Positions 1 through 64,000 of a stretch of 64,000 bases of DNA are shown piece after piece (position 1 is the stretch's first letter; each line of letters opens with the position of its first letter). The DNA comes from Roseovarius carneus (GTDB taxonomy: Bacteria; Pseudomonadota; Alphaproteobacteria; Rhodobacterales; Rhodobacteraceae): NCBI RefSeq assembly GCF_020141465.1, contig NZ_JAHSPD010000001.1:372001-436000 (forward strand), read 5' to 3'. The notes under the pieces were generated by a model that was not told where the DNA came from, ran no database searches, and was given only the letters and a program-made list of their open reading frames with translations. Both the position numbers and the translations under genes were made by a program.

Positions 1-707
1 TGAAAACCACCTTCCTCGGCGCCCACGCCACCCCGGCGGAGTATAAAGGCCGCGATGATGCCTATATTGACGAGGTCTGCATCCCCGCCCTGCATGCAGC
101 CCATGCGGAGGGGCTGGTCGATGCGGTGGACGGGTTCTGCGAGGGTATCGCGTTTCAGCCTGCTCAGATCGCGCGCGTCTTTGATGTGGCGCAGGAATTG
201 GGCCTGCCAGTAAAGCTTCATGCGGAGCAATTGTCGAACCTTGGTGGGGCAAAACTGGCTGCGCAATACGGCGCACTCAGCGCCGATCATATCGAATATC
301 TCGACGAGACGGGCGTCATTGCCATGGCCGAGGCGGGCACGGTCGCCGTGATCCTGCCCGGCGCGTTCTACACCCTGCGCGAAACCCAAGCGCCCCCGAT
401 TGATCTCTTGCGCAAACATGCCGTGCCGATGGCGCTGGCCACAGACATCAATCCCGGTTCCTCGCCGCTGAACTCGCTCCTGCTGACGCTCAACATGGGC
501 TGCACGCTCTTTCGCATGACGCCGGAGGAGGCGCTGCGCGGGGCCACGCAAAACGCCGCCCGTGCGCTGAGTCTGGCGGATGCGGGCACCATCGCGCCGG
601 GGATGCGCGCCGATCTAGCCGTGTGGGACATCACGCACCCGGCAGAGCTGAGCTACAGGATCGGATTCAATCCTCTTCACACCCGCATTTTCGGAGGCCT
701 GCTATGA
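1..707 (+). CDS. hutI: Imidazolonepropionase (3'-terminal part)
   Basis: Hydrolyses 4-imidazolone-5-propanoate to N-formimino-L-glutamate, the third step of histidine breakdown, in the cytoplasm. The frame is open from base 3, giving the last 234 residues; the family is about 400 residues, so the N-terminal metal-binding part lies outside the window. Visible amidohydrolase features are the KLHAEQLSN segment with a metal/substrate His, the SADHIEYLD His, and [10 protein letters not shown] with its Asp. The stop overlaps the hutH start (ATGA at 704-707), which points to translational coupling in a hutIHGU operon. Family and context agree. Confidence 0.95.
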
Positions 708-2242
708 CCGTCCTGACCCTCACCCCCGGTGCCGTGACACTGAAGGATCTGGGCCGCATTTTCTGGGAGGATACGGCCATCGCGCTTGACCCGTCCTGCC
801 ATGCGGGCATCCACGCCGCACAGGCACGGATCGCGGAGGCGGCAAATGGGACCGAGGCCGTTTATGGCGTAAACACCGGCTTCGGCAAGCTCGCCTCGGT
901 CAAGATCGCGGCCAAGGACACCGCCACATTGCAACGCAATCTGATCCTGTCGCATTGCTGCGGCGTGGGCGAGCCGATCCCCGAGGGGCATGCGCGGCTG
1001 ATGATGGCGCTGAAACTTCTGAGCCTTGGGCGCGGGGCGTCGGGCGTGCGGATGGAGTTGATCACGCTTCTGGAGCAGATGCTCGCGCGCGGCGTGACGC
1101 CGGTGATCCCTGTGCAAGGCTCCGTGGGTGCGTCTGGCGATCTGGCCCCTCTGGCGCATATGGCCGCCGCGATGATGGGCGAGGCGCAAGCGACATTTGA
1201 GGGCGAGACCCTTGGCGGCGGGGAGGCATTGCGGCGCGCAGGCCTGAACCCTGTGACCTTGGGGGCCAAAGAGGGCCTTGCGCTCATCAACGGCACGCAA
1301 TTCAGCACCGCGTTTGCGCTCGCCGGACTCTTTGGGGCATGGCGCGCCATGTCCTCGGCGCTGGTGACATCGGCGATGAGTACGGATGCGATCATGGGGT
1401 CCACCGCCCCTTTGCATCCCGAAATTCACGCGCTGCGCGGCCATGTGGGACAGATTGAGGCCGCAGCCACCATGCGCGCCCTGCTGGACGGATCGGTGAT
1501 CCGCGAGAGCCATGTGGAGGGCGATACACGGGTCCAAGACCCCTATTGCATCCGCTGTCAGCCGCAAGTGACGGGCGCCGCGATAGACGTGCTGCGCATG
1601 GCCGCCCGCACGCTTGAGATTGAAGCGAACGCGGCCACGGACAATCCCTTGGTGCTGACGGATGCGGGCTTGATCGTGTCAGGCGGGAATTTCCACGCCG
1701 AGCCGGTGGGCTTTGCCGTGGATATGATAGCACTCGCTGTGGCGGAGATCGGCGCGATTGCGCAGCGGAGGATCGCGCTGATCGTCGATCCGGTGCTGAG
1801 CCATGATCTGCCGCCATTCCTCACGCCTGATCCCGGCCTCAATTCAGGCTACATGATCGCCGAGGTGACGACAGCGGCGCTGATGAGCGAGAACAAGCAT
1901 CTGGCCAATCCGTGCGTGACCGACAGCACGCCCACTTCCGCCAACCAAGAGGACCATGTGAGCATGGCCGCCCATGGTGCTGTGCGGCTGGCGCGGATGG
2001 TGGCCAATCTGGAGCGTATCTTGGGCGTTGAATTGCTCTGCGCCGCACAAGGGATCGAGTTCCGCGCGCCGCTCACCACAAGCACACCTCTGGCCGCCGC
2101 CATCAACGCCTTGCGCGCCGATGTGCCCAGCCTTGGGGCAGACAGGTATCTGGCCCCCGATCTGGAGCAGGCCGCCGAGCTGATCCGCAGCGGCGCGATT
2201 GCCCGCGCCACGGGCCTGGCCCTCCCGGAGGTAAGCGCATGA
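704..2242 (+). CDS. hutH: Histidine ammonia-lyase
   Basis: Deaminates L-histidine to urocanate, the committing step of the hut pathway. The product is 512 residues, normal for the family. The Ala-Ser-Gly triad that cyclises into the MIO electrophile is seen at about residues 143-145 in [12 protein letters not shown]. The VNTGFGKL motif near residue 56 and the QEDHVSMA motif near residue 413 are also present. The start at 704 is chosen over an upstream in-frame ATG at 623 because it begins the family's N-terminus and overlaps the hutI stop. It overlaps hutG by 4 bp. Confidence 0.97.
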
Positions 2243-3041
2243 CCCCTTTTGAAGTGACGCGCGGCGACAGTCCTATCGTGCTGGGCCTGCCCCATACGGG
2301 GACGTATGTCCCCGAGGATATCATGGCGCGGCTGAACCCGCGCGGGCGGGGCCTTGATGATACCGACTGGCATATTCACACGCTCTACGACGGGCTGCTG
2401 CCCGGTGCAACAACCGTGCGTGCCACGCATCATCGCTATGTGATCGACGCCAACCGCGACCCCGACGGCGCATCGCTTTACCCCGGTCAAAATACCACGG
2501 GGCTTGTGCCGCTCACTGATTTTGACGGGCACGATATCTGGGACACGCCGCCAACTGAGGCTGAAATCGAGGCCCGCCGCATCGCATACCACGCGCCCTA
2601 TCACGCTGCATTGATGGCCGAGATGGAGCGCGTGCGCGCCCTCCACGGCATGGCGATCTTGTATGATTGCCACTCGATCCGCTCGCATATTCCGTTTCTC
2701 TTCGACGGCACCCTGCCCGATTTCAACATCGGCACCAACATCGGCACAACATGCGCACCCGAAATTGAACACGCCGTCCAGGAAATTTGCGACCGCGCAA
2801 ATGGCTACAGCACGGTGAACAATGCCCGCTTCAAAGGCGGCTGGACCACCCGGTATTATGGCCACCCCGAGGAGGGGTTTCACGCCATTCAGATGGAGCT
2901 GTCGCAGAGCACCTACCTGAGCAATGAGGCCGCGCCATGGGCCTATGACGCCGATAAATCCGCGCGCCTGCGCGCCCATCTGACAGAAATTCTCACAACT
3001 TTGGCCGCTTTGGCCCCGAAGCTAACTTTGAAAGGCACGAC

Positions 3042-3045
<4 letters not shown>
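2239..3045 (+). CDS. hutG: N-formylglutamate deformylase
   Basis: Hydrolyses N-formyl-L-glutamate to glutamate and formate (FGase family, 268 residues). Family motifs seen are LPHTGTYVP at the N-terminus, [14 protein letters not shown], and CHSIRS in the middle. An FGase-type HutG implies the five-step histidine route, which also needs formiminoglutamate deiminase (HutF). HutF is not in the window and is expected just upstream of hutI. It overlaps hutH and hutU by 4 bp on each side, so the four hut genes form one tightly coupled operon. Confidence 0.93.
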
Positions 3046-4709
<1,664 letters not shown>

Positions 4710-4712
4710 GTG

Positions 4713-5402
4713 TTAATACTGGGTCGTCATCCTGTGCCCGCGCCGATGGGTCAGGCGCACAAAGGTGACGGCCCGCCCCTCCCACCATGTCATCCGCTCG
4801 ACCTGGAAAAGCGCCTCGCCCGTGCCACAGCCAAGATATTCGGCCAGCGCCGCATCCGCTGTGACCGCCTGAAAGCTGATCTCGGCATTTGAGAAGGGCA
4901 CGGCGGCGACGAGCCATTCATTGGGGCCGGTCTCGGCAAAATCATTATACTCCGCATCCGGATTGACCGCGAGGTTGATCCAGCGATCTTCATGCTGGTA
5001 GGGCATGCCATCGGCGTAATGCATGCACGTGAGGTGCAATGCGCGCGCCTTTGGCTCAAGCGCAAGCCGCGCGCGAAGCCAGTCGGGAGCCGCCAAAGCG
5101 GCGCGGGCCACCAGAGCATAGCGATAGGTCGCGCCCAGAGTCTCGATCTCTTGGCGGACCAGAGGGATGCCAAACCGCGCCTGCCGCACCGGGGCCATGC
5201 GCACGCGGGTGCCCGCCTTGCGCCGCCGCTCGATGATGCCGTCATCGGCCAGCTCGCGCATCGCCCGGTTCACCGTCGCGCGCGCGCAGCCGTAATCCAC
5301 AGCAAGATCCACCTCATTGGGCATGGCGCTGCCGGGGGGTAGCTCCCCTTGGGTGATCTTGGCAAGGATATCCGCCTTCACATCACGGTAGGTCACAGAC
5401 AT
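4713..5402 (-). CDS. hutC: Histidine utilisation repressor, GntR/HutC family
   Basis: Transcriptional repressor of hut genes, normally released by urocanate. It has 229 residues: an N-terminal winged helix (about 1-75, with GCARATVNRAMRELADDGIIERR as the recognition region, broken here only by description) and a C-terminal UTRA effector domain (about 85-229, HYADGMPYQHEDRWIN). It is convergent with hutU and lies 78 bp downstream of the dctM stop on the same strand, so it can be read from the TRAP operon as well as from its own promoter. Assignment rests on the family pattern and on the hut neighbourhood. Confidence 0.92.
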   Translation of the reverse strand: MSVTYRDVKADILAKITQGELPPGSAMPNEVDLAVDYGCARATVNRAMRELADDGIIERRRKAGTRVRMAPVRQARFGIPLVRQEIETLGATYRYALVARAALAAPDWLRARLALEPKARALHLTCMHYADGMPYQHEDRWINLAVNPDAEYNDFAETGPNEWLVAAVPFSNAEISFQAVTADAALAEYLGCGTGEALFQVERMTWWEGRAVTFVRLTHRRGHRMTTQY

Positions 5403-5438
5403 TGAGCACTCCTTCTCGGGGTCGGCGTCAGGCGACTA

Positions 5439-5450
5439 AACTATAGACAT
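5439..5450. promoter_or_regulatory. Possible degenerate HutC operator upstream of hutC
   Basis: The stretch AACTATAGACAT lies about 40 bp upstream of the hutC start. ACTATAGACA matches the HutC-type palindrome TGTATATACA at 7 of 10 positions by eye. It could be an autoregulatory site in the hutC promoter, but the left half is poor. Confidence 0.25.
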
Positions 5451-5480
5451 AACCCACATAAATCCAGACGAGATGCCCCG

Positions 5481-7031
5481 CTAGAAAAGCATTGAGGGCA
5501 GCCATGTGGCCAAACCCGGCAGCGACCAGATCAGGATAATGCCGATGATCTGAAGCCCGATAAACGGGATCACGCCCGCATATATCTGCCCCGTCGTGAC
5601 GGATTTCGGCGCGGCCCCACGCAAGTAAAAGAGCGAGAAACCAAAGGGCGGTGTCAGGAAGCTGGTTTGCAAATTGATCGCGATCAGCACGCCAAGCCAA
5701 ATGGGGTCATGGCCCATCACAATCAGCGACGGTGTGATGAGCGGGAGAACGATCACCGAGATTTCCACGAAATCGAGGAAAAACCCAAGGATGAAGATCA
5801 CGATCATGCAAAACACCAGCGCGCCCGTGGCTCCGCCCGGCATGTTGCCGAGGATGTCCGCCACACGCTCTTCCCCGCCAAGCCCGATGAAGACGAGGCT
5901 GAACACCCCCGCAGCGAGGATGGTGGCAAAGATCATCGACGTCATGGTGAGGGTGGAGCCGATCGCCTCCTGCACCACATTTTTGCTGAGCGCTGCGCGC
6001 AAAGCCAAGAGCACAGCAAGACCACCGAGGATCGCAAGACCCACATAGAACAGGCCCAAAGCGTAGGCCTCACTGCTCACATCGTTACGCTGAAACCGCA
6101 CCGGAAAGGCCCCTGCAAGAAGGCCAAGCGCGATCAGCGCGCCCGTCCCGAGCAAGATCAGCCGCGGGGCGACCCCAATCCGGTGCCCGGTCATCAAAAG
6201 CGCGCCGATGGCCCCCACGGAGGCCGCCTCGGTCGGGGTCGCCACCCCGCCAAGGATCGCGCCCAGCACGGCGAAGATCAAGAGCACCGGCGGGATCACC
6301 GCGCCCAGCACTTCGGCGCGCGTGGGCCGCGCCATATCCGCCGGTGCGGGCGGCATATCCTCTGGCCGCAGCCAGCCGCGCAGCAGGATATAGACGAGAT
6401 ACAGCCCCACCAAAACAAAGCCGGGGATCATGGCAGCGGCAAAGAACTGCCCCACCGAGAGGGCCTGAACCGAGAAGAGACCCTGCTCATATTGCGCCTG
6501 TTGAAAGGCGTTGGACATCACATCGGCCAGAATGATCAACAAGGTGGAGGGCGGGATGATCTGGCCCAACGTGCCCGCCGTACAGACAATCCCCGACGCC
6601 ACGCGTGCATCATAGCCCGCGCGCAGCATCGTCGGCAGCGCGATCATCCCCATCGCCACCACAGTCGCCCCCACGATGCCCGTGGAGGCCGCCAGAAGCG
6701 CGCCCACAAGAACCACCGAGATGCCAAGCCCCCCGCGCAACTGTCCAAAAAGCCGCCCCATCGTATCGAGCAACTCCTCCGCGATGCGGCTTTTCTCCAG
6801 AAGCGCGCCCATGAGGACAAATAGCGGAATGGCGATCAGCACCTGATTGGTCAAAAGGCCAAACGCGCGCTGGCCCAGCGCGCCCATCAGCGAGATATCC
6901 ATCTTGCCCAGAGACCAGCCAAGATAGGCAAAAATCACCGCCACGCCCGCGATGGAGAACGCGACCGGAAAACCCAGAAGGATCGCGCCCATGAGGGCGG
7001 CAAACATGATCAGATCAAGGTATTCGATCAT
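5481..7031 (-). CDS. dctM: TRAP transporter large permease (DctM family)
   Basis: Membrane subunit of a sodium-driven TRAP importer. It has 516 residues, longer than the common 430-residue DctM; the extra length is a membrane-rich stretch in the middle (about 230-350). It consists almost entirely of hydrophobic helices. Family segments such as IVGATVVAMGMIALPTMLRAGY and GQIIPPSTLLIIL are visible. The start at 7031 (MIEYLDLIMF) overlaps the dctQ stop by 4 bp; an earlier in-frame start would run into dctQ. Long DctM forms are known with TakP-like binding proteins, which fits the dctP here. Confidence 0.92.
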   Translation of the reverse strand: MIEYLDLIMFAALMGAILLGFPVAFSIAGVAVIFAYLGWSLGKMDISLMGALGQRAFGLLTNQVLIAIPLFVLMGALLEKSRIAEELLDTMGRLFGQLRGGLGISVVLVGALLAASTGIVGATVVAMGMIALPTMLRAGYDARVASGIVCTAGTLGQIIPPSTLLIILADVMSNAFQQAQYEQGLFSVQALSVGQFFAAAMIPGFVLVGLYLVYILLRGWLRPEDMPPAPADMARPTRAEVLGAVIPPVLLIFAVLGAILGGVATPTEAASVGAIGALLMTGHRIGVAPRLILLGTGALIALGLLAGAFPVRFQRNDVSSEAYALGLFYVGLAILGGLAVLLALRAALSKNVVQEAIGSTLTMTSMIFATILAAGVFSLVFIGLGGEERVADILGNMPGGATGALVFCMIVIFILGFFLDFVEISVIVLPLITPSLIVMGHDPIWLGVLIAINLQTSFLTPPFGFSLFYLRGAAPKSVTTGQIYAGVIPFIGLQIIGIILIWSLPGLATWLPSMLF

Positions 7032-7522
7032 CGCGGCGCCCGCATGAAAAGCCGCAACAGACAGGCCAGAGATTGCAGCATCACAAGAATGCAAAAGGCC
7101 GGGATCAGCGATTTGAGCAAGAACACCGCCTCGATCCCCCCCACGGAGAGCGGCCCTTCAAGGATGCGCCACGAATTGCGCACCGAGGGCCATGACCAAT
7201 AGATAAGGGCCACCATCGACGGCATAAGGAAAAAGAGGTGCCCGAAAATGTCGATCCGCCGCCGCACAGTGTCGCTGGCGCGCGCATAGAACACATCGAC
7301 CCGCACATGCTTGTCCACCAAAAGCGTATAGCCCGCCCCGAGCATGAAAAACGTGGCGTGCATGTAAAGAACGCTCTCCTGCGCGGCGATGGAATTCAGG
7401 CCGAACGCATAGCGCCCCACCACAATGGCAAACTGCACCAGAACCATGAGGATCGCGAGCCAGCGCACCATGGAAACCACGCCCGCGTTGAGACCGTCCA
7501 GCGTGTTCGCAATCCGCTCCAT
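7028..7522 (-). CDS. dctQ: TRAP transporter small permease (DctQ family)
   Basis: Small membrane subunit that pairs with DctM. It has 164 residues with about four transmembrane helices (around 15-37, 50-70, 90-112 and 130-152). The conserved charged stretch after helix 2, VDKHVRVDVFYARAS, is typical of DctQ. It sits between dctP and dctM in one operon and overlaps dctM by 4 bp. The substrate cannot be read from this subunit. Confidence 0.9.
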   Translation of the reverse strand: MERIANTLDGLNAGVVSMVRWLAILMVLVQFAIVVGRYAFGLNSIAAQESVLYMHATFFMLGAGYTLLVDKHVRVDVFYARASDTVRRRIDIFGHLFFLMPSMVALIYWSWPSVRNSWRILEGPLSVGGIEAVFLLKSLIPAFCILVMLQSLACLLRLFMRAPR

Positions 7523-7594
7523 CGCACCGCCCTTTGGATGAGACGGGTGCGCGAGGGCATCAATCCCCCGCGCGCCCCGATTGGATCAGTAGCC

Positions 7595-8680
7595 TCAGTA
7601 GCCCATGACCGCCGCGCGGGCGTTCATCTGCCCGTTATCGGCATAGACCATGTATTGCCCGATGGAGTCGCGATAGGCCACGAAGCTCTCGGTGATCCGG
7701 CGGGTCAGCTCGTCTTCGCCCTCGCGCAGCTCGGCGATCACTTCGCCTGCCGCTTTGCCCATGGCAGTGATGACATCCTCGGGGAACATCTTGACCTGTA
7801 CGCCATGCTCTTCGACCATCGCCTTGAGGGCGAGGGCGTGCTTGGTCGTGTATTCGGTCCAGACGGGGTTGTAGAGGCTTTCGCACGCGAGGGTGACCAC
7901 CTGTTTGAGGTCATCAGGCAGCGCGTTGAACACCTCGGCGTTAACGCCGCATTCCTCGGCAGACGATGGCTCGCCCACACCGGGCCAATAGTAGTTCTTG
8001 GCCACTTGGTAGTAACCCAGCGCGCTATCAGTCCACGGACCGATGAATTCGCCCGCGTCCAATGCGCCCGTTTGCAGCGCCTGGAACATCGCAGGGCCGC
8101 CCATCGCCTCGGACGCCATGCCCATCTTTGTCGCCATTTCCGAGGCCAGACCCGTGGTGCGGAATTTCAGTCCTTTGAGGTCTTCGGCCGAGTTGATTTC
8201 ATTACGGAACCACCCACCCCATTGCGGGCCGGAATTGCCGCAGAGGAATGGCTTGATGCCGAAACGGCCATACATCTCATCATAGAGCGCCTGACCGCCG
8301 CCATGGTAAAGCCAGCCGAATTGCTCATCCGCGCGCAGGCCGAAGGGCTGCGATCCGAACAGAAGGATGCCCTTGGACTTGGAACCCCAATAGGCCGGGA
8401 CCGCGTGATAAAGCTCTGCCGTGCCCTCGCTCACCGCGTCAAAGACGCCGCGTCCGGGGACCAATTCTCCAGCCGGGAAAAGCCGCACTTCGATGCGCCC
8501 TCCCGAAAGCGTGGTGATCCGGTCGGCGAGCATTTGCGCCGCGACACCGGGGCCGGGCAGGTTCTTTGGCCACGCCGTGACCAGTTTCCATTGCCGTATG
8601 TCCTGCGCGATGGCCGGGCTTGCCAATGTGGCCGCTGCCGTGCCGATGGCGCCAGTTGTCAGAAATGTGCGTCTTTGCAT
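7595..8680 (-). CDS. dctP: TRAP transporter substrate-binding protein (TakP-like DctP)
   Basis: Periplasmic solute-binding protein of 361 residues. The N-terminus QRRTFLTTG followed by a hydrophobic stretch ending in SPAIA is a twin-arginine type signal peptide. The mature protein has the DctP pattern with RTTGLASEMATKMG, where the Arg normally contacts the substrate carboxylate, and QTGALDAGEFIGPW. It resembles the 2-oxoacid binder TakP. Because hutC follows the operon and a HutC-like palindrome precedes it, urocanate or another carboxylate of histidine breakdown is a candidate substrate; that is inference. Confidence 0.9.
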   Translation of the reverse strand: MQRRTFLTTGAIGTAAATLASPAIAQDIRQWKLVTAWPKNLPGPGVAAQMLADRITTLSGGRIEVRLFPAGELVPGRGVFDAVSEGTAELYHAVPAYWGSKSKGILLFGSQPFGLRADEQFGWLYHGGGQALYDEMYGRFGIKPFLCGNSGPQWGGWFRNEINSAEDLKGLKFRTTGLASEMATKMGMASEAMGGPAMFQALQTGALDAGEFIGPWTDSALGYYQVAKNYYWPGVGEPSSAEECGVNAEVFNALPDDLKQVVTLACESLYNPVWTEYTTKHALALKAMVEEHGVQVKMFPEDVITAMGKAAGEVIAELREGEDELTRRITESFVAYRDSIGQYMVYADNGQMNARAAVMGY

Positions 8681-8829
8681 GGGCCTCTCCTTTGTTCAGA
8701 CTGTGATAATTCAAAATCAACCATGTGGCTCCCGAAGCCGTAAGGCCGTTTTGCGCAGCCGTCTGGAAATGCCTCGAAAGACCAATGGCGGCGCAAGGAG
8801 CTGAGTTAATAAACCACGCTTAATCAAAA

Positions 8830-8843
8830 TATGTAAATACATA
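8830..8843. promoter_or_regulatory. Palindrome resembling a HutC operator
   Basis: TATGTA-AA-TACATA is a perfect inverted repeat with 6-bp arms in the AT-rich gap between dctP (-) and the channel gene (+). The core TGTA-N2-TACA is the arrangement of known HutC sites such as TGTATATACA. It lies about 150 bp upstream of dctP. It would place the TRAP operon under HutC control. Confidence 0.4.
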
Positions 8844-8926
8844 ATATCGCGCGCCCTGGTTTTCCCTTGGGGTCGCGGGCGGCACGGTCCAGACCAGAGC
8901 AAGATCCAAGCGGAAGCGACGCCATC

Positions 8927-9367
8927 ATGACCCTCAGCCTACAGATCACACTCGGCACTAGCCTTTTGCTCATTTGCGCCGTTTTGCATATCTCCGCGCT
9001 GGTCATCGGCCTCCCGCTTCTGCAAGCTTTGGCCAACCGCCTCAAGACAGCCCGTAAAAAATACCGGGGCACCGCGCTTTTGGTCTTTGGGGTTCTGGTG
9101 ATCGTGGTGGCGCATACGTTGCAAATCTGGATCTGGGCGGCGGCGATCTTTGCCACGGGCGCGTTTCCAGATTTCGCGACAAGCTTTTACTTCCCCACCA
9201 CGACCTACACCACGCTGGGCTATGGCGATATGGTTCTGACCGAAGGGTGGCGCAGTTTCGGCACCTTCGCCGCGATCACTGGGCTTTTAACGTTCGGCAT
9301 CAGCACCGCTTTTTTGATCAACCTGATCGGGCGGATCATGCCCGCCCTGACAGACCACAAACATTAG
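8927..9367 (+). CDS. Two-helix potassium-channel-like membrane protein
   Basis: Short ion-channel-family protein of 146 residues. The filter signature TTYTTLGYGDMVL (about 92-104) is preceded by a pore helix and flanked by hydrophobic segments at about 5-27, 47-75 and 112-138. There is no cytoplasmic RCK or other regulatory domain, and the protein stops soon after the last helix. The start at 8927 is preferred to an upstream in-frame ATG because it begins directly before the first membrane helix. It stands alone between two minus-strand operons. K+ selectivity is inferred from the filter only. Confidence 0.8.
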   Translation: MTLSLQITLGTSLLLICAVLHISALVIGLPLLQALANRLKTARKKYRGTALLVFGVLVIVVAHTLQIWIWAAAIFATGAFPDFATSFYFPTTTYTTLGYGDMVLTEGWRSFGTFAAITGLLTFGISTAFLINLIGRIMPALTDHKH

Positions 9368-9376
9368 GTCACACAC

Positions 9377-10786
9377 TCAGGAATCAAAGCCCACGCCGAA
9401 CCGATCAAGCATACGCAGCATCACGGGCCGCTGCCCGGTGCGGTCCTCATGGGCGAGGCCTTTTTGCGCCATCCGCACAGCAATGCTGCGCAACGGCTCG
9501 GGCGGGAAGGGCACGGGGAAACGGCGGTGCATGGAAAGTTCCGACGCCTCGGTCTTCTTGCCCTCCAGCTGATCGAGCATCGCCCCCGCTGCAAACCGCG
9601 TGGCCGACACGCCCTGCCCAGTAAAGCCAAGCGCATAGGCCAGCCGCCCGCCCAGCGCGGTGCCAGTGAAAAACGTGATCCGCGCCGAGGTGTCGATGAT
9701 CCCGCCCCACGCATAGTCGAACCGGACACCCGCAAGGCTCGGGAAGGCCTCATTGAATTGCGTGGCCAGCCGGTCAAAGCTTTCCTCGCGGTGATACATC
9801 TCGGCGTCGCGTCCGCTGCCCTTGTGGTAGATCGCGTCATAACCCGCCCAGAGGATGCGATTGTCAGCCGTTTTGCGCAGGTAATGAAACTGGTTCCCGC
9901 TATCCGCGATGCCATGCGGCCCGGTCCAGCCGATGCTGGCCAGTTGTGCAGCGCTCAGCGGCTCGGTCACCAGAGAATAGTCAAAAATTGGGATAATCGC
10001 GGTCCGGAACCGTTTCAAAAGCGGCTCCGCGGCGTTGGTCGCCATGATCGCGCGGGCGGCAGCCACGGTGCCGCCGGGCGTGGTGAGGCGCAGCGCGGAT
10101 TTGGATTTCTTGAGCGCCGTCACACGGGTGCCCTCATGAAGTTCCACGCCCCGCGCAAGGCACGCAGCGCGCAGCCCTTCCACCAGCTTTGAGGGGTTCA
10201 CGAGCGCATAGGTCGGATCGAACACACCTGCCGAATAGACCGGGCTGTCGAGCTTGGCACGCAGGGCATCCCCCTCCAGATACGTGCTTGGCAGGCCATG
10301 TGCGGCAAAGCCCTCGGCCATGCTGCGCAGACCTTCGGCCTGCCAAGGAGTCGCGGCCACGTTGAGCTTGCCCGCGCGCTGGAACTCCGCGTCGATCTCG
10401 AAGTGTTCCAGATCGCGCTCCAACCCTTCAACATTCTCCACGCCCAGCCGGATCAGGCGATCCGCCTCGCGGGGATATCTTTCCATCGCATTGGAAATAC
10501 CATGGCTGATCGAGGGCGCGCAAAATCCGCCGTTGCGCCCCGAGGCCTCCCCGCCGCAGCGCCCGCCCTCCAGCACCACAATCCGCGCATCCGGCATCCG
10601 TTCGCGCGCCTTGAGCGCGCTCCACAGCCCTGTGAAACCGCCGCCGATAATCGCCAGATCACAGGTGATATCCGTCGCCAATGCCGCATCCATCGGGCGG
10701 GGTGCAATTGTGCTGAACCAATAGGGATCGGGGCTTGCGCCCGCGTAGGGCTTGCCGGGTATCGCGATTGCAAATGGCGCAGTCAT
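9377..10786 (-). CDS. FAD-dependent amine oxidase, PuuB-like (DAO family)
   Basis: Predicted FAD oxidoreductase of 469 residues. The dinucleotide-binding motif CDLAIIGGGFTGLWSA is near residue 38, followed by EASGRNGGF. Near the C-terminus is GYDAIYHKG and the second FAD-contact stretch ALGFTGQGVSATRFA. The closest family I recognise is gamma-glutamylputrescine oxidase (PuuB), which turns an amine into an aldehyde plus ammonia or a smaller amine. Start 10786 (MTAPFAIAIPGK) is favoured over an upstream GTG. It is the last gene of the nine-gene operon, 11 bp after the aldehyde dehydrogenase, whose substrate it presumably makes. No PuuA-like ligase is nearby. Confidence 0.85.
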   Translation of the reverse strand: MTAPFAIAIPGKPYAGASPDPYWFSTIAPRPMDAALATDITCDLAIIGGGFTGLWSALKARERMPDARIVVLEGGRCGGEASGRNGGFCAPSISHGISNAMERYPREADRLIRLGVENVEGLERDLEHFEIDAEFQRAGKLNVAATPWQAEGLRSMAEGFAAHGLPSTYLEGDALRAKLDSPVYSAGVFDPTYALVNPSKLVEGLRAACLARGVELHEGTRVTALKKSKSALRLTTPGGTVAAARAIMATNAAEPLLKRFRTAIIPIFDYSLVTEPLSAAQLASIGWTGPHGIADSGNQFHYLRKTADNRILWAGYDAIYHKGSGRDAEMYHREESFDRLATQFNEAFPSLAGVRFDYAWGGIIDTSARITFFTGTALGGRLAYALGFTGQGVSATRFAAGAMLDQLEGKKTEASELSMHRRFPVPFPPEPLRSIAVRMAQKGLAHEDRTGQRPVMLRMLDRFGVGFDS

Positions 10787-10797
10787 AGCAGCCTCCT

Positions 10798-12303
10798 TCA
10801 CTTCAGCTTGCGGCCCCCGGAGCCCAGAAACCAATCATCGGGATAGGGGTACCACCAGTCCTGACGGACGGGCTTGTGATCCAATATCACCATTTTCGTG
10901 CGGCGGAAGGCATCAAGTCCTTGCCGCCCCAACTCGCGCCCAAGGCCTGAGGCTTTCCAGCCACCAAAGGGCAGCGCATCATTATCAATCAGCGGGTTAT
11001 TGATCCACACCATCCCCGCCTCAAGCTGCGCATGGGCTTCATGCGCCTCCTCCAGAGACGTGGTGAAGACGGACGCACCAAGGCCGAACCTAGAGGCATT
11101 TGCCATGCGCAGGCCCGTGTCAAAGTCGCGCACCCGCGTGATAGCCACAACGGGGCCGAAACACTCCTCCTGCATCAGGGCCATGTCAGGGGTGCACTCG
11201 GTCAGGATCGTCGGCGCATAGAACCAGCCCACTGGGTGCTCGGCGGGGATACATCCCCCGCAAACCACGGTCGCGCCCTTCGCCACCGCATCGGCCACCA
11301 GACGCTCCACCTTCTGCCGGGCGGCCTCGGACACCATCGGCCCGATCTCGGACTTGTCCAACCCGTTGCCAATGCGCAGTCGAGCGGTTTCCGCCGCAAA
11401 CACCGCGACGAAAGCGTCATGCACCTCTTCGACCACAAACATCCGCTCGGTCGAGGTGCAGACCTGCCCGCTCATGTGAAACGCGCCTGTGACGGCCCCG
11501 GCGGCGGCCACGTCGATGGGCGCGTGGGCCGAGATGATCATCGGGTCCGATCCGCCCGCCTCGATCACGGCGGGCTTCATCCGGCGCGCGGCCTCGGCGG
11601 CCACGGTTTGCGCCGCTTTGACCGACCCGGTGAAGGCCACGGCGTGCGTTTGCTCGCTCGCCACCAGCGCTGCCCCCGTATCGGCCCCACCGGGCAGGCA
11701 GGCGATCAAGCCTTCGGGCAACCCATCAAACACTTTCATAAATTCCAGCGTCGACAGCGTGGTCAGCTCCGCAGGTTTCACCACACACCCATTGCCCGCC
11801 GCGAGCGACGCGGCCACAGTCCAGCACATCAGCAGAATGGGAAAGTTGAACGGCATGATATGGGCCGAGACACCCAGCGGCTCATATTTGGCGAATTGCA
11901 GCGATCCGGCTTGGGTCGTCCCGGCGAGCTTGCCCGCCTCATCGCGGGCCATTTCGGCATAATAACGGAAGATCGGCGCACAATTGGCGAGTTCGCCTAT
12001 CGCCTCGGGGTAGGGCTTGCCCATCTCGCGGCTCATCAGGATGGCGCAGTCTGTGTGGTCCGTGGTCTCGATCCGGTTGGCCAGCGCATGCAAAACGCCC
12101 GCGCGGGATTTAGCATCCACCTGCGCCCATTCTTTTTGAGCCGTGCCGACAGTGGCCAAGGCCCTGTCCATCTCCGCCGCAGTCACCTCGCCGCGTTGGC
12201 CAACCACCGCCAAAGTGGCGGGGTCGATCACATCATGCGCGTCCCCGGAACTGGCGTGAAAGCCGGGCGAGATATAGAAGCGAGGGGTCAGGGGGGCGGC
12301 CAT
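10798..12303 (-). CDS. NAD(P)-dependent aldehyde dehydrogenase
   Basis: Oxidises an aldehyde to the acid. It has 501 residues, standard for the superfamily. The cofactor motif AFTGSVKAAQT, the general-base Glu in VIEAGGSDP, and the catalytic Cys in HMSGQVCTSTER are all present. The C-terminal PFGGWKASGLGRE is typical. The EAGG in place of the common ELGG is a minor change. It most resembles succinate-semialdehyde-type enzymes, but the natural aldehyde is probably the product of the downstream amine oxidase. It is 24 bp from the cupin gene before it. Confidence 0.88.
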   Translation of the reverse strand: MAAPLTPRFYISPGFHASSGDAHDVIDPATLAVVGQRGEVTAAEMDRALATVGTAQKEWAQVDAKSRAGVLHALANRIETTDHTDCAILMSREMGKPYPEAIGELANCAPIFRYYAEMARDEAGKLAGTTQAGSLQFAKYEPLGVSAHIMPFNFPILLMCWTVAASLAAGNGCVVKPAELTTLSTLEFMKVFDGLPEGLIACLPGGADTGAALVASEQTHAVAFTGSVKAAQTVAAEAARRMKPAVIEAGGSDPMIISAHAPIDVAAAGAVTGAFHMSGQVCTSTERMFVVEEVHDAFVAVFAAETARLRIGNGLDKSEIGPMVSEAARQKVERLVADAVAKGATVVCGGCIPAEHPVGWFYAPTILTECTPDMALMQEECFGPVVAITRVRDFDTGLRMANASRFGLGASVFTTSLEEAHEAHAQLEAGMVWINNPLIDNDALPFGGWKASGLGRELGRQGLDAFRRTKMVILDHKPVRQDWWYPYPDDWFLGSGGRKLK

Positions 12304-12327
12304 GGCAGGCTCCTTTTCACGCCGCGA

Positions 12328-12672
12328 TCAGCGGATCATGTAAACCTTTTTGATGGTGTCGTGCACGGTGCAGACGCCCTTCCAATCCTTGGGAAAAAAC
12401 GCCGCCGTGTCGGGGGTGATTTCGATCACATCGCCACCCATGTGCACATAGGTGCAGCGCCCCTCCAAGAAATGGCAAAACTCGTCGCTGGTCACGTGGC
12501 AGTCCCATTTGCCCGGCGTGCAGATCCACAAGCCACATTCGGATTGCCCATCCGGCCCCTTGTGCAGCACGCGGCCCGAGACATGGCTGGTGCCTTCGAT
12601 CATCGTGGGGATGGTGCCCCAATCGACCACATCGGTGATCTCAAGGGGGTTTCTCATAACGGGAGTTTTCAT
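12328..12672 (-). CDS. Cupin-domain protein (DUF861/cupin_3), copy 1
   Basis: Single-domain cupin of 114 residues in the ureidoglycine aminohydrolase-like family. The core CTPGKWDCHVTSDEFCHFLEG holds the Glu/His metal-ligand pattern, followed by EITPDTAAFFPKDW and a closing strand VHDTIKKVYMI. It is clearly a paralogue of the next gene upstream, sharing CTPG-W, DEFCHF, G-TY and the FP--W block. Start is preceded by GAGGAT. The reaction is unknown; members of this family are often small accessory enzymes or binding proteins in amine and purine degradation. Confidence 0.8.
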   Translation of the reverse strand: MKTPVMRNPLEITDVVDWGTIPTMIEGTSHVSGRVLHKGPDGQSECGLWICTPGKWDCHVTSDEFCHFLEGRCTYVHMGGDVIEITPDTAAFFPKDWKGVCTVHDTIKKVYMIR

Positions 12673-12681
12673 CGGATATCC

Positions 12682-13041
12682 TCAGCTCAGCATGTAAATG
12701 TTGCGGATGGTCTCGTGCACTTCGGCCTCGCCGGACCACCCTTCGGGGAAGAGAACGCAGGTGCCGGGGGTGACTTCGATCGCCTCTCCGTCATCCGAAC
12801 GATAGGTGGCGCGGCCACTCACGAAATGACAAAACTCATCGCGCGGCAGGCTGAGGCGCCAGCGGCCCGGCGTGCAATCCCAGATGCCCGTTTCGGGAAT
12901 ATTGCCCGGCCCTTTGTGCAAAAGCCGCCCGGTGGAATGGGACGCCCCCGCCAGCGCATCGGGCTGCACCCCCCAATCCATGAGATCATCATAGGTCGTG
13001 GCCCCGTGAATATGCGGCGCAGAGGATTTGAGATCAGTCAC
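12682..13041 (-). CDS. Cupin-domain protein (DUF861/cupin_3), copy 2
   Basis: Second cupin of 119 residues, 9 bp upstream of copy 1. It shares the blocks GRLLHKGPG, CTPGRWR, DEFCHFVSGRATY, EVTPGT and FPEGWSGE with copy 1, so the pair is a tandem duplication that has diverged to perhaps half identity (by eye). The start is GTG and overlaps the stop of the glycosyltransferase gene (GTGA), so it is coupled to it. Whether the two act as a heteromer or on different intermediates cannot be told from sequence. Confidence 0.8.
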   Translation of the reverse strand: MTDLKSSAPHIHGATTYDDLMDWGVQPDALAGASHSTGRLLHKGPGNIPETGIWDCTPGRWRLSLPRDEFCHFVSGRATYRSDDGEAIEVTPGTCVLFPEGWSGEAEVHETIRNIYMLS

Positions 13042-14315
13042 CCCACCAACCCCGCCAGAAGGCGCGCGGCCTTTGCCGGGCCATTGCTGCCCTGCATATG
13101 AAGCGAGATTTTATCCAAGCGCGCCTGCATCCGGTCATCATTCAGGCAGGTCTCGATCTTGGCAATCAGCTCCTCCGGCGTCCATTCATAGCGGTCCGAG
13201 CGGAAGCCATAGCCCGTCTCCTGCACGCGCATCGCGTTGTCATGCCCGTCCCAGACATAGGGCATGATGATCGCGGGCTTGCCGAAATAGAGACATTCGG
13301 TGAAGGAGTTGTTGCCACCGTGATGGATCACCGCATCGACCTGCGGAATGACAGAGGGCTGCGGATACCAGCTTTGGATCACCACATTGTCAGGAATATC
13401 GTCATAGGCGTCCATATAATCGCCCACATTGACCAGCGCGCGGTAGCGCGATTTGCCGATCAGCGTGATCAGGCGCTTGAGCAGATCGGTGTCGCCCGCC
13501 CCAAGGCTGCCGAAGGAGATGTAGAGCAGCGGGCCGTCATTATTGGCCTTGAAAATGGGCACCTCGTAAGGCTCATCTTGGCGCACGCAGCCTTCCAGAT
13601 ATTGGAACCGTGCCGGGTCCAGAGGATGTTCGCGGGTGTAGGTCAGCGGCTCAGGATAGAGCATCAGGTTGAGATGCGGGGAGGCCTCGAAAAACTCGCC
13701 CAGCTTGTAGGGCGCCTCGTTATTCTCGGCCAGAAAGCTGTTGAAATCGGCGTGGATGGGCGCAATCACCTCCTCGAACCTGGCGCGGAAGGCGGCGTGG
13801 CCGGCGCGGTCCTCCTCGCCCATGCCCGACAGATGCGGCGGGATCGCGGGGTCCTCAATCTCGTTCTCCGAGCAACTGATGATGCGCACCCACGGCACGC
13901 CGAATTGCTTGATCGCGGGGAAAAGGATCACGTTGTCCACGGCGATCACATCGGGCTTGATGCGTGCCAGAACACCGGGCAAATCCTTTTGCGCCCATTT
14001 AGCGCTGTCCACGATCGCCTCCCAACATTCCTTCACGTAATTGTCGATCTGATCAATCGGCGCCTTGGCAAAGTTGGGGATATGCCCGTTGATGAAATCC
14101 TCCCAGAATTTCGCCATCTCCTCGGGCGGCATCGGCTCCGAGAGGGCCACGGGATGCGCCTCGAACCCGTATCCCTCGTAGATCTCGACGAAGCCGGGGT
14201 CCGACAGGAAGACCGCCTTATGCCCCATCTTGGTGATCGCCTGCGCGATGCCCACGGAATTGAGCGCGGGGCCAAAGGCGGCCTCGGGGAAGAAGGCGAA
14301 TGTCTTGGGGGTCAT
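13038..14315 (-). CDS. GT1-like glycosyltransferase, copy A
   Basis: GT-B fold protein of 425 residues related to macrolide/UDP-sugar transferases. The C-terminal donor-binding half has LLYISFGSLGAGDTDLLKR, QSWYPQPSVIPQVDAVIHHGG and NNSFTECLYFGKPAIIMP (about 330-365), matching the HGG-x-GT-x-E motif of GT1 with NNS replacing the usual xGT. At the N-terminus, where GT1 enzymes carry the catalytic His, this protein reads EAAFGPALN, so a Phe takes its place. It is embedded in an amine transport and oxidation operon, an unusual setting. Acceptor and sugar are unknown. Confidence 0.8.
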   Translation of the reverse strand: MTPKTFAFFPEAAFGPALNSVGIAQAITKMGHKAVFLSDPGFVEIYEGYGFEAHPVALSEPMPPEEMAKFWEDFINGHIPNFAKAPIDQIDNYVKECWEAIVDSAKWAQKDLPGVLARIKPDVIAVDNVILFPAIKQFGVPWVRIISCSENEIEDPAIPPHLSGMGEEDRAGHAAFRARFEEVIAPIHADFNSFLAENNEAPYKLGEFFEASPHLNLMLYPEPLTYTREHPLDPARFQYLEGCVRQDEPYEVPIFKANNDGPLLYISFGSLGAGDTDLLKRLITLIGKSRYRALVNVGDYMDAYDDIPDNVVIQSWYPQPSVIPQVDAVIHHGGNNSFTECLYFGKPAIIMPYVWDGHDNAMRVQETGYGFRSDRYEWTPEELIAKIETCLNDDRMQARLDKISLHMQGSNGPAKAARLLAGLVG

Positions 14316-14336
14316 GGGTCTCTCCTTATCTGTGGG

Positions 14337-15383
14337 TCAATTGGGGAAAATTCGCGTGTCTTTCGCGGCCCAGTTGAGGGTGATCTCGGCGCCAATTTGG
14401 GGACGCAGCGTATCAGCCTGATCGGCAGTCATGCGCGCGATCACGGGCGTGTCACTCAAGCTTGTGGATATGTGCAGCAGAAGGTCCAGCCCGTGATAGG
14501 CGATCTGCGCAATTTCGCCGCTCATAGCATTCTCGCCCGGCCCGTTCACATGCAAACGCTCAGGGCGGATGGCGGCCACGGCATGACCATCTGGCAGCGT
14601 ATGGTTTGCATGGATCTTGGTGTCCTGCGCCATGATGACCCCTTGCGCGATCACCACCGGCAGAAAGTTCATCACCCCGATGAACCCGGCGGCGAAGCGG
14701 CTCGCGGGGCGCTCATAGATTTCCTGAGGCGTGCCCACCTGCAAAAGGCCGCCATCTTGCATAATTGCCACCCGGTCGGCCATGACAAGCGCCTCTTCTT
14801 GGTCATGGGTGACCATGATGAAGGTGATCCCGAACTCGGCCTGAAGGCGCTTCAACTCAAGCTGCATCTCGCTGCGCAGCTTTTTATCCAGCGCGCCCAG
14901 AGGCTCGTCCAGCAGGAGAACCTTGGGGCGTTTCACCAAAGCACGGGCCAGCGCCACGCGTTGCTGTTGCCCACCCGAAAGCTGCGCAGGCTTGCGCGCC
15001 GCAAGGTGGCCCAGCTGAATCACTTCAAGGATATCCGTCACCCGCGCTTTCACCTGAGCCTTGGGCAGACCATCCATCTCAAGGCCATAGGCGATGTTCT
15101 GCATCACGCTCATATGCGGGAAAAGCGCGTAGGATTGGAACATGAGATTCACCGGACGCTTGTCCGGCGGTATGGCGGAAATCGACCGGCCCTCCAACAG
15201 GATATCACCCGCGCTCAGCCCCTCGAACCCGGCGAGCATCCGCAATAACGTGGTCTTGCCCGAGCCAGACGCACCCAACAAAGCGAAGAACTCATTCTCA
15301 AGGATATCGAGCGTCACGCCCTCCACCGCGCGCACGTCGCCAAAACGTTTGCTGACTGATTGCAGGGATAAAAGCACGCTCAT
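14337..15383 (-). CDS. potA: Polyamine-type ABC transporter ATPase (PotA)
   Basis: ATP-binding subunit of an importer, 348 residues. Walker A GASGSGKTTLLR (about 35), signature LSGGQQQRVALARAL (about 133), Walker B VLLLDEPLGALD and the switch His in VTHDQEEA are all seen; a TOBE domain occupies about 280-348. It overlaps potC by 4 bp. PotA-type ATPases serve spermidine/putrescine importers but also related amines, so the name marks family, not substrate. Confidence 0.9.
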   Translation of the reverse strand: MSVLLSLQSVSKRFGDVRAVEGVTLDILENEFFALLGASGSGKTTLLRMLAGFEGLSAGDILLEGRSISAIPPDKRPVNLMFQSYALFPHMSVMQNIAYGLEMDGLPKAQVKARVTDILEVIQLGHLAARKPAQLSGGQQQRVALARALVKRPKVLLLDEPLGALDKKLRSEMQLELKRLQAEFGITFIMVTHDQEEALVMADRVAIMQDGGLLQVGTPQEIYERPASRFAAGFIGVMNFLPVVIAQGVIMAQDTKIHANHTLPDGHAVAAIRPERLHVNGPGENAMSGEIAQIAYHGLDLLLHISTSLSDTPVIARMTADQADTLRPQIGAEITLNWAAKDTRIFPN

Positions 15384-16195
15384 TGTCCGGGCAAGCCCCC
15401 TTTGTTGAGCCGCTGCGACAGGGCCAGCGCCACGACTGACACGGCCATGACAAGCGTGGCCAGTGCGTTGATCTCGGGCGTCACGCCAAAGCGGATCATC
15501 GCAAAAATCTGCATCGGCAGGGTGATGGACGCACGCCCGGCACCAGCGGTGAAAAACGCGATGATGAACTCATCCACCGACAGGGTGAAGGCCAAAAGCG
15601 CGCCCGCCATGATCGCAGGCGCCAGCACCGGAAGGACCACGCGGCGCAGGGTTGTCGCCATGCTCGCGCCCAGATCGACGGAGGCCTCCACGATGGACCA
15701 ATCAAACCCTTTGAGCCGCGCGCGCACCACGGCGCAAACGAAGGCGAGGTTGAAAACCACATGCGCCATGATGATCGTATGCAGCCCCATCTGCACCCCC
15801 AAGAGCGAGAAAAAGCTCAGTAAAGCAATGGCCAGCACGATATCGGGGATGATCATCGGGGCAAAAATCACCGTCTCCAGCCACTTGCCATTGCGGCGGC
15901 GCAGCTCCACCCCCACGGCCAGAAGGGTGCCGAGCACGGTAGCCAGCACCGTGGAGATCAGGGCGACAAATAGCGTATTGCCCGCTGCCCTCAGGATATC
16001 GCTGTTCTGCCAAAGCGCGCTATACCATTTGGTGGAAAATCCCGTCCACGCAGTGGGCAATCCACCCTCGTTGAACGACAGGCCAACCAACACCGAAATC
16101 GGCACATAAAGAAACGCGAACACCACACCGAGGATGAGCAGCATCAGCCGGAAGGTGCCCCGCTCAACCACGGCCCACACCCCCGCCCGCCGCAC
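15380..16195 (-). CDS. potC: Polyamine-type ABC transporter permease (PotC)
   Basis: Inner-membrane permease of 271 residues with six predicted helices. The EAA loop is in VEASVDLGASMATTLRRVVLP (about 160-180). The start is GTG at 16195 and overlaps the end of potB by 32 bp; a shorter GTG start a few codons in is possible. Transcribed between potB and potA. It forms the channel with PotB. Confidence 0.88.
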   Translation of the reverse strand: MRRAGVWAVVERGTFRLMLLILGVVFAFLYVPISVLVGLSFNEGGLPTAWTGFSTKWYSALWQNSDILRAAGNTLFVALISTVLATVLGTLLAVGVELRRRNGKWLETVIFAPMIIPDIVLAIALLSFFSLLGVQMGLHTIIMAHVVFNLAFVCAVVRARLKGFDWSIVEASVDLGASMATTLRRVVLPVLAPAIMAGALLAFTLSVDEFIIAFFTAGAGRASITLPMQIFAMIRFGVTPEINALATLVMAVSVVALALSQRLNKGGLPGQ

Positions 16196-17021
16196 GCTCG
16201 GCCACTGTGGCCTGCACCATCAAAAGGCCCAGCATGATCGCAATGAGCACCATCGAGAGCGCCGCGCCAAAGGGCCAATCATTCGCGGTCAAGAACTGTG
16301 CGTAGACCAGATTGCCGATCATCTGAAACTGCCCACCGCCCAAGAGCGCGGGCGTCACAAAGTTCCCGATCGAGAGGACGAACACGAAGACAAAGCCAAC
16401 CGCGATCCCCGGCACCGTCATCGGCAAGGTGATGCGCCGGAACGTGGTCCAGCCCGACGCACCAAGATCGCGCGACGCTTCCGTCACCTCGGGGTTGAGA
16501 CGCGAAAGCGGCGCATAACAGCTCAGGATCACGAAAGGCAGGTAATTGTAGACAAGACCGATCACCACGGCACTTTCGGTATAGAGCATCTGGGGCAACT
16601 CACCCTCATACCCCACCCAGCGGGCGAGATTGACGATCAGGCCCTCGCGGTTCAAAAGCACGATCCACGCATAGGTCCGCACGAGATAATTGGACCAAAA
16701 CGGCAGCACCGCGAAGAAGAGAAGCATCGGCTGATGCCGTCTCGGCATGGCCGCAATCGCATAGGCCGCAGCGTAGCCCAGAACCACAGCAATGCCCGCC
16801 GAAAGCCCCGCAATCCCTGCGGATTTGAGGAATATCTGTGCATAGAGCGGATCAAACACCAGCGCGATATTCTCAAGCGTCCATGTATATTCGATCCCGC
16901 CGTAAATCCCACGCCGGAAGAAGGCGAGCACGAGGATCAGCCCGCAAGGAATGACCATCAACCCGGTCAGCCACAAGAGCGCCGGGGTCATCAGAAGGAG
17001 TGGCTTGCGATCAGGGGTCAT
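16164..17021 (-). CDS. potB: Polyamine-type ABC transporter permease (PotB)
   Basis: Inner-membrane permease of 285 residues with about six helices. The EAA loop is TEASRDLGASGWTTFRRITLP. The ATG at 17021 (MTPDRKPLLLM) is chosen; a TTG at 17060 would add 13 residues but lies inside an intergenic repeat and next to a terminator hairpin. It follows potD after a hairpin, so it is probably expressed at a lower level than the binding protein. Confidence 0.88.
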   Translation of the reverse strand: MTPDRKPLLLMTPALLWLTGLMVIPCGLILVLAFFRRGIYGGIEYTWTLENIALVFDPLYAQIFLKSAGIAGLSAGIAVVLGYAAAYAIAAMPRRHQPMLLFFAVLPFWSNYLVRTYAWIVLLNREGLIVNLARWVGYEGELPQMLYTESAVVIGLVYNYLPFVILSCYAPLSRLNPEVTEASRDLGASGWTTFRRITLPMTVPGIAVGFVFVFVLSIGNFVTPALLGGGQFQMIGNLVYAQFLTANDWPFGAALSMVLIAIMLGLLMVQATVAERAAGGGVGRG

Positions 17022-17039
17022 GCGCGCGGTGGGACCAGT

Positions 17040-17067
17040 GCATTTGGGTATTTGGACCAAGAAAAAG
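17040..17067 (+). repeat. Intergenic repeat, copy R1
   Basis: A 28-bp stretch with the pattern ATTTGGGTATTTGG followed by ACCAAGAAAAAG. It aligns by eye with copies at 26062-26089 (minus) and, more loosely, 42690-42722 and 42845-42876. The shared form is TATTT, two to four variable bases, then CAAGAAGAAG. It lies between potD and potB beside the terminator. Confidence 0.55.
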
Positions 17068-17092
17068 CCCCCGGCAGGGAGAGCGCCGGGGG
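17062..17092 (-). terminator. Intrinsic terminator/attenuator after potD
   Basis: On the minus strand an 8-bp perfect stem (CCCCCGGC pairing with GCCGGGGG) with a 9-nt loop is followed by GCTTTTTC. It sits 20 bp after the potD stop and before potB. It probably ends most transcripts after potD, giving more binding protein than permease, a common arrangement in ABC importer operons. Confidence 0.75.
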
Positions 17093-17111
17093 TAAGTCAC
17101 TCAGGGTCGCC

Positions 17112-18155
17112 TCAGTTGGCCGCTTTGATCTCGGAGACGAGGCGGGAGTAGTCCCGCTGCGCCACACCGACATCGCGAAGCTGCTCAAATTTCAGCATGT
17201 CCGCAGGAGCAATACCCATGTTGGGGAAGGCAGCGATCAGATCCTCACCAATGCCCGCCATGGCGGCCTCGTTGGGCACTTTGTAGAGGATGTTATTTGC
17301 GGCCCAGCGGTGATTATCCGCATCCAGCACGTAGTTGACGAACGCATAGGCCGCATCCTTGTTCTCGGACGCACTCAGGATCACCATCGTGTCCACCCAA
17401 AGGTCAGAGCCCTCCGACGGGATCATGTATTTGATATCTGCATTCTCGGCGATGCCGTAGTTGCACCAGCCATCCCAGGCCTGCACCAGTTCGGCCTCAC
17501 CCGAGACAAGCTTGGAAAAGAAGGTCGTGTCGTCATAGGCCAGAAGCGTGCCCTTGGCCTCGACCAGCAAGTCGCGCACCTCGGCCATCTTATCCGCGTC
17601 CGTTTCATTCACCGAATAGCCCAGCGCCAGCTGCCCGGCGGCCAGAAGCCAGCGATCGGTGGCGAGCATGGTTGTCTTGCCAGCCACGTCCTCGGACGGC
17701 TTCAAAAGGTCATTCCATGACGTGGGGCTATCAACCAGATCGGAGCGATAGCAAAGCCCCGTGGTCCCCCACGCATAGGGGACAGAGAACGTGTTGGCCG
17801 GATCATGCGGAAGCTGCATCGCCTCGGCGTAAAGATTGGCCATGTTGGGCAGCTTGGCCGGGTCGAGCGTTTCGGCCAGGCCGAGATTGTTGAGCACCTC
17901 GGCGAAGGGCGACGAGACGAACACCACGTCATAGCCCACGCCCTTGGACGCGATCAGCTTGCCCATGATCTCTTCATTGGTGCCGTGCAGAACCAACTCT
18001 GCCGAGGCACCCGTTTGGGCATTGAAATTGTCGATGGCGTCTGGGGCCATGTAGCCATCCCAGTTTGAGATAACGAGATCCTGCGCAAGCGCAGGCGTGG
18101 CGGTGAGAAGCAGCGCGGCGCCAAGGGCGCGGGCGGCTGAACAGTGTGATATCAT
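17112..18155 (-). CDS. potD: Polyamine-type substrate-binding protein (PotD/PotF)
   Basis: Periplasmic binding protein of 347 residues, first gene of the nine-gene operon. A Sec signal peptide (ALGAALLLTATPALAQ) ends near residue 25. The mature protein begins DLVISNWDGYMAPD, and has VPYAWGTTG and LVQAWDGW. These aromatic and acidic positions bind the amine in PotD/PotF. The start at 18155 (MISHCSA) is preferred over one 39 bp upstream because it leads directly into the signal peptide. Exact ligand unknown; polyamine or another cationic amine is likely. Confidence 0.9.
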   Translation of the reverse strand: MISHCSAARALGAALLLTATPALAQDLVISNWDGYMAPDAIDNFNAQTGASAELVLHGTNEEIMGKLIASKGVGYDVVFVSSPFAEVLNNLGLAETLDPAKLPNMANLYAEAMQLPHDPANTFSVPYAWGTTGLCYRSDLVDSPTSWNDLLKPSEDVAGKTTMLATDRWLLAAGQLALGYSVNETDADKMAEVRDLLVEAKGTLLAYDDTTFFSKLVSGEAELVQAWDGWCNYGIAENADIKYMIPSEGSDLWVDTMVILSASENKDAAYAFVNYVLDADNHRWAANNILYKVPNEAAMAGIGEDLIAAFPNMGIAPADMLKFEQLRDVGVAQRDYSRLVSEIKAAN

Positions 18156-18333
18156 AGGGGCGATCTCCGTGTTGGGCTCTGCGGCACCCCACATAAGGGC
18201 CCGCTTGCTTTGATCTTGCGCGACTCTGCGTTCGCTGTAAGATTAGTATTGTTGATGCAAAAAAAACTTCAATTTGTTTTTGATGTTCTTTTTGCACGCG
18301 CTTTTGGGCGCGCAAAAGCGTGGAGGCATTTGC
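18156..18333. promoter_or_regulatory. Divergent promoter region of potD operon and gntR
   Basis: A 178-bp gap between two divergently read units. It contains A- and T-tracts at about 18259-18290. An inverted repeat TTTTGCACGCGC / GCGCGCAAAA (18290-18301 and 18308-18317) lies 16-44 bp before the gntR start. The repeat is a good candidate operator for the GntR protein and could control both directions. Confidence 0.5.
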
Positions 18334-19266
18334 ATGGCGCGGCTGCGCGGAAATACTCGACAGAACCACGTAACGCTGGCCAGGCGGATTGTCGAGGTTG
18401 CGCTGGAGCGCGGCTTACGTAACGGCGACCACCTGCCCGAGCAAGTGCTGTCACAGGCCTGCAGCGTGTCGCGGACACCGATTCGATCTGCACTCAAGAT
18501 ACTGGAAGAAAACAATATTGTCATACGGCAGGAGGAGCGCGGGTTCTTTCTTAGGGTGGACCCCAGCGAGGGTCTTCCCGGCGGAGGCGCCGCATTGGAG
18601 GAGGTGGAGGACACGCTTGCGGCGCGTATCCTCAAGGACCGTGCGGAGCGGCGGATTGCCGACGTCCAATCTGTGAGCGCCCTTGTACGCCGCTATGGCG
18701 CCCCACGGTCTGCTGTATTAATAGCGCTAAAAATACTCTCATCAGATGGAATCGTGACACAGCTTCCTGGCCGCGCATGGGCATTTCAGCCAATGCTCGA
18801 CACGCCCAACGCCCAGAGTGAGGGCCTCGCCTTTCGTCTCGCGCTGGAGCCGCAAGCCATCCTCGCCCCCGGTTTTGCCATGGACGGGCAGCGCGCAAGG
18901 CTGATGCGCGACCAGATGGCAGAGCTTGGCGCGCGGCCAGAAGGGCGCATCGGGCAAACCACGTTTCATAGGCTTGATTGCGATTTCCATACCATGATCG
19001 CCGATAGCGCGGGCAACCGGTTTCTGCGCGGTGCACTTCTGGCCCATCAAAAGCTGCGCGGTGCCACACAAACTGATCAAGCGCTGCCCGATTTTCGGAT
19101 GCGCCAAGCACTGGAAGATCATCTCGGTATCCTCGACAGCCTTGAGCGGAGCGAGCTTGATCTCGCCGCCGATCAGATGGTGCTGCACTTGCGCCGTGCC
19201 CAGATCCGCCGTCCCAAAGCGGCCAATCGCGGCCTGCCGCCGCAACGCAGTGGCGGGATGACATGA
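18334..19266 (+). CDS. GntR-family regulator with two winged-helix-like domains
   Basis: Transcription regulator of 310 residues, presumed to control the divergent amine operon. Residues about 15-70 are a GntR winged helix (EQVLSQACSVSRTPIRSALK). Residues about 80-145 look like a second one (SALVRRYGAPRSAVLIALKI followed by SSDGIVTQLPGRAW). The rest is an FCD-like alpha-helical effector domain (FHRLDCDFHTMIADSAGNRF). Typical FCD regulators have one DNA-binding domain and 220-250 residues. The ATG at 18334 has GGAGG 8 bp upstream. The stop overlaps the second glycosyltransferase by 4 bp. Confidence 0.82.
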   Translation: MARLRGNTRQNHVTLARRIVEVALERGLRNGDHLPEQVLSQACSVSRTPIRSALKILEENNIVIRQEERGFFLRVDPSEGLPGGGAALEEVEDTLAARILKDRAERRIADVQSVSALVRRYGAPRSAVLIALKILSSDGIVTQLPGRAWAFQPMLDTPNAQSEGLAFRLALEPQAILAPGFAMDGQRARLMRDQMAELGARPEGRIGQTTFHRLDCDFHTMIADSAGNRFLRGALLAHQKLRGATQTDQALPDFRMRQALEDHLGILDSLERSELDLAADQMVLHLRRAQIRRPKAANRGLPPQRSGGMT

Positions 19267-20606
19267 GCCCACCCCCCGTGATCGCCTTCTTCCCCGAAGC
19301 AAGCTTCGGTGCGGCGCTTAACTGCGTCGGCATCGCACAGGAGCTGCACCGCAAGGGGGCTGTACCGGTGTTTATCTGCCATGCAGGGTTCACTGGGGTT
19401 TTTGCCCAATATGGTTTTAAGGAATACCATCTACCGGCTGCCGCAACCGACGCGCAGACCGAGGAATACTGGCAATCCTTCCTGCGCACCCATCTGGACG
19501 ATTTCAACCTTTCGCCGCTGGAGCAATTGCCGCGCTACGTGGCCCCGACATGGGAGGCAATCGTCGACACGGCCATCGACGCGGAGGCGGGGCTCGCAAC
19601 CCTTTTGGCGCGGATCAGACCCAGCGCCATCGTCCTCGACAACGTGATCATGTTCCCGGCCATCGCGTCCGCGGGCGTGCCGTGGGTGCGTGTCATCTCC
19701 TGCGCCGAGACAGAACTGCCGGATGCAAATGTCCCGCCCTACCTCTCGGGGCTGAGCGCTGATGATCCGGGCCGGGCCACGTTCGAGGCTGCAGCACTCA
19801 CGGCCTGTGCAGCACCCCATGCGCGTTACAACCACTTTCGCGCCGCGCGCGGCCTCAAGCCCCTCCCTCCGGGTCAGTTCTTGGAGCCGTCACCGGATTT
19901 GAACCTGCTGCTCGCGCCCAGCGCAATCCGTCACACGCGCGCGGCACATCTCCCCGAGGAGCGCTTCGTTTTCCTTGAGGGCTGTGTGCGTGATGAGGCG
20001 CATTTCGACGTGCCCGCCCTGCCGCGCAACCAAGGCCCGCTGATCTATCTCAGCTTCGGCAGCCTCGGCGCGATCGACACTGACCTCATCTCGCGTATGA
20101 TCGCGGCCTTCGCCGATCTGCCGGCGCGGTTTTTCGTCAATGTCGGCGATCACCTGGAGGCCTATGCCGCCGTGCCTGACAACGTCTATCTTGGGAGTTG
20201 GTTTCCCCAGCCGTCCATTGTGTCCCAAGCCGCTCTTTTCATCCATCACGGCGGCAATAACAGCTATTGCGAGGCGCTGTATCATGGCGTCCCCTCGCTG
20301 GTGATGCCCTATTGCTGGGACGGTCACGACAACGCGCACCGCGCTGTGCAAACCGGCACTGGGCTGCACATGCACCGTGCCAATTGGAGCGACGCGGAGT
20401 TGCGCCAGACAGTTATGGATCTCGCTCAGGACAGGAAAATACGCAACCGTATGCAAGGCATGTCACTAACTATGAAAGCCGATCCTGGCACGGTTCGCGC
20501 CGCTGAAGCCATCCTGCACACGGCCTCCTGCGCCAAGGCACCGCGCCTTAGAGAAACAAGAAATCCGCCTCCGTCAGGTCAATCACCTGCACCCCGCTCA
20601 GCGTGA
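19263..20606 (+). CDS. GT1-like glycosyltransferase, copy B
   Basis: Paralogue of the glycosyltransferase at 13038-14315, 447 residues, coupled to the gntR gene through an ATGA overlap. Shared blocks include FFPEASFGAALNCVGIAQ, LIYLSFGSLGAIDTDLIS, WFPQPSIVSQAALF and IHHGGNNSYCEALYHGVP. As in copy A, the GT1 catalytic His position is Phe (ASFGAALN). The last 24 or so residues are a proline-rich tail without counterpart in copy A; they overlap the 3' end of the convergent RTX gene by 59 bp and look like read-through extension. Function presumably linked to the same substrate as copy A. Confidence 0.8.
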   Translation: MSPPPVIAFFPEASFGAALNCVGIAQELHRKGAVPVFICHAGFTGVFAQYGFKEYHLPAAATDAQTEEYWQSFLRTHLDDFNLSPLEQLPRYVAPTWEAIVDTAIDAEAGLATLLARIRPSAIVLDNVIMFPAIASAGVPWVRVISCAETELPDANVPPYLSGLSADDPGRATFEAAALTACAAPHARYNHFRAARGLKPLPPGQFLEPSPDLNLLLAPSAIRHTRAAHLPEERFVFLEGCVRDEAHFDVPALPRNQGPLIYLSFGSLGAIDTDLISRMIAAFADLPARFFVNVGDHLEAYAAVPDNVYLGSWFPQPSIVSQAALFIHHGGNNSYCEALYHGVPSLVMPYCWDGHDNAHRAVQTGTGLHMHRANWSDAELRQTVMDLAQDRKIRNRMQGMSLTMKADPGTVRAAEAILHTASCAKAPRLRETRNPPPSGQSPAPRSA

Positions 20607-23193
20607 TCTGATCGCTCGGCGCACCATAGCGCACCACAGTGTCAGGGCCGCTCTGCGCCAAATCAAGATCACCCCATCCGAGACCCGTATGATGCAACAA
20701 CACCGTATCAAGGCCGCTCTGGAAATCGGTGATCACATCGGCCCCATCACCGGGGATGAACGCAAACGTATCCGCCCCAAGCCCACCAATCAGTCGGTCA
20801 TCGCCCGCGCCGCCAAAAAGGCTGTCACGCCCGCCATTACCACGCAGCATATCATTGCCATGCCCACCCGCGAAAATGTTGTCGCCTTCATCCCCGATAA
20901 GCTGATCACTGAAAGTCGTGCCGACCACCCTCTCTATGGAGACCAGATCAACGATATCCGCCCATGTGCCGGTACCAAGCGTGGGGCCAAGCCGCGTCCA
21001 GACCTCTTTGTCGGTTAGGTCAAGACTGACCCAGATTGCGGCACCGAAGAGCGAAAAATCCGCCGTATCCGTGCCCCCACGCCCATCCATAATCTCAAGG
21101 GGGGTCCGCGCGGGCATGGGGGTGAGATCGCTCACGTAGCTAAAGCTGTTGTCCATTGCATTGCCATAGAACTGATCAATGCCGCGCGTGCCAATGATGT
21201 TTTCCACCTCTTGCAGGCTGGCAAGCGCGCGCCATGTCCCGCTGAGCACATCGCCACCATCACGCGTCCAGACCGCAGAGCCGGACAAGTCCATATCCAC
21301 CCAGATCGCCGCATCAAAACGCGAGAAATCCGCCGTGTCAGTGCCGCCGCGCCCATTGATGATATCGACCGCACGAGAGGGCACAGCCCCGCCCACATAT
21401 CCAAAACTATTGTCCTGCGCGTCTCCGGCGAAATGATCCGCCCCCGCCGTCCCGACGACGTTCTCTACATTGGCCAGATCCATGATCTCCCGCCACACAC
21501 CGCTTTGAACCGTCGGGCCATCGCGTGTCCAGACCTCCTTGACGCTCAGCGTGAGGTCCACCCAGATCGCCGTGTCGAATTGCGAGAAATCCGCCCAATC
21601 CTGCCCCATGCGCCCGTCGAAAAAATCCATGCCCTGTGCCGCGCCATCCGGGGCCATCATGAAGTGATTGCTGCCTGCGTCGCCGTAGACCCGATCAACA
21701 AAATCCGTGCCGATGATCGCGTCGATTCCATCCATCTCGGCGATACGCCGCCATTGGCCTGTGTCCGCACGCGACCAAACACTCTGGGTCGCACTGCCCA
21801 TGGCCAGATCAGCCCAGATACCGGCACCAAGGCCCGAGAAATCCGCGTGATCAAACCCTTCGCCACCGCTGAGCCTATCGCCATCCCGATCCGCCACCAG
21901 ACGGTCGTCGCCTGCGCCACCAATCAGGACGTCCTGCCCGGCACCACCCACGAGCGTGTCATCCCCCTCCCCGGCGTCAATCCTGTCACTACCACTCAGC
22001 CCCCTGATCGCATCCGCGCCACTGCCACCAAAAAGCGTGTCCGCAGCGTCCGTTCCAGTCACAAGGCCGCCACGCGGATCAAGGATCTGCACCGCCACAT
22101 CTCCGGAAGCTTGCTCCCAAGCGACCACGATCCGGCCATCGCTCAGCACCTCGGCCGAGGCGAGAAACGCACCCGGCGCGACCCCAGCCACCAATGTGTA
22201 AGCGGCCCCTTGAGGGCTGGCGGTTGCGTCAAATACCTGCCCGACATAGGTGCCAAGCGTGGCGTCATAGTAAAAGCCCACAAACCCGCCATCCGGCAGC
22301 GCCGCGGCAAATGCGTTACTCTGCTCCCCCGCGACCTGCGCGTTCAGAAGCACCTCAGCGGTTACAAAGCTCCCGTCTGGCGCGATGATCCGGCCATAAG
22401 TGTCGAGCCCGTCCGCAGGTGGCCCACCCACCTCTTTTGTGTAGGTCACGAGGTAATTCCCATTGCTCAGCGTGATCACCTGCGCGCCCGGCTCGGGCAC
22501 CCAAGTATTGGAAATCACCTGATCCACACCGATGGGATCGCCCTGCGCATCAATGCGGCGAAACTCCAGATCGCTGCCTTGCTGAAACACCACAATACCG
22601 TCACCACCCGCACCCAGCGCGATGGCAGGGTTGGTCTGATTGAAGGTGGAGTCGCTATTGAGGGTCCGGGTGACGTCCCCCGAGGTGCCAAACCCGTTCC
22701 ACTCATATGTGCTGAGCGTGATGTCACGGTCCGCGCCCGTAATGGCCGTGAAAACATGCTGCACATTATTACCCTGCACGGCCACATCCACTTGCGTGCC
22801 TGCCGGGATCGGAGACATGACTGAGGAGATGATGCTCTGCTGCGCACCGCCCCGCGCATCGACAAAGCTCAGCCATGCCTCGGTCAGCGTGGCGTTGGGC
22901 GCGCTCAGCGCGTAAGAGACGACAAACTGCCCCGGAAACCCCGGTAAAATAGCCACGTCCGGCATTGCGAGGGAAACCCCGCCCGTGCCCTCGGCGATGG
23001 TGATTGCATCCCCCGCCATATCGCCGCGCGCGTCAAACCGCTGTGCGATGATCCGCTCCGTGCCTGCACCGTCATCCGAATGGAACACGACGACGAAACT
23101 GCCATCGGCAAAAACGGCCACGTCCGGGTCAGCACGGCTATCCCCGCCCAACGCATGGGCAAGGCTCGGCGTGTTCCAGCTTTGCAAACTCAT
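20548..23193 (-). CDS. Secreted RTX-type calcium-binding repeat protein
   Basis: Large predicted extracellular protein of 881 residues. Residues about 25-370 have several strand-rich repeats with the form DG-FVVVF or DGRIVVAWE, suggesting a beta-propeller-like domain. Residues 388-446 and 762-805 hold hemolysin-type Ca2+ nonapeptides (GGAGDDRL, GGSGADAI). Between them four 84-90 residue units lie in tandem. There is no Sec signal, and the hydrophobic C-terminus ending DFLFL suits type I secretion; no T1SS genes are in the window. No catalytic domain recognised. Start ATG at 23193 has GAGG upstream, inside a hairpin. Confidence 0.85.
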   Translation of the reverse strand: MSLQSWNTPSLAHALGGDSRADPDVAVFADGSFVVVFHSDDGAGTERIIAQRFDARGDMAGDAITIAEGTGGVSLAMPDVAILPGFPGQFVVSYALSAPNATLTEAWLSFVDARGGAQQSIISSVMSPIPAGTQVDVAVQGNNVQHVFTAITGADRDITLSTYEWNGFGTSGDVTRTLNSDSTFNQTNPAIALGAGGDGIVVFQQGSDLEFRRIDAQGDPIGVDQVISNTWVPEPGAQVITLSNGNYLVTYTKEVGGPPADGLDTYGRIIAPDGSFVTAEVLLNAQVAGEQSNAFAAALPDGGFVGFYYDATLGTYVGQVFDATASPQGAAYTLVAGVAPGAFLASAEVLSDGRIVVAWEQASGDVAVQILDPRGGLVTGTDAADTLFGGSGADAIRGLSGSDRIDAGEGDDTLVGGAGQDVLIGGAGDDRLVADRDGDRLSGGEGFDHADFSGLGAGIWADLAMGSATQSVWSRADTGQWRRIAEMDGIDAIIGTDFVDRVYGDAGSNHFMMAPDGAAQGMDFFDGRMGQDWADFSQFDTAIWVDLTLSVKEVWTRDGPTVQSGVWREIMDLANVENVVGTAGADHFAGDAQDNSFGYVGGAVPSRAVDIINGRGGTDTADFSRFDAAIWVDMDLSGSAVWTRDGGDVLSGTWRALASLQEVENIIGTRGIDQFYGNAMDNSFSYVSDLTPMPARTPLEIMDGRGGTDTADFSLFGAAIWVSLDLTDKEVWTRLGPTLGTGTWADIVDLVSIERVVGTTFSDQLIGDEGDNIFAGGHGNDMLRGNGGRDSLFGGAGDDRLIGGLGADTFAFIPGDGADVITDFQSGLDTVLLHHTGLGWGDLDLAQSGPDTVVRYGAPSDQITLSGVQVIDLTEADFLFL
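20854..21843 (-). repeat. Four tandem 84-90 residue units inside the RTX protein
   Basis: Units begin with DFS at residues 451, 535, 622 and 712. Each reads roughly DFS-x-F-x-AIWVDL, then VWTR, G-W, VE-x-VVGT, and GD-x-DN-F, before an RTX-like DGRGGTD linker. Spacing is 84, 87 and 90 residues. They are neither standard RTX nonapeptides nor a domain I can name. Confidence 0.75.
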
Positions 23194-23196
23194 AGC

Positions 23197-23227
23197 CTAT
23201 CCTCAAACGCTTCTGGTTTGGGGATAG
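23197..23227 (-). promoter_or_regulatory. Hairpin burying the RTX ribosome binding site
   Basis: In the minus-strand leader, CTATCCCCAAAC can pair with GTTTGAGGATAG across a 7-nt loop: 11 of 12 pairs, one C-A mismatch. The right arm contains the Shine-Dalgarno GAGG, and only 3 nt separate the stem from the ATG. Such a structure should hold translation low until it is opened by heat, a protein or an RNA. Confidence 0.65.
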
Positions 23228-23357
23228 GTATCTGCCAGAACCTGCGAAGGTCTGGTTAAGCCACGCTGAAATCTGCGTACAATTTTACGGGAGGTTTAGA
23301 GATATCCCCGCGCCGGAAACTGTGCCGACGCAGGGAAACTATACATTAAGGCGTCGA

Positions 23358-25073
23358 TCAGCCTGCGATGAGGCCCATCTGCTCAAGCTTCAGAATGACC
23401 TGATGCGCGCAGTTATCCACCTCGACATTCTCGGTCTCAACACTCAGCTCAGGTGCTTCAGGCACATCATAAGGGTCTGAAATTCCAGTGAATTCCTTGA
23501 TCTTTCCCGCCCGCGCAAGCTTATAAAGCCCCTTGCGATCGCGGCGCTCACACTCCTCGATCGATGTGGCAACATGCACCTCAACAAAGGCACCAAACGC
23601 TTCCACATCCTCACGCACGGCCCGGCGCGTGGTGGCATAAGGCGCGATGGGCGCGCAAATTGCGATACCTCCATTTTTAGTAATTTCGGACGCCACATAG
23701 CCGATGCGGCGGATATTGAGATCGCGGTGCTCCTTGGAAAACCCAAGCTCGGAGCTAAGGTTTTTGCGCACGATATCACCATCCAGAAGCGTCACAGGAC
23801 GCCCCCCCATCTCCATCAGCTTGACCATCAAAGCGTTCGCAATCGTTGATTTGCCAGAGCCGGAGAACCCCGTGAAAAACACGGTAAAGCCCTGTTGCGC
23901 GCGCGGGGGCCGCGTCTTGCGCAGCTCGGTCACCACCTCCGGAAAGGAGAACCATTCAGGGATCTCAAGACCCTCTTGCAGGCGGCGGCGCAGCTCAGTT
24001 CCCGAAATATTAAGGATCGTCACGTCATCCTTATCGGTGATCTCATCCATCGGCTCATATTGAGCCCTCTCCTGCACCCAGACCATATGTTTGAAATCCA
24101 GCATTTCGACGCCGATCTCATCTTGGTATTTGCGGAACAGATCCTGCGCATCATAGGGCCCATAGAAATCCTCCCCGGCGGAGTTCTTGCCCGGGCCTGC
24201 ATGATCACGGCCAACGATGAAATGCGTGCAGCCATGGTTGGCGCGGATCAGCCCGTGCCAAACCGCTTCGCGCGGACCGGCCATGCGCATCGCGAGATTA
24301 AGCAGGCTCATCGCCGTAGTCGATCCGGGATACTTGTCCAGCACCGCCTCATAGCAGCGCACCCGCGTGAAATGGTCCACGTCACCCGGTTTGGTCATAC
24401 CGACCACAGGATGGATCAAAAGGTTCGCCTGCGCCTCCTTGGCAGCGCGGAATGTCAATTCCTGATGCGCGCGGTGCAGCGGGTTCCGGGTCTGAAACGC
24501 CACAACCTTGCGCCAGCCCAGCTTGCGGAAATAGGCGCGCAGCTCATTGGGCGTGTCGCGGCGGGCGCGGAAATCATAATGTACGGGCTGTTGGATGCCG
24601 GTCACAGGACCGCCCAGATAAACCGCGCCTGCGGTGTTGTGCAGGTAATTCACCGCCGGGTGCGCGCTGTCATCCGCGCCGAACACCTTCACAGCCTCGC
24701 GCGCTTTGTTCGGCGTCCAGCGGTCGGTCACAGTCATCGTCCCGAGGATCACACCCTCTTGGTCGCGCAGCGCAATGTCCTGCCCAAGCTCAAGGCCCTC
24801 GGCAAAGTCCGCACTCACATCCAGCGTAATCGGCATCGGCCAAAGCGTGCCATCGGCGAGCCGCATATCCTCGACTACACCGTCATAATCCGCTTCGCTC
24901 AGGAACCCTTTGAGCGGGTTGAACCCGCCATTCATCAAAAGCTCCAGATCACAGATCTGACGCGGCGTAAGGTCATGGCTGACCAGCTCCGCCGCCTCCA
25001 GCTTCATCTTCTGTGCGCTGTCATAGCTCACATAAAGCTCGGGGATCGGGGTGAGGTTGCTCGACATTTTCAT
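23358..25073 (-). CDS. Bifunctional sulfate adenylyltransferase / APS kinase
   Basis: Activates sulfate to APS and then phosphorylates it to PAPS. It has 571 residues: an N-terminal ATP sulfurylase (about 1-385, with FQTRNPLHRAHQEL and IVGRDHAGPGKN) and a C-terminal APS kinase (about 395-571, Walker A FTGFSGSGKSTIANAL). The Sat-CysC order is that of the fused alphaproteobacterial enzyme. Start set at ATG 25073; a second ATG lies two codons later. It stands alone, with a promoter region of about 170 bp upstream, and no other sulfate genes in view. Confidence 0.93.
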   Translation of the reverse strand: MKMSSNLTPIPELYVSYDSAQKMKLEAAELVSHDLTPRQICDLELLMNGGFNPLKGFLSEADYDGVVEDMRLADGTLWPMPITLDVSADFAEGLELGQDIALRDQEGVILGTMTVTDRWTPNKAREAVKVFGADDSAHPAVNYLHNTAGAVYLGGPVTGIQQPVHYDFRARRDTPNELRAYFRKLGWRKVVAFQTRNPLHRAHQELTFRAAKEAQANLLIHPVVGMTKPGDVDHFTRVRCYEAVLDKYPGSTTAMSLLNLAMRMAGPREAVWHGLIRANHGCTHFIVGRDHAGPGKNSAGEDFYGPYDAQDLFRKYQDEIGVEMLDFKHMVWVQERAQYEPMDEITDKDDVTILNISGTELRRRLQEGLEIPEWFSFPEVVTELRKTRPPRAQQGFTVFFTGFSGSGKSTIANALMVKLMEMGGRPVTLLDGDIVRKNLSSELGFSKEHRDLNIRRIGYVASEITKNGGIAICAPIAPYATTRRAVREDVEAFGAFVEVHVATSIEECERRDRKGLYKLARAGKIKEFTGISDPYDVPEAPELSVETENVEVDNCAHQVILKLEQMGLIAG

Positions 25074-25244
25074 AGGATTCACTCTCAAAATTGCCTCGGT
25101 TCGGGATTGCGGCACCCGTTTGCGCGCGGAACTAGCGGCTGATTATGGCAAAAGTCTAGCCGCGCCGCCGAAATTTAAGTCATTCGCGCGATTTTCATAC
25201 TGCGCCGCGTGTTTCTTGCATCGTTCAAACCGTCCGCAAGCGCG

Positions 25245-26075
25245 TCAGGTAAAACCGCGCAGCGCCTCCGCCCCAAACACAAGCCAGTTCAGCCCACAGA
25301 CCTCGCGCTCAACGACGCCAGCACCCATATCGGGCGGCGCCGCGCGCACCCCCTCAAGACAGGCGATCAGTTCAGAGAGATGCGTCATATCCAACTGCGG
25401 CGGCTGCGCCTCCTCAACGCTGCTTGCATCCCCATGCGCCCCGTATATCAGCGCCACAGGAGGCAATCGCGCCTCCAAATCCTGCGCGGTGCCGAGATAC
25501 GCGGCAAGCGATGCGCCGGGCACCTGTGCAAAAAGCGGGCCGTGATAGAAATAATCAGCGGCAAAAAGCACGCCTGCCTCCTCCCACCAAAGCGATACAC
25601 TGTCGGGCGAATGACCGGGCGTGTGCAAAAGCTCAAGCCCCCGCCCACCCAGATCAATACGTGCCCCGATCTTCAGCCATTGAGACACATGGAAGCGCGG
25701 CGGCACCCGCCCCTCGCTCTTGGGCAGGAAAAGATCATCCGAGGGCGTCACTACATCCCCCTCGGCACAGGCCCGCAAAACCGCAATATCCGGCAGAATC
25801 ACACGCTCAAATGCCTTAATACTGCCGAGATGATCGTAATGCATATGCGACGGCAGCACCGTCAGCGGCAGATCTGTGAGCGCCGCGACCTCAGGGGCCA
25901 TCTCACCATAATAAGACCCCGTGTCAAACAAGAGCGCCCGCTCCGTGCCGCAAATCAGATAGGACCAGTTTTGCTGCGCGTAGCGCGGCTCACCAATCGC
26001 AAAGACGCCCGGCGCAAGAGAAACGATTTTGTACCAGTCCTGAATGCTCCCGCCCCTCGCGCTTCTTCTTAGCAA
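25245..26075 (-). CDS. MBL-fold metal-dependent hydrolase
   Basis: Metallo-beta-lactamase fold protein, up to 276 residues. The dinuclear metal motif HMHYDHLG is near residue 97, the third ligand His is in LLHTPGHSPDS, and an Asp ligand is in LFAADYFYH. A final GAHGD gives the last His. The N-terminus is uncertain: the only nearby standard start is TTG at 26075, which lies inside an intergenic repeat. A start at ATT 26045 (IQDWYKI), with AGGGG and GGGAG upstream, would match the homologous beginning better. Substrate not predictable; hydroxyacylglutathione- or lactone-type hydrolysis is possible. Confidence 0.78.
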   Translation of the reverse strand: MLRRSARGGSIQDWYKIVSLAPGVFAIGEPRYAQQNWSYLICGTERALLFDTGSYYGEMAPEVAALTDLPLTVLPSHMHYDHLGSIKAFERVILPDIAVLRACAEGDVVTPSDDLFLPKSEGRVPPRFHVSQWLKIGARIDLGGRGLELLHTPGHSPDSVSLWWEEAGVLFAADYFYHGPLFAQVPGASLAAYLGTAQDLEARLPPVALIYGAHGDASSVEEAQPPQLDMTHLSELIACLEGVRAAPPDMGAGVVEREVCGLNWLVFGAEALRGFT

Positions 26076-26089
26076 AAATACTCAAATTC
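26062..26089 (-). repeat. Intergenic repeat, copy R2
   Basis: On the minus strand the pattern is AATTTGAGTATTTTT followed by GCTAAGAAGAAG. About 20 of 27 positions agree with copy R1 at 17040-17067. It lies between trxB and the MBL-fold gene and covers the TTG start that would otherwise be assigned to that gene. Confidence 0.55.
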
Positions 26090-26106
26090 TACGCCCGCAA
26101 AACGCC

Positions 26107-27072
26107 CTATTCGGCGGCTTGCGCCACATCCGCGTCCCGCTCAGCCAGCCAGCGTTCGGCTTCCAAAGCCGCCATGCAGCCCATGCCCGCCGATGTCACA
26201 GCCTGGCGATATTTATGATCGGTAAGGTCTCCGGCCGCGAACACACCGGGAATGGAGGTCTCGGTGCTGTCAGGTTTGGTCACGACATAGCCGCCCATAT
26301 GCGTCTCCAGAACGTCTTTCACCAGCTCATTGGCAGGTGCGTGGCCAATAGCGATAAAAACGCCTTTGGCGGAGATATCGGTGATCTCGCCGGTCTGCAC
26401 ATGCTTCACCTTGACGCCTTCTACGCCCAGAGGGCTCTCGCCGCCATAAACCTCATCAAGCTCATGAAACCACAAAGGCTCGATCTTGGGGTTCTTCATA
26501 AGCCGGTCAATGAGAATGGCCTCGGCGCGCAGCTCGTCCCGGCGGTGCACAAGCGTGACCTTGGAGGCGAAATTGGTGAGGAAAAGCGCCTCCTCCACCG
26601 CCGTGTTCCCGCCACCCACGACGACAATCTCTTGCCCACGATAGAAAAATCCATCGCAGGTGGCGCAGGCCGACACGCCAAAGCCCTTGAACTTCTCTTC
26701 CGATGGCAGACCAAGCCATTTGGCCCGCGCGCCGGTGCACAGGATGATCGCATCAGCCACATAAACCGTGCCGCTATCGGATTGGCACACGAAGGGCCGT
26801 GCGCTGAAATCCACTGAAGAAATGATATCGCCGATGACCTCGCATCCCATCGCCTTGGCATGGGCCTCCATCCGCACCATCAGGTCAGGCCCCTGCACCT
26901 CGGTATCACCAGGCCAGTTTTCCACTTCGGTCGTGGTGGTCAGTTGTCCGCCCGGCTCAATCCCCTGCACCAAAATAGGGTCGAGCATTGCGCGGCTGGC
27001 ATAGACGGCGGCGGTATATCCCGCAGGGCCAGAGCCAATGATCAGAACTTTGGTTTTGCGGGTCTCGGCCAT
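26107..27072 (-). CDS. trxB: Thioredoxin-disulfide reductase
   Basis: Transfers electrons from NADPH through FAD to thioredoxin. It has 321 residues. FAD motif IIGSGPAGYTAAVYA at residue 10, redox-active CATCDG near 140, NADPH motif VVGGGNTAVEEALFL near 155 and the C-terminal FAD stretch GVFAAGDLTDHKYRQA are all present. Divergent from the Lrp-type gene across 220 bp, an arrangement that suggests shared control. Confidence 0.97.
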   Translation of the reverse strand: MAETRKTKVLIIGSGPAGYTAAVYASRAMLDPILVQGIEPGGQLTTTTEVENWPGDTEVQGPDLMVRMEAHAKAMGCEVIGDIISSVDFSARPFVCQSDSGTVYVADAIILCTGARAKWLGLPSEEKFKGFGVSACATCDGFFYRGQEIVVVGGGNTAVEEALFLTNFASKVTLVHRRDELRAEAILIDRLMKNPKIEPLWFHELDEVYGGESPLGVEGVKVKHVQTGEITDISAKGVFIAIGHAPANELVKDVLETHMGGYVVTKPDSTETSIPGVFAAGDLTDHKYRQAVTSAGMGCMAALEAERWLAERDADVAQAAE

Positions 27073-27221
27073 TGCGCGCCTCTTTGGGTTGGGGTGTATC
27101 AGATGCTATCCCAAGGGATATAAACCCGCCCGCGCCACAGTGAAACCCCCCGTTAAGTCGCCCCGCATGCCCGGCCACAACCAGCGATGCGCGAAAGTAT
27201 ATTGCGCCGCAGCGAAACATT

Positions 27222-27296
27222 GTTGCGCAACTGCGTGCGCGCCTGTAAGAAACGCCAAAGTCCAACCGCGATATGCAAACGACAGGTGCGATATGC
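27222..27296. promoter_or_regulatory. Palindrome and 9-bp direct repeat before the Lrp-type gene
   Basis: GTTGCGCAAC (27222-27231) is a perfect 10-bp palindrome. Downstream, GCGATATGC occurs twice with a 20-bp period (27268-27276 and 27288-27296), the second copy running into the ATG at 27293. Two same-face sites over the start are suited to autorepression by the Lrp protein; the palindrome may serve trxB as well. Confidence 0.4.
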
Positions 27297-27793
27297 CAAC
27301 CACCCGACTCGATCCGATCGACAGAAAAATTCTGGCCGAGCTTCAGGCCGATGGCCGCATGACCAATGTGGAGCTTGCCAAGCGCGTGGGGATTTCCGCA
27401 CCGCCTTGCCTGCGCCGGGTCCGCACGCTTGAGGAAAACGGCCTGATCCGCGGCTATCACGCCGAGGTCGACGCGCGCGAGCTGGGTTTTGAGGTGCAGG
27501 TCTTTGCCTCCGTCGGGCTGCAAAGTCAGGCTGAGGCGGATCTGAGTGCCTTTGAGGCGCGCTGTCGGGCGTGGCCACTGGTCCGCGAGTGTCACATGCT
27601 CAACGGTGAGGTGGATTTCATCCTCAAATGCGTAGCCCCTGATCTGAGCACGTTCCAACGCTTTTTGACCGAGGAACTGACCGCCGCCGACAATGTGGCG
27701 AGCGTCAAGACATCGCTGGTCATTCGCGGTGCCAAGGACGAGCCCGGCGTGCCCTTTGAAGTTCTCGAAGCGCGGCTGGCGCGCGAGGCTTAA
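27293..27793 (+). CDS. Lrp/AsnC family transcriptional regulator
   Basis: Regulator of 166 residues. The N-terminal helix-turn-helix (about 8-60: LDPIDRKILAELQADGR, VELAKRVGISAPPCLRRVRTL) is followed by a RAM/AsnC ligand-binding domain (about 70-155). It probably senses an amino acid. Start chosen at ATG 27293, the family's usual MPTTRLDPIDRKIL type beginning. Divergent from trxB, and its stop overlaps the convergent Hint gene by 4 bp. Confidence 0.92.
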   Translation: MPTTRLDPIDRKILAELQADGRMTNVELAKRVGISAPPCLRRVRTLEENGLIRGYHAEVDARELGFEVQVFASVGLQSQAEADLSAFEARCRAWPLVRECHMLNGEVDFILKCVAPDLSTFQRFLTEELTAADNVASVKTSLVIRGAKDEPGVPFEVLEARLAREA

Positions 27794-28548
27794 CCTCGCG
27801 CGCGCTGCAAAGGCTGTCTTGGATGGGCCAGAGGGCCGAAATCTGACGGCCGCGCCACATGCGGGAAGAGCGCCATAAACTGATCAAAATGCTGATATGG
27901 CAGGGTGTTCTCGAACCCCGGTCCGGGGTGGAACGTCTCCATCGCAAGCCCTGCAGCCGTCACGGTTGCATGGCGGCGCAGCGCAATATGGTAAAGCTGC
28001 ACGGCGCTTGGCGGGCGCAATTCAATCACCTGCATCCCATCCAGCATATCGCGCACCGGGCGCAGGACCTGCTCTGCCATGCCGGGAATGCGCTGCAAAA
28101 TCCGCGCGCCGGGGCCGGTCATCAAATCCGACAAGGGCCGTCCCAACCCGAGGGCCGCAGATGTGATCCGCGTGAGGCTCGGGCCCTCCCGCTCGGCCGG
28201 GCGCAACGTGATGCTCCCCACCCACATCAGGGGCGAGGGGCCGCGCTCATTGGTGATGATCTTGTCGCCGGGCAAAAGGTCCTCTACGGCTACCGGGCCC
28301 GAGGCTGTGGCGATCAGCGTGCCGCGCGCAAACGCGGTAAATGCCGCCTGAAAAAGCGGCAGATCGGGGGCCACTTGCCTGAGCTGGCAAATCTCGCCCA
28401 TGCGGCCCAGATAGGAGATGTCATAGGCTTGTTTGGGATAGTCATCAGCCGTGCGCCGGAGCAGATGCTCGTCCATGCGCGGGTCGGCTAAGGCCGAGCC
28501 AGCCTGCACCGGGTTCAGGAAATTCAACGCCGAGGGGGTATAGACCAT
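27790..28548 (-). CDS. Hint-domain protein
   Basis: Protein of 252 residues (256 if GTG 28560 is used). After about 90 residues it has a Hedgehog/intein-type N-terminal motif: RGTLIATASGPVAVEDLLPGD, then ITNERGPSPLMWVGSITL, with Thr replacing the Cys normally found at the splice junction. A region LVPVRDM-like with HIALRRHATVTAAGLAMETFHPG closes the fold. Such Hint proteins are common in Rhodobacteraceae and are often joined to RTX proteins; this one stands alone and has no clear extein. Whether it is catalytically active is doubtful without Cys1. Confidence 0.75.
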   Translation of the reverse strand: MVYTPSALNFLNPVQAGSALADPRMDEHLLRRTADDYPKQAYDISYLGRMGEICQLRQVAPDLPLFQAAFTAFARGTLIATASGPVAVEDLLPGDKIITNERGPSPLMWVGSITLRPAEREGPSLTRITSAALGLGRPLSDLMTGPGARILQRIPGMAEQVLRPVRDMLDGMQVIELRPPSAVQLYHIALRRHATVTAAGLAMETFHPGPGFENTLPYQHFDQFMALFPHVARPSDFGPLAHPRQPLQRARG

Positions 28549-28837
28549 TGTCACAAACACTTATTCTACAAGCTATCACAACCGCGCCGGCCCCCACCGA
28601 CAACGACAATTGGACATCTATCGTCTTCAATTAAACGACGGCATAACGCTCCGCCATTGATTACTTCGCACCACTTCCCGTGGGGTCTAGCTGCCAATTG
28701 CATCGCTCCCCGATTGCACCATCAACTTGGCGTCTCCCTCAGTCTCTCATGCCGCCCGCCGCATGTATCGCGGGCCTGCGTCCCAATGTCTTCTCATATG
28801 CCGTCGCGCGCCCCAAATATTGCAGGCCACGCGCGGG

Positions 28838-28999
28838 TCAGGCTGTTTTCAGTGCCGCCGATTGCACATCAGGCCCAGCCCGGCGCAGCACCAAAGCGCG
28901 CCGCTTGCCGCGTTGAAACGGCAGGGTAAGCAGGTCCCCTTCGGCTGCTTTCAGAGCCGAGGCCATCCAACGTGGCTGCTTTTTTATTGTCGCATTCAT
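28838..28999 (-). CDS. Small basic protein, 53 residues
   Basis: A short minus-strand gene in an otherwise empty gap. ATG at 28999 has AGAGG 8-12 bp upstream. The product begins MNATIKKQPRWMASAL and contains DLLTLPFQRGKRRAL; it is Lys/Arg-rich with no membrane segment. The Trp and the LPFQRGKRR block resemble short basic proteins I associate with this bacterial group, but I cannot check. No partner gene is adjacent, and the function is unknown. Confidence 0.55.
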   Translation of the reverse strand: MNATIKKQPRWMASALKAAEGDLLTLPFQRGKRRALVLRRAGPDVQSAALKTA

Positions 29000-29272
29000 T
29001 GTCGTTAATCCTCTTTTGCGGGCCGGTTGATCCGACGCGGCAATATCTGCTGAGGATCAATTTGCCTGCGCTTTTGGGCAGGAATGGGCCGGGGGTGGGG
29101 CTATTTCCGCACAAATCGGCAACAAGATGGCCACGATTGCCCGATCGCTTCTAAGCTTAGGAAACAAAGGCTTTAGATTGCTAACGACCTACATGCAGAG
29201 GCAAGAACGGCAGTAATCTGGGCAAAGCTGTGGCCAGCAACGGGCAAAAAGCCCCCTATCTGCGCAGACACC
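29000..29272. other. Gap without recognised gene
   Basis: This gap and the one at 28561-28837 flank the 53-residue gene. I see no further reading frame with a ribosome site, no tRNA and no member of the TATTT-CAAGAAGAAG repeat. The 29000-29060 part is likely to hold the promoter of the small gene. GGGCAAAAAGCCC at about 29241-29254 is a short hairpin near the end of pgeF, without a T-run. Confidence 0.4.
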
Positions 29273-30028
29273 TCAAAGCGTGATCGACGCGATCAGACGT
29301 CCGTAATCCGCCTCGCCCAGATGGGTTGCCCGGCGGTAGGAGTAGAACCGACCCTCATCACCATAAGTGCAATGGCGGGTCCATTCAGCGCGGCCAACCC
29401 CAGCGGCGCGCAGGCGTGACAGGCCAAAGCCCGCCAGATCAAAGAGCATCCGGTCGCCCTCTCCATTTGCGAAAAACTGCGCGTGGGCCGGATCGTCGAC
29501 CATGAAGCTGTCAAGAAATTCCGGACCGACCTCGTAATTGGCCTGCGCGATGCACGGGCCGATGACGGCGCGAATCTGGTCGCGCGCGGCACCCAAGCCC
29601 ACCATCGCCTCCACCGCCGCCTCAAGCACACCCTCCAGCGCCCCGCGCCAGCCCGCATGGGCCGCACCTATCACACCCGCCTCAGGGTCGGCGAAAAGAA
29701 CCGGCTGACAATCAGCCGTGAGGATGCCCAACGCCACGCCCGGCGTAGCCGTCACCATCGCATCCGCCTTTGGCCGCGCCTCCAAAGGGCCGTCCACGAC
29801 CACGGCTGTGGCCGAATGGACCTGGTGCAGCGTCAGCAGATGATCGGGCGCCACCTGCATCGCTTGCGCCACACGGGCGCGGTTAATGGCCACGATCTCG
29901 GCCTGATCCGAGCTGCCTACACCGCAATTGAGACCCTTGAATATGCCTGAAGACGCACCGCCCTTGCGGGTAAAAAACCCGTGACGCAGCGGGGCAAGGG
30001 CATCGGCGGTGAGAATCTCCAGCGTCAT
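29273..30028 (-). CDS. pgeF: PgeF/YfiH family purine nucleoside phosphorylase (laccase-domain)
   Basis: Protein of 251 residues in the multi-copper-polyphenol-oxidase/YfiH family, now known to act on purine nucleosides and sometimes linked to peptidoglycan editing. The zinc site is seen as His in TLHQVHSATA, Cys in TADCQPVLF and His in GAAHAGWRGALEG. Last gene of the lgt-midA-pgeF operon, with a 4-bp overlap to midA. Confidence 0.9.
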   Translation of the reverse strand: MTLEILTADALAPLRHGFFTRKGGASSGIFKGLNCGVGSSDQAEIVAINRARVAQAMQVAPDHLLTLHQVHSATAVVVDGPLEARPKADAMVTATPGVALGILTADCQPVLFADPEAGVIGAAHAGWRGALEGVLEAAVEAMVGLGAARDQIRAVIGPCIAQANYEVGPEFLDSFMVDDPAHAQFFANGEGDRMLFDLAGFGLSRLRAAGVGRAEWTRHCTYGDEGRFYSYRRATHLGEADYGRLIASITL

Positions 30029-31083
30029 GGCTCAAGCCCCGGTGGCGGCGCGGCACCTTCAGGATAAAGGCCCATCACTTTGAAGAGGGTTCCCATTTCC
30101 GCAGGGTGCGTCAAGCGCCGATGTGCCGCGATATGCCCCTCAAGCGCCGTACCGCTGAGCTTTGCCGCCAAAGCCTCGGCCCGCGCGGTGATCCCGAGAC
30201 GCTCCAAAAACACGCCCTGCGGGGTGAGGCGGGTGTGGCGCGCAGGCGAGGACGCAAGGGCCAGCGCCTCGAAATCCACATGCGCGGTCAGATCCGCCTG
30301 CCCCGGTGCGGCAAAGGGATCAACGGAAGCATGACCGCTCAGCGCCTGAAACGTATCGCCCAGAGACCGCCAGTCGCCGTAATCAATCAGCAGTGCAGCC
30401 CCGCCATGGTCCGCGATGCGCGCGCCCAGCCCACCCGCAACCTCGCAAGCGGCAGAGGCCAGTTCCACCACATCTCCGTCCCGCATATCCGTTAGCCGAT
30501 GCGCGAGCGCCGCAACAGGGCCGGGCGGACCGAGGCCAAAGCCCAGCGCCCCTCCGGTCAGGCCCACGCGCCGCTCGCACCAGCCCAGCCCCCGCCGCTC
30601 AAACTGCCGAATGGGCAGCGCATCAAAAAACTCGTTTGCGATGGCAAAGATCGGCATCTGCGGCACTGTGGCGAGGTCGGTGTGATGCGCGCATGTGCCA
30701 ACCCGCGCGTGCTGCGCCGCCCGCAGCACCGGGGACGCCTCGATCAGATGCAGCTCGGCGGCCTCGGCAAAGCCCGGCACGCTGCGTGTGGCCCTGAGGA
30801 TATCGGCCATCAACGTGCCCCGGCCCGGCCCAAGCTCCACCAGCGCAAACCGCGCCGGCGCGCCCTGATCGAGCCACGCATGCGCCAGGGACAATCCGAT
30901 AAGCTCACCGAACATCTGGCTGATTTCCGGTGCTGTGATAAAATCCCCCGCCGCGCCAAAGGGGTCACGCGTGGCATAATATCCGTGCGCGGGGTGCAGG
31001 AGGCACAAGGCCATATACTCGGCAAGCGTGATTGGCCCGCCCGCCTCAATCTGGGCCGCGATTTGCGTGCCCAGAGGTGTCAT
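30025..31083 (-). CDS. SAM-dependent methyltransferase, MidA/NDUFAF7 family
   Basis: Class I methyltransferase of 352 residues related to mitochondrial NDUFAF7, which methylates an arginine of a complex I subunit. Family marks are [22 protein letters not shown] near residue 35, the SAM loop [18 protein letters not shown] near 80 and [13 protein letters not shown] near 150. ATG at 31083 overlaps the lgt stop; an in-frame upstream start would lie within lgt. The bacterial substrate is inferred from the eukaryotic homologue. Confidence 0.88.
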
Positions 31084-31967
31084 GCCGGGCGCGACCGCGC
31101 GTAGAGGATCACGACCAGCCCCACGCCGATCATCGGCAGCGACAGGATCTGCCCCATGCTGAGCCCCGCCCCGCCAAATTGCAGCGCATAGCCCAGCGGA
31201 TTGTCCTGCGTGATGAACTGCGCATCGGCCTGCCGGTAGAACTCCACAAAGAAGCGCGACGCACCATAGCCGAGGAGAAACAGCCCCGAGATCAACCCCG
31301 GCCAACGCAGCGCGCCGCGCATATAGACAAGGAAAATCAGCAAGCCTCCGAGCAAAAGCCCCTCAAGCCCGGCCTCATAAAGTTGTGACGGATGGCGCGC
31401 GCACAGGCCCGGAACAAAATCTGCGCAATCCTGCGCAGCCTGACCGGGAAAGATCACGCCCCATGGCACATCTGTCGGACGGCCCCAAAGCTCTGCGTTG
31501 ATGAAATTGGCAAGCCGCCCGAGCATCACCCCGATGGGTGCCACCATACACATCATATCAGCGACCCAGAGTGGGCGCAGACCATGCCGCCACGCGAAAA
31601 GGTAATTGACCACCACAACGCCCAGAAGCCCACCATGAAAGGACATGCCGCCCTGCCACACCATCAATATCTCAGACGGGTTGGCGAGGTAATATCCCGG
31701 CTGGTAAAAAATCACAAAGCCGAGCCGCCCGCCAAGGATCACGCCCAGAACCACCCATGTCAACAAATCCTCGACTTGGCCCGGCGTCATCACCGGATCC
31801 TGAGGCCAAAGCTGGGACCGCCGCACGGTCCGCACAATCAGCCGCCAGCCCAGAACGATCCCCACGATATAGGCCATCGCATACCAGCGCAGCGCGACCT
31901 CCATCCCAAAAAGTGAGAAGGAGACAATTTCGGGCGAGAGCGGGGGAAAGGGAATGGCTGCCAGCAT
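31080..31967 (-). CDS. lgt: Prolipoprotein diacylglyceryl transferase
   Basis: Inner-membrane enzyme that moves a diacylglyceryl group onto the lipobox Cys of prolipoproteins. It has 295 residues and about seven membrane helices. The family signature [17 protein letters not shown] and the conserved SFHGGLLGV are present, as is [12 protein letters not shown] near the end. ATG 31967 begins the usual N-terminus ([14 protein letters not shown]). It heads the operon with midA and pgeF and is divergent from ubiK. Confidence 0.95.
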
Positions 31968-32064
31968 GCTCGCATCTGTCACCGCCCCCCAATGGGAAGT
32001 CAACCTTGAGATGCCCGGCCACCTGCCCCATATACAAGGAAAGCAAAACGCCAAAGGATGCCCC

Positions 32065-32313
32065 ATGCAAAGCCGCAACAAAGTGCTCGACGATATCTCG
32101 CAACTGATGACCAACGCGATGGGCGTAGCGCAAGGCGCCAAGCAAGAGGCCGAGACGGCCATGTCGTCAATGATGGACCGCTGGCTTGCGGATCGTGATT
32201 TCGTCACGCGCGAGGAGTTTGATGCCGTGCGCGCGATGGCCCAAAAAGCGCGCGAAGAGAACGCCGCACTGATGGCGCGGATCGAGGCGCTGGAAGGCTC
32301 CAAAAAGGGCTGA
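32065..32313 (+). CDS. ubiK: Ubiquinone biosynthesis accessory factor UbiK (BMFP family)
   Basis: Small protein of 82 residues. The N-terminal half ([19 protein letters not shown]) is amphipathic and the C-terminal half ([20 protein letters not shown] to the end) is a coiled coil of the BMFP type. Members support the aerobic ubiquinone-making complex and associate with membranes. ATG 32065 follows AAGGA. Divergent from lgt. Confidence 0.85.
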
Positions 32314-32365
32314 GCTTACGTTAACCCTTTGCCAATTGAGGGATGACAAACCGCCCCCCGCGCCC

Positions 32366-32380
32366 TTAATATTTCATTAA
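32366..32380. promoter_or_regulatory. CtrA-type site TTAA-N7-TTAA
   Basis: TTAATATTTCATTAA is a perfect full CtrA motif (two TTAA halves separated by 7 bases, the second followed by C). It lies about 63-77 bp before the small gene at 32443, a position suited to control of its promoter. CtrA is the alphaproteobacterial cell-cycle and motility regulator. Confidence 0.5.
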
Positions 32381-32442
32381 CTTTGGTGAATGGCGTGCAT
32401 GCATATCGGGCGTTCCCGTGCCGCACGTCAGGTGTGGTACGA

Positions 32443-32664
32443 GTGAAGAAATCAATGGCCTCAGCCAGCGCCGAGAGGCTCGACAACCTTCGCAAAGGCG
32501 TGGCCAAAGTCCGCGCCCTGAGGGTCATCATACGCAACGCGCCCAACCAGCTGCGACGCGACGCGGCTATAATCACCTTCACCGGGACCCTTGACGCAAT
32601 CCTTGAGGATCTTATCGCGCTCGAAGATGCGGGCGCGCTCAGCGCTCTGGATGATGCCGATTAA
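32443..32664 (+). CDS. Small conserved-looking protein of unknown function
   Basis: Short gene of 73 residues from GTG 32443, or 69 from ATG 32455 (GAAG 6 bp before). The product has a basic first half (SAERLDNLRKGVAKVRALR) and an acidic helical end (LEDLIALEDAGALSALDD). No family recognised. Reasons to accept it are the plausible codon use, a CtrA-type site upstream, and its place in a + strand series between ubiK and the ybjN-like gene. No membrane segment or signal peptide. Confidence 0.55.
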   Translation: MKKSMASASAERLDNLRKGVAKVRALRVIIRNAPNQLRRDAAIITFTGTLDAILEDLIALEDAGALSALDDAD

Positions 32665-32713
32665 CCCGCCACAGCGTCAACCATTGGGCGCATATAGACA
32701 ACCAAGGCAGAGC

Positions 32714-32749
32714 ATCCACAACTTATTGCGGTTATCCACAACTTATTGC
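32714..32749 (+). repeat. 16-bp tandem direct repeat containing a DnaA box
   Basis: ATCCACAACTTATTGC occurs at 32714-32729 and again at 32734-32749, exactly 20 bp apart. The second copy is preceded by TT and so gives TTATCCACA, the high-affinity DnaA box; the first reads GCATCCACA. The pair lies in the 216-bp gap before the ybjN-like gene. Confidence 0.6.
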
Positions 32750-32880
32750 TTTACAGCGCGAATCGGGTGGCGCACCATGTAAAGCAAGGGACGGGGGATA
32801 AGCTTCCGCCCATCGAGCAGGCATCTGGCACCGCAGGACCAAACCGGACCTCGGGCGCCATGAAAACACGAGGTGGCACC

Positions 32881-33381
32881 ATGGCACTCTCCGAGCAATA
32901 TCTCACCGACGACATTCACCCCATTGATATTGTTGAGCATCTTGCCCAGCATAATGAGTGGGATTTCGACCGGATCGGCGATGATCAGATCGCCATGGCG
33001 GTCGAGGGCAAATGGCGGACATATTCCATCACACTCGCATGGTCAGGCTTTGACGAAACGCTGCGGATGATCTGCACCTTTGATATGGACCCTCCGGCGG
33101 ATAAAATGCCCGCGCTCTACAATATTCTCAACGATGTGAATGATCGCTGCTGGGCGGGGGCGTTCACCTATTGGGGCGAGCAAAAACTGATGGTTTACCG
33201 CTATGGCCTCGTCCTGGCCGGTGGGCAGGATGCCAGCGCCGAGCAGATCGATACGATGATCGGGGCAGCCGTGGTCAGCGCCGAACGGTACTACCCGGCG
33301 TTTCAGCTTGTCGTCTGGGGCGATCAGGAGCCTGCCGACGCACTTCAGGTCGCCATTGCAGAGGCCTACGGGCGGGCGTAA
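32881..33381 (+). CDS. YbjN-domain protein
   Basis: Protein of 166 residues of the YbjN family, which has a fold like type III secretion chaperones and unclear function. Visible are HPIDIVEHLAQHNEWDFDRIG, ALYNILNDVNDRCWAGAFTYW and KLMVYRYGLVL. ATG 32881 has GAGG 8 bp before it; an in-frame ATG at 32860 is possible. It is followed 35 bp later by proC, so the two may be co-transcribed. Confidence 0.82.
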   Translation: MALSEQYLTDDIHPIDIVEHLAQHNEWDFDRIGDDQIAMAVEGKWRTYSITLAWSGFDETLRMICTFDMDPPADKMPALYNILNDVNDRCWAGAFTYWGEQKLMVYRYGLVLAGGQDASAEQIDTMIGAAVVSAERYYPAFQLVVWGDQEPADALQVAIAEAYGRA

Positions 33382-33416
33382 ACCTCGCCCCCGTAAGGCA
33401 ATCGCGGGGGGATTTC

Positions 33417-34232
33417 ATGGATATGGATTTTGTGGCCAAACGAGGCCTCGTGCTTCTGGGTTGTGGCAAGATGGGCTCTGCCATGCTCGCCGGTTGGCTG
33501 GAGGGCGGGCTGCCTGTGAGCAGCGTCTGGGTGATTGATCCAAACCCGTCGGACTGGTTGCGCGGCACGGGTGTGCACATAGGCGGGGCGCTGCCCGAGG
33601 CTCCTGCCATCGTTCTTATCGCCGTAAAGCCGCAGATGATGGGCGATGCCTTGCCCGCGATCACAAGGATGGGCGGCGGTGAAACGCTCTTTGTTTCCGT
33701 GGCCGCAGGCACCTCTATTGCCGCCTTCGAGACGGCGCTGGGCGCGCAAAGCCCCATCATCCGCGCCATGCCCAACACCCCCGCCGCCGTGGGGCGCGGA
33801 ATCACCGCAATCATCGGCAATGCCCAAAGCAGCGCCGCACAGATGGACCTTGCCGACGCACTTCTCAGCGCTGTGGGGCAGGTCGTGCGGCTTGAGCATG
33901 AGGCGCAAATGGACGCGGTTACAGGCGTTTCGGGCTCCGGCCCGGCATATGTGTTTCACATGATTGAATGTCTGGCCCGCGCGGGCGAGGCTGAGGGGCT
34001 CTCGCCGGATCTCGCCATGCAACTGGCCAAGGCCACAGTGGCGGGCGCAGGCGCGCTGGCAGAGGCGGCGGACGAAAGCCCGGCAGAGCTGCGCGTCAAC
34101 GTCACCTCACCGAATGGCACAACGCAAGCGGGGCTTGAGGTGTTGATGAGCGAGACTGCGGGCCTGCCGCCGCTCATCCAAAACACCGTGGCGGCAGCCG
34201 CGAAAAGAGCACGGGAGCTTTCCAATGGCTGA
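33417..34232 (+). CDS. proC: Pyrroline-5-carboxylate reductase
   Basis: Last step of proline synthesis: reduces 1-pyrroline-5-carboxylate with NAD(P)H. It has 271 residues. The Rossmann motif VLLGCGKMGSAMLAGW is at residue 11, the middle has IRAMPNTPAAVGRG, and the family signature at the C-terminal helical domain is VTSPNGTTQAGLEVL. It overlaps csaA by 8 bp. Confidence 0.95.
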   Translation: MDMDFVAKRGLVLLGCGKMGSAMLAGWLEGGLPVSSVWVIDPNPSDWLRGTGVHIGGALPEAPAIVLIAVKPQMMGDALPAITRMGGGETLFVSVAAGTSIAAFETALGAQSPIIRAMPNTPAAVGRGITAIIGNAQSSAAQMDLADALLSAVGQVVRLEHEAQMDAVTGVSGSGPAYVFHMIECLARAGEAEGLSPDLAMQLAKATVAGAGALAEAADESPAELRVNVTSPNGTTQAGLEVLMSETAGLPPLIQNTVAAAAKRARELSNG

Positions 34233-34563
34233 GATTACCTTTGACGACTTTCTGGCCGTCGATATCCGCGCGGGCCGCATCACACGGGCCGAGGAATTCC
34301 CCGAAGCGCGCAAGCCCGCCTATAAGCTCTGGATTGATTTCGGCCCCGAAATTGGTGAGCGCAAAAGCTCCGCCCAGATCACCAAGCATTACACGCCCGA
34401 AGGCCTCATCGGCACCCAAGTGATGGGCGTTGTGAACTTCCCACCCCGCCAGATCGGACCGATGCGCTCGGAGGTTCTGGTGCTGGGCCTCGCCGATGCA
34501 AACGGCGATATCGTCCTCATCCGCCCCGATCATAAGGTGCCAAACGGCGAGCGGATGCAGTGA
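34225..34563 (+). CDS. csaA: tRNA-binding CsaA-like protein
   Basis: Protein of 112 residues formed by one OB-fold EMAP/tRNA-binding domain. FDDFLAVDIRAGRI at the N-terminus, SAQITKHYTPEGLIG, and the MRSEVLVLG block are typical. CsaA is described as a secretion-related chaperone and tRNA binder. It overlaps proC by 8 bp and the hydroxyacid dehydrogenase start (GTGA) by 4 bp. Confidence 0.9.
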   Translation: MAEITFDDFLAVDIRAGRITRAEEFPEARKPAYKLWIDFGPEIGERKSSAQITKHYTPEGLIGTQVMGVVNFPPRQIGPMRSEVLVLGLADANGDIVLIRPDHKVPNGERMQ

Positions 34564-35510
34564 TCCGCGTCTTTCTCACCCGCCCCCTGCCCGAGGCCGT
34601 GATCACCGCCGCCGAGGCCGCGTTCGAGGTGGAAATCCGCGACAGCACCGCCGCGATGAAACCGGCGGAGATGCGCGCGGCCTTGGCGCTCTATGATGGG
34701 GTGCTGGCGACGCTGGGTGATACGTTCGACGTGGAGATTTTCGGAGACGCCCCGCACCGCTGCAAGGTCATTTCCAACTTTGGCGTTGGCTACAATCATA
34801 TCGACGCCACTGCCGCCCGCGCCTGCGGGATCACCGTGACCAACACGCCCGGCGCCGTCACTGATGCCACCGCCGATATCGCCATGACCCTGATGTTGAT
34901 GACCGCGCGGCGCGCGGGCGAAGGCGAGCGTATCTTGCGCGCGGGCCGCTGGGACGGCTGGCACCCCACGCAGCTTCTGGGCACGCATGTCACCGGCAAG
35001 ACCGCCGGGATCATCGGCATGGGGCGCATCGGCACGGCTATTGCGCAGCGCTGTCATTACGGCTTCGGAATGGACGTGCTCTACACCGCGCGCTCGGACA
35101 AGGATGTGCCCTTCCCCGCCACCCGGATGGCGCTTTGGGACGTGCTGAGCCGCGCCGATATCACCTTTATCTGCGTGCCCGGCGGGGCCGAGACCTATCA
35201 CATGATCGACGCCGCCGCCCTGAAGCAGATGCCGACCCACGCCCATCTCATCAACATTGCGCGCGGCGATATCATCAGCGAGGCCGCACTGATCGCGGCC
35301 CTGCAAAAGGGAATGATCGCGGGCGCGGGGCTTGATGTCTACGAGCATGAGCCGAAAGTGCCCGAAGCCCTTATTGCCATGGAGAATGTTACCCTCCTTC
35401 CCCATATGGGCACAGGCGCGCTGGAGGTGCGCACACGGATCGGGATGCTGGCCGTCGAGAACCTCAAAACCTTCTTCGAGACGGGCACAGGGCCGCACCT
35501 GGTCAACTGA
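34560..35510 (+). CDS. D-isomer 2-hydroxyacid dehydrogenase (glyoxylate/hydroxypyruvate reductase-like)
   Basis: NAD(P)-dependent enzyme of 316 residues. NAD motif GIIGMGRIGTAIAQR near residue 150, the catalytic Arg in INIARGDIISEAAL, Glu in VYEHEPKVPEAL and His in LLPHMGTGALEVR are all present. Likely reduces glyoxylate or hydroxypyruvate to glycolate or D-glycerate. GTG start overlaps the csaA stop. Exact substrate cannot be told. Confidence 0.9.
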   Translation: MIRVFLTRPLPEAVITAAEAAFEVEIRDSTAAMKPAEMRAALALYDGVLATLGDTFDVEIFGDAPHRCKVISNFGVGYNHIDATAARACGITVTNTPGAVTDATADIAMTLMLMTARRAGEGERILRAGRWDGWHPTQLLGTHVTGKTAGIIGMGRIGTAIAQRCHYGFGMDVLYTARSDKDVPFPATRMALWDVLSRADITFICVPGGAETYHMIDAAALKQMPTHAHLINIARGDIISEAALIAALQKGMIAGAGLDVYEHEPKVPEALIAMENVTLLPHMGTGALEVRTRIGMLAVENLKTFFETGTGPHLVN

Positions 35511-35576
35511 CGCCCGGTTACGCTTGACGCTGCGACACCGGGCGGCGACACCTATCCGCTATTTGGGAGCGCTTCT

Positions 35577-36698
35577 ATGACACCCCCCGCCATCACCGGA
35601 ACCGGCGTTTTTACCCCGCCGCAGGTCATTACCAATGACGAGTTGGTCACCGCGTTCAATGCCTATGCGGACCTTTTCAACACCCGGAACGCCGCCGCAA
35701 TCGACGCAGGGGAATTAGAGGCCAAAGCCCATTCCAGAACCGATTTCATCATCGGCGCGTCAGGGATTCATCAGCGTCACGTAATGGACAAGTCCGGCAT
35801 TCTCGATCCCGAAATCATGCACCCCAGCTTTGCGGCACGCGCTGATGATGCGCCCTCGATGATGGCCGAAATGGCGCTGAGCGCGTGCCACGCAGCGCTG
35901 GCTCAGGCCGGGCGGCGGGCCGACGAGGTTGATCTGATCATCTGTGCGGCATCCAACCATGAGCGCGCCTACCCGGCGATTGCCGTGGAAATACAACAGC
36001 TTCTGGGCGCGGGTGGCTTTGCGTTTGACATGAATGTCGCCTGCTCCTCGGCCACGTTCGGAATACAAGCGGCGGCCGATATGGTGCGCGCAGGCTCCGC
36101 CCACTGCGCCATCGTGGTCAGCCCTGAGATATGCTCAGCCCATCTGGAATGGCGCGACCGCGACTGCCACTTCATCTTCGGGGATGTCTGCACCGCCGCC
36201 GTGATCGAGCCGTCAGAGGCCGCCAAGGGCGCAAAATTCGACATTCTCAGCACGCGCTGCGCCACGCAATTTTCCAACAACATCCGCAACAATAACGGAT
36301 ATCTGCGCCGCAGCCGGGGCCAGATGGAGGACCGCCGCGACATGCAGTTCATGCAAGAGGGGCGGCGCGTCTTCAAAGAAGTGCTGCCCATGGTCAGCAC
36401 CCATATCCACGACCATCTAGAGGACGAACGCATCACGGCGGACGCGCTCAAACGCCTCTGGCTGCACCAAGCGAACAAATCCATGAACGATTTCATTGGC
36501 CGCAAAGTGCTTGGCCGCACGCCCAGTGCCCAAGAACAACCAAATATCCTTCAAGACTACGCGAATACCTCCTCGGCAGGCTCCATCATCGCCTTCTCTA
36601 AATACTCGGACGACCTGCGCTCGGGCGATCTTGGGCTGATCTGCTCCTTTGGGGCGGGATATTCCGTGGGCTCTGTCATCGTGCGGCGGGCGGGGTGA
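35577..36698 (+). CDS. Beta-ketoacyl-ACP synthase III-like protein
   Basis: Thiolase-fold condensing enzyme of 373 residues. The catalytic triad is intact: Cys156 in NVACSSATFG, His in LWLHQANKSMNDF, Asn in ANTSSAGSIIAF. It is about 50 residues longer than FabH, with an insert near the N-terminus (AYADLFNTRNAAAIDAGELEAK). This matches the FabY/long FabH-like group. It may start fatty acid synthesis or make a beta-keto product. Preceded by a 66-bp gap with GGGAGCGCTT before the ATG. Confidence 0.87.
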   Translation: MTPPAITGTGVFTPPQVITNDELVTAFNAYADLFNTRNAAAIDAGELEAKAHSRTDFIIGASGIHQRHVMDKSGILDPEIMHPSFAARADDAPSMMAEMALSACHAALAQAGRRADEVDLIICAASNHERAYPAIAVEIQQLLGAGGFAFDMNVACSSATFGIQAAADMVRAGSAHCAIVVSPEICSAHLEWRDRDCHFIFGDVCTAAVIEPSEAAKGAKFDILSTRCATQFSNNIRNNNGYLRRSRGQMEDRRDMQFMQEGRRVFKEVLPMVSTHIHDHLEDERITADALKRLWLHQANKSMNDFIGRKVLGRTPSAQEQPNILQDYANTSSAGSIIAFSKYSDDLRSGDLGLICSFGAGYSVGSVIVRRAG

Positions 36699-36781
36699 GA
36701 AACACGGACCCCGAGGCATCCGGCACAACCACAGCAATATGCGGGTGTGCGCCGCAAGTGCGATTTAAAAATGACTTTTCC

Positions 36782-36792
36782 CGAGTAACTCG
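36782..36792. promoter_or_regulatory. Palindrome upstream of the CII-like gene
   Basis: CGAGT-A-ACTCG is a perfect inverted repeat with 5-bp arms, set inside CTTTTC ... GAAAAG flanks (about 36775-36803). A second inverted repeat, GGTGC-N7-GCACC, lies at about 36804-36820. Both are 50-100 bp before the gene at 36873 and may be operators in its promoter. Confidence 0.35.
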
Positions 36793-36872
36793 CTAGGTGA
36801 AAAGGTGCATGCAGCGCACCCTTGCAATGCGCGCAGTTTTTTGAAGATAGACGTTTTTTAAGGATATAGTGT

Positions 36873-37331
36873 ATGTCGTCCATGGGCAGTTACCTGAAGA
36901 AACACACCGAGGCACTGGTGAAGGATGTGGGCATCGAGCCCGCCTGCCAACTGACGGGCAAATCCAAGGCAACACTGGGCCGCTATTATTCGGACCATGA
37001 CGAACACGTGGATCGCTTCATGCCCGTCGATGCGGTGGCGGCCCTGGAAGACGCCGCGTCCTATCCGCATGTCACCGCCGCGCTGGCCGAGCTTAAGGGC
37101 ATCTCGCTTGAGTTCGGCGAAGACCGGCGCAACGCCAGAGAAAAAGGCGGCGTGAACAGCGATGTAATCGCGCTGAGCCAACGGTTTGCGATGCTGATGG
37201 CCGAATATCAGCAATCCATTCAGGATGGCGTGATCACAGTGAACGAGGCCAAGCGCCTGCTGCGGGAGACGACGCAGCTTCAAAAGGTGCTGATCGACAT
37301 GAAGATGCACCTCGAAGAAGAAAGCGGCTAG
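36873..37331 (+). CDS. Small phage-CII-like regulatory protein
   Basis: Protein of 152 residues. The N-terminal half (SYLKKHTEALVKDVGIEPACQLTGKSKATLGRYYS) reads as a helix-turn-helix with a pattern like phage CII regulators; the C-terminal half (DVIALSQRFAMLMAEYQQSIQ and NEAKRLLRETTQLQKVLIDMK) is helical and probably oligomerises. No phage genes are adjacent, so it is likely a chromosomal regulator. Target unknown. A promoter with palindromes precedes it. Confidence 0.65.
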   Translation: MSSMGSYLKKHTEALVKDVGIEPACQLTGKSKATLGRYYSDHDEHVDRFMPVDAVAALEDAASYPHVTAALAELKGISLEFGEDRRNAREKGGVNSDVIALSQRFAMLMAEYQQSIQDGVITVNEAKRLLRETTQLQKVLIDMKMHLEEESG

Positions 37332-37375
37332 AGCCTGTCGCGTTCACTTGAGGCATCAGTTACACGCGATACGCT

Positions 37376-38320
37376 TTAAAACGCGCTGCGCAGATCCGAT
37401 GGCGCGCGGCCATAGCGGCGGCGCATCGCGCGCGCCAAGGCAGCCGGCGATTCGTAGCCGCAGCGCACAGCAATCTCCGACACGCTGAGCCGTGTGCTCT
37501 CCAACAGCTTCAACGCCTCCGACAGACGCAAATGCCGATACACAGTACCCGGCGGCGCGCCCAGAGCGGCACGAAAGCGGCGGTCCAGCGTACGGGGCTG
37601 CACCGATAGCGCCTCGGCCAAAGCGACGAGCGTCAGGGGTTGCTCCACATGCGCGCGCATGTGCGCCAGCGCCCGGCGGATCACCGGCGCGCGCCCTTGA
37701 GGGTCCGGCGCAGCCCTGCCGCGCCCATGCATCACATGATCCTCCACATCGAGCCGCCCCGCCGTCCCGAGGTGGTCCCCGATCAGCCCCAGCATCAGGT
37801 CCAGCGCCGACATCGCTCCGGCGCAGGTCATCACCGGCCCGTCCCGCACCACGCGGGCGCGTTGCACATCGACCTGCAAGAAAGCCTCGCCAAACGGCTC
37901 GATCAGGTCCCAATGCAACGTCGCGCGCCGCCCCTCCAGCATCCCCGCCGCCGCCATAAGCCACGGGCCCGCATCAAGGCCCACCACCACGCCCGCCTGC
38001 CGCGCCGCGCGGCTGAGCGCCCGGCGCATGGCAGCGGTGTTCAGCGCCTCATGCCCGTAGCTTGCGTGCACGAAAAGGTAATCGCAGGGGATCATATCCC
38101 CCAATGCGGCATGGGGCAGAACCTGCATTCCCGAGGACGAGGTCACAGGCGCACCACCCGGTGTCAGGATAGACCAGTCAAACGCCGCGCTGCGGGTTAC
38201 CGTATTGGCCGCGCGCATCGGCTCAAGACAATTGGCAAGGCAAAGGTTGGAGAACTGATCGAAAATGAGCACGCTCACCCGGATGGGGCGGAGTAGTGGT
38301 TTTGTCCATTTCTGCATCAT
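37376..38320 (-). CDS. cdhR: GlxA-type AraC regulator, CdhR-like
   Basis: Transcriptional activator of 314 residues. Residues about 12-180 form a DJ-1/PfpI-like domain (VSVLIFDQFSNLCLANCLEPMRAAN); about 210-314 is an AraC DNA-binding domain (LVALAEALSVQPRTLDRRFR, ESTRLSVSEIAVRCGYESPAALARAM). This architecture is that of CdhR, which activates carnitine catabolism in Pseudomonas, and the gene is divergent from a carnitine cluster. The symbol is by context; betaine- or arginine-responsive relatives have the same layout. Confidence 0.8.
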   Translation of the reverse strand: MMQKWTKPLLRPIRVSVLIFDQFSNLCLANCLEPMRAANTVTRSAAFDWSILTPGGAPVTSSSGMQVLPHAALGDMIPCDYLFVHASYGHEALNTAAMRRALSRAARQAGVVVGLDAGPWLMAAAGMLEGRRATLHWDLIEPFGEAFLQVDVQRARVVRDGPVMTCAGAMSALDLMLGLIGDHLGTAGRLDVEDHVMHGRGRAAPDPQGRAPVIRRALAHMRAHVEQPLTLVALAEALSVQPRTLDRRFRAALGAPPGTVYRHLRLSEALKLLESTRLSVSEIAVRCGYESPAALARAMRRRYGRAPSDLRSAF

Positions 38321-38331
38321 TTCTGTCCATT
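38303..38331. promoter_or_regulatory. Direct repeat, candidate AraC-type operator
   Basis: TGTCCATT at 38303-38310 and 38324-38331, same orientation, 21 bp apart. Two direct half sites on one face of the helix are the usual arrangement for AraC-family proteins. They straddle the cdhR start and lie 74-102 bp upstream of the BKACE start, so one site could both activate the catabolic operon and repress cdhR. Confidence 0.45.
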
Positions 38332-38404
38332 ACGGCAAATGTACATATGCGTCCAGCACAGTAGTCTCATCCGCAGACCTGCCACCACAAAAGGAGCCGC
38401 CGAT

Positions 38405-39319
38405 ATGCCGCTGACCATGAACAAAGATGTCTTCATCACCTGCGCCGTCACAGGCGGCGGCGGCACTCAGGATCGTAGCCCCCATGTACCACGCAGCCCC
38501 GAGCAGATCGCCGAAAGCGCCATCGCCGCCGCCAAAGCAGGCGCCGCCGTGGTCCATTGCCACGTCCGCGACCCCAAGACCGGCGCGCCCAGCCGCGATC
38601 CCAAACTCTACCGCGAGCTGACCGACCGCATCCGCGCCGCCGATACCGATGTCGTGCTCAACCTGACCGCCGGGATGGGCGGCGATATGATCTTTGGTGA
38701 TCCCGAAAACCCCCTGCCGATCAATGAAGGTGCCTCCGACATGGTCGGCGCGACCGAGCGCATGGTGCATGTGGCCGAATGCCTGCCAGAGATGTGCACG
38801 CTCGATTGCGGCACGATGAACTTCGCCGAGGCCGATTACGTGATGACCAACACGCCCGGCATGCTCACGGCGATGGGCGGCATGATGACCGATCTGGGCG
38901 TGCGCGCCGAGATCGAGGCGTTTGACACGGGCCATCTTTGGTATGCCAAGCAACTTGTGAAGGATGGCGTTCTGGAAAAGGACGCTCTGGTTCAGCTCTG
39001 CATGGGCGTGCCATGGGGCGCGCCAAATGATCTCAATACTTTCATGGCGATGGTCAACAACGTGCCTGACGACTGGACATGGTCCGCGTTCTCGCTGGGC
39101 CGCGATCAGATGCCATACGTGGCCGCCGCCGTTCTGGCGGGTGGCAATGTCCGCGTGGGGCTGGAGGATAACCTCATGCTCGACCGTGGCGTTCTGGCCG
39201 AAAACCATCAGCTCGTGACCCGCTCGGTCGAGATCATAGAACGCCTCGGCGCGCGGATCATGACACCGGGCGAGGTGCGCGAGCAACTTCGCCTGACCAA
39301 ACGCGCGCCACGCGGGTGA
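38405..39319 (+). CDS. BKACE family 3-dehydrocarnitine cleavage enzyme
   Basis: Beta-keto acid cleavage enzyme of 304 residues (formerly DUF849). With acetyl-CoA it is expected to split 3-dehydrocarnitine into betainyl-CoA and acetoacetate, the reaction of Pseudomonas CdhC. The Zn-binding HCHVRD motif is near residue 47, LDCGTMNF near 138 and the glutamate-bearing VRVGLEDNLML near 250. ATG 38405 follows AAGGAGC. First gene of the + strand catabolic operon, and it overlaps the SDR by 4 bp. Confidence 0.88.
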   Translation: MPLTMNKDVFITCAVTGGGGTQDRSPHVPRSPEQIAESAIAAAKAGAAVVHCHVRDPKTGAPSRDPKLYRELTDRIRAADTDVVLNLTAGMGGDMIFGDPENPLPINEGASDMVGATERMVHVAECLPEMCTLDCGTMNFAEADYVMTNTPGMLTAMGGMMTDLGVRAEIEAFDTGHLWYAKQLVKDGVLEKDALVQLCMGVPWGAPNDLNTFMAMVNNVPDDWTWSAFSLGRDQMPYVAAAVLAGGNVRVGLEDNLMLDRGVLAENHQLVTRSVEIIERLGARIMTPGEVREQLRLTKRAPRG

Positions 39320-40080
39320 GCATGCGCGTCCTGATCACCGGCGGCGGCTCGGGTATCGGGTTGACCCTTGCGCGCAGGTTTGCGGCGGATGGCGCCGAGG
39401 TGGCGCTTTGTGATGCGGACCCCAAAGCCGTCGCCCACGCCGCCGAGGCCCTGCCCGGCGCTATCGCGCGCACCTGCGATGTGACGGACGCAGCCCAGAT
39501 GGATACGTTTCTCGGCGAGGTTGAAGCGGCATGGGGCGGCATCGACGTCGTGTGCGCCAACGCAGGCACCGGCGGGCCTGCGGGCTTGATCGAGGATCTG
39601 GATTATCAGGCGTGGCAGGATTGCGTTGCGGTCAACTTGCACGGTGCGTTCCTGACATGCCGTTGGGCCGCGCGGCTGATGCGGGCCCAAGGGTCGGGCG
39701 CGATCATCATCACCTCGTCCACCTCGGGCCAATGGGGCCACCCGCTCCGCTCGCCCTATTGCGCATCAAAATGGGCGCTGGTGGGTCTCACGAAAACGCT
39801 GGCGATGGAGCTTGGCCCCGCAGGCGTGCGCGTCAACGCGATCTGCCCCGGCGCGGTTGAGGGCGACCGGATGGACCGCGTGGTGGCCATGGAAGCCGCC
39901 GCCGCAGGGCGCGACGAGGCAGATGTGCGGGCGCAATATGTAAGCGGCGTGTCGATGCGCACATGGGTCACGGCGGATGATCTGGCCGACACGGTGCTTT
40001 TCCTCGCCTCACCCGCCGCCTCCAAGATATCCGGCCAGATCATCGCGATTGACGGCCACACAGAAACCAACGCGCCCTGA
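39316..40080 (+). CDS. Short-chain dehydrogenase/reductase
   Basis: NAD(P)-dependent SDR of 254 residues. Cofactor motif LITGGGSGIGLTLARRF, NAG in CANAGTGGPAG, and the catalytic Ser (ITSSTSGQWG) with YCASK are intact. Start is GTG overlapping the BKACE stop (GTGA); an ATG two codons later is possible. Within a carnitine cluster it might oxidise a hydroxy intermediate or handle D-carnitine, but it may also be for acetoacetate use. Function inferred from location only. Confidence 0.82.
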   Translation: MSMRVLITGGGSGIGLTLARRFAADGAEVALCDADPKAVAHAAEALPGAIARTCDVTDAAQMDTFLGEVEAAWGGIDVVCANAGTGGPAGLIEDLDYQAWQDCVAVNLHGAFLTCRWAARLMRAQGSGAIIITSSTSGQWGHPLRSPYCASKWALVGLTKTLAMELGPAGVRVNAICPGAVEGDRMDRVVAMEAAAAGRDEADVRAQYVSGVSMRTWVTADDLADTVLFLASPAASKISGQIIAIDGHTETNAP

Positions 40081-40105
40081 GCGCACCGAAGCAGGACCAC
40101 AGCAT

Positions 40106-41515
40106 ATGACCAGAACAGCATCCATCATCGGCGGCGGCGTCATCGGCGGCGGCTGGGCCGCGCGGTTCGCGCTCAATGGCTGGGACGTGCGGGTGTTCGA
40201 CCCCGACCCTGAGGCAGAGCGCAAGATCGGCGAGGTCATGGACAACGCACGCCAAGCCCTGCCTATGCTCTATGACTACGCGCTCCCCGCAGAGGGGAGC
40301 ATCACCTTTCACGGCTCCATCGCCGAGGCGGTCGCGGGGGCGACATGGGTGCAGGAAAGCGTCTCCGAGCGGCTGGACCTCAAGCACAAAGTCTACGGCG
40401 AGATACAGGCGGCGGCTCCGGCTGTGCTGATAGGCTCGTCCACCAGCGGCTTCAAGCCGTCCGAGTTGCAAGACGGCGCGACAGACCCCTCGCGCATCAT
40501 GGTCACGCACCCGTTCAACCCGGTCTACCTCATGCCCCTGATCGAGCTTGTGGCCTCGCCTCAGACAGCGCCAGACGCCGTGGACACCGCCGCCGATATG
40601 CTGACCTCCCTCGGCCTCTATCCGCTGCGCGTGCGCAAAGAAATCGACGCCCATATCGCCGACCGTTTCCTTGAGGCCGTGTGGCGCGAGGCCCTCTGGC
40701 TCATCAAGGACGGGATCGCCACGACTGAGGAAATTGACAACGCCATCCGCTATGGCTTTGGCATCCGCTGGGGCCAGATGGGCCTTTTCGAGACCTACCG
40801 CGTCGCGGGCGGTGAAGCGGGCATGAAGCATTTCATCGAGCAATTCGGGCCGTGTCTCACCTGGCCATGGACCAAGTTGATGGACGTGCCGGAGCTTACC
40901 GATGAGTTGGTGGATATGATCGCGGATCAGTCGGACGCGCAATCGGGCCACCTCACCATCCGCGAGCTGGAGCGTAAACGCGATGGCAACCTCATCGCGA
41001 TGATGCGCGCGCTTAAACAACAAGGCAACGCATCAGGGCGCCTGATCAACGAGCACCAAAAAACCATGCGCCCACGTATGGAAGACGCCACACCCCTGAT
41101 CAGTCAGCGCCGGATGATCCCCGTCGATTGGACCGATGTGAACGGCCATATGAACGAGGGTCGCTATGGTCAAATCTTCTCCGATGCCGCTGAGGAAGTC
41201 ATGGCCCATATCGGCGCGGATGATGATTATATCGCGGGCGGGATGAGCTATTTCACCGTGGAGACAACCGTGAAATACCTCGCCGAGACCCATGCGGGCG
41301 AACGGGTTGAGGTCCGCACGACCATTACAGAAGGCCAAGGCAAAAAACTCCGCTGCGCCCATGAGATGATCCGCGCCTCAGATGGGGAGCTACTCGCAAC
41401 ATGCGATCAATTCATGCTGCATGTCAGCCTTGAGACCCGTCGCACCTGCGATCCCGCACCCGCCGTGCGCGCCAATGTCGAGCGCCTCGCCGCGCTGCAC
41501 GCGAAGGAGACATAA
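40106..41515 (+). CDS. lcdH: L-carnitine dehydrogenase fused to a thioesterase
   Basis: Fusion protein of 469 residues. Residues 1-320 are a 3-hydroxyacyl-CoA-dehydrogenase-like NAD enzyme (IIGGGVIGGGWAARFAL; VTHPFNPVYLMPLIELV; IADRFLEAVWREAL). Residues about 330-469 are a hotdog thioesterase (VDWTDVNGHMNEGRYGQIFS; the Asp-Val-Asn-Gly-His pattern). The first part oxidises L-carnitine to 3-dehydrocarnitine; the second should hydrolyse betainyl-CoA to glycine betaine, joining the CdhA and CdhB jobs. Rhizobial carnitine dehydrogenases share this fusion. ATG 40106, 25 bp after the SDR. Confidence 0.9.
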   Translation: MTRTASIIGGGVIGGGWAARFALNGWDVRVFDPDPEAERKIGEVMDNARQALPMLYDYALPAEGSITFHGSIAEAVAGATWVQESVSERLDLKHKVYGEIQAAAPAVLIGSSTSGFKPSELQDGATDPSRIMVTHPFNPVYLMPLIELVASPQTAPDAVDTAADMLTSLGLYPLRVRKEIDAHIADRFLEAVWREALWLIKDGIATTEEIDNAIRYGFGIRWGQMGLFETYRVAGGEAGMKHFIEQFGPCLTWPWTKLMDVPELTDELVDMIADQSDAQSGHLTIRELERKRDGNLIAMMRALKQQGNASGRLINEHQKTMRPRMEDATPLISQRRMIPVDWTDVNGHMNEGRYGQIFSDAAEEVMAHIGADDDYIAGGMSYFTVETTVKYLAETHAGERVEVRTTITEGQGKKLRCAHEMIRASDGELLATCDQFMLHVSLETRRTCDPAPAVRANVERLAALHAKET

Positions 41516-41516
41516 G

Positions 41517-42677
41517 ATGAATTTCGGCCTGACCGACGAACAAGAGATGATCGTCTCCACCGTCCGCAGCTTTGTGGAAAAGGAGATCTATCCACATGAG
41601 GCAGAGGTCGAGCGCACCGGCGAAGTGCCCGAAGCGGTGTCTGAGGCGATCAAGCAAAAGACCATCGATCTGGGCTTTTACGCCTGTAACTTCCCTGAGG
41701 AAGTCGGTGGCGCAGGCCTTAACCATCTGGAATTCGCGCTGGTCGAGCGCGAGCTTGGACGCGGCTCCATGGCACTCAACCACTTCTTTGGGCGGCCCCA
41801 GAATATCCTGATGGCCTGCGAAGGGGAGCAGCGTGAGAGATACCTGATGCCCGCCGTGCGCGGCGAACGGATGGACGCGCTGGCCATGACCGAACCCGGA
41901 GCAGGATCGGACGTGCGGGGCATGAAATGCAGCGCGCGGCGCGACGGCGGGGATTGGGTTCTGAATGGCACGAAACACTTTATCTCGGGCGCAAATCACG
42001 CCGATTTCCTGATCGTCTTCGTGGCCACGGGCGAGGATGACACTCCGAAGGGGCCGAAAAAACGCATCACCACCTTCCTCGTGGATCGCGGCACGCCGGG
42101 CTTCACCATCCGCGACGGCTACAAATCCGTGAGCCACCGCGGCTACAAAAACATGATCCTCGAATTCGATGACTGCCGCCTGCCGGACGCCCAGGTGCTG
42201 GGCCAGGTCGATGGCGGCTTTGCGGTGATGAACGAGTGGCTCTACGCCACCCGCATCACCGTGGCGACGATGAGCGTGGGCCGCGCGCGGCGCTGCTTTG
42301 ATATGGCGCTGAACTACGCCGCCGAGCGCGAGCAATTCGGCCAAGCTATCGGGAAATTCCAAGGCATCAGCTTCCAGATCGCCGATATGATCACCGAGAT
42401 CGACGCCGCAGATTGGCTCACCCTCGCCGCCGCCTGGCGGCTGGATCAGGGTCTGCCCGCCAACCGCGAGATCGCCTCAGCAAAACTCTACGCCTCCGAA
42501 ATGCTAGCGCGCGTGACCGACGCAACCTTGCAGATCTACGGCGGAATGGGCTTGATGGACGACTTCCCGATCGAGCGGTTCTGGCGCGACGCCCGCGTCG
42601 AGCGGATCTGGGACGGCACAAGCGAAATCCAGCGCCACATCATCAGTCGTGACCTTCTGCGCCCCTTGGGCGCGTAA
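41517..42677 (+). CDS. Acyl-CoA dehydrogenase (gamma-butyrobetainyl-CoA candidate)
   Basis: FAD acyl-CoA dehydrogenase of 386 residues. Family blocks are ALAMTEPGAGSDVRGM (about 120), WVLNGTKHFISGANHADF, YAAEREQFGQAIGKFQ and QIYGGMGLMDDFP. In the closing motif, VERIWDGTSEIQRHIIS, Asp366 stands where most members have the catalytic Glu (YEGT). By context it would oxidise gamma-butyrobetainyl-CoA to crotonobetainyl-CoA, feeding CaiD. One base after the lcdH stop, ATG 41517. The exact acyl group is inferred. Confidence 0.85.
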   Translation: MNFGLTDEQEMIVSTVRSFVEKEIYPHEAEVERTGEVPEAVSEAIKQKTIDLGFYACNFPEEVGGAGLNHLEFALVERELGRGSMALNHFFGRPQNILMACEGEQRERYLMPAVRGERMDALAMTEPGAGSDVRGMKCSARRDGGDWVLNGTKHFISGANHADFLIVFVATGEDDTPKGPKKRITTFLVDRGTPGFTIRDGYKSVSHRGYKNMILEFDDCRLPDAQVLGQVDGGFAVMNEWLYATRITVATMSVGRARRCFDMALNYAAEREQFGQAIGKFQGISFQIADMITEIDAADWLTLAAAWRLDQGLPANREIASAKLYASEMLARVTDATLQIYGGMGLMDDFPIERFWRDARVERIWDGTSEIQRHIISRDLLRPLGA

Positions 42678-42689
42678 GATAGATTTTAT

Positions 42690-42876
42690 GCCTTCGGCGA
42701 GAATATTTTCAGCAAGAAGAAGAGGGGGCGCCCCAAAAGCAACCCCCTCTAGAAAAGACACAAGATCTTCTCCTTGCACGGCCATCGGCGTCCCCGCCTG
42801 TCCCGCTCTGAGAAGGTCTCCGATTCTGGTTAACAAAATGTATATTCTTCTTGCCTTAAATATCCTCGCCGAAGGC
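42690..42876. repeat. Paired intergenic repeats R3/R4 with internal hairpin
   Basis: R3 (42690-42722, +) reads GCCTTCGGCGAG then AATATTTTCAGCAAGAAGAAG. R4 (42845-42876, -) reads GCCTTCGGCGAGGATATTTA then AGGCAAGAAGAA. They face each other as long imperfect inverted repeats around about 120 bp. Just inside R3, AGAGGGGG (42721-42728) pairs perfectly with CCCCCTCT (42743-42750) over a 14-nt loop. This fills most of the 225-bp gap between the dehydrogenase and ligase genes. R1 and R2 elsewhere share the TATTT-CAAGAAGAAG part. Confidence 0.6.
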
Positions 42877-42902
42877 TCTTCTCTCTTCGGAAAGACATCA
42901 CA

Positions 42903-44933
42903 ATGACCCGCGACCTTGCCCGCCTCTTGCGGCCCAAATCCATCGCCGTGGTCGGCGGCGGTGCGTGGTGCGCCTCGGTGATCGAGCAATGTGCCAAAAT
43001 GGGCTATTCAGGCGCAGTCTGGCCAGTGCACCCAACACGTTCTGAGGTCGCGGGCACGCGCGCCTACGCCTCGCTCGAAGACCTGCCTAGCCCACCAGAC
43101 GCCGTTTTTCTCGGTATCAATCGCCACGCCACGATAGACGCCGTGCGCAGCCTCAGCGCCATGCGTGCGGGCGGCGCGGTTTGCTTTGCCAGCGGCTTTG
43201 CCGAGGCGCAGGCCGAGACGGGCGATGGCTTGGATTTGCAAACGGCCCTGCTTGAGGCCGCGCGCGACATGCCTGTGCTCGGCCCTAATTGCTACGGGTT
43301 TATCAACTATCTCGATGGCGCGCTCTTGTGGCCGGACCAGCATGGCGGTCAGCGGGTGGAGCGTGGCGCCGCCATCCTCGTGCAGAGCTCGAACATGGCG
43401 ATCAACATGACCATGCAGGCGCGCGGCTTGCCACTGGCCTATGTGCTCACAGCGGGCAATCAGGCGCAGACGGGCCTTGCGGAGATGGGCCTTGCCGCGC
43501 TCCGCGACGAGCGGGTCACCGCCCTTGGAATGCATATTGAGGGCATCGGCGACATTCGCGCGTTCGAGGCCCTCGCGGCTGAGGCGCGCGCGCTTGGCAA
43601 ACCCATCGTGGCGCTGAAGGCGGGCCGCTCGGATCAAGCGCAGGCCGCGACCGTGTCGCACACCGCCTCCCTTGCAGGCAGCGACGCCGGGGCCCGCGCC
43701 CTATTGCGCCGTCTAGGGATTGCGCAGGTCCATGGGCTGACTGCCCTTCTGGAGACGCTCAAGCTGCTGCATTTTGCAGGCCAGCTTGCGTCCAACCGCA
43801 TCATCTCAATGTCCTGCTCGGGCGGCGAGGCGAGCCTGATTGCAGATGTTGCACTCGACCATGATGTCACGTTCCCGCCGCTGAACGACGCGCAGCGCAA
43901 GGGCTTGCGCGACGCGCTCGGGCCGATGATCGCCCTCGCCAACCCGTTGGATTACCATACCTTTATCTGGAACGATGCCGCGAAGATGACCGCCTGTTTC
44001 ACCGCCATGCTACAAGGCGATGTGGCCGCAGGCATCCTCATTGCGGACTTCCCGCGCCCAGACCGCTGCGACCCCGCCGCGTGGGGGTGCCTGTTTGAGG
44101 CCGGTGGCGCGGCGCAAAAAGCCACCGGCAAGCCGCTCCTTCTGACCGCGACGTTGCCCGAAGCGCTCCCCGAGGCCTTTGCCGCCCGTGCCGCCGCCGC
44201 CGGGATGGTGCCGATGATGGGTCTGGAGGACACGCTCACCGCCATCGCCGCCGCTCAATTGCCCCCCCCGCAAGCGGAGCCAATCGCGCTGACCGGCACC
44301 CCGATCAACCCAGTCACCCTGAGCGAAGCGCGTGCCAAATCCGCCCTCGCCGCGCATGGTCTCAGAGTGCCGCAGGCACACCAATGCCAGCGCAGCGCAT
44401 TGCCCGAGGCCGCACCCGAGGCCCCCTTCCCCGCGGTTTTGAAATCCGAAGGCTTGGCGCATAAAACCGAGGCAGGTGGCGTCGCCCTGAACATCGCCAC
44501 ACCCGAGGCGCTGATAAAGGCCGCAGGCACCATGCCCGGCGACAGCTTCCTGATTGAGGAAATGATCACCGGCGCAATCACCGAGCTTTTGGTCGGGGTC
44601 ATCCGCGATCCGGCGCATGGGTTTGTCCTGACCCTGGGTGCGGGCGGCACAATGACCGAGCTTATGTGCGACACGGCCTCGCTTCTGCTGCCCGCGACGC
44701 CCGAGGATATCCGCGCAGCCCTCATGACCTTGCGCATCGCGCCGGTTCTGTCAGGCTATCGCGGCAAGCCCGGCGCGGAGATGCAGAGCATCGTCGATGC
44801 TGTGCTGGCCGTGCAGGCCTACACGCTGGCCAATGCGGCGCGCGTGGAAGAGGTTGAGATCAATCCGCTCATCGTCACCCCCACCCGCGCGGTGGCCGCC
44901 GATGCGCTTATCACTTTGGGAGAAGAGCCATGA
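42903..44933 (+). CDS. NDP-forming acyl-CoA synthetase (acetate-CoA ligase family)
   Basis: Single-chain ADP-forming acyl-CoA ligase of 676 residues. Residues 1-130 form a CoA-binding domain (RPKSIAVVGGG), about 140-460 a succinyl-CoA-synthetase-like ligase domain with the phospho-His in TVSHTASLAGSD, and about 465-676 an ATP-grasp domain (AVLKSEGLAHKTEAGGV; VEEVEINPLIV). In this setting it probably loads gamma-butyrobetaine, crotonobetaine or carnitine with CoA, replacing the AMP-forming CaiC. The stop overlaps the caiD start (ATGA). Confidence 0.87.
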   Translation: MTRDLARLLRPKSIAVVGGGAWCASVIEQCAKMGYSGAVWPVHPTRSEVAGTRAYASLEDLPSPPDAVFLGINRHATIDAVRSLSAMRAGGAVCFASGFAEAQAETGDGLDLQTALLEAARDMPVLGPNCYGFINYLDGALLWPDQHGGQRVERGAAILVQSSNMAINMTMQARGLPLAYVLTAGNQAQTGLAEMGLAALRDERVTALGMHIEGIGDIRAFEALAAEARALGKPIVALKAGRSDQAQAATVSHTASLAGSDAGARALLRRLGIAQVHGLTALLETLKLLHFAGQLASNRIISMSCSGGEASLIADVALDHDVTFPPLNDAQRKGLRDALGPMIALANPLDYHTFIWNDAAKMTACFTAMLQGDVAAGILIADFPRPDRCDPAAWGCLFEAGGAAQKATGKPLLLTATLPEALPEAFAARAAAAGMVPMMGLEDTLTAIAAAQLPPPQAEPIALTGTPINPVTLSEARAKSALAAHGLRVPQAHQCQRSALPEAAPEAPFPAVLKSEGLAHKTEAGGVALNIATPEALIKAAGTMPGDSFLIEEMITGAITELLVGVIRDPAHGFVLTLGAGGTMTELMCDTASLLLPATPEDIRAALMTLRIAPVLSGYRGKPGAEMQSIVDAVLAVQAYTLANAARVEEVEINPLIVTPTRAVAADALITLGEEP

Positions 44934-45712
44934 GCCATCCGATCACAACAGAGACACGCGGCCAAGTGCTTGAGGTCACGCTTGATAGGCCCAAGGCCAA
45001 TGCGATTGATCTGACCGCCAGCCGCCTGATGGGGGAGGTGTTTCGGGATTTCCGTGACGACCCAGCCTTGCGCGTCGCGATCATCACCGGCGCGGGAGAG
45101 AAATTCTTCTGCCCCGGATGGGACCTGAAGGCGGCGGCGGATGGCGATGCGGTGGATGGCGATTACGGCGTCGGCGGGTTCGGCGGCATTCAGGAACTGC
45201 GCGACATGAACAAGCCCATTATCGCCGCTATCAACGGTATTTGCTGCGGCGGTGGGCTGGAACTGGCGCTCAGCGCCGATATCCTTCTGGCCGCCGATCA
45301 CGCGAGCTTTGCGCTGCCCGAAATCCGCTCGGGCACCGTCGCGGATGCGGCGTCAGTCAAGCTGCCCAAACGCATCCCCTATCATATCGCGATGGAGATG
45401 CTTCTGACCGGGCGCTGGATCGAGGCGGAGGAGGCCGCGCGCTGGGGCATGATCAACCGCATCTACCCCGCCGCCGATCTTATGAGCGAGGCGCGCGCGA
45501 TGGCCGATCATCTCGCCAGCGGCCCGCCTCTGGTTTATGCCGCGATCAAGGAGATCATGCGCGACGCCGAAGGGCGCAGCTTCCAGGACACGATGAACAA
45601 GATCGTCCGGCGGCAATATCCGACCGTGGATGCGCTCTATGCCTCCGACGATCAGATGGAGGGCGCGCGCGCCTTTGCGGAAAAACGCGACCCGGTATGG
45701 AAGGGAAAATGA
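44930..45712 (+). CDS. caiD: Carnitinyl-CoA dehydratase / crotonobetainyl-CoA hydratase
   Basis: Crotonase-fold enzyme of 260 residues, very similar to E. coli CaiD over its whole length: LDRPKANAID, RVAIITGAGEKFF, GWDLKAAADG, and the exact C-terminal AFAEKRDPVWKGK. The oxyanion-hole segment GICCGGGLELALSAD is intact. The catalytic Glu pattern is in SFALPEIRSGTVAD. It hydrates crotonobetainyl-CoA to L-carnitinyl-CoA. Coupled to the CoA ligase by 4 bp. The stop overlaps an ATG that starts a degraded gene. Confidence 0.93.
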   Translation: MSHPITTETRGQVLEVTLDRPKANAIDLTASRLMGEVFRDFRDDPALRVAIITGAGEKFFCPGWDLKAAADGDAVDGDYGVGGFGGIQELRDMNKPIIAAINGICCGGGLELALSADILLAADHASFALPEIRSGTVADAASVKLPKRIPYHIAMEMLLTGRWIEAEEAARWGMINRIYPAADLMSEARAMADHLASGPPLVYAAIKEIMRDAEGRSFQDTMNKIVRRQYPTVDALYASDDQMEGARAFAEKRDPVWKGK

Positions 45713-45870
45713 ACCTGCCGACCCGCGATTTCATCGGCTATGGCCAAAACCCACCCCGATCCGCGCCTGCCTTGAGGGTCCGGGAAATTTTCTCGTTTCG
45801 CATCACGGCCCAAATCGCTATCTTATCCGTCACAACGACAAAAAACGTCCAACTGGGAGATAACGCATGA
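45709..45870 (+). pseudogene. Remnant of a polysaccharide-deacetylase/allantoinase-like gene
   Basis: An open frame of 53 codons whose ATG overlaps the caiD stop (ATGA) and whose stop overlaps the dctP start (ATGA). The first 16 residues, MNLPTRDFIGYGQNPP, are the characteristic beginning of PuuE-like polysaccharide deacetylases of about 300 residues. After that the reading frame changes: the next frame continues HPDPRLP and stops. The rest has no similarity I can see. A large deletion plus frameshift is likely, although a short new coupling peptide cannot be excluded. Confidence 0.55.
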
Positions 45871-46883
45871 AATATTACCTCAAATTCGGGGTTGCTGCCG
45901 CAATCAGCATGACTTTCGCCGGCGAAGCCCTCGCCACGGAGTGGAATGTCTCGCTCTGGGGCAAGCGCCGCGCGTTCACCGAGCATGTGGAAAAGCTGGC
46001 CGAGCTGGTCGATGCAAAAACCAACGGTGAGTTCACCCTCAACCTCAGCTATGGTGGCCTCAGCAAAAACCGCGAAAACCTGGATGGGATTTCCATCGGC
46101 GCGTTTGAGATGGCGCAGTTCTGTGCGGGCTATCACCGCGACAAGAACCCCACCATCACCGTGCTGGAGCTTCCCTTCCTCGGTGTTGAGACGCTTGAGC
46201 AGGAACGTGAATTGTCGATGGCGCTCTACGCCCTTCCCGCCGTGCAAGAGGACCTTGGCCGCTGGAATGCCACGCTTCTGATGCCTTCGCCCATGCCGCA
46301 ATACAACCTCGTGGGCCTCGGCGATGCGCCTGCAACCCTTGAGGATTTCGCAGGGCTGAGCGTGCGTGCCACCGGCGGCATTGGTGCCGCGATGGAAGCT
46401 GTGGGCGCCGTGCCCACCTCCATGTCCGCCACCGAAGTGCGCCAGTCGATGGATAGCGGCGTGGTCAAGGCCGTGGCCTTTGCTCCTCATGCGCATATGT
46501 CCTTCGGCACAATCGAGAATGGCCAGTGGTGGACGACCAACCTCAACCCCGGCACGGTGAATTGTCCCGTTGTGGCCAACACCGACGCGCTCAATGATCT
46601 AAGCGATGCGCACCGCGAGGCGCTGCTCGGCTCCATCGACGAGGCGCTGGATCACTACGTGGACAATTACACCAACGTGACCATGGCCGCTTGGGGCCCA
46701 GCGCTGGACGAGCGCGGGATCGAGCGTGTGAGCTTCTCCGCCGAAGGTCTCGCCGCCTTTGAAGACGCCGTTGCAGGCCCCGCCGCCGCCGCATGGATCG
46801 AGGACATGAGCGCCCGCGGCCTGCCCGCGCAGGAGCTTTATGACTTCGCCACCGGCAAGATCGGTGACCTCAAGGGCATGTAA
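45867..46883 (+). CDS. TRAP transporter substrate-binding protein
   Basis: Periplasmic DctP-family protein of 338 residues with a Sec signal peptide (FGVAAAISMTFAGEALAT). The Arg that usually binds a substrate carboxylate is in LSVRATGGIGAAMEAVG (about residue 165). GGGAG precedes the ATG. Location after caiD suggests uptake of carnitine, gamma-butyrobetaine or a precursor, zwitterions like the ectoines moved by other TRAP systems. It is followed by a hairpin and the two permease genes. Confidence 0.87.
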   Translation: MKYYLKFGVAAAISMTFAGEALATEWNVSLWGKRRAFTEHVEKLAELVDAKTNGEFTLNLSYGGLSKNRENLDGISIGAFEMAQFCAGYHRDKNPTITVLELPFLGVETLEQERELSMALYALPAVQEDLGRWNATLLMPSPMPQYNLVGLGDAPATLEDFAGLSVRATGGIGAAMEAVGAVPTSMSATEVRQSMDSGVVKAVAFAPHAHMSFGTIENGQWWTTNLNPGTVNCPVVANTDALNDLSDAHREALLGSIDEALDHYVDNYTNVTMAAWGPALDERGIERVSFSAEGLAAFEDAVAGPAAAAWIEDMSARGLPAQELYDFATGKIGDLKGM

Positions 46884-46888
46884 GCCAT

Positions 46889-46923
46889 GAGAGGCGCTCC
46901 GGGGCTTTGCCTCGGGGCGTCTC
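46889..46923 (+). terminator. Stable hairpin between dctP and dctQ
   Basis: GAGA pairs with TCTC at the base, then a GG bulge, then a 10-bp stem (CGCTCCGGGG with CCTCGGGGCG, two G-U pairs) around a 5-nt loop. There is no T-run. It starts 5 bp after the dctP stop. It probably stabilises the dctP message or reduces read-through so that the binding protein is made in excess. Confidence 0.55.
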
Positions 46924-46995
46924 ACCCCTGTCTCGCCGTCCAGATTGGGCGCGGTGGGCTGACCCGACTTATCCCAGCAATATGAAGGATATATC

Positions 46996-47628
46996 ATGGC
47001 CGGTGGCGCCTCCGTCCTCTCAGATGACAGCACCCTGTCGCGCATCGACACCCGCCTTTATGGGCTGGAGCGTGTCCTCGCATTGGTAAGCGGTCTTGCC
47101 GTGTTCTCACTCATGTTGCTGGCTGTCGCCTCGGTCAGCGGGCGCAATTTCTTTGGCCAGCCCCTTCCCGGCTATGTCGATTGGATCGAGCAGGCCATGC
47201 CGCTCATCGCGTTCATGGGCATCGCCTATGCCCAGCGCGACGGCGGCCATATCCGCATGGATATCGTGGTGGGCGCGCTCAAGGGCCGCGCCCTTTGGGC
47301 GGTGGAGCTGATCACCACCTTCTTCGTGCTGGCGCTGATGCTGCTGCTGGTCTGGGGCACGTGGGCGCATTTCGAGCGTAGCTTCGATTTCGGCGCACCG
47401 ATGTGGAGCCGTGACAGCTCCATGGATATCGCCCTGCCGCTCTGGCCCGCCAAGCTGCTGGCTCCGGTAGCGTTCGGCGTGCTCTGCCTGCGCCTTTGTC
47501 TTCAGGTCTGGGGCTTTGCGCGCGCACTCATCTCCGGCACCGACAGCCCTGTGGCCGTGCCCTTGGTGATCGACGCCGCCACCCAAGCGCGGCTTGAGGC
47601 CGAGCAACTCATGGGCCGGGACACATAA
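46996..47628 (+). CDS. TRAP transporter small permease (DctQ family)
   Basis: Four-helix membrane subunit of 210 residues (helices at about 28-50, 68-86, 103-125 and 150-175). The GRNFFGQPLPGYVDWIEQ and IAYAQRDGGHIRMDI blocks are typical of DctQ. AAGGA precedes the ATG. It is 3 bp before dctM and works with it as the membrane part of the second TRAP importer. Confidence 0.87.
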   Translation: MAGGASVLSDDSTLSRIDTRLYGLERVLALVSGLAVFSLMLLAVASVSGRNFFGQPLPGYVDWIEQAMPLIAFMGIAYAQRDGGHIRMDIVVGALKGRALWAVELITTFFVLALMLLLVWGTWAHFERSFDFGAPMWSRDSSMDIALPLWPAKLLAPVAFGVLCLRLCLQVWGFARALISGTDSPVAVPLVIDAATQARLEAEQLMGRDT

Positions 47629-47631
47629 CCA

Positions 47632-49041
47632 ATGACCACAGACCCCACAGATATCGGCATCATCGTCACCGGCGGCATGCTCGTCATGGTCATCCTCGGG
47701 ATGCGCGTGGCCTTCGCCGCCGCAATGGCCGGGATGATCGGCCTCATCTGGATTTTCTGGGCGCGCAAAGGCTATGCGGGCGATGAGCTAGGCTGGGCCC
47801 TTACCGTGGCCATCAAGACCGCGGGCCAAGTGCCCCATTCCAAGGTCAGCTCGCAGGCGCTCAGCCTGATCCCAACCTTCATCCTGATCGGCTATCTCGC
47901 CTATTATGCAGGGCTCACAGTGGCCCTTTTCGAGGCTGCAAAACGCTGGATCGCGTGGGTGCCCGGCGGGCTTGCGGTCTCAACCGTCTTCGCCACAGCC
48001 GGTTTTGCGGCTGTCTCGGGCGCATCGGTGGCTACTGCGGCAGTGTTTGCGCGCATCGCCATCCCAGAGATGCTTAAAATCGGGTATGATAAACGCTTTG
48101 CCGCAGGGGTGGTGGCCGCAGGCGGTACGCTCGCCTCGCTGATCCCGCCCTCGGCCATCCTCGTGATCTACGCCATCATCGTGGAGCAGGACGTGGGCAA
48201 GCTCCTCCTCGCAGGCTTCATCCCCGGCGTTTTCTCGGCCTGCGTCTACGCCATCCTCATTGTCGGTATGGCGCTGACCATCAAAGGGTTCGGCCCCCCT
48301 GTGGGCGGCTTCACATGGCGGCAACGATTCGAATCCCTGCCGCCTGCGCTCCCCATCGTCTTTGTTGTCGTGACCATCATCTGCTTCGTCTACAACCCGT
48401 TTGGCGGCGATGCATGGGGCACCCCGACCGAGGGCGGCGCAATCGGCGCGTTCGTTGTCTTCCTCATGGCGCTTTATCGCGGGATGCGCTGGCCTGAGTT
48501 GAGATCGGCCCTGCTGGAGACAGCCAAGCTCAGTGTGATGATTTTCACCATCATCTGGGGCGTGCTGATCTATGTGAGGTTTCTGGGCTTTGCGGATCTG
48601 CCGGGCGTGTTCTCGGACTGGATCACGTCGCTCACCATGTCGCCCATGCTGATCCTCGTGTGCATCCTTTTGGCCTATGCGGTACTCGGCATGTTCATGG
48701 ACGCAATCGGGATGCTGCTCTTGACGCTGCCCGTGGTCTACCCGGCGGTCATGGCCCTCAATGGCGGTGAGTATGTCTCAGCGGCGGATAGCGCGTTTGG
48801 CATGTCCGGCCCGATGTGTGCCATCTGGTTCGGGATATTGGTGGTGAAAATGGCCGAGTTTTGCCTTATCACCCCGCCTATCGGGCTCAATTGTTTCGTG
48901 GTGGCGGGCGTGCGCGATGACATCTCGGTGCAGGATGTGTTCAAGGGTGTGACACCCTTCTTCATCGCCGACGGGATCACCATCGCGCTGCTGGTCAGCT
49001 TTCCCATCATCGTGCTGTGGCTGCCGGGTCTGGCAAGCTAA
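47632..49041 (+). CDS. TRAP transporter large permease (DctM family)
   Basis: Membrane subunit of 469 residues with about 12 helices. ATAGFAAVSGASVATAAVFARIAIPEM and LIPPSAILVIYAIIVEQDVG are DctM blocks. It ends tail-to-tail with the minus-strand E1 gene: the stops overlap by 4 bp (49038-49041), so there is no space for a terminator between them. Confidence 0.9.
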   Translation: MTTDPTDIGIIVTGGMLVMVILGMRVAFAAAMAGMIGLIWIFWARKGYAGDELGWALTVAIKTAGQVPHSKVSSQALSLIPTFILIGYLAYYAGLTVALFEAAKRWIAWVPGGLAVSTVFATAGFAAVSGASVATAAVFARIAIPEMLKIGYDKRFAAGVVAAGGTLASLIPPSAILVIYAIIVEQDVGKLLLAGFIPGVFSACVYAILIVGMALTIKGFGPPVGGFTWRQRFESLPPALPIVFVVVTIICFVYNPFGGDAWGTPTEGGAIGAFVVFLMALYRGMRWPELRSALLETAKLSVMIFTIIWGVLIYVRFLGFADLPGVFSDWITSLTMSPMLILVCILLAYAVLGMFMDAIGMLLLTLPVVYPAVMALNGGEYVSAADSAFGMSGPMCAIWFGILVVKMAEFCLITPPIGLNCFVVAGVRDDISVQDVFKGVTPFFIADGITIALLVSFPIIVLWLPGLAS

Positions 49042-51212
49042 ACGGCCTTGAGCGCCGCCGCAATGATGCTGTCCTTCGACGGCATCGTGGCGGCATAGGC
49101 CGGCCCCGTGGCGATGAAGCTGTCCTCCGCCGCCAATCGGCTGACCCGCGCGCGCCCCGCCTCCACAAAGAGGGTCACAAGCCCCTCGGCCTGCCCGCCC
49201 GTGCGGCGGCACTCATCCACCACCAGCACCGCATCGCACTCTTGCGTCGCCCGCAGCAACGCCGCCTCCGGCACCGGTGCGACCCAGCGCATGTCGATGA
49301 CCCGCGCATTGACGCCCTGCTGGGCCAGCTCCGCCTGCGCCTGCCGCGACAGGTAATGCCCGTTGCCGTAGCTGACGATGGCGAGGTCCGTGCCGTCACC
49401 GTGCACGCCGACCTGATCCAGCCCGATCACCTCACCACGCGGCGGATAGGTCCCCATCCACGCCCCGTCCCCCGCATGCAGATCGCGCATCGGATAAAGC
49501 GCAATTGGCTCCACAAACACGACAACACGCTGCTCCTCGCGCGCCAGCCGGACGCATTCGCGCAACATGCAGGCAGCCTCCGGTCCCGAGGACGGAACGG
49601 CAATAATAATCCCCGGAATATCGCGCAGAACGGCCAGCGAGTTGTCATTGTGGAAATGCCCGCCAAAACCCTTCTGATAGCCCAGCCCCGCGATGCGCAG
49701 CACCATCGGATTGGTAAACTGCCCCTGGGAGAAGAACGGCAAGGTCGCCGCCTCCCCGCGTATCTGGTCCTCGGCATTGTGCAGATAGGCCAGAAACTGA
49801 ATCTCCGGCATCGGCAAAAACCCGTTATGCGCAAGGCCAATGGCGAGGCCAAGAATGCTCTGCTCATCCAAGAGCGTGTCAATCACCCGGTCCGGCCCAA
49901 ACCGCCCGTGCAACCCTTTGGTGACGCCGTAAACACCGCCCTTGCGGCCCACATCCTCACCCATCACGGTGATCTCGCCATGCTCCAGCATGAGATCCGT
50001 GAGCGCCCAATTGATCAGGCGGCTCATCGGCTGGGGCGTGTCCATGCTGCGCAGATCACTGCCAAAGGCCACTGCGCGGGTCGCCTCATCAGGACCATTT
50101 GTCGGCGCACAGGCGCGTTTGGGCGGAATGATACTGGCCATTACATCGGCGGCGGTTTTCAGCCGTGGCCGCTCAACAGCCTTCTGCGCCACACGGTCCG
50201 TCTCGGCGCAGGTCTCGTCGTAAATCTCCAGCGCCTCGGCGCGGCTCAGCGCGCCCGCCTCATCCAGCAATCGCACCGTGTGGAGCAAAGGATCAGACGC
50301 CTCATCCGCCTCCACCCGGCTGAGTGGTAGGTAGGTCGTCGGCAAATCCGCGCCGGCATGGCCGTAAAGCCGCACCATCGTGAGGTGCAAGAAAGCGGGC
50401 TTGCGCGTGCGTCGCGCATAGGTCGCCGCCTCCGCCGCGACACGGGCCGTGTCATAAATATCAAGCCCGTCGGCGTGGAAATACTTCAGCCCCGGCCGAT
50501 GCGCCATCGACGCCGCGATCCAGCCCTTGGGCGTCTGCGTGGAAATGCCAATGCCATTATCCTCACACACCCACAAAAGCGGCAAAGGCACCGATTGCAC
50601 AGAGGCCCAGCCCGCCGCGTTGAGCGCGCCTTGGGCGGTGGAATGATTGGCCGACGCATCGCCGAAACTCGCCATGGCAATGCCGTCTTCAGGCAGTATC
50701 CGGTGCTCTGGCGGGCGACGGCGGGCAAGGCCGATGCCATACGCCGCCCCCACCGCTTTGGGCAGATGCGAGGCAATCGTCGAGGTTTGCGGCGGGATCA
50801 TCAAAGCCTTTGAGCCCAGAACCTTGTGCCGCCCGCCGGAAATGGGGTCCTCGCTGGAGCAGGCAAAGCTGAGCAACATATCCCATGTGATATCCTGATC
50901 CGGCACCTGCCCCGCACGGGCGATCTGAAACGCCGCGTCGCGGTAATGCAGGAACGCGATGTCATCAGGGCGCAGCGCATGGGCCACCGCCGCCATCCCC
51001 TCATGCCCGGATGAACCGATCGTATAAAACCCCTGCCCCGCCTTTTGCATTGCCCGGCTGGTCCGGTCGAGCGCGCGGCTCAGACATTGCGCGCGAAAAA
51101 GCGTGATCGCCTCCGCGCCGCTCAGCGCATCCGTGGGCGCGCGCCCAGGCGGCAAATCCCCGGCAGGCACGCGGGTGCGAAAATTCTCATGCACGATCTC
51201 GGCGCGGTCCAT
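49038..51212 (-). CDS. Fused alpha/beta E1 of a 2-oxoacid dehydrogenase
   Basis: Thiamine-diphosphate enzyme of 724 residues. The first half (about 30-380) is an E1-alpha with the ThDP motif GDASANHSTAQGALNAA and VCEDNGIGIST. The second half (about 400-724) is E1-beta (VMGEDVGRKGGVYGVTKGL; VVDECRRTGGQAEGL). The closest type is branched-chain 2-oxoacid dehydrogenase. No E2 or E3 gene is next to it. ATG 51212 follows GGGGGAGAG. It may serve an acyl product from the neighbouring catabolic block or be independent. Confidence 0.87.
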   Translation of the reverse strand: MDRAEIVHENFRTRVPAGDLPPGRAPTDALSGAEAITLFRAQCLSRALDRTSRAMQKAGQGFYTIGSSGHEGMAAVAHALRPDDIAFLHYRDAAFQIARAGQVPDQDITWDMLLSFACSSEDPISGGRHKVLGSKALMIPPQTSTIASHLPKAVGAAYGIGLARRRPPEHRILPEDGIAMASFGDASANHSTAQGALNAAGWASVQSVPLPLLWVCEDNGIGISTQTPKGWIAASMAHRPGLKYFHADGLDIYDTARVAAEAATYARRTRKPAFLHLTMVRLYGHAGADLPTTYLPLSRVEADEASDPLLHTVRLLDEAGALSRAEALEIYDETCAETDRVAQKAVERPRLKTAADVMASIIPPKRACAPTNGPDEATRAVAFGSDLRSMDTPQPMSRLINWALTDLMLEHGEITVMGEDVGRKGGVYGVTKGLHGRFGPDRVIDTLLDEQSILGLAIGLAHNGFLPMPEIQFLAYLHNAEDQIRGEAATLPFFSQGQFTNPMVLRIAGLGYQKGFGGHFHNDNSLAVLRDIPGIIIAVPSSGPEAACMLRECVRLAREEQRVVVFVEPIALYPMRDLHAGDGAWMGTYPPRGEVIGLDQVGVHGDGTDLAIVSYGNGHYLSRQAQAELAQQGVNARVIDMRWVAPVPEAALLRATQECDAVLVVDECRRTGGQAEGLVTLFVEAGRARVSRLAAEDSFIATGPAYAATMPSKDSIIAAALKAV

Positions 51213-51338
51213 GCGGCTCTCTCCCCCGTAATACTCCCGCCGAACCATGCCGCCGCGCACCGCGCACCGCAAGCAGGGATCACACGGCGAGGGGGCGACC
51301 CGCGCCTTGGCGCTTGTTTCAAGCCCGCCGCCTGAGGT

Positions 51339-51355
51339 ATCACCGGTCCGGTGAT
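51339..51355. promoter_or_regulatory. 17-bp palindrome before bioM
   Basis: ATCACCGGTCCGGTGAT has perfect 8-bp arms around a central T, 23 bp before the bioM ATG and just before the AAGGAGG ribosome site. It could be a repressor site over the transcription start, or a small hairpin near the ribosome site. It does not match the BioR box (TTATMKATAA). Confidence 0.45.
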
Positions 51356-51377
51356 CCCGAAGGAGGCCATTCCGCGC

Positions 51378-52112
51378 ATGACAAATGCCGCCGACCCAGC
51401 GCTCGACCTTGTGGGCGTAAGCCTGCGCCTTGAAGGGCGCTTGGTTCTGGACGCGCTCACCCTGCGCGCCGATGAGCGGCGCATCGGCATTGTGGGGCGC
51501 AATGGTGCGGGCAAATCAACCCTCGCGCGGCTCATCGCCGGGCTGGAGGAGCCGCAGGAGGGCGCGCTCAGCGTGTTTGGCGTCAATGTCGCGCGGGACC
51601 GGGCCCGCGCATTGAGCACTGTGGGCATCCTCTTTCAGAACCCCGATCATCAGATCATCTTTCCCACCGTGGACGAGGAGATCACCTTTGGCCTGCGCCA
51701 GATGGGCATGACCAAGAACGAGGCTCACGCCCGCACCACCGATATGCTGGAAGCGTTTGGCAAAAGCCACTGGGCCGGGGCCTCCGTGGCCACGCTCAGC
51801 CAAGGGCAAAAGCAGCTTTTATGCCTGATGGCCGTGCTCGCGATGGCCCCGCGCCTGATCGTGCTGGATGAGCCTCTCTCGGGCCTCGATATCCCCACGC
51901 GCCTGCAACTGACCCGTTATCTGGACGCGGCCCCCGCCACGCTGGTGCATATCTCGCACGATCCCGCCACGCTGGCAGGGTATGAGCGGGTGATCTGGCT
52001 TTCGGAGGGGCGGCTGCGCGCGGACGGTGCTGCCACAAAGGTTCTCGCCGCCTTCACCCGCGAGATGCAGGACTTGGGAGGGCGCGATGATATCTCTGAC
52101 CTCGCCGGTTGA
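51378..52112 (+). CDS. bioM: Biotin ECF transporter ATPase
   Basis: Cytoplasmic energising subunit of the BioMNY biotin importer, 244 residues. Walker A GRNGAGKSTLARL, signature TLSQGQKQLLCLMA and Walker B LIVLDEPLSGLD are present. FQNPDHQIIFPTVDEEI is typical of ECF ATPases. ATG 51378 with AAGGAGG 13 bp upstream is favoured over GTG 51351. Overlaps bioN by 26 bp. Confidence 0.9.
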   Translation: MTNAADPALDLVGVSLRLEGRLVLDALTLRADERRIGIVGRNGAGKSTLARLIAGLEEPQEGALSVFGVNVARDRARALSTVGILFQNPDHQIIFPTVDEEITFGLRQMGMTKNEAHARTTDMLEAFGKSHWAGASVATLSQGQKQLLCLMAVLAMAPRLIVLDEPLSGLDIPTRLQLTRYLDAAPATLVHISHDPATLAGYERVIWLSEGRLRADGAATKVLAAFTREMQDLGGRDDISDLAG

Positions 52113-52704
52113 AACCCGCGCCCATGGCTGGCCCGCAGGCGCGAAACTGGCCGCTCTTTGCGCAGCGACGATGGTGCTTTTCGCGGCGCAATCTCTCGCC
52201 TTTCATATCGGCGCATTGGCGGCCTGTCTTGCGCTTTATGCCGCACCGGGATGGGTGTTTTTGCGGGCCGGGTTACGGCGGCTTTGGATCTTGTGGCCGT
52301 TCATAGGCCTCATCGCGGCGTGGCACCTGATCACCGGGGCACCGCAAGAGGGGGCCATCATCGCATTGAGAATGCTCACCGCCGTGGGCCTTGCGAACCT
52401 TGTGACGATGACAACACGACTGAGCGATATGATCGCCGTCATCCGCTGGCTCGCCACACCGCTGCGCCGCATCGGGTTGAGCACCCGCGCGCTGGAATTG
52501 GCCATTGCCCTGATGATCCGTTTCACCCCGGTTCTGGTCGAAAAAGGCACGCATCTCAGCCGCGCGTGGCGCGCCCGCTCGCGCAAAGGGGTGAACTGGC
52601 GCATTGTCATGCCTTTCACCCTTCTGGCCATTGATGATGCCGAACATGTGGCCGACGCGCTGAAAGCACGCGGAGGGCTGGCGCCCGGCACGCAGGCGCG
52701 TTAA
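52087..52704 (+). CDS. bioN: Biotin ECF transporter T component
   Basis: Transmembrane coupling subunit of 205 residues with about five helices. The ARS/ARG motifs that touch the ATPase are visible as SRAWRARSRKGVNWR and DALKARGGLAPG in the C-terminal part. ATG 52087 is inside the end of bioM and follows GGAGGG. Shorter than vitamin-general EcfT, as expected for BioN. Confidence 0.88.
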   Translation: MISLTSPVETRAHGWPAGAKLAALCAATMVLFAAQSLAFHIGALAACLALYAAPGWVFLRAGLRRLWILWPFIGLIAAWHLITGAPQEGAIIALRMLTAVGLANLVTMTTRLSDMIAVIRWLATPLRRIGLSTRALELAIALMIRFTPVLVEKGTHLSRAWRARSRKGVNWRIVMPFTLLAIDDAEHVADALKARGGLAPGTQAR

Positions 52705-52714
52705 GCCTCGCGCT

Positions 52715-53260
52715 ATGGAACGCTCCCTCGCCCTCATCGCGCTTTTTGCGGCCCTCATCGCAGCCCTTGGCCTGATCCCCAAATTCTCGCTCGCCTTTGG
52801 TGTGCCGATTACGGCACAAAGCCTCGGTGTCATGCTGTGCGGCACCATTCTGGGTGCGCGGCGCGGCGCGCTGGCGGTGCTTTTGTTCCTTTTGCTGGTG
52901 GCGATGGGCTTGCCGCTTTTGGCGGGTGGGCGCGGCGGGCTTGGGCTTTTTGTGTCACCCACGGCGGGCTTCCTGATCGGCTTCCCGCTGGCGGCCTTTG
53001 CGGCGGGCTGGATCACCGAGCGGTGGCGCTCCGTGCCACTTGGCCTTGCCTCGGGCATGGCGGCGGCGGTGGGCGGGATACTCGTGCTCTACGCGTTTGG
53101 CGTGACAGGCATGGCCATCGTTCTGGGCAAAAGCTGGGGTGAGGCCGCCCTCCTAATCACGGCCTTCCTGCCGGGCGATGCAATTAAGGCGGTGCTGGCT
53201 GGACTGATCACCGCAGCACTGGCCCGCGCCCGGCCCCGCGCTGTGCTCTCGCGGCTCTAG
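52715..53260 (+). CDS. bioY: Biotin-binding S component BioY
   Basis: Biotin-specific membrane protein of 181 residues with six helices. The family blocks GVPITAQSLGVMLCGTILGARRG and LFVSPTAGFLIGFPLAAF are clear. It can bind biotin alone, and BioMN raise its affinity and rate. The stop overlaps the convergent thiolase gene by 4 bp. Confidence 0.93.
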   Translation: MERSLALIALFAALIAALGLIPKFSLAFGVPITAQSLGVMLCGTILGARRGALAVLLFLLLVAMGLPLLAGGRGGLGLFVSPTAGFLIGFPLAAFAAGWITERWRSVPLGLASGMAAAVGGILVLYAFGVTGMAIVLGKSWGEAALLITAFLPGDAIKAVLAGLITAALARARPRAVLSRL

Positions 53261-54357
53261 GCGCGCAAAACCAAAGCAGACCCGAGGCCACCCGCCGCCG
53301 CGATGGCCGCAAGTCCGGTGCCGCCGCGCGTCTGCATCTCGTGGAAAAGCCGCACCGCAAGCACCGCGCCAGACGCACCGATAGGATGCCCGCGTGCCAA
53401 GGCCCCGCCACCCAGATTGACGATCTCGGGGTCAATCCTGGCGCCGTCGATACAGGCAAGGGCCTGCACCGCGTAAGCTTCCATGATCTCTGCCACGCTC
53501 AGCGCGCCGGGCGTTACACCCGCCGCTTGCAATGCCTTAGCGATAGCCCCAATCGGCGCGATCCCCGGCTGCGCTGGATCGGCCCCAAGCGTCGCCGTCC
53601 CGGCAATCCGCAGGCCACACCCCACCGCCACCCGCGCAGCCACCCGTTCTGACACCACCACGCAAACCGCAGCACCATCCGCCGCAACGGCCGTATTGGC
53701 CGCTGTGATATCGCCTGTCACTTGCGCCGCGCGCACCGCCAACGCGGCGCTGAGATTCCGGGCAAAAGTGTCCTGCGTGACACCGGCCAGCGGCACGATC
53801 CCGGCGCAGGGGGCCACCGCAAGGGCCCGCGCATGGCTGCGTATGGCCCAAGCATCCTGCGCCGCGCGCGAAATCCCCCAAGCGCGGCTCAGAGCATCCG
53901 CCGCTTCGGCCATATCAACGTCCTGCGCGGTATCGGGGGCGAAGTCCGCCTGCTCATAAGGCTCCGGCGGGCGCCCGTCGGCAAAGGTGCGCGCGCGCAA
54001 AGGCCTGCGGGAATAGCTCTCCACCCCGCCTGCAAGCACCACCTCCGCTTGCCCGGCCTCCACCATCGCCGCCGCAATCCGGATCGCATCAAGCCCGCCC
54101 GCGCATTGCCGATCAATGCTGAGCCCAGCTACCCGCTCGGGCAGACCCGCCGCAAGCGCCACAAGCCGCGCAGGATTGCCACCCGCACCCAGCGCATTGC
54201 CAAGGATAACCTCCTCCACATCCGCGCCCGTGAGGCCCGCATCGGCCAGAGCCGCCACAATTACAGGGGCGGCCAACGCGTGTATCTCAAACGCTGCGAA
54301 CGCCCCGCCACGCGGCACCACGGGGGTGCGCCGGGCCGCCAGCAAAACCGCGCTCAT
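53257..54357 (-). CDS. Thiolase-family protein lacking the second catalytic Cys
   Basis: Thiolase fold of 366 residues. The nucleophile Cys is in SIDRQCAGGLDAI and the His in ARGHPIGASGAVL. The last motif, normally CIGGG with the acid/base Cys, reads AIAAAGGLGSALVL, so Ala replaces it. The length and pairing with an AMP-ligase-like gene next to bioY recall Bacillus yhfS-yhfT-bioY. It may perform only part of the thiolase reaction or only bind an acyl chain. Linked to the ligase by a 4-bp overlap. Confidence 0.8.
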   Translation of the reverse strand: MSAVLLAARRTPVVPRGGAFAAFEIHALAAPVIVAALADAGLTGADVEEVILGNALGAGGNPARLVALAAGLPERVAGLSIDRQCAGGLDAIRIAAAMVEAGQAEVVLAGGVESYSRRPLRARTFADGRPPEPYEQADFAPDTAQDVDMAEAADALSRAWGISRAAQDAWAIRSHARALAVAPCAGIVPLAGVTQDTFARNLSAALAVRAAQVTGDITAANTAVAADGAAVCVVVSERVAARVAVGCGLRIAGTATLGADPAQPGIAPIGAIAKALQAAGVTPGALSVAEIMEAYAVQALACIDGARIDPEIVNLGGGALARGHPIGASGAVLAVRLFHEMQTRGGTGLAAIAAAGGLGSALVLRA

Positions 54358-55451
54358 TGCCGCCCCAGCCAGAGTGTAAGGGCCGCGAGGTCCGGCTTGC
54401 CCGCCGCCGTGATAGGCATCTGCGGGTGCCTGAACACGCGGCGCGGCACCGTCATTGCATCCAGCGCCCCCCGGCAGGCGGCAAGCAGCGCCTCCGGCTC
54501 CGCATTCCCCTCGATCACGGCCACCAAGGCCTGCCCCCGCGCTGCATCCGCAACTGGCAAAACCGCGGCGTGAATGACACCCGGCTGGGCCGCCAAAACC
54601 GCCTCAACCGCTTCGGGATGCACCCAACGCTCCGCCACGCGCAGCGCGCGGTCGCGCCGCCCCTCAAGAGAGAGATACCCATCCGCGTCCAGCCGCCCAA
54701 TCTCGCCCGCGCTCACCCAGTCTTTTTCGCGGCGCAACGGGCCATCCGCATAGCTTTCGGCCACATACGGCCCACGCACCCAGACCTCGCCCGTATCATC
54801 CACACGAAGCGCCGCTGCACCATAGGCCCGCCCGACCGACCCTTCGGGCGTATCCGCATCACTCATCGTGATGAAGCTCGTCTCGGACGCGCCGTAAAAC
54901 GCCGTGACCTCGGCCCCCGGAAAGCCCTGCAAGAGCGCGGTTCGTAGGGCTGCATCGAGTGCACCGCCCCCGACAATCACATGGCGCAGGCCAAGCGCAC
55001 CACCCGCCGCAAGAACCGGGCGCAGCTGTGACGGGCTGGCGTATAGCACCTCCTCACCCATCAACGCCGCCGCCTGCGCGCGAGGCCCCTTGCCGCCCAG
55101 AAAGCTCACATGCGCGCCGAGATGCGCCCCCTCCACCACCGCGTAAAGACCCAGAGAATGGCGCATATCCCCCAGCACCGACACCCGCGTCCCTGGCCCG
55201 ATACCAAAGCGCGCAGCATTTAGAGCAAAGCTCAGCATCCAAGAGCCTGCGCGCCGCCAGATCCGCTTGGGCGCGCCGGTAGTGCCGCCACTCAAAACCT
55301 CGAAAACGCCATCCGGCAGATCGGCGGGGCGCACGCCTTCTGGCCCGGCGGAAAAGCTGCGCCCACTCTCAATTGCCGCGCGTAGAGCCGTCGCATCGCC
55401 CCCGCGCACCTGCGCGCAGGTGTGCCACGCAAAGCGCGGCGTGCGGCTCAC
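54354..55451 (-). CDS. Short AMP-dependent acyl ligase (YhfT-like)
   Basis: Adenylate-forming enzyme of 365 residues, about 130 shorter than usual at the N-terminus. P-loop-like LSGGTTGAPKRIW is at residue 55, YGASETSFITM near 188 and the C-terminal Lys in ITAAGKPDLAAL. The aspartate for ribose binding is in GRLDADGYLSLEGRRD. It probably activates a carboxylic acid. Overlaps with the genes on both sides (4 bp each) place it in one operon with the thiolase and a GT10-like protein. A biotin or pimelate precursor link is inferred from bioY. Confidence 0.78.
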   Translation of the reverse strand: MSRTPRFAWHTCAQVRGGDATALRAAIESGRSFSAGPEGVRPADLPDGVFEVLSGGTTGAPKRIWRRAGSWMLSFALNAARFGIGPGTRVSVLGDMRHSLGLYAVVEGAHLGAHVSFLGGKGPRAQAAALMGEEVLYASPSQLRPVLAAGGALGLRHVIVGGGALDAALRTALLQGFPGAEVTAFYGASETSFITMSDADTPEGSVGRAYGAAALRVDDTGEVWVRGPYVAESYADGPLRREKDWVSAGEIGRLDADGYLSLEGRRDRALRVAERWVHPEAVEAVLAAQPGVIHAAVLPVADAARGQALVAVIEGNAEPEALLAACRGALDAMTVPRRVFRHPQMPITAAGKPDLAALTLWLGRQ

Positions 55452-56368
55452 CCCATCACCGCCCGCGCGGCACGGGTATAGAAATCCCCGTAATCCGCCG
55501 CCACTGGCACAAGCGCCTCCAGCGCCGGGATCCGCGCTGCATAACCATCTTCCGAAGCGGCCAGAACCGCCGCGCGCAAGCTGGCCTCATCCTCGCAAAC
55601 AATCATGCCCGATGTATCGAAGAAATCGGCAATATTCGGACAGCCCCAATAGATTGGCACCGTGCGGCACAAAATGGCATCCACCAGCTTCTCGGTGAAA
55701 TAATTTCGCTCTTGGATATTCTCGATCACAACCGAAAACCGATAGGGCGCCAAGGCCTCGGACTTGTCGGCAAGCGCGTTATATCCCCGGCCCAGCGCGT
55801 CCATGTCCACATCCGAACCGCGCGCCCAATCCACCATCCTATGGCGCAGCCTGTGCCCCTCCTGCGAGCGTTTCTCGGACGCGATCAGCGAAAGATTGCG
55901 GCATTTGGTGCGTTCCAGATCACGCCAGCCTGGCACCCAACACCCGCCCGCCGGGAAGAACACGCCATTGGGGATCGCACCCAAAAGCGCCTCGTCACTG
56001 GCCAAAACCTTGTGAAACCGTCCATACGCCCTTTGCAAAAGGTCCATATGCCCGCCATGAATGACGCGCGGCTCAAGGACCATGATCGACACTTTTGCCC
56101 GCGTGCCAAAGCCAAAGCGCCAGTAATGCGACTTGCGCGGATAGACGAGCAGATGATCCTCAGGTCCCAGATCGCGCAAGGCCTTGCCCACGATCCCCTC
56201 TGGCGTGCCCAACGGCCAGACAAGCTTGTCCAAAGGGAATGCGCCAGGCAGCAGGCCCAGCTTGGCCTCGTAGGGCAGGATGGCAATACGGGGAGATTGG
56301 GACAAATCGCGCGCCTTTATGACGGATTGCAGCCCCTGCGTGATACGGCCAAACCGCCTAATGCGCAA
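55448..56368 (-). CDS. GT10-like (fucosyltransferase-fold) glycosyltransferase
   Basis: Protein of 306 residues. The C-terminal half carries the alpha-1,3-fucosyltransferase motif: FSVVIENIQERNYFTEKLVD followed by AILCRTVPIYWGCPNIADFF (about 208-248), with the Glu-Asn and Thr-Glu-Lys donor-binding residues intact. The N-terminal half is divergent. It likely decorates a surface glycan. First gene of the operon ending with the thiolase, though its role looks unrelated. Confidence 0.75.
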   Translation of the reverse strand: MRIRRFGRITQGLQSVIKARDLSQSPRIAILPYEAKLGLLPGAFPLDKLVWPLGTPEGIVGKALRDLGPEDHLLVYPRKSHYWRFGFGTRAKVSIMVLEPRVIHGGHMDLLQRAYGRFHKVLASDEALLGAIPNGVFFPAGGCWVPGWRDLERTKCRNLSLIASEKRSQEGHRLRHRMVDWARGSDVDMDALGRGYNALADKSEALAPYRFSVVIENIQERNYFTEKLVDAILCRTVPIYWGCPNIADFFDTSGMIVCEDEASLRAAVLAASEDGYAARIPALEALVPVAADYGDFYTRAARAVMG

Positions 56369-56446
56369 TGCCGAGCGGGGTCTTTGAACGCTGCGGGATG
56401 GCCCTCAATCCGCGCGCAGGGCCAGCCCGCGCGCGAGGTCATTGCA

Positions 56447-56674
56447 TCAGTGTACCGTCACCGGCATCATGTCGTTTTGACGCGCAAGCACAAAGGCCAG
56501 CTTGCGGTCACGCACCAGCGCCAGCCGCTCACCTTCGGCGCTGTGCACCGCATAAAGCGTCTTGAGGCCCGTCGCCTGACTGCGCAGCTCTTCGGGCAAA
56601 TCCACCACCGCAACCGAGCGGATATAGGCGATAGGTGCGCCGCTCTCTTCGGCGAAATCATATTTCGTGTTCAT
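56447..56674 (-). CDS. DUF1150 family protein
   Basis: Short protein of 75 residues, with IAYIRSVAVVDLPEELR and LYAVHSAEGERLALVRDRKLAFVLARQ. This family is found directly after hsp20 in many Rhodobacterales, as here (12 bp). Probably a small stress-related partner; no activity known to me. Confidence 0.85.
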   Translation of the reverse strand: MNTKYDFAEESGAPIAYIRSVAVVDLPEELRSQATGLKTLYAVHSAEGERLALVRDRKLAFVLARQNDMMPVTVH

Positions 56675-56686
56675 ACCAATCTCTCC

Positions 56687-57106
56687 TTATTTGCCCGTTT
56701 TGTTGATCTTGATCGTCTGCACCACGACATCGGGCTGCGCACGCGTCAGATCGACATGCAAGAGCCCGTTTTCCATAACGGCCATGCCCACTTCGACCCC
56801 GTCCGCCAAAACGAACGAGCGTTGAAACTGCCGCGCCGCGATCCCTCGGTGCAAAAAAATGCGCCCGTCGCTGTCATCGCGCTGCCGCCCGCGGATTACC
56901 AATTGCCGGTCCTCCAGCGTCACCGCCAGATCCTCCTCGGCAAAGCCCGCCACAGCCAGCGTGATTCGGTAGGAATGGTCCGAAGTCTGTTCAATATTGA
57001 AGGGGGGATAGCCTTCGTTGCCGGATTTTGCGCTGCGTTCCAGCAACCGTTCCAGCTGTTCAAACCCCAGCATATAGGGGTGCGCCCCCAAACTCAGCTT
57101 TGTCAT
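56687..57106 (-). CDS. Small heat shock protein, Hsp20 family
   Basis: ATP-independent chaperone of 139 residues. The alpha-crystallin domain spans about 35-125 (YPPFNIEQTSDHSYRITLAVAGF; LVIRGRQ; FLHRGIAARQFQRSFVL). The closing GLLHVDLTRAQP precedes the C-terminal tail, where VQTIKINK holds the I-x-I contact. ATG 57106 has AAGGA 9 bp upstream. A sigma-32 type promoter lies 73 bp upstream of the start. Confidence 0.92.
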   Translation of the reverse strand: MTKLSLGAHPYMLGFEQLERLLERSAKSGNEGYPPFNIEQTSDHSYRITLAVAGFAEEDLAVTLEDRQLVIRGRQRDDSDGRIFLHRGIAARQFQRSFVLADGVEVGMAVMENGLLHVDLTRAQPDVVVQTIKINKTGK

Positions 57107-57178
57107 CGACACGTCCTTACTCAAGCGACTGGCCTGCGAGGCCTGCGTCCCGTTATGGCGGCGCAGGCTCATACGGAA

Positions 57179-57208
57179 AATATGGGGCCGCGAGCGCCGC
57201 TTCGCAAG
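57179..57208 (-). promoter_or_regulatory. Sigma-32 (RpoH) type promoter of hsp20
   Basis: Minus strand CTTGCG, 15 bases, CCCCATATT. This is close to the heat-shock consensus CTTGAA-N13-15-CCCCATNTA. The predicted transcript has a leader of roughly 65 nt, in which GCCTGCG and CGCAGGC (about 57140-57168) can form a hairpin. Confidence 0.7.
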
Positions 57209-57272
57209 GGCTTTGCCAAAACCGGCGGAGCGCTTATCTTGGTTGCTCTGCCTGACTGGAGAATCACGCAAG

Positions 57273-57497
57273 ATGAACGCCTTCACCGATCTGTCGATGA
57301 AATCTGACGACGTGTTGCGTGTGGAGCTTGAAGAGTTCCGCCGCCAGCACCGCGATCTGGACGAGGCTATCACGGCGCTTCAGGAAAAAGGCGCGCGCGA
57401 CCCGCTGACCATCAAACGGCTGAAGCAGCAAAAGCTGCGTCTGAAGGATCGTATCGCCTATATTGAAGACCGTCTGACGCCCGATATTATCGCCTGA
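57273..57497 (+). CDS. YdcH/DUF465 family small coiled-coil protein
   Basis: Helical protein of 74 residues: VLRVELEEFRRQHRDLDEAI, then DPLTIKRLKQQKLRLKDRI ending in YIEDRLTPDI. The DUF465 family forms a short helical hairpin. ATG 57273 is preceded by GGAGAA. Divergent from hsp20, ending 6 bp from the convergent methyltransferase gene. Confidence 0.85.
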   Translation: MNAFTDLSMKSDDVLRVELEEFRRQHRDLDEAITALQEKGARDPLTIKRLKQQKLRLKDRIAYIEDRLTPDIIA

Positions 57498-57503
57498 GCA
57501 CGC

Positions 57504-58301
57504 TCAGACCTTGCGCGCCACAAGCGTGTAGCACAGCGGCATCTGCGCCGCGCGCCCTTCATACATGTCATACTCCACCTCGCGGTTGGAATGGGGATGC
57601 TCGGTCAGCCGCTCTATCGCCAGCCCCGCCGCCACACAGCCCGTGACCACCTCGCCCAGCGTGTGCGTGAACCAGAACATCTCGGGAGAGGCCTCGCCCG
57701 GCGAGCCGTCATAGGTGATCGTCTCGGACCACGTCATAGGCGCACGGTCAAAATAGGACCGGTCCAGCGCGAAAGGGTCGGCGGCCTCAGGCTCAAACAT
57801 CTCAAGAAACGGATGCGTTTCATAGATCACCAAGGGCGCGCCGGGCGCCAGAAGGTTTGAGACCGCGCGCAGCATGCCCGCAAGGTCGGGCATCCAGTTC
57901 AGTACGCCGATGGTGATCAGCCCCAGATCAAACGGCCCGAGCCCCTCAGGCAGATCGTAGATATCGGCGCGCAGAAAATCGCAGTCCGAACCTGCCGCTT
58001 TGGCAAGGCCGCGCGCCTGCTCCAGAAACGCCTCGGATTGATCAATCCCCAGCGCAGGCGTGATCCCAAGCGCGGGCAGCGACAAAAGCTCCCGCCCGTT
58101 ATTGCACCCAACCTGCACGGCGCGCGCATCTTTGAGATCAAGCGCATCCAGCGTCGCGATCATGGTCTCGTCCAGCTCGGAAAAGCCCGGACGCGCCACA
58201 GCACGCATCATCTCGGCCCATGTGTCCTTCGCCTCAAACGCCGCCGCAGAGGCGTCCCATGCCGCGCGGTTGGCGGCTGTGTAATAAGATGTTTTTGCCA
58301 T
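57504..58301 (-). CDS. Class I SAM-dependent methyltransferase
   Basis: Protein of 265 residues. The SAM-binding motif I is [19 protein letters not shown] (about 60-78), followed by [14 protein letters not shown] and [18 protein letters not shown]. The substrate is not evident; the fold resembles small-molecule methyltransferases. It begins [19 protein letters not shown]. Convergent with ydcH-like and divergent from purE. Confidence 0.85.
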
Positions 58302-58369
58302 GCCGCACCCTGCCCCTTGCGCGCGGCCTTTTCAAGCAGCACAAAATTATCACGCGCAAGCCCGCTCAG

Positions 58370-58399
58370 CCCTAGCGCTTCACGCGCGGCATGCTAGGG
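58370..58399. promoter_or_regulatory. Inverted repeat upstream of purE
   Basis: CCCTAGC (58370-58376) and GCTAGGG (58393-58399) form perfect 7-bp arms separated by 16 bp, 45 bp before the purE ATG. It may be part of the purE promoter or an operator. Confidence 0.35.
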
Positions 58400-58443
58400 T
58401 GTGCGCTCTTTTACAGGTAGCTATTGAGCATAAGGGGCGCGCG

Positions 58444-58932
58444 ATGCCAAACGTGCAAATCGGGATCATCATGGGAAGCCAGTCGGACTGGCCCACAATG
58501 AAGGAAGCGGCGGATATTCTGGACGCGCTCGGCGTAGCCTATGAGACGCGCATCGTCTCGGCCCACCGCACACCGGACAGGCTCTGGGATTACGGCACCA
58601 AGGCCGCCGGGCGCGGCCTCAAGGTTATCATCGCTGGCGCAGGCGGGGCCGCCCATCTGCCCGGCATGATGGCCTCCAAGACCCGCATCCCCGTGATCGG
58701 CGTACCGGTGCAGACCAAGGCCCTTTCAGGTGTCGATAGCCTCTATTCCATCGTGCAGATGCCACGCGGCTACCCCGTGGCGACGATGGCGATCGGCGCG
58801 GCGGGTGCGGCCAATGCAGGGCTCATGGCAGCGGCGATCCTCGCCAACGGGGATGCAGACCTCGCAGAGCGGCTTGATGTGTGGCGCGCGGCCCTTTCGG
58901 CCTCCATCCCCGAGGAGCCAAGCAATGACTGA
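58444..58932 (+). CDS. purE: N5-carboxyaminoimidazole ribonucleotide mutase
   Basis: Moves the carboxyl group of N5-CAIR to give CAIR in purine synthesis. It has 162 residues with [19 protein letters not shown], the catalytic His in [10 protein letters not shown], and [18 protein letters not shown] 58444 is used because it gives the normal PurE N-terminus. The end overlaps purK by 8 bp. Confidence 0.95.
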
Positions 58933-59998
58933 CATGCTGCCCCAAGGGGCGACCATCGGAATTCTTGGCGGCGGGCAGCTGGGCCGGATGCTGGCCCTGG
59001 CCGCCGCGCGGCTGGGCTTTAAGACCTGCGTGTTTGAGCCGGGTGCAGACTGCCCCGCAAGCCATGTGGCGCATCGCCATATTCAGGCGGGCTATGATGA
59101 TGAAGACGCCCTACGGACCTTTGCCGCCGCCGTCGATGTGATCACCTATGAGTTTGAGAATATTCCCACCGCCGCGCTCGATATCTTAGAGCCGCTCAGG
59201 CCCGTCCGCCCGGACCGCACAGCGCTACGCGTGTGTCAGGACCGTCTGGTTGAGAAGGCGTTTCTGAACGATCTGGGCCTGAAAACCGCTCCTTTTGCCG
59301 CCGTGGATGATGGTGTGGACCTCACACAGGCCATGGCCGAGATCGGCATCCCCGCGATCCTCAAAACCCGCCGCTTTGGCTATGACGGCAAGGGGCAGGC
59401 GCGCATCTCAGACCCAAATGAGGCCGAGGCGGCGTTGGCCGCGATGAACGGCGCGCCTGCGCTTTATGAAGGTTTCGTCGATTTCACCCATGAAGTGTCG
59501 GTGATCGCCGCGCGCGGTTTGGGCGGCGATGTTGCAGCCTTTGATCCCGGTCAGAACGTCCATGAGGGCGGCATTTTGCGCACCACGACCGTGCCCGCAA
59601 AGCTCAGCCCCGCGCAGCGAAGCGACGCCGTTTTGCTGGCTGCACAAATCCTCAACAAGCTTAACTATGTGGGCGTGATGGGTGTGGAGCTTTTCGTGAC
59701 CGCAGAGGGGCTTGTAGTGAACGAGATTGCCCCGCGCGTACATAACTCCGGGCACTGGACGCAAAATGGCTGCACCGTGGATCAGTTTGAGCAGCATATC
59801 CGCGCCGTGGCCGGATGGCCGCTGGGCGATGGCAAACGGCACGCGAATGTGGTGATGGAGAACCTCATTGGCCGCGATATGGACCGGGTGCCGGATCTGG
59901 CCAAGTCAGGCGATTGCGCGCTGCATCTTTATGGCAAGGTCGACGTGAAAGAGGGCCGCAAGATGGGCCATGTGAACCGCATCACCGGCGCGGCCTGA
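58925..59998 (+). CDS. purK: N5-carboxyaminoimidazole ribonucleotide synthase
   Basis: ATP-grasp enzyme that makes N5-CAIR from AIR, bicarbonate and ATP. It has 357 residues. [41 protein letters not shown] and [14 protein letters not shown] are all family blocks. Works directly before PurE; the two genes overlap. Confidence 0.95.
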
Positions 59999-60051
59999 TC
60001 CTCCGCCGCCTTTACGGGCGTTTTCAGCAGCAACGTAGCCCCGCCGCAAGA

Positions 60052-62313
60052 TCACCCCCGCCGCGTGCGCTCCACCTTGCGCTTGGCTTTGGCCGCCTTG
60101 CGCTTCGCGGGCCCGGGCTTGCGGCGTGGCGCCTTGCCACGTCCCTTGCCCGACCCACCGCGCGGCACAGCCTTGCCTTCAACCGAGATAAGCTCCAGCG
60201 CGATCCCGCCCGTAACCGGCACCGCCTCAGCCAAACGCACCGTCACCCGCTGACCCAGCCCGATGACCCGCCCGCTCTCCGCGCCCATCAGCGTGCCCGC
60301 CTCACGGTCAAAATGGAAATATTCCCGCCCAAGGCTGCGCACCGGGATAAGCCCATCGGCCCCCGTCTCATCCAGCCGCACGAACACGCCGAACTTCACT
60401 ACGCCGCTGATCCGGCCCGTGAACTCATCGCCTACACGCTCGCTCAGAAACGCCGCAAGATAGCGATCATTCGTGTCACGCTCCGCCATCATCGAGCGCC
60501 GCTCCGTGTCGGAAATATGCTTGGCCGTGCCCTCCAGCCGGTCAATCTCCTGCGCGCTCAACCCGTCATCGCCCCAACCATGCGCCGTGATCAGCGCGCG
60601 GTGCACGACCAGATCCGCATAGCGCCGGATCGGCGATGTGAAATGGCCATACGCCCTGAGCGCCAGCCCGAAATGGCCGTAATTGCCGGGGCTATAGTAA
60701 GCCTGTGTCATGGCGCGCAGGGTGCTCATGTTGATCTGCTCGGCGTGATCCGTGCCCGCAGCCCCACTCAGAAGCGCGTTGAGATGCGCGGTCTTGAGAA
60801 CCTGCCCCTTGGCAAGTACGAGCCCCGCCGCCTCGGCCACCTCACGCAGGCTGTCGAGCTTTTCCTCCGCAGGCTCCTCATGGACCCGGTAGAGAAGCGG
60901 CACCTCCCGCGCGGCCAAAGTCTCGGCGGCGGCCACATTGGCCAGTACCATCATCTCCTCAATCAGCTTGTGCGCATCCAGCCTTTCGGTGAAATTCACG
61001 CTCAGAACCTCACCCGTATCGCTCAGTTGCACCTTGCGCTCGGGCAGGTCCAGATCGAGGGGCTGACGCCGCCCGCGGGCTTCTTTGAGCGCCCCATAGG
61101 CAGCATATAGCGGGCGGATCACGGATTCCAGAAGCCCCAAAGCGCGCTCAGAGGGCGCGCCATCCATCGCCGATTGCACCTCCTGGTAGGTCAGCGAGGC
61201 CGCCGAGCGCATCAGGCCGCGCACAAACCGCTGGCCGATTTTCTCACCCTCTGCGCTGATCTGCATCCGCACGGCGACACAGGCACGCGGCACGCCCTCA
61301 TGCAGGCTGCACAAATCGCCCGAAAGCCTGTCCGGCAGCATCGGCACCACACGGTCAGGGAAATAGCTGGAGTTACCGCGCTCGCGTGCCTCCGCGTCCA
61401 GCGCGGAGCCGGGGCGCACATGATGCGCCACATCGGCAATCGCGACCCATATCACATGGCCACCAGGGTTTGCCGGATCATCATCGGCATGGGCATAAAC
61501 CGCATCGTCATGGTCACGCGCGTCCGCCGGGTCGATCGTAACCAATGGCATTTCGCGCAGATCCTCGCGCTCTTCAAGGCCTGCCGGGGCCATCGCATCG
61601 GCCTCCGCAACCACATCATCGGGGAAGCGGTCGGGGATGCCGTGCTGGTGAATAGCAATCAGCGAGACCGCGCGCGGCGCGGACGGATCGCCCAGACGCG
61701 CGATGATGCGCGCCCGTGGCAGACCCATGCGGCCACGCGGGCCGGATTGCTCGGCCTCGACCAGCTCTCCGTCCTGCGCACCGTCGGTCGCATTCGCCTC
61801 GACCAGCCATTCCTTGCCGTTGCCCTTGTCGATGGGCACGATCCGCCCGCCCTCGGCCCCTTTGCGGAAAACGCCCAGCACCTTGAGCGGATTGGTCCCG
61901 ATGCGTCGGATTAGGCGCGCGTCATAACCATGCGCCTCGCCCTCAACCTCGCTCAGACGGGCCAAGATACGGTCGCCCGTGCCCAGCGCTGGATCAGAGG
62001 CGCGCGGCACCAAAAGGATCACAGGCTCCGGCCCGCTGCCCTGCCACTCCATCGGGCGCGCCAGAAGCTCACCATCACTGGCCGCCCCTGTCACTTCCAG
62101 AACAGAGACAGGCGGCAGGCGATCCGGGTCGCGCCGGGATTTCTTGCGCGCCTCGATATGGCCGTCCTCGGCCAGTTCCCTGAGCATGCGTTTAAGGTCG
62201 ATCCGCGCCGCCCCCTTGATGCCGAAGGCCTTGGAGATGTCGCGTTTCGAGGTGAGGGTCGGGTTGTCGGAGATCCATTGCAGGATCTCGTCGCGTGTGG
62301 GCAGCTTGCTCAT
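60052..62313 (-). CDS. rnr: Ribonuclease R
   Basis: Processive 3'-5' exoribonuclease of 753 residues. Winged-helix N-terminus (about 1-60), cold-shock domains, the RNB domain beginning near 255 with the catalytic Asp cluster in TIDPADARDHDDAVYA, and an S1 domain (about 625-710, EFTGRISGVVKFGVFVRLDE). It ends in a very basic tail rich in RK and KRK. Gene stands between purK (convergent) and a DUF2064 gene. Confidence 0.95.
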   Translation of the reverse strand: MSKLPTRDEILQWISDNPTLTSKRDISKAFGIKGAARIDLKRMLRELAEDGHIEARKKSRRDPDRLPPVSVLEVTGAASDGELLARPMEWQGSGPEPVILLVPRASDPALGTGDRILARLSEVEGEAHGYDARLIRRIGTNPLKVLGVFRKGAEGGRIVPIDKGNGKEWLVEANATDGAQDGELVEAEQSGPRGRMGLPRARIIARLGDPSAPRAVSLIAIHQHGIPDRFPDDVVAEADAMAPAGLEEREDLREMPLVTIDPADARDHDDAVYAHADDDPANPGGHVIWVAIADVAHHVRPGSALDAEARERGNSSYFPDRVVPMLPDRLSGDLCSLHEGVPRACVAVRMQISAEGEKIGQRFVRGLMRSAASLTYQEVQSAMDGAPSERALGLLESVIRPLYAAYGALKEARGRRQPLDLDLPERKVQLSDTGEVLSVNFTERLDAHKLIEEMMVLANVAAAETLAAREVPLLYRVHEEPAEEKLDSLREVAEAAGLVLAKGQVLKTAHLNALLSGAAGTDHAEQINMSTLRAMTQAYYSPGNYGHFGLALRAYGHFTSPIRRYADLVVHRALITAHGWGDDGLSAQEIDRLEGTAKHISDTERRSMMAERDTNDRYLAAFLSERVGDEFTGRISGVVKFGVFVRLDETGADGLIPVRSLGREYFHFDREAGTLMGAESGRVIGLGQRVTVRLAEAVPVTGGIALELISVEGKAVPRGGSGKGRGKAPRRKPGPAKRKAAKAKRKVERTRRG

Positions 62314-62344
62314 GGCGCGGGAGTAGCACGCAGAAAGGCGGACG

Positions 62345-62947
62345 TCATCCGCGAAATCCGAGGCGAGGCTTTACCGCCAAGTCGGCGGCGGTATCAACAT
62401 CGCGGAGCGTATCGAGCAGGGCAATCGGCAGCGGCGCCAGCGTTTGCGCAGTATCATTGAGCGCGTATCGCGTGGACCAGCGCACCCCTTGGAGGAAGGC
62501 CGCAGGCGGCGGAGCGCTGCGTTTCAACCCGATAAGCCAATAGCCACCATCCGGCGCAGGGCCAAGCGCGGCACCGCGGCTGCCCAGCGCGCGAAAGGCA
62601 CGGGCGATGTGGTGCTTGCGGATGCCGGGAATATCCCCGCCGATGATGCAGACCGGGCCGGGTGGCGCGCCACGCATCAGGCGGGCCATCCGCTCGCCCA
62701 GATCGCCGCGCCCTTGCGGGAGGCGCGGCAGGTGTGCAGGCCAGATGCGACTTTGCAGACCCTCGTGGTCGGGGCTGACGGCGAGGCATGTCTCCCAGCG
62801 CGGGTCTTGGACTTCGCGCAAGAGCCGCGCCGTCTGGTGTCGGAACCACCATGCGGCAGTCGTCATGCCGATATCCGCGCCCAGCCGTGTCTTGACCCGG
62901 CCCGGACGTGGCTCTTTCACCATCACGATCAGCTGCGCACGCCTCAC
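62345..62947 (-). CDS. DUF2064/TIGR04282 family glycosyltransferase-like protein
   Basis: GT-A-like nucleotidyl/glycosyl transferase of 200 residues. MVKEPRPGRVKTRLG near the start and CIIGGDIPGIRKHHI with GPAPDGGYWLIGLK are the family marks. Some relatives act in arsenosugar biosynthesis; nothing else here supports that. GTG start overlaps the GNAT gene stop (GTGA). Confidence 0.8.
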   Translation of the reverse strand: MRRAQLIVMVKEPRPGRVKTRLGADIGMTTAAWWFRHQTARLLREVQDPRWETCLAVSPDHEGLQSRIWPAHLPRLPQGRGDLGERMARLMRGAPPGPVCIIGGDIPGIRKHHIARAFRALGSRGAALGPAPDGGYWLIGLKRSAPPPAAFLQGVRWSTRYALNDTAQTLAPLPIALLDTLRDVDTAADLAVKPRLGFRG

Positions 62948-63357
62948 AGGTCGCGCACCATGTCACGATGATCTATGCCTGCATCGTCATAGACAGGCCC
63001 CTCGGCGGTGAAGCCCAGCTTTGCGTAAAATTCCAGCGCATGGATCTGCGCGCCCAACCGCACATGTTGAAGCCCCCGCGCTTTAGCCGATGCCATTGCG
63101 GCGCGGATGAGCGCTTTGCCCAGTCCCGTGCCCCGCTGTTCGGGCAGAACACAAACGCGGCCGATCTTGGCCTCATCGGGGCCAAGCAGGATGCGGGCGG
63201 TGCCCACAGGCCTATCGTCCTGATGCGCGAGAAGGTGTATTGCGCCCGCGTCCAGCGCGTCGCGTTCCTCATCCTCAGGCACGCCTTGTTCTTCCACGAA
63301 AACGGTATGGCGTAGCCCAAAGCAGGTCGCATGATCCTCGGTCTCAGAAATCCTCAC
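62944..63357 (-). CDS. GNAT N-acetyltransferase (ElaA-like)
   Basis: Acetyltransferase of 137 residues. The acetyl-CoA binding loop is [18 protein letters not shown] (about 67-84), preceded by [21 protein letters not shown] start overlaps the dapE stop. The group acetylated is not evident. Confidence 0.82.
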
Positions 63358-64000
63358 GTGAAGTAATCGCGCAGGATACGGGCATAGATCGCCTTGAGTT
63401 GACCGATTTGCTCCACGCTCACCCGCTCATCGACCTGATGCATCGTGCGCCCCACAAGGCCACATTCCACCACCGGGCAATGATCCTTCATGAAGCGTGC
63501 GTCCGACGTGCCGCCAGAGGTCGAGAGCACCGGGCGGCGGCCAGTCTCCGCCTGCACAGCGGCCACGACCAGATCGGAGAACGCACCGGGGAGCGTCACG
63601 AAGCTCTCGCCGGAATTTTTGACCTTGAGCGCGCCCTTGACGCCAAATTCGGTACAGACCTTATCCATCTGCTCTTCGAGCCACGTGGTCAGGGACGCGC
63701 CGGAATGGGTGTCGTTGTAGCGGATGTTCAGCGTGGCGCGGCAGGCGGCGGGAATCACATTGGTGGCTGCATTGCCGGTGTCGACCGTGACCACCGCGAG
63801 GGTGGAAGGGTCAAAATGATCCGTGCCCGTATCAAGGGGCGTGGACGAGAGCTGATCCACCAGCCGCGCCATCGCGGGCAAAGGATTGCGCGCACGATCA
63901 AGATAAGCCGAATGGCCCTGCTGCCCGGTGATCGTGATCCACGCGTTCAGCGATCCGCGCCGCCCGATCTTGATCATCTCGCCCATGGCGTCAGGGCAGG
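63354..64000 (-). CDS. dapE: Succinyl-diaminopimelate desuccinylase (3'-terminal part)
   Basis: M20-family peptidase of lysine/diaminopimelate synthesis. The frame is open to the right edge, so the N-terminal metal-binding part is missing. Seen are [20 protein letters not shown] with [11 protein letters not shown], then [18 protein letters not shown], and [20 protein letters not shown] near the C-terminus, the last being characteristic of DapE. Stop overlaps the GNAT start. Confidence 0.9.

What the first reader, a model, noticed from the sequence alone, without database searches (positions are those of the whole stretch)
9377..20606. Undescribed-looking amine pathway pairing a polyamine-type importer with GT1-like glycosyltransferases
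Seen: one minus-strand operon reads potD, potB, potC, potA, GT1-like transferase, cupin, cupin, aldehyde dehydrogenase, PuuB-like oxidase. Divergent from it is gntR with a second copy of the transferase. Known: in the Puu pathway an imported amine is protected by gamma-glutamylation (PuuA), then oxidised by PuuB and an aldehyde dehydrogenase. Here no PuuA-like ligase is present, and a duplicated glycosyltransferase is. Inference: a sugar may take the place of the gamma-glutamyl group, the cupins may open or isomerise the conjugate, or the system may import and process a glycosylated amine.
Basis: partly seen in the sequence, partly recalled or inferred. Interest (0 to 1): 0.82.

Follow-up and report, generated by a model that had tools for sequence, protein, structure and literature searches.

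The report
Sugar-tagging operon for amine breakdown
A travelling set of genes seems to let some bacteria, and a related set some salt-loving archaea, take up an amine, attach a sugar to it, and break it down while recycling the sugar, a strategy that has not been shown experimentally and whose target amine is still unknown.

Summary
In detail: potDBCA-GT1a-cupA-cupB-ALDH-FADox on the minus strand, divergent gntR-GT1b (GT1b is a 45% paralogue, not a copy). It is a real, recurrent system. Of 80 fetched relatives of GT1a, 73 of the 78 with room have a cupin within 300 bp. GT1a, cupB, PotD and ALDH orthologues occur in exactly the same 7 of 148 genomes of the order. New evidence: 36 of 80 loci carry an AmgK-like sugar kinase, and 14 of those 36 also a stand-alone GlmU-like uridylyltransferase. 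Two haloarchaea instead have a ROK kinase and a phosphohexomutase beside GT-cupin-ALDH. Both pairs would turn free sugar into UDP-sugar or its sugar-1-phosphate precursor. GT1a has lost the usual catalytic His (Pro in all 80 rows with a residue there), as in some amine-conjugating UGTs. PotD has lost three of four spermidine-binding acids. A separate glutamine-synthetase-type (PuuA-like) cluster lies elsewhere in the genome. Best reading: sugar conjugation replaces gamma-glutamylation, with sugar recycling. Chemistry and substrate are inferred; the oxidase is accessory, and the window itself lacks the kinase and uridylyltransferase. New variant of conjugation-dependent amine catabolism.

The parts
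9377..10786 (-). FADox: DAO-family FAD-dependent amine oxidase/dehydrogenase (469 aa), accessory member
   Evidence: PF01266 1.8e-52; match at E 1e-60 in 2 of 148 genomes, both GT1a carriers
10798..12303 (-). ALDH: aldehyde dehydrogenase (501 aa), nearest named models BADH/aminobutyraldehyde/SSADH
   Evidence: PF00171; no cut-off reached among the 25 NCBIfam models shown; same 7 of 148 genomes as GT1a
12328..12672 (-). cupB: Cupin_3 (EutQ-like) protein, 114 aa, the most constant partner of GT1a
   Evidence: PF05899; 75 of 80 loci at >=50% identity; AF2 pLDDT 96.3
12682..13041 (-). cupA: second Cupin_3 protein, 119 aa, 45% identical to cupB, 4-bp overlap with GT1a
13038..14315 (-). GT1a: GT1 (GT-B) glycosyltransferase, catalytic His replaced by Pro16
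   Evidence: AF2 pLDDT 90.9; Foldseek TM 0.90 to UGT203A2
14337..15383 (-). PotA-type ATPase
   Evidence: TIGR01187 377.5 bits, above cut-off 355.6
15380..16195 (-). PotC-type permease
   Evidence: PF00528; position in synteny
16164..17060 (-). PotB-type permease
   Evidence: best NCBIfam PotB 211 bits, below cut-off 348
17112..18194 (-). PotD/PotF-like binding protein with a changed, conserved pocket (start possibly 18155)
18274..19266 (+). GntR-FCD regulator (likely start ATG 18334)
   Evidence: PF00392 and PF07729
19263..20606 (+). GT1b: paralogous GT1 glycosyltransferase, Ala at the catalytic-His position
18156..18333 (.). divergent control region between potD and gntR
   Evidence: 34 of 43 equivalent gaps in relatives hold a TTGACGTA site; the window copy has none

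Best explanation
A mobile amine-catabolism operon in which UDP-sugar conjugation replaces gamma-glutamylation. Steps: (1) the PotABCD-type importer brings in an amine that is not bound like spermidine; (2) GT1a, perhaps with GT1b, transfers a sugar, probably N-acetylglucosamine or glucose, to the amine nitrogen; (3) the conjugate is oxidised to an aldehyde, by FADox where present; (4) ALDH, and in extended clusters a plant-type aminoaldehyde dehydrogenase, oxidises the aldehyde to an acid; (5) the sugar is freed by the oxidation or by the cupins acting on the N-glycoside, then recycled: AmgK-like kinase gives sugar-1-phosphate, GlmU-like enzyme gives UDP-sugar. In the window strain, step 5 would have to rely on its other AmgK-like gene and on general GlmU/MurU-type enzymes. 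Shown: gene content, linkage, families, residue losses. Inferred: every reaction, the N-linkage, the sugar's identity and the cycle.
For: Synteny in 80 loci. GT1a, cupB, PotD, ALDH in exactly the same 7 of 148 genomes; FADox in 2 of 148, both among the 7. AmgK-like kinase in 36 of 80 loci; GlmU-like gene in 14 of 80, all 14 with the kinase. Kinase and FADox go together: 26 of 27 FADox loci in the 52-locus well-covered set have the kinase, against 6 of 25 without FADox. Two haloarchaeal clusters have a ROK kinase and phosphohexomutase instead, an independent solution of the same supply problem. The second ALDH of extended clusters (one tested, L008) matches plant aminoaldehyde dehydrogenases. 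The GT catalytic His is Pro in all 80 GT1a rows with a residue, and Ala/Ser in 46 of 46 GT1b rows, while the GT1 sugar-nucleotide motif is kept. GT1 enzymes with Cys for His (UGT76C2/3) prefer N- over O-acceptors (PMC12246196, passages). Glutamine-synthetase-family, Puu-type genes lie in a different cluster of the same genome.
Against: No enzyme has been assayed. FADox is missing from the flanks in 25 of 52 well-covered loci and 15 of 19 genomes with FADox-less loci show no match at E 1e-60, so the oxidation step is unexplained there. The window itself has no kinase or GlmU-like gene. No NCBIfam cut-off is met for FADox, ALDH (of the models shown), PotD or the kinase. His loss does not prove N-transfer: PMC7781194 (passages) says the His also matters for primary amines, and an H-to-L mutant gained no N-activity; the text of PMC12246196 says that either C20A or D112A in UGT76C2 lowered N- and raised O-transfer, though its figure legend lists C20A with the N-favouring forms. 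Five of 78 loci have no adjacent cupin. Loci are related, so the Fisher values overstate significance.
Confidence: 0.47

Rival explanations
1. The acceptor is not the amine nitrogen but a later intermediate (aldehyde hydrate, carboxylate or hydroxyl), so the GT traps or detoxifies a reactive product of amine oxidation rather than starting the pathway.
For: FADox is dispensable while GT1a-cupB, and usually ALDH, is the constant part; GT1a-cupB also stands without importer or ALDH in other settings, e.g. L069/L071, L069 beside a tartrate-dehydrogenase-like gene.
Against: Loss of the His that acts as base for hydroxyl acceptors; the order potDBCA then GT is kept in Streptomyces L107 and Nonomuraea L113.
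Confidence: 0.22
2. The system imports an already glycosylated amine and GT1 runs in reverse, returning UDP-sugar and free amine.
For: GT1 reactions can be reversible (recalled); the changed PotD pocket could hold a larger ligand.
Against: Kinase plus uridylyltransferase, or ROK kinase plus mutase, activate free sugar and would be needless if the GT returned UDP-sugar.
Confidence: 0.1
3. An oxidase-free route: the cupins isomerise the glycosylamine so that the amine carbon is oxidised at the expense of the sugar (Amadori-type internal redox or transimination), giving the aldehyde for ALDH; FADox clusters are a later variant.
For: Core clusters have GT, cupins and ALDH but no FADox; cupin folds include sugar-acting enzymes (recalled), and the cupB model's neighbours include ppnP (its N-glycoside-cleaving activity is recalled).
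Against: The sugar would be changed and not recyclable as such; the nearest solved cupins, DUF861 proteins of unknown function and EutQ, give no isomerase precedent.
Confidence: 0.11
4. The GTs and kinase are drug- or toxin-modifying enzymes (macrolide-GT and APH-like) carried next to an unrelated amine importer.
For: Best NCBIfam hits of the GTs are macrolide glycosyltransferase models; the kinase is in the APH Pfam.
Against: Those best hits are far below cut-off (112 and 128 bits against 260); the kinase scores highest with AmgK models; strict co-occurrence of GT1a with PotD and ALDH.
Confidence: 0.05

Closest known systems
Puu pathway (gamma-glutamylputrescine route, E. coli) and its relatives Pau/Ipu (recalled)
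   Same: Polyamine-type import, conjugation before oxidation, FAD oxidase, aldehyde dehydrogenase, conjugate later removed
   Different: No PuuA-like ligase and no PuuD-like amidotransferase in the operon; GT1 and cupins instead, and sugar-activation genes in relatives. A glutamine-synthetase-type cluster of Puu-like make-up lies elsewhere in the same genome
AmgK-MurU peptidoglycan-sugar salvage
   Same: Anomeric sugar kinase followed by a uridylyltransferase gives a UDP-sugar
   Different: Here the kinase is distinct (40-43% to the window genome's own AmgK-like protein), the uridylyltransferase is GlmU-like, and both sit in an amine operon
Spider-mite UGT202A2/UGT203A2 (GT1)
   Same: Closest solved structures in sequence and fold
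   Different: UGT203A2 keeps the His at the aligned position; the GT1a family has Pro
Human N-conjugating UGT1A4 and UGT2B10
   Same: Catalytic His replaced (UGT2B10 Leu; UGT1A4 Pro: recalled); tertiary amines as acceptors
   Different: Glucuronidation enzymes for drugs, not part of a catabolic operon
2-Aminoethylphosphonate catabolism (TIGR03329 oxidase, PhnT2, PhnAcAld_DH)
   Same: Best NCBIfam model of FADox, second-best for PotA, a weaker hit of ALDH
   Different: All below cut-off; no C-P cleaving gene among the operon's families

Membership tests
Puu pathway | PuuA-type gamma-glutamyl ligase in the pathway | tested here: not met
   None among the operon's proteins; six Gln-synt_C genes in the genome, none in the window
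Puu pathway | PuuC-type aldehyde dehydrogenase | tested here: not met
   PuuC model 256.8 bits against cut-off 850
Puu pathway | PuuB-type oxidase | tested here: inconclusive
   DAO family yes; no PuuB model among the hits listed
GT1 glycosyltransferase | GT-B fold | tested here: met
   AF2 pLDDT 90.9, Foldseek TM 0.90 to 7mco
GT1 glycosyltransferase | C-terminal sugar-nucleotide motif (HHGGNNS..E...DGHDN) | tested here: met
   The motif residues printed are invariant in 81 GT1a rows and in 46 GT1b rows save one at H358
GT1 glycosyltransferase | catalytic His of the N-terminal domain | tested here: not met
   Pro in all 80 GT1a rows with a residue (1 row gapped); Ala 36 and Ser 10 of 46 GT1b rows
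PotABCD polyamine importer | PotA-type ATPase above curated cut-off | tested here: met
   TIGR01187 377.5 against 355.6 bits
PotABCD polyamine importer | four acidic ligand residues of E. coli PotD (E36, D168, E171, D257; roles recalled) | tested here: not met
   By the alignment: E36 to Gly, D168 to Thr, E171 to Trp; only D257 kept. The Gly, Thr and Asp are invariant in 56 rows; the Trp was not read there
AmgK kinase (related loci only) | NCBIfam AmgK cut-off | tested here: not met
   215.6 (L008) and 179.8 (L014) bits against 500
GlmU uridylyltransferase (related loci only) | pyrophosphorylase domain with GlcNAc-site residues | tested here: met
   L008 protein (244 aa) aligns to the GlmU N-domain only; residues recalled as GlcNAc contacts are kept in the alignment. 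Full-length GlmU cut-offs are not met
Sugar-conjugation pathway proposed here | formation of a sugar-amine conjugate | not testable with these tools
   needs enzyme assay

The most novel reading that the evidence does not exclude
Sugar as a recyclable carrier for amine catabolism: a His-less GT1 puts a hexose or HexNAc on the amine nitrogen, cupins process the glycosylamine, and in the oxidase-free core clusters the amine carbon is made an aldehyde on the sugar itself, without any oxidase. Where kinase and uridylyltransferase genes exist, freed sugar is returned to UDP-sugar.
Probability: 0.11. Interest if true: 0.95.

Novelty: new variant of a known kind. Interest (0 to 1): 0.74.

Why it matters
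Known bacterial amine routes of this type protect the amine with glutamate (recalled). A patchy but widely scattered, horizontally moving system that uses an activated sugar, with its own sugar-recycling genes in many carriers, would be a new logic for catabolism. It would give a role to many genes now annotated only as glycosyltransferase, cupin and spermidine/putrescine transporter, and would mean that some annotated 'polyamine importers' import something else. The test is simple: one deletion, one ligand screen and one in-vitro assay.

Tried and rejected
Paper searches for this gene set or for sugar conjugation in amine use listed nothing on a glycosyltransferase in amine catabolism. Limits: the library is open-licence PubMed Central only; some searches returned zero papers because the term sets were strict;'s 313 papers I saw the 10 listed,'s 20 the 15 listed,'s 13 the 12 listed. 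Ruegeria pomeroyi transporter mutants (PMC10130141, passages) assign polyamine uptake to potFGHI SPO3466-3469; I could not tie the window's importer to any substrate there.

A search for a palindromic operator found no perfect 6-bp-arm palindrome in more than 3 of 44 gaps. A TTGACGTA site is in 34 of 43 related divergent gaps, but not in the window, L003, L008, L010, L028 or the five Pseudomonas gaps; two of the 34 (L016, L049) have unlike surroundings by eye.

Considered and rejected: PuuA simply relocated (the PuuA-like cluster has its own oxidase and amidotransferase, L092; its ligases are below the GGputSyn cut-off); aminophosphonate pathway (below cut-offs, no C-P cleaving gene among the families found); recent GT duplication (two separate clades; quick tree with a long-branch warning; 115 of 127 GT rows kept by length); classical polyamine specificity of PotD (pocket residues). 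The saccharopine-dehydrogenase-like gene after ALDH in L041, L048, L078 and, as annotated, Pararhizobium gei reached no NCBIfam cut-off in the two tested. Structure searches gave fold neighbours, not function.
Full report
OBSERVATION. The eleven genes are present as described. Families: FADox PF01266 DAO; ALDH PF00171; cupA and cupB PF05899 Cupin_3; GT1a and GT1b UDPGT/MGT type; PotA/B/C/D-type ABC importer; GntR-FCD regulator. Gaps between consecutive minus-strand genes run from -32 to 51 bp. GT1a and GT1b are 45% identical, cupA and cupB 45%. In the window's own genome GT1a finds only itself and GT1b at E 0.001.

RECURRENCE. A scan of one genome per species found 191 relatives of GT1a among 207 stretches that matched a pattern; the best 80 were fetched and all 80 were analysed. 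They are 68-95% identical (best segment) and come from Rhodobacterales, Hyphomicrobiales, other Alphaproteobacteria, Halomonas and Aidingimonas, Marinomonas, Pseudomonas and some gammaproteobacterial MAGs. Of 80, 78 have room downstream and 73 of these have a cupin within 300 bp; the five without are L043, L051, L061, L062 and L075. At 50% identity or more: cupB in 75 of 80, potA 60, potC 58, potB 57, ALDH 57, potD 55, cupA 52, GT1b 45, gntR 38, FADox 30. Many of the 80 are short contigs; in the 52 loci that are at least 18 kb long with GT1a near position 10,000 the figures are cupB 50, ALDH 46, potA/B/C/D 43 each, cupA 41, GT1b 40, gntR 33, FADox 27.

PROFILE. In 148 genomes of the same order (own genome included), matches at thresholds I chose were found for GT1a in 7 (E 1e-60), cupB in 7 (1e-25), PotD in 7 (1e-60) and ALDH in 7 (1e-140), and they are the same seven handles each time. 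FADox at 1e-60 is in 2 of 148, both among the seven (Fisher p 0.002, not corrected for kinship). For FADox, ALDH and PotD the tool scored only about 10-13 candidates in genomes with more. The five other same-genus genomes listed have no GT1a. In a phylum sample GT1a is in 8 of 398 genomes. Patchy presence, some Gammaproteobacterial rows (Halomonas, Marinomonas, Halieaceae) nested among Alphaproteobacterial ones in a quick tree and plasmid copies point to horizontal spread.

SUGAR SUPPLY. In 32 of the 52 well-covered loci, and 36 of all 80, an extra gene follows cupB and precedes ALDH. It is an APH-family kinase whose best named models are AmgK (215.6 bits in L008, cut-off 500 not met). Fourteen loci also carry a GlmU-like uridylyltransferase of about 250 aa without the acetyltransferase domain (two members tested); all 14 have the kinase. 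In L008 the kinase overlaps cupB, and the GlmU-like gene the second ALDH, by 4 bp. In the 52-locus set, 26 of 27 loci with FADox have the kinase (exception L006) against 6 of 25 without FADox; GLMU is with FADox in 13 of 14. Among all 80, 27 of 30 FADox loci have the kinase; L003, L006 and L011 do not. Like these, the window has FADox but no kinase or GlmU-like gene; its genome has one AmgK-like gene (42%) in a setting that by eye reads tsaE-amgK-murU.

ARCHAEA AND ACTINOMYCETES. On plasmids, 15 records match GT1a at E 1e-60; I opened ten of these. Natrialba magadii pNMAG01 and Natronorubrum aibiense have IclR, GT (60 and 59%), one cupin (57 and 59% to cupB), ALDH (56 and 55%), then a ROK-family kinase and a phosphoglucomutase-family gene. 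The kinase resembles ROK glucokinase models and the mutase archaeal GlmM, none at cut-off. So a sugar kinase plus an enzyme on the way to UDP-sugar recurs with non-homologous genes. In N. magadii the neighbours include a glutamine-synthetase-family gene, an amidotransferase and FAD oxidoreductases; in N. aibiense a Pot-type importer, an aminotransferase and an FAD oxidoreductase. Streptomyces L107 and Nonomuraea L113 have potD-B-C-A and the GT in the same order at 37-52% identity, with no cupin hit (Nonomuraea has a 235-aa ORF of no Pfam family between potA and the GT); a third actinomycete record (L112) has the GT without them.

GT RESIDUES. In the family alignment, the position of the catalytic His of GT1 enzymes is Pro in every GT1a row that has a residue there (80 of 81 rows, one gap) and Ala (36) or Ser (10) in 46 GT1b rows, while Asp127 (place of the dyad Asp, by analogy), Glu11, Glu150, Glu152, Asp155 and nearly all printed residues of the sugar-nucleotide motif do not vary. 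The two archaeal rows and the L107 row also read GP. The mite relative UGT203A2 reads GH in the alignment. Precedent: plant UGT76C2/3 with Cys for His favour N- over O-acceptors (PMC12246196, passages), and human UGT2B10, with Leu, is an N-conjugating enzyme (PMC7781194; PMC8781437; passages). That UGT1A4 has Pro at this place is recalled; only the title of a relevant study was seen in reference lists. Against a simple reading: PMC7781194 also says the His matters for primary amines and that an H-to-L mutant did not gain N-activity; the text of PMC12246196 says C20A and D112A each lowered N-transfer and raised O-transfer, although its legend lists C20A with the N-favouring forms. So the acceptor may be a tertiary amine or another nucleophile. 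The AF2 model is good (pLDDT 90.9) and nearest to mite UGTs (TM 0.90).

IMPORTER. The binding protein is a PotD/PotF relative (best PDB E 8e-39) but far below the PotD equivalog cut-off (129 against 582 bits). Set against E. coli PotD, three of the four acidic ligand residues are gone (Gly, Thr, Trp) and one Asp remains; residue roles are recalled. Of the positions read, the aromatic and charged ones matched to the PotD pocket (W45, D46, G47, Y48, T179, R181, W240, D241, W266, D268, Y304) are invariant in 56 rows; the Trp was not in that reading. Most of them are kept in Streptomyces and Nonomuraea, while N. aibiense has a different, more PotD-like sequence. I infer a single, non-spermidine ligand.

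OXIDATION AND ALDEHYDES. A second ALDH found in 23 loci (one, L008, tested) matches plant aminoaldehyde/betaine-aldehyde dehydrogenases (E 1e-172). FADox is accessory: of 20 FADox-less loci given to, 19 genomes were searched; 3 Pseudomonas genomes have a 58-59% match elsewhere, 1 genome a 33% match, 15 none at E 1e-60. The Halieaceae cluster L043 pairs GT1a and FADox with a flavin amine oxidase-type gene, a PhyH gene and an MFS transporter instead of Pot.

SAME GENOME. Two glutamine-synthetase-like genes (gamma-glutamylputrescine synthetase model 171 and 160 bits, cut-off 650), an amidotransferase and a DAO oxidase form a Puu-type cluster (L092), and a PotF-type importer lies with another DAO oxidase and an aminotransferase (L091). 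The window operon is therefore most likely an additional route, not a Puu pathway with a missing gene.

CUPINS. The cupB model (pLDDT 96.3) is nearest to DUF861 proteins of unknown function and EutQ; ppnP is also among the neighbours. That ppnP cleaves N-glycosidic bonds of nucleosides is recalled; it makes a sugar-releasing role for the cupins conceivable, not shown.

MECHANISM AND CONFIDENCE. I favour sugar conjugation of the imported amine, oxidation, and sugar recycling (0.47). Gene linkage is shown. The use of a UDP-sugar is supported by family and by the activation genes. N-linkage, the identity of the sugar, the step that makes the aldehyde in core-only clusters and the cupin function are inferred. 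Likely sugar: GlcNAc, because the kinase is AmgK-like and the uridylyltransferase GlmU-like with the GlcNAc-site residues kept (residue roles recalled); glucose is possible given the archaeal genes.

NOVELTY. None of the searches named in Tried and rejected listed a described system of this kind; that is weak evidence, since subscription papers are not held and long lists were seen in part. It works like the Puu family (conjugate, oxidise, release) but is not a member, because the defining ligase was looked for and not found in the operon.

Noticed in passing
window 17068-17092 (-): Terminator-like hairpin in the 51-bp gap between potD and potB, perhaps raising the dose of binding protein over permease; the scan found 14 such sites against 10.6 expected, so it may be chance.
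   Followed up: no
potD-gntR gaps of L026, L030, L034 and others: Shared element resembling GAACAGCGAATACAnnTTGACGTATTTTT; TTGACGTA occurs 34 times in 10.6 kb of such gaps out of 78 times in 1.44 Mb of all loci; absent from 9 of 43 gaps and from the window.
   Followed up: partly
L041, L048, L078, L106: A saccharopine-dehydrogenase-like gene follows ALDH in several clusters.
   Followed up: partly
L065, L068, L069, L071, L064, L072, L074, L079: GT1a-cupin pair without the Pot operon, in other gene settings, so the pair may be a module of its own.
   Followed up: partly
L108: Pseudomonas frederiksbergensis plasmid holds what looks like a decayed copy: GT matches in three pieces and a 68-aa FADox-like piece.
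   Followed up: no
GT1a family and spider-mite UGT202/203: The closest solved relatives of this bacterial family are mite UGTs; only paper listings were seen on their proposed bacterial origin.
   Followed up: no
window 20548-23193 (-): 881-aa protein with GGxGxD-type repeats (RTX-like), seen by eye.
   Followed up: no
window 8867-9367 (+): Small membrane protein with a TLGYGD potassium-channel-like filter, seen by eye.
   Followed up: no
window 5481-8680 (-): TRAP-type transporter genes next to the operon, seen by eye.
   Followed up: no
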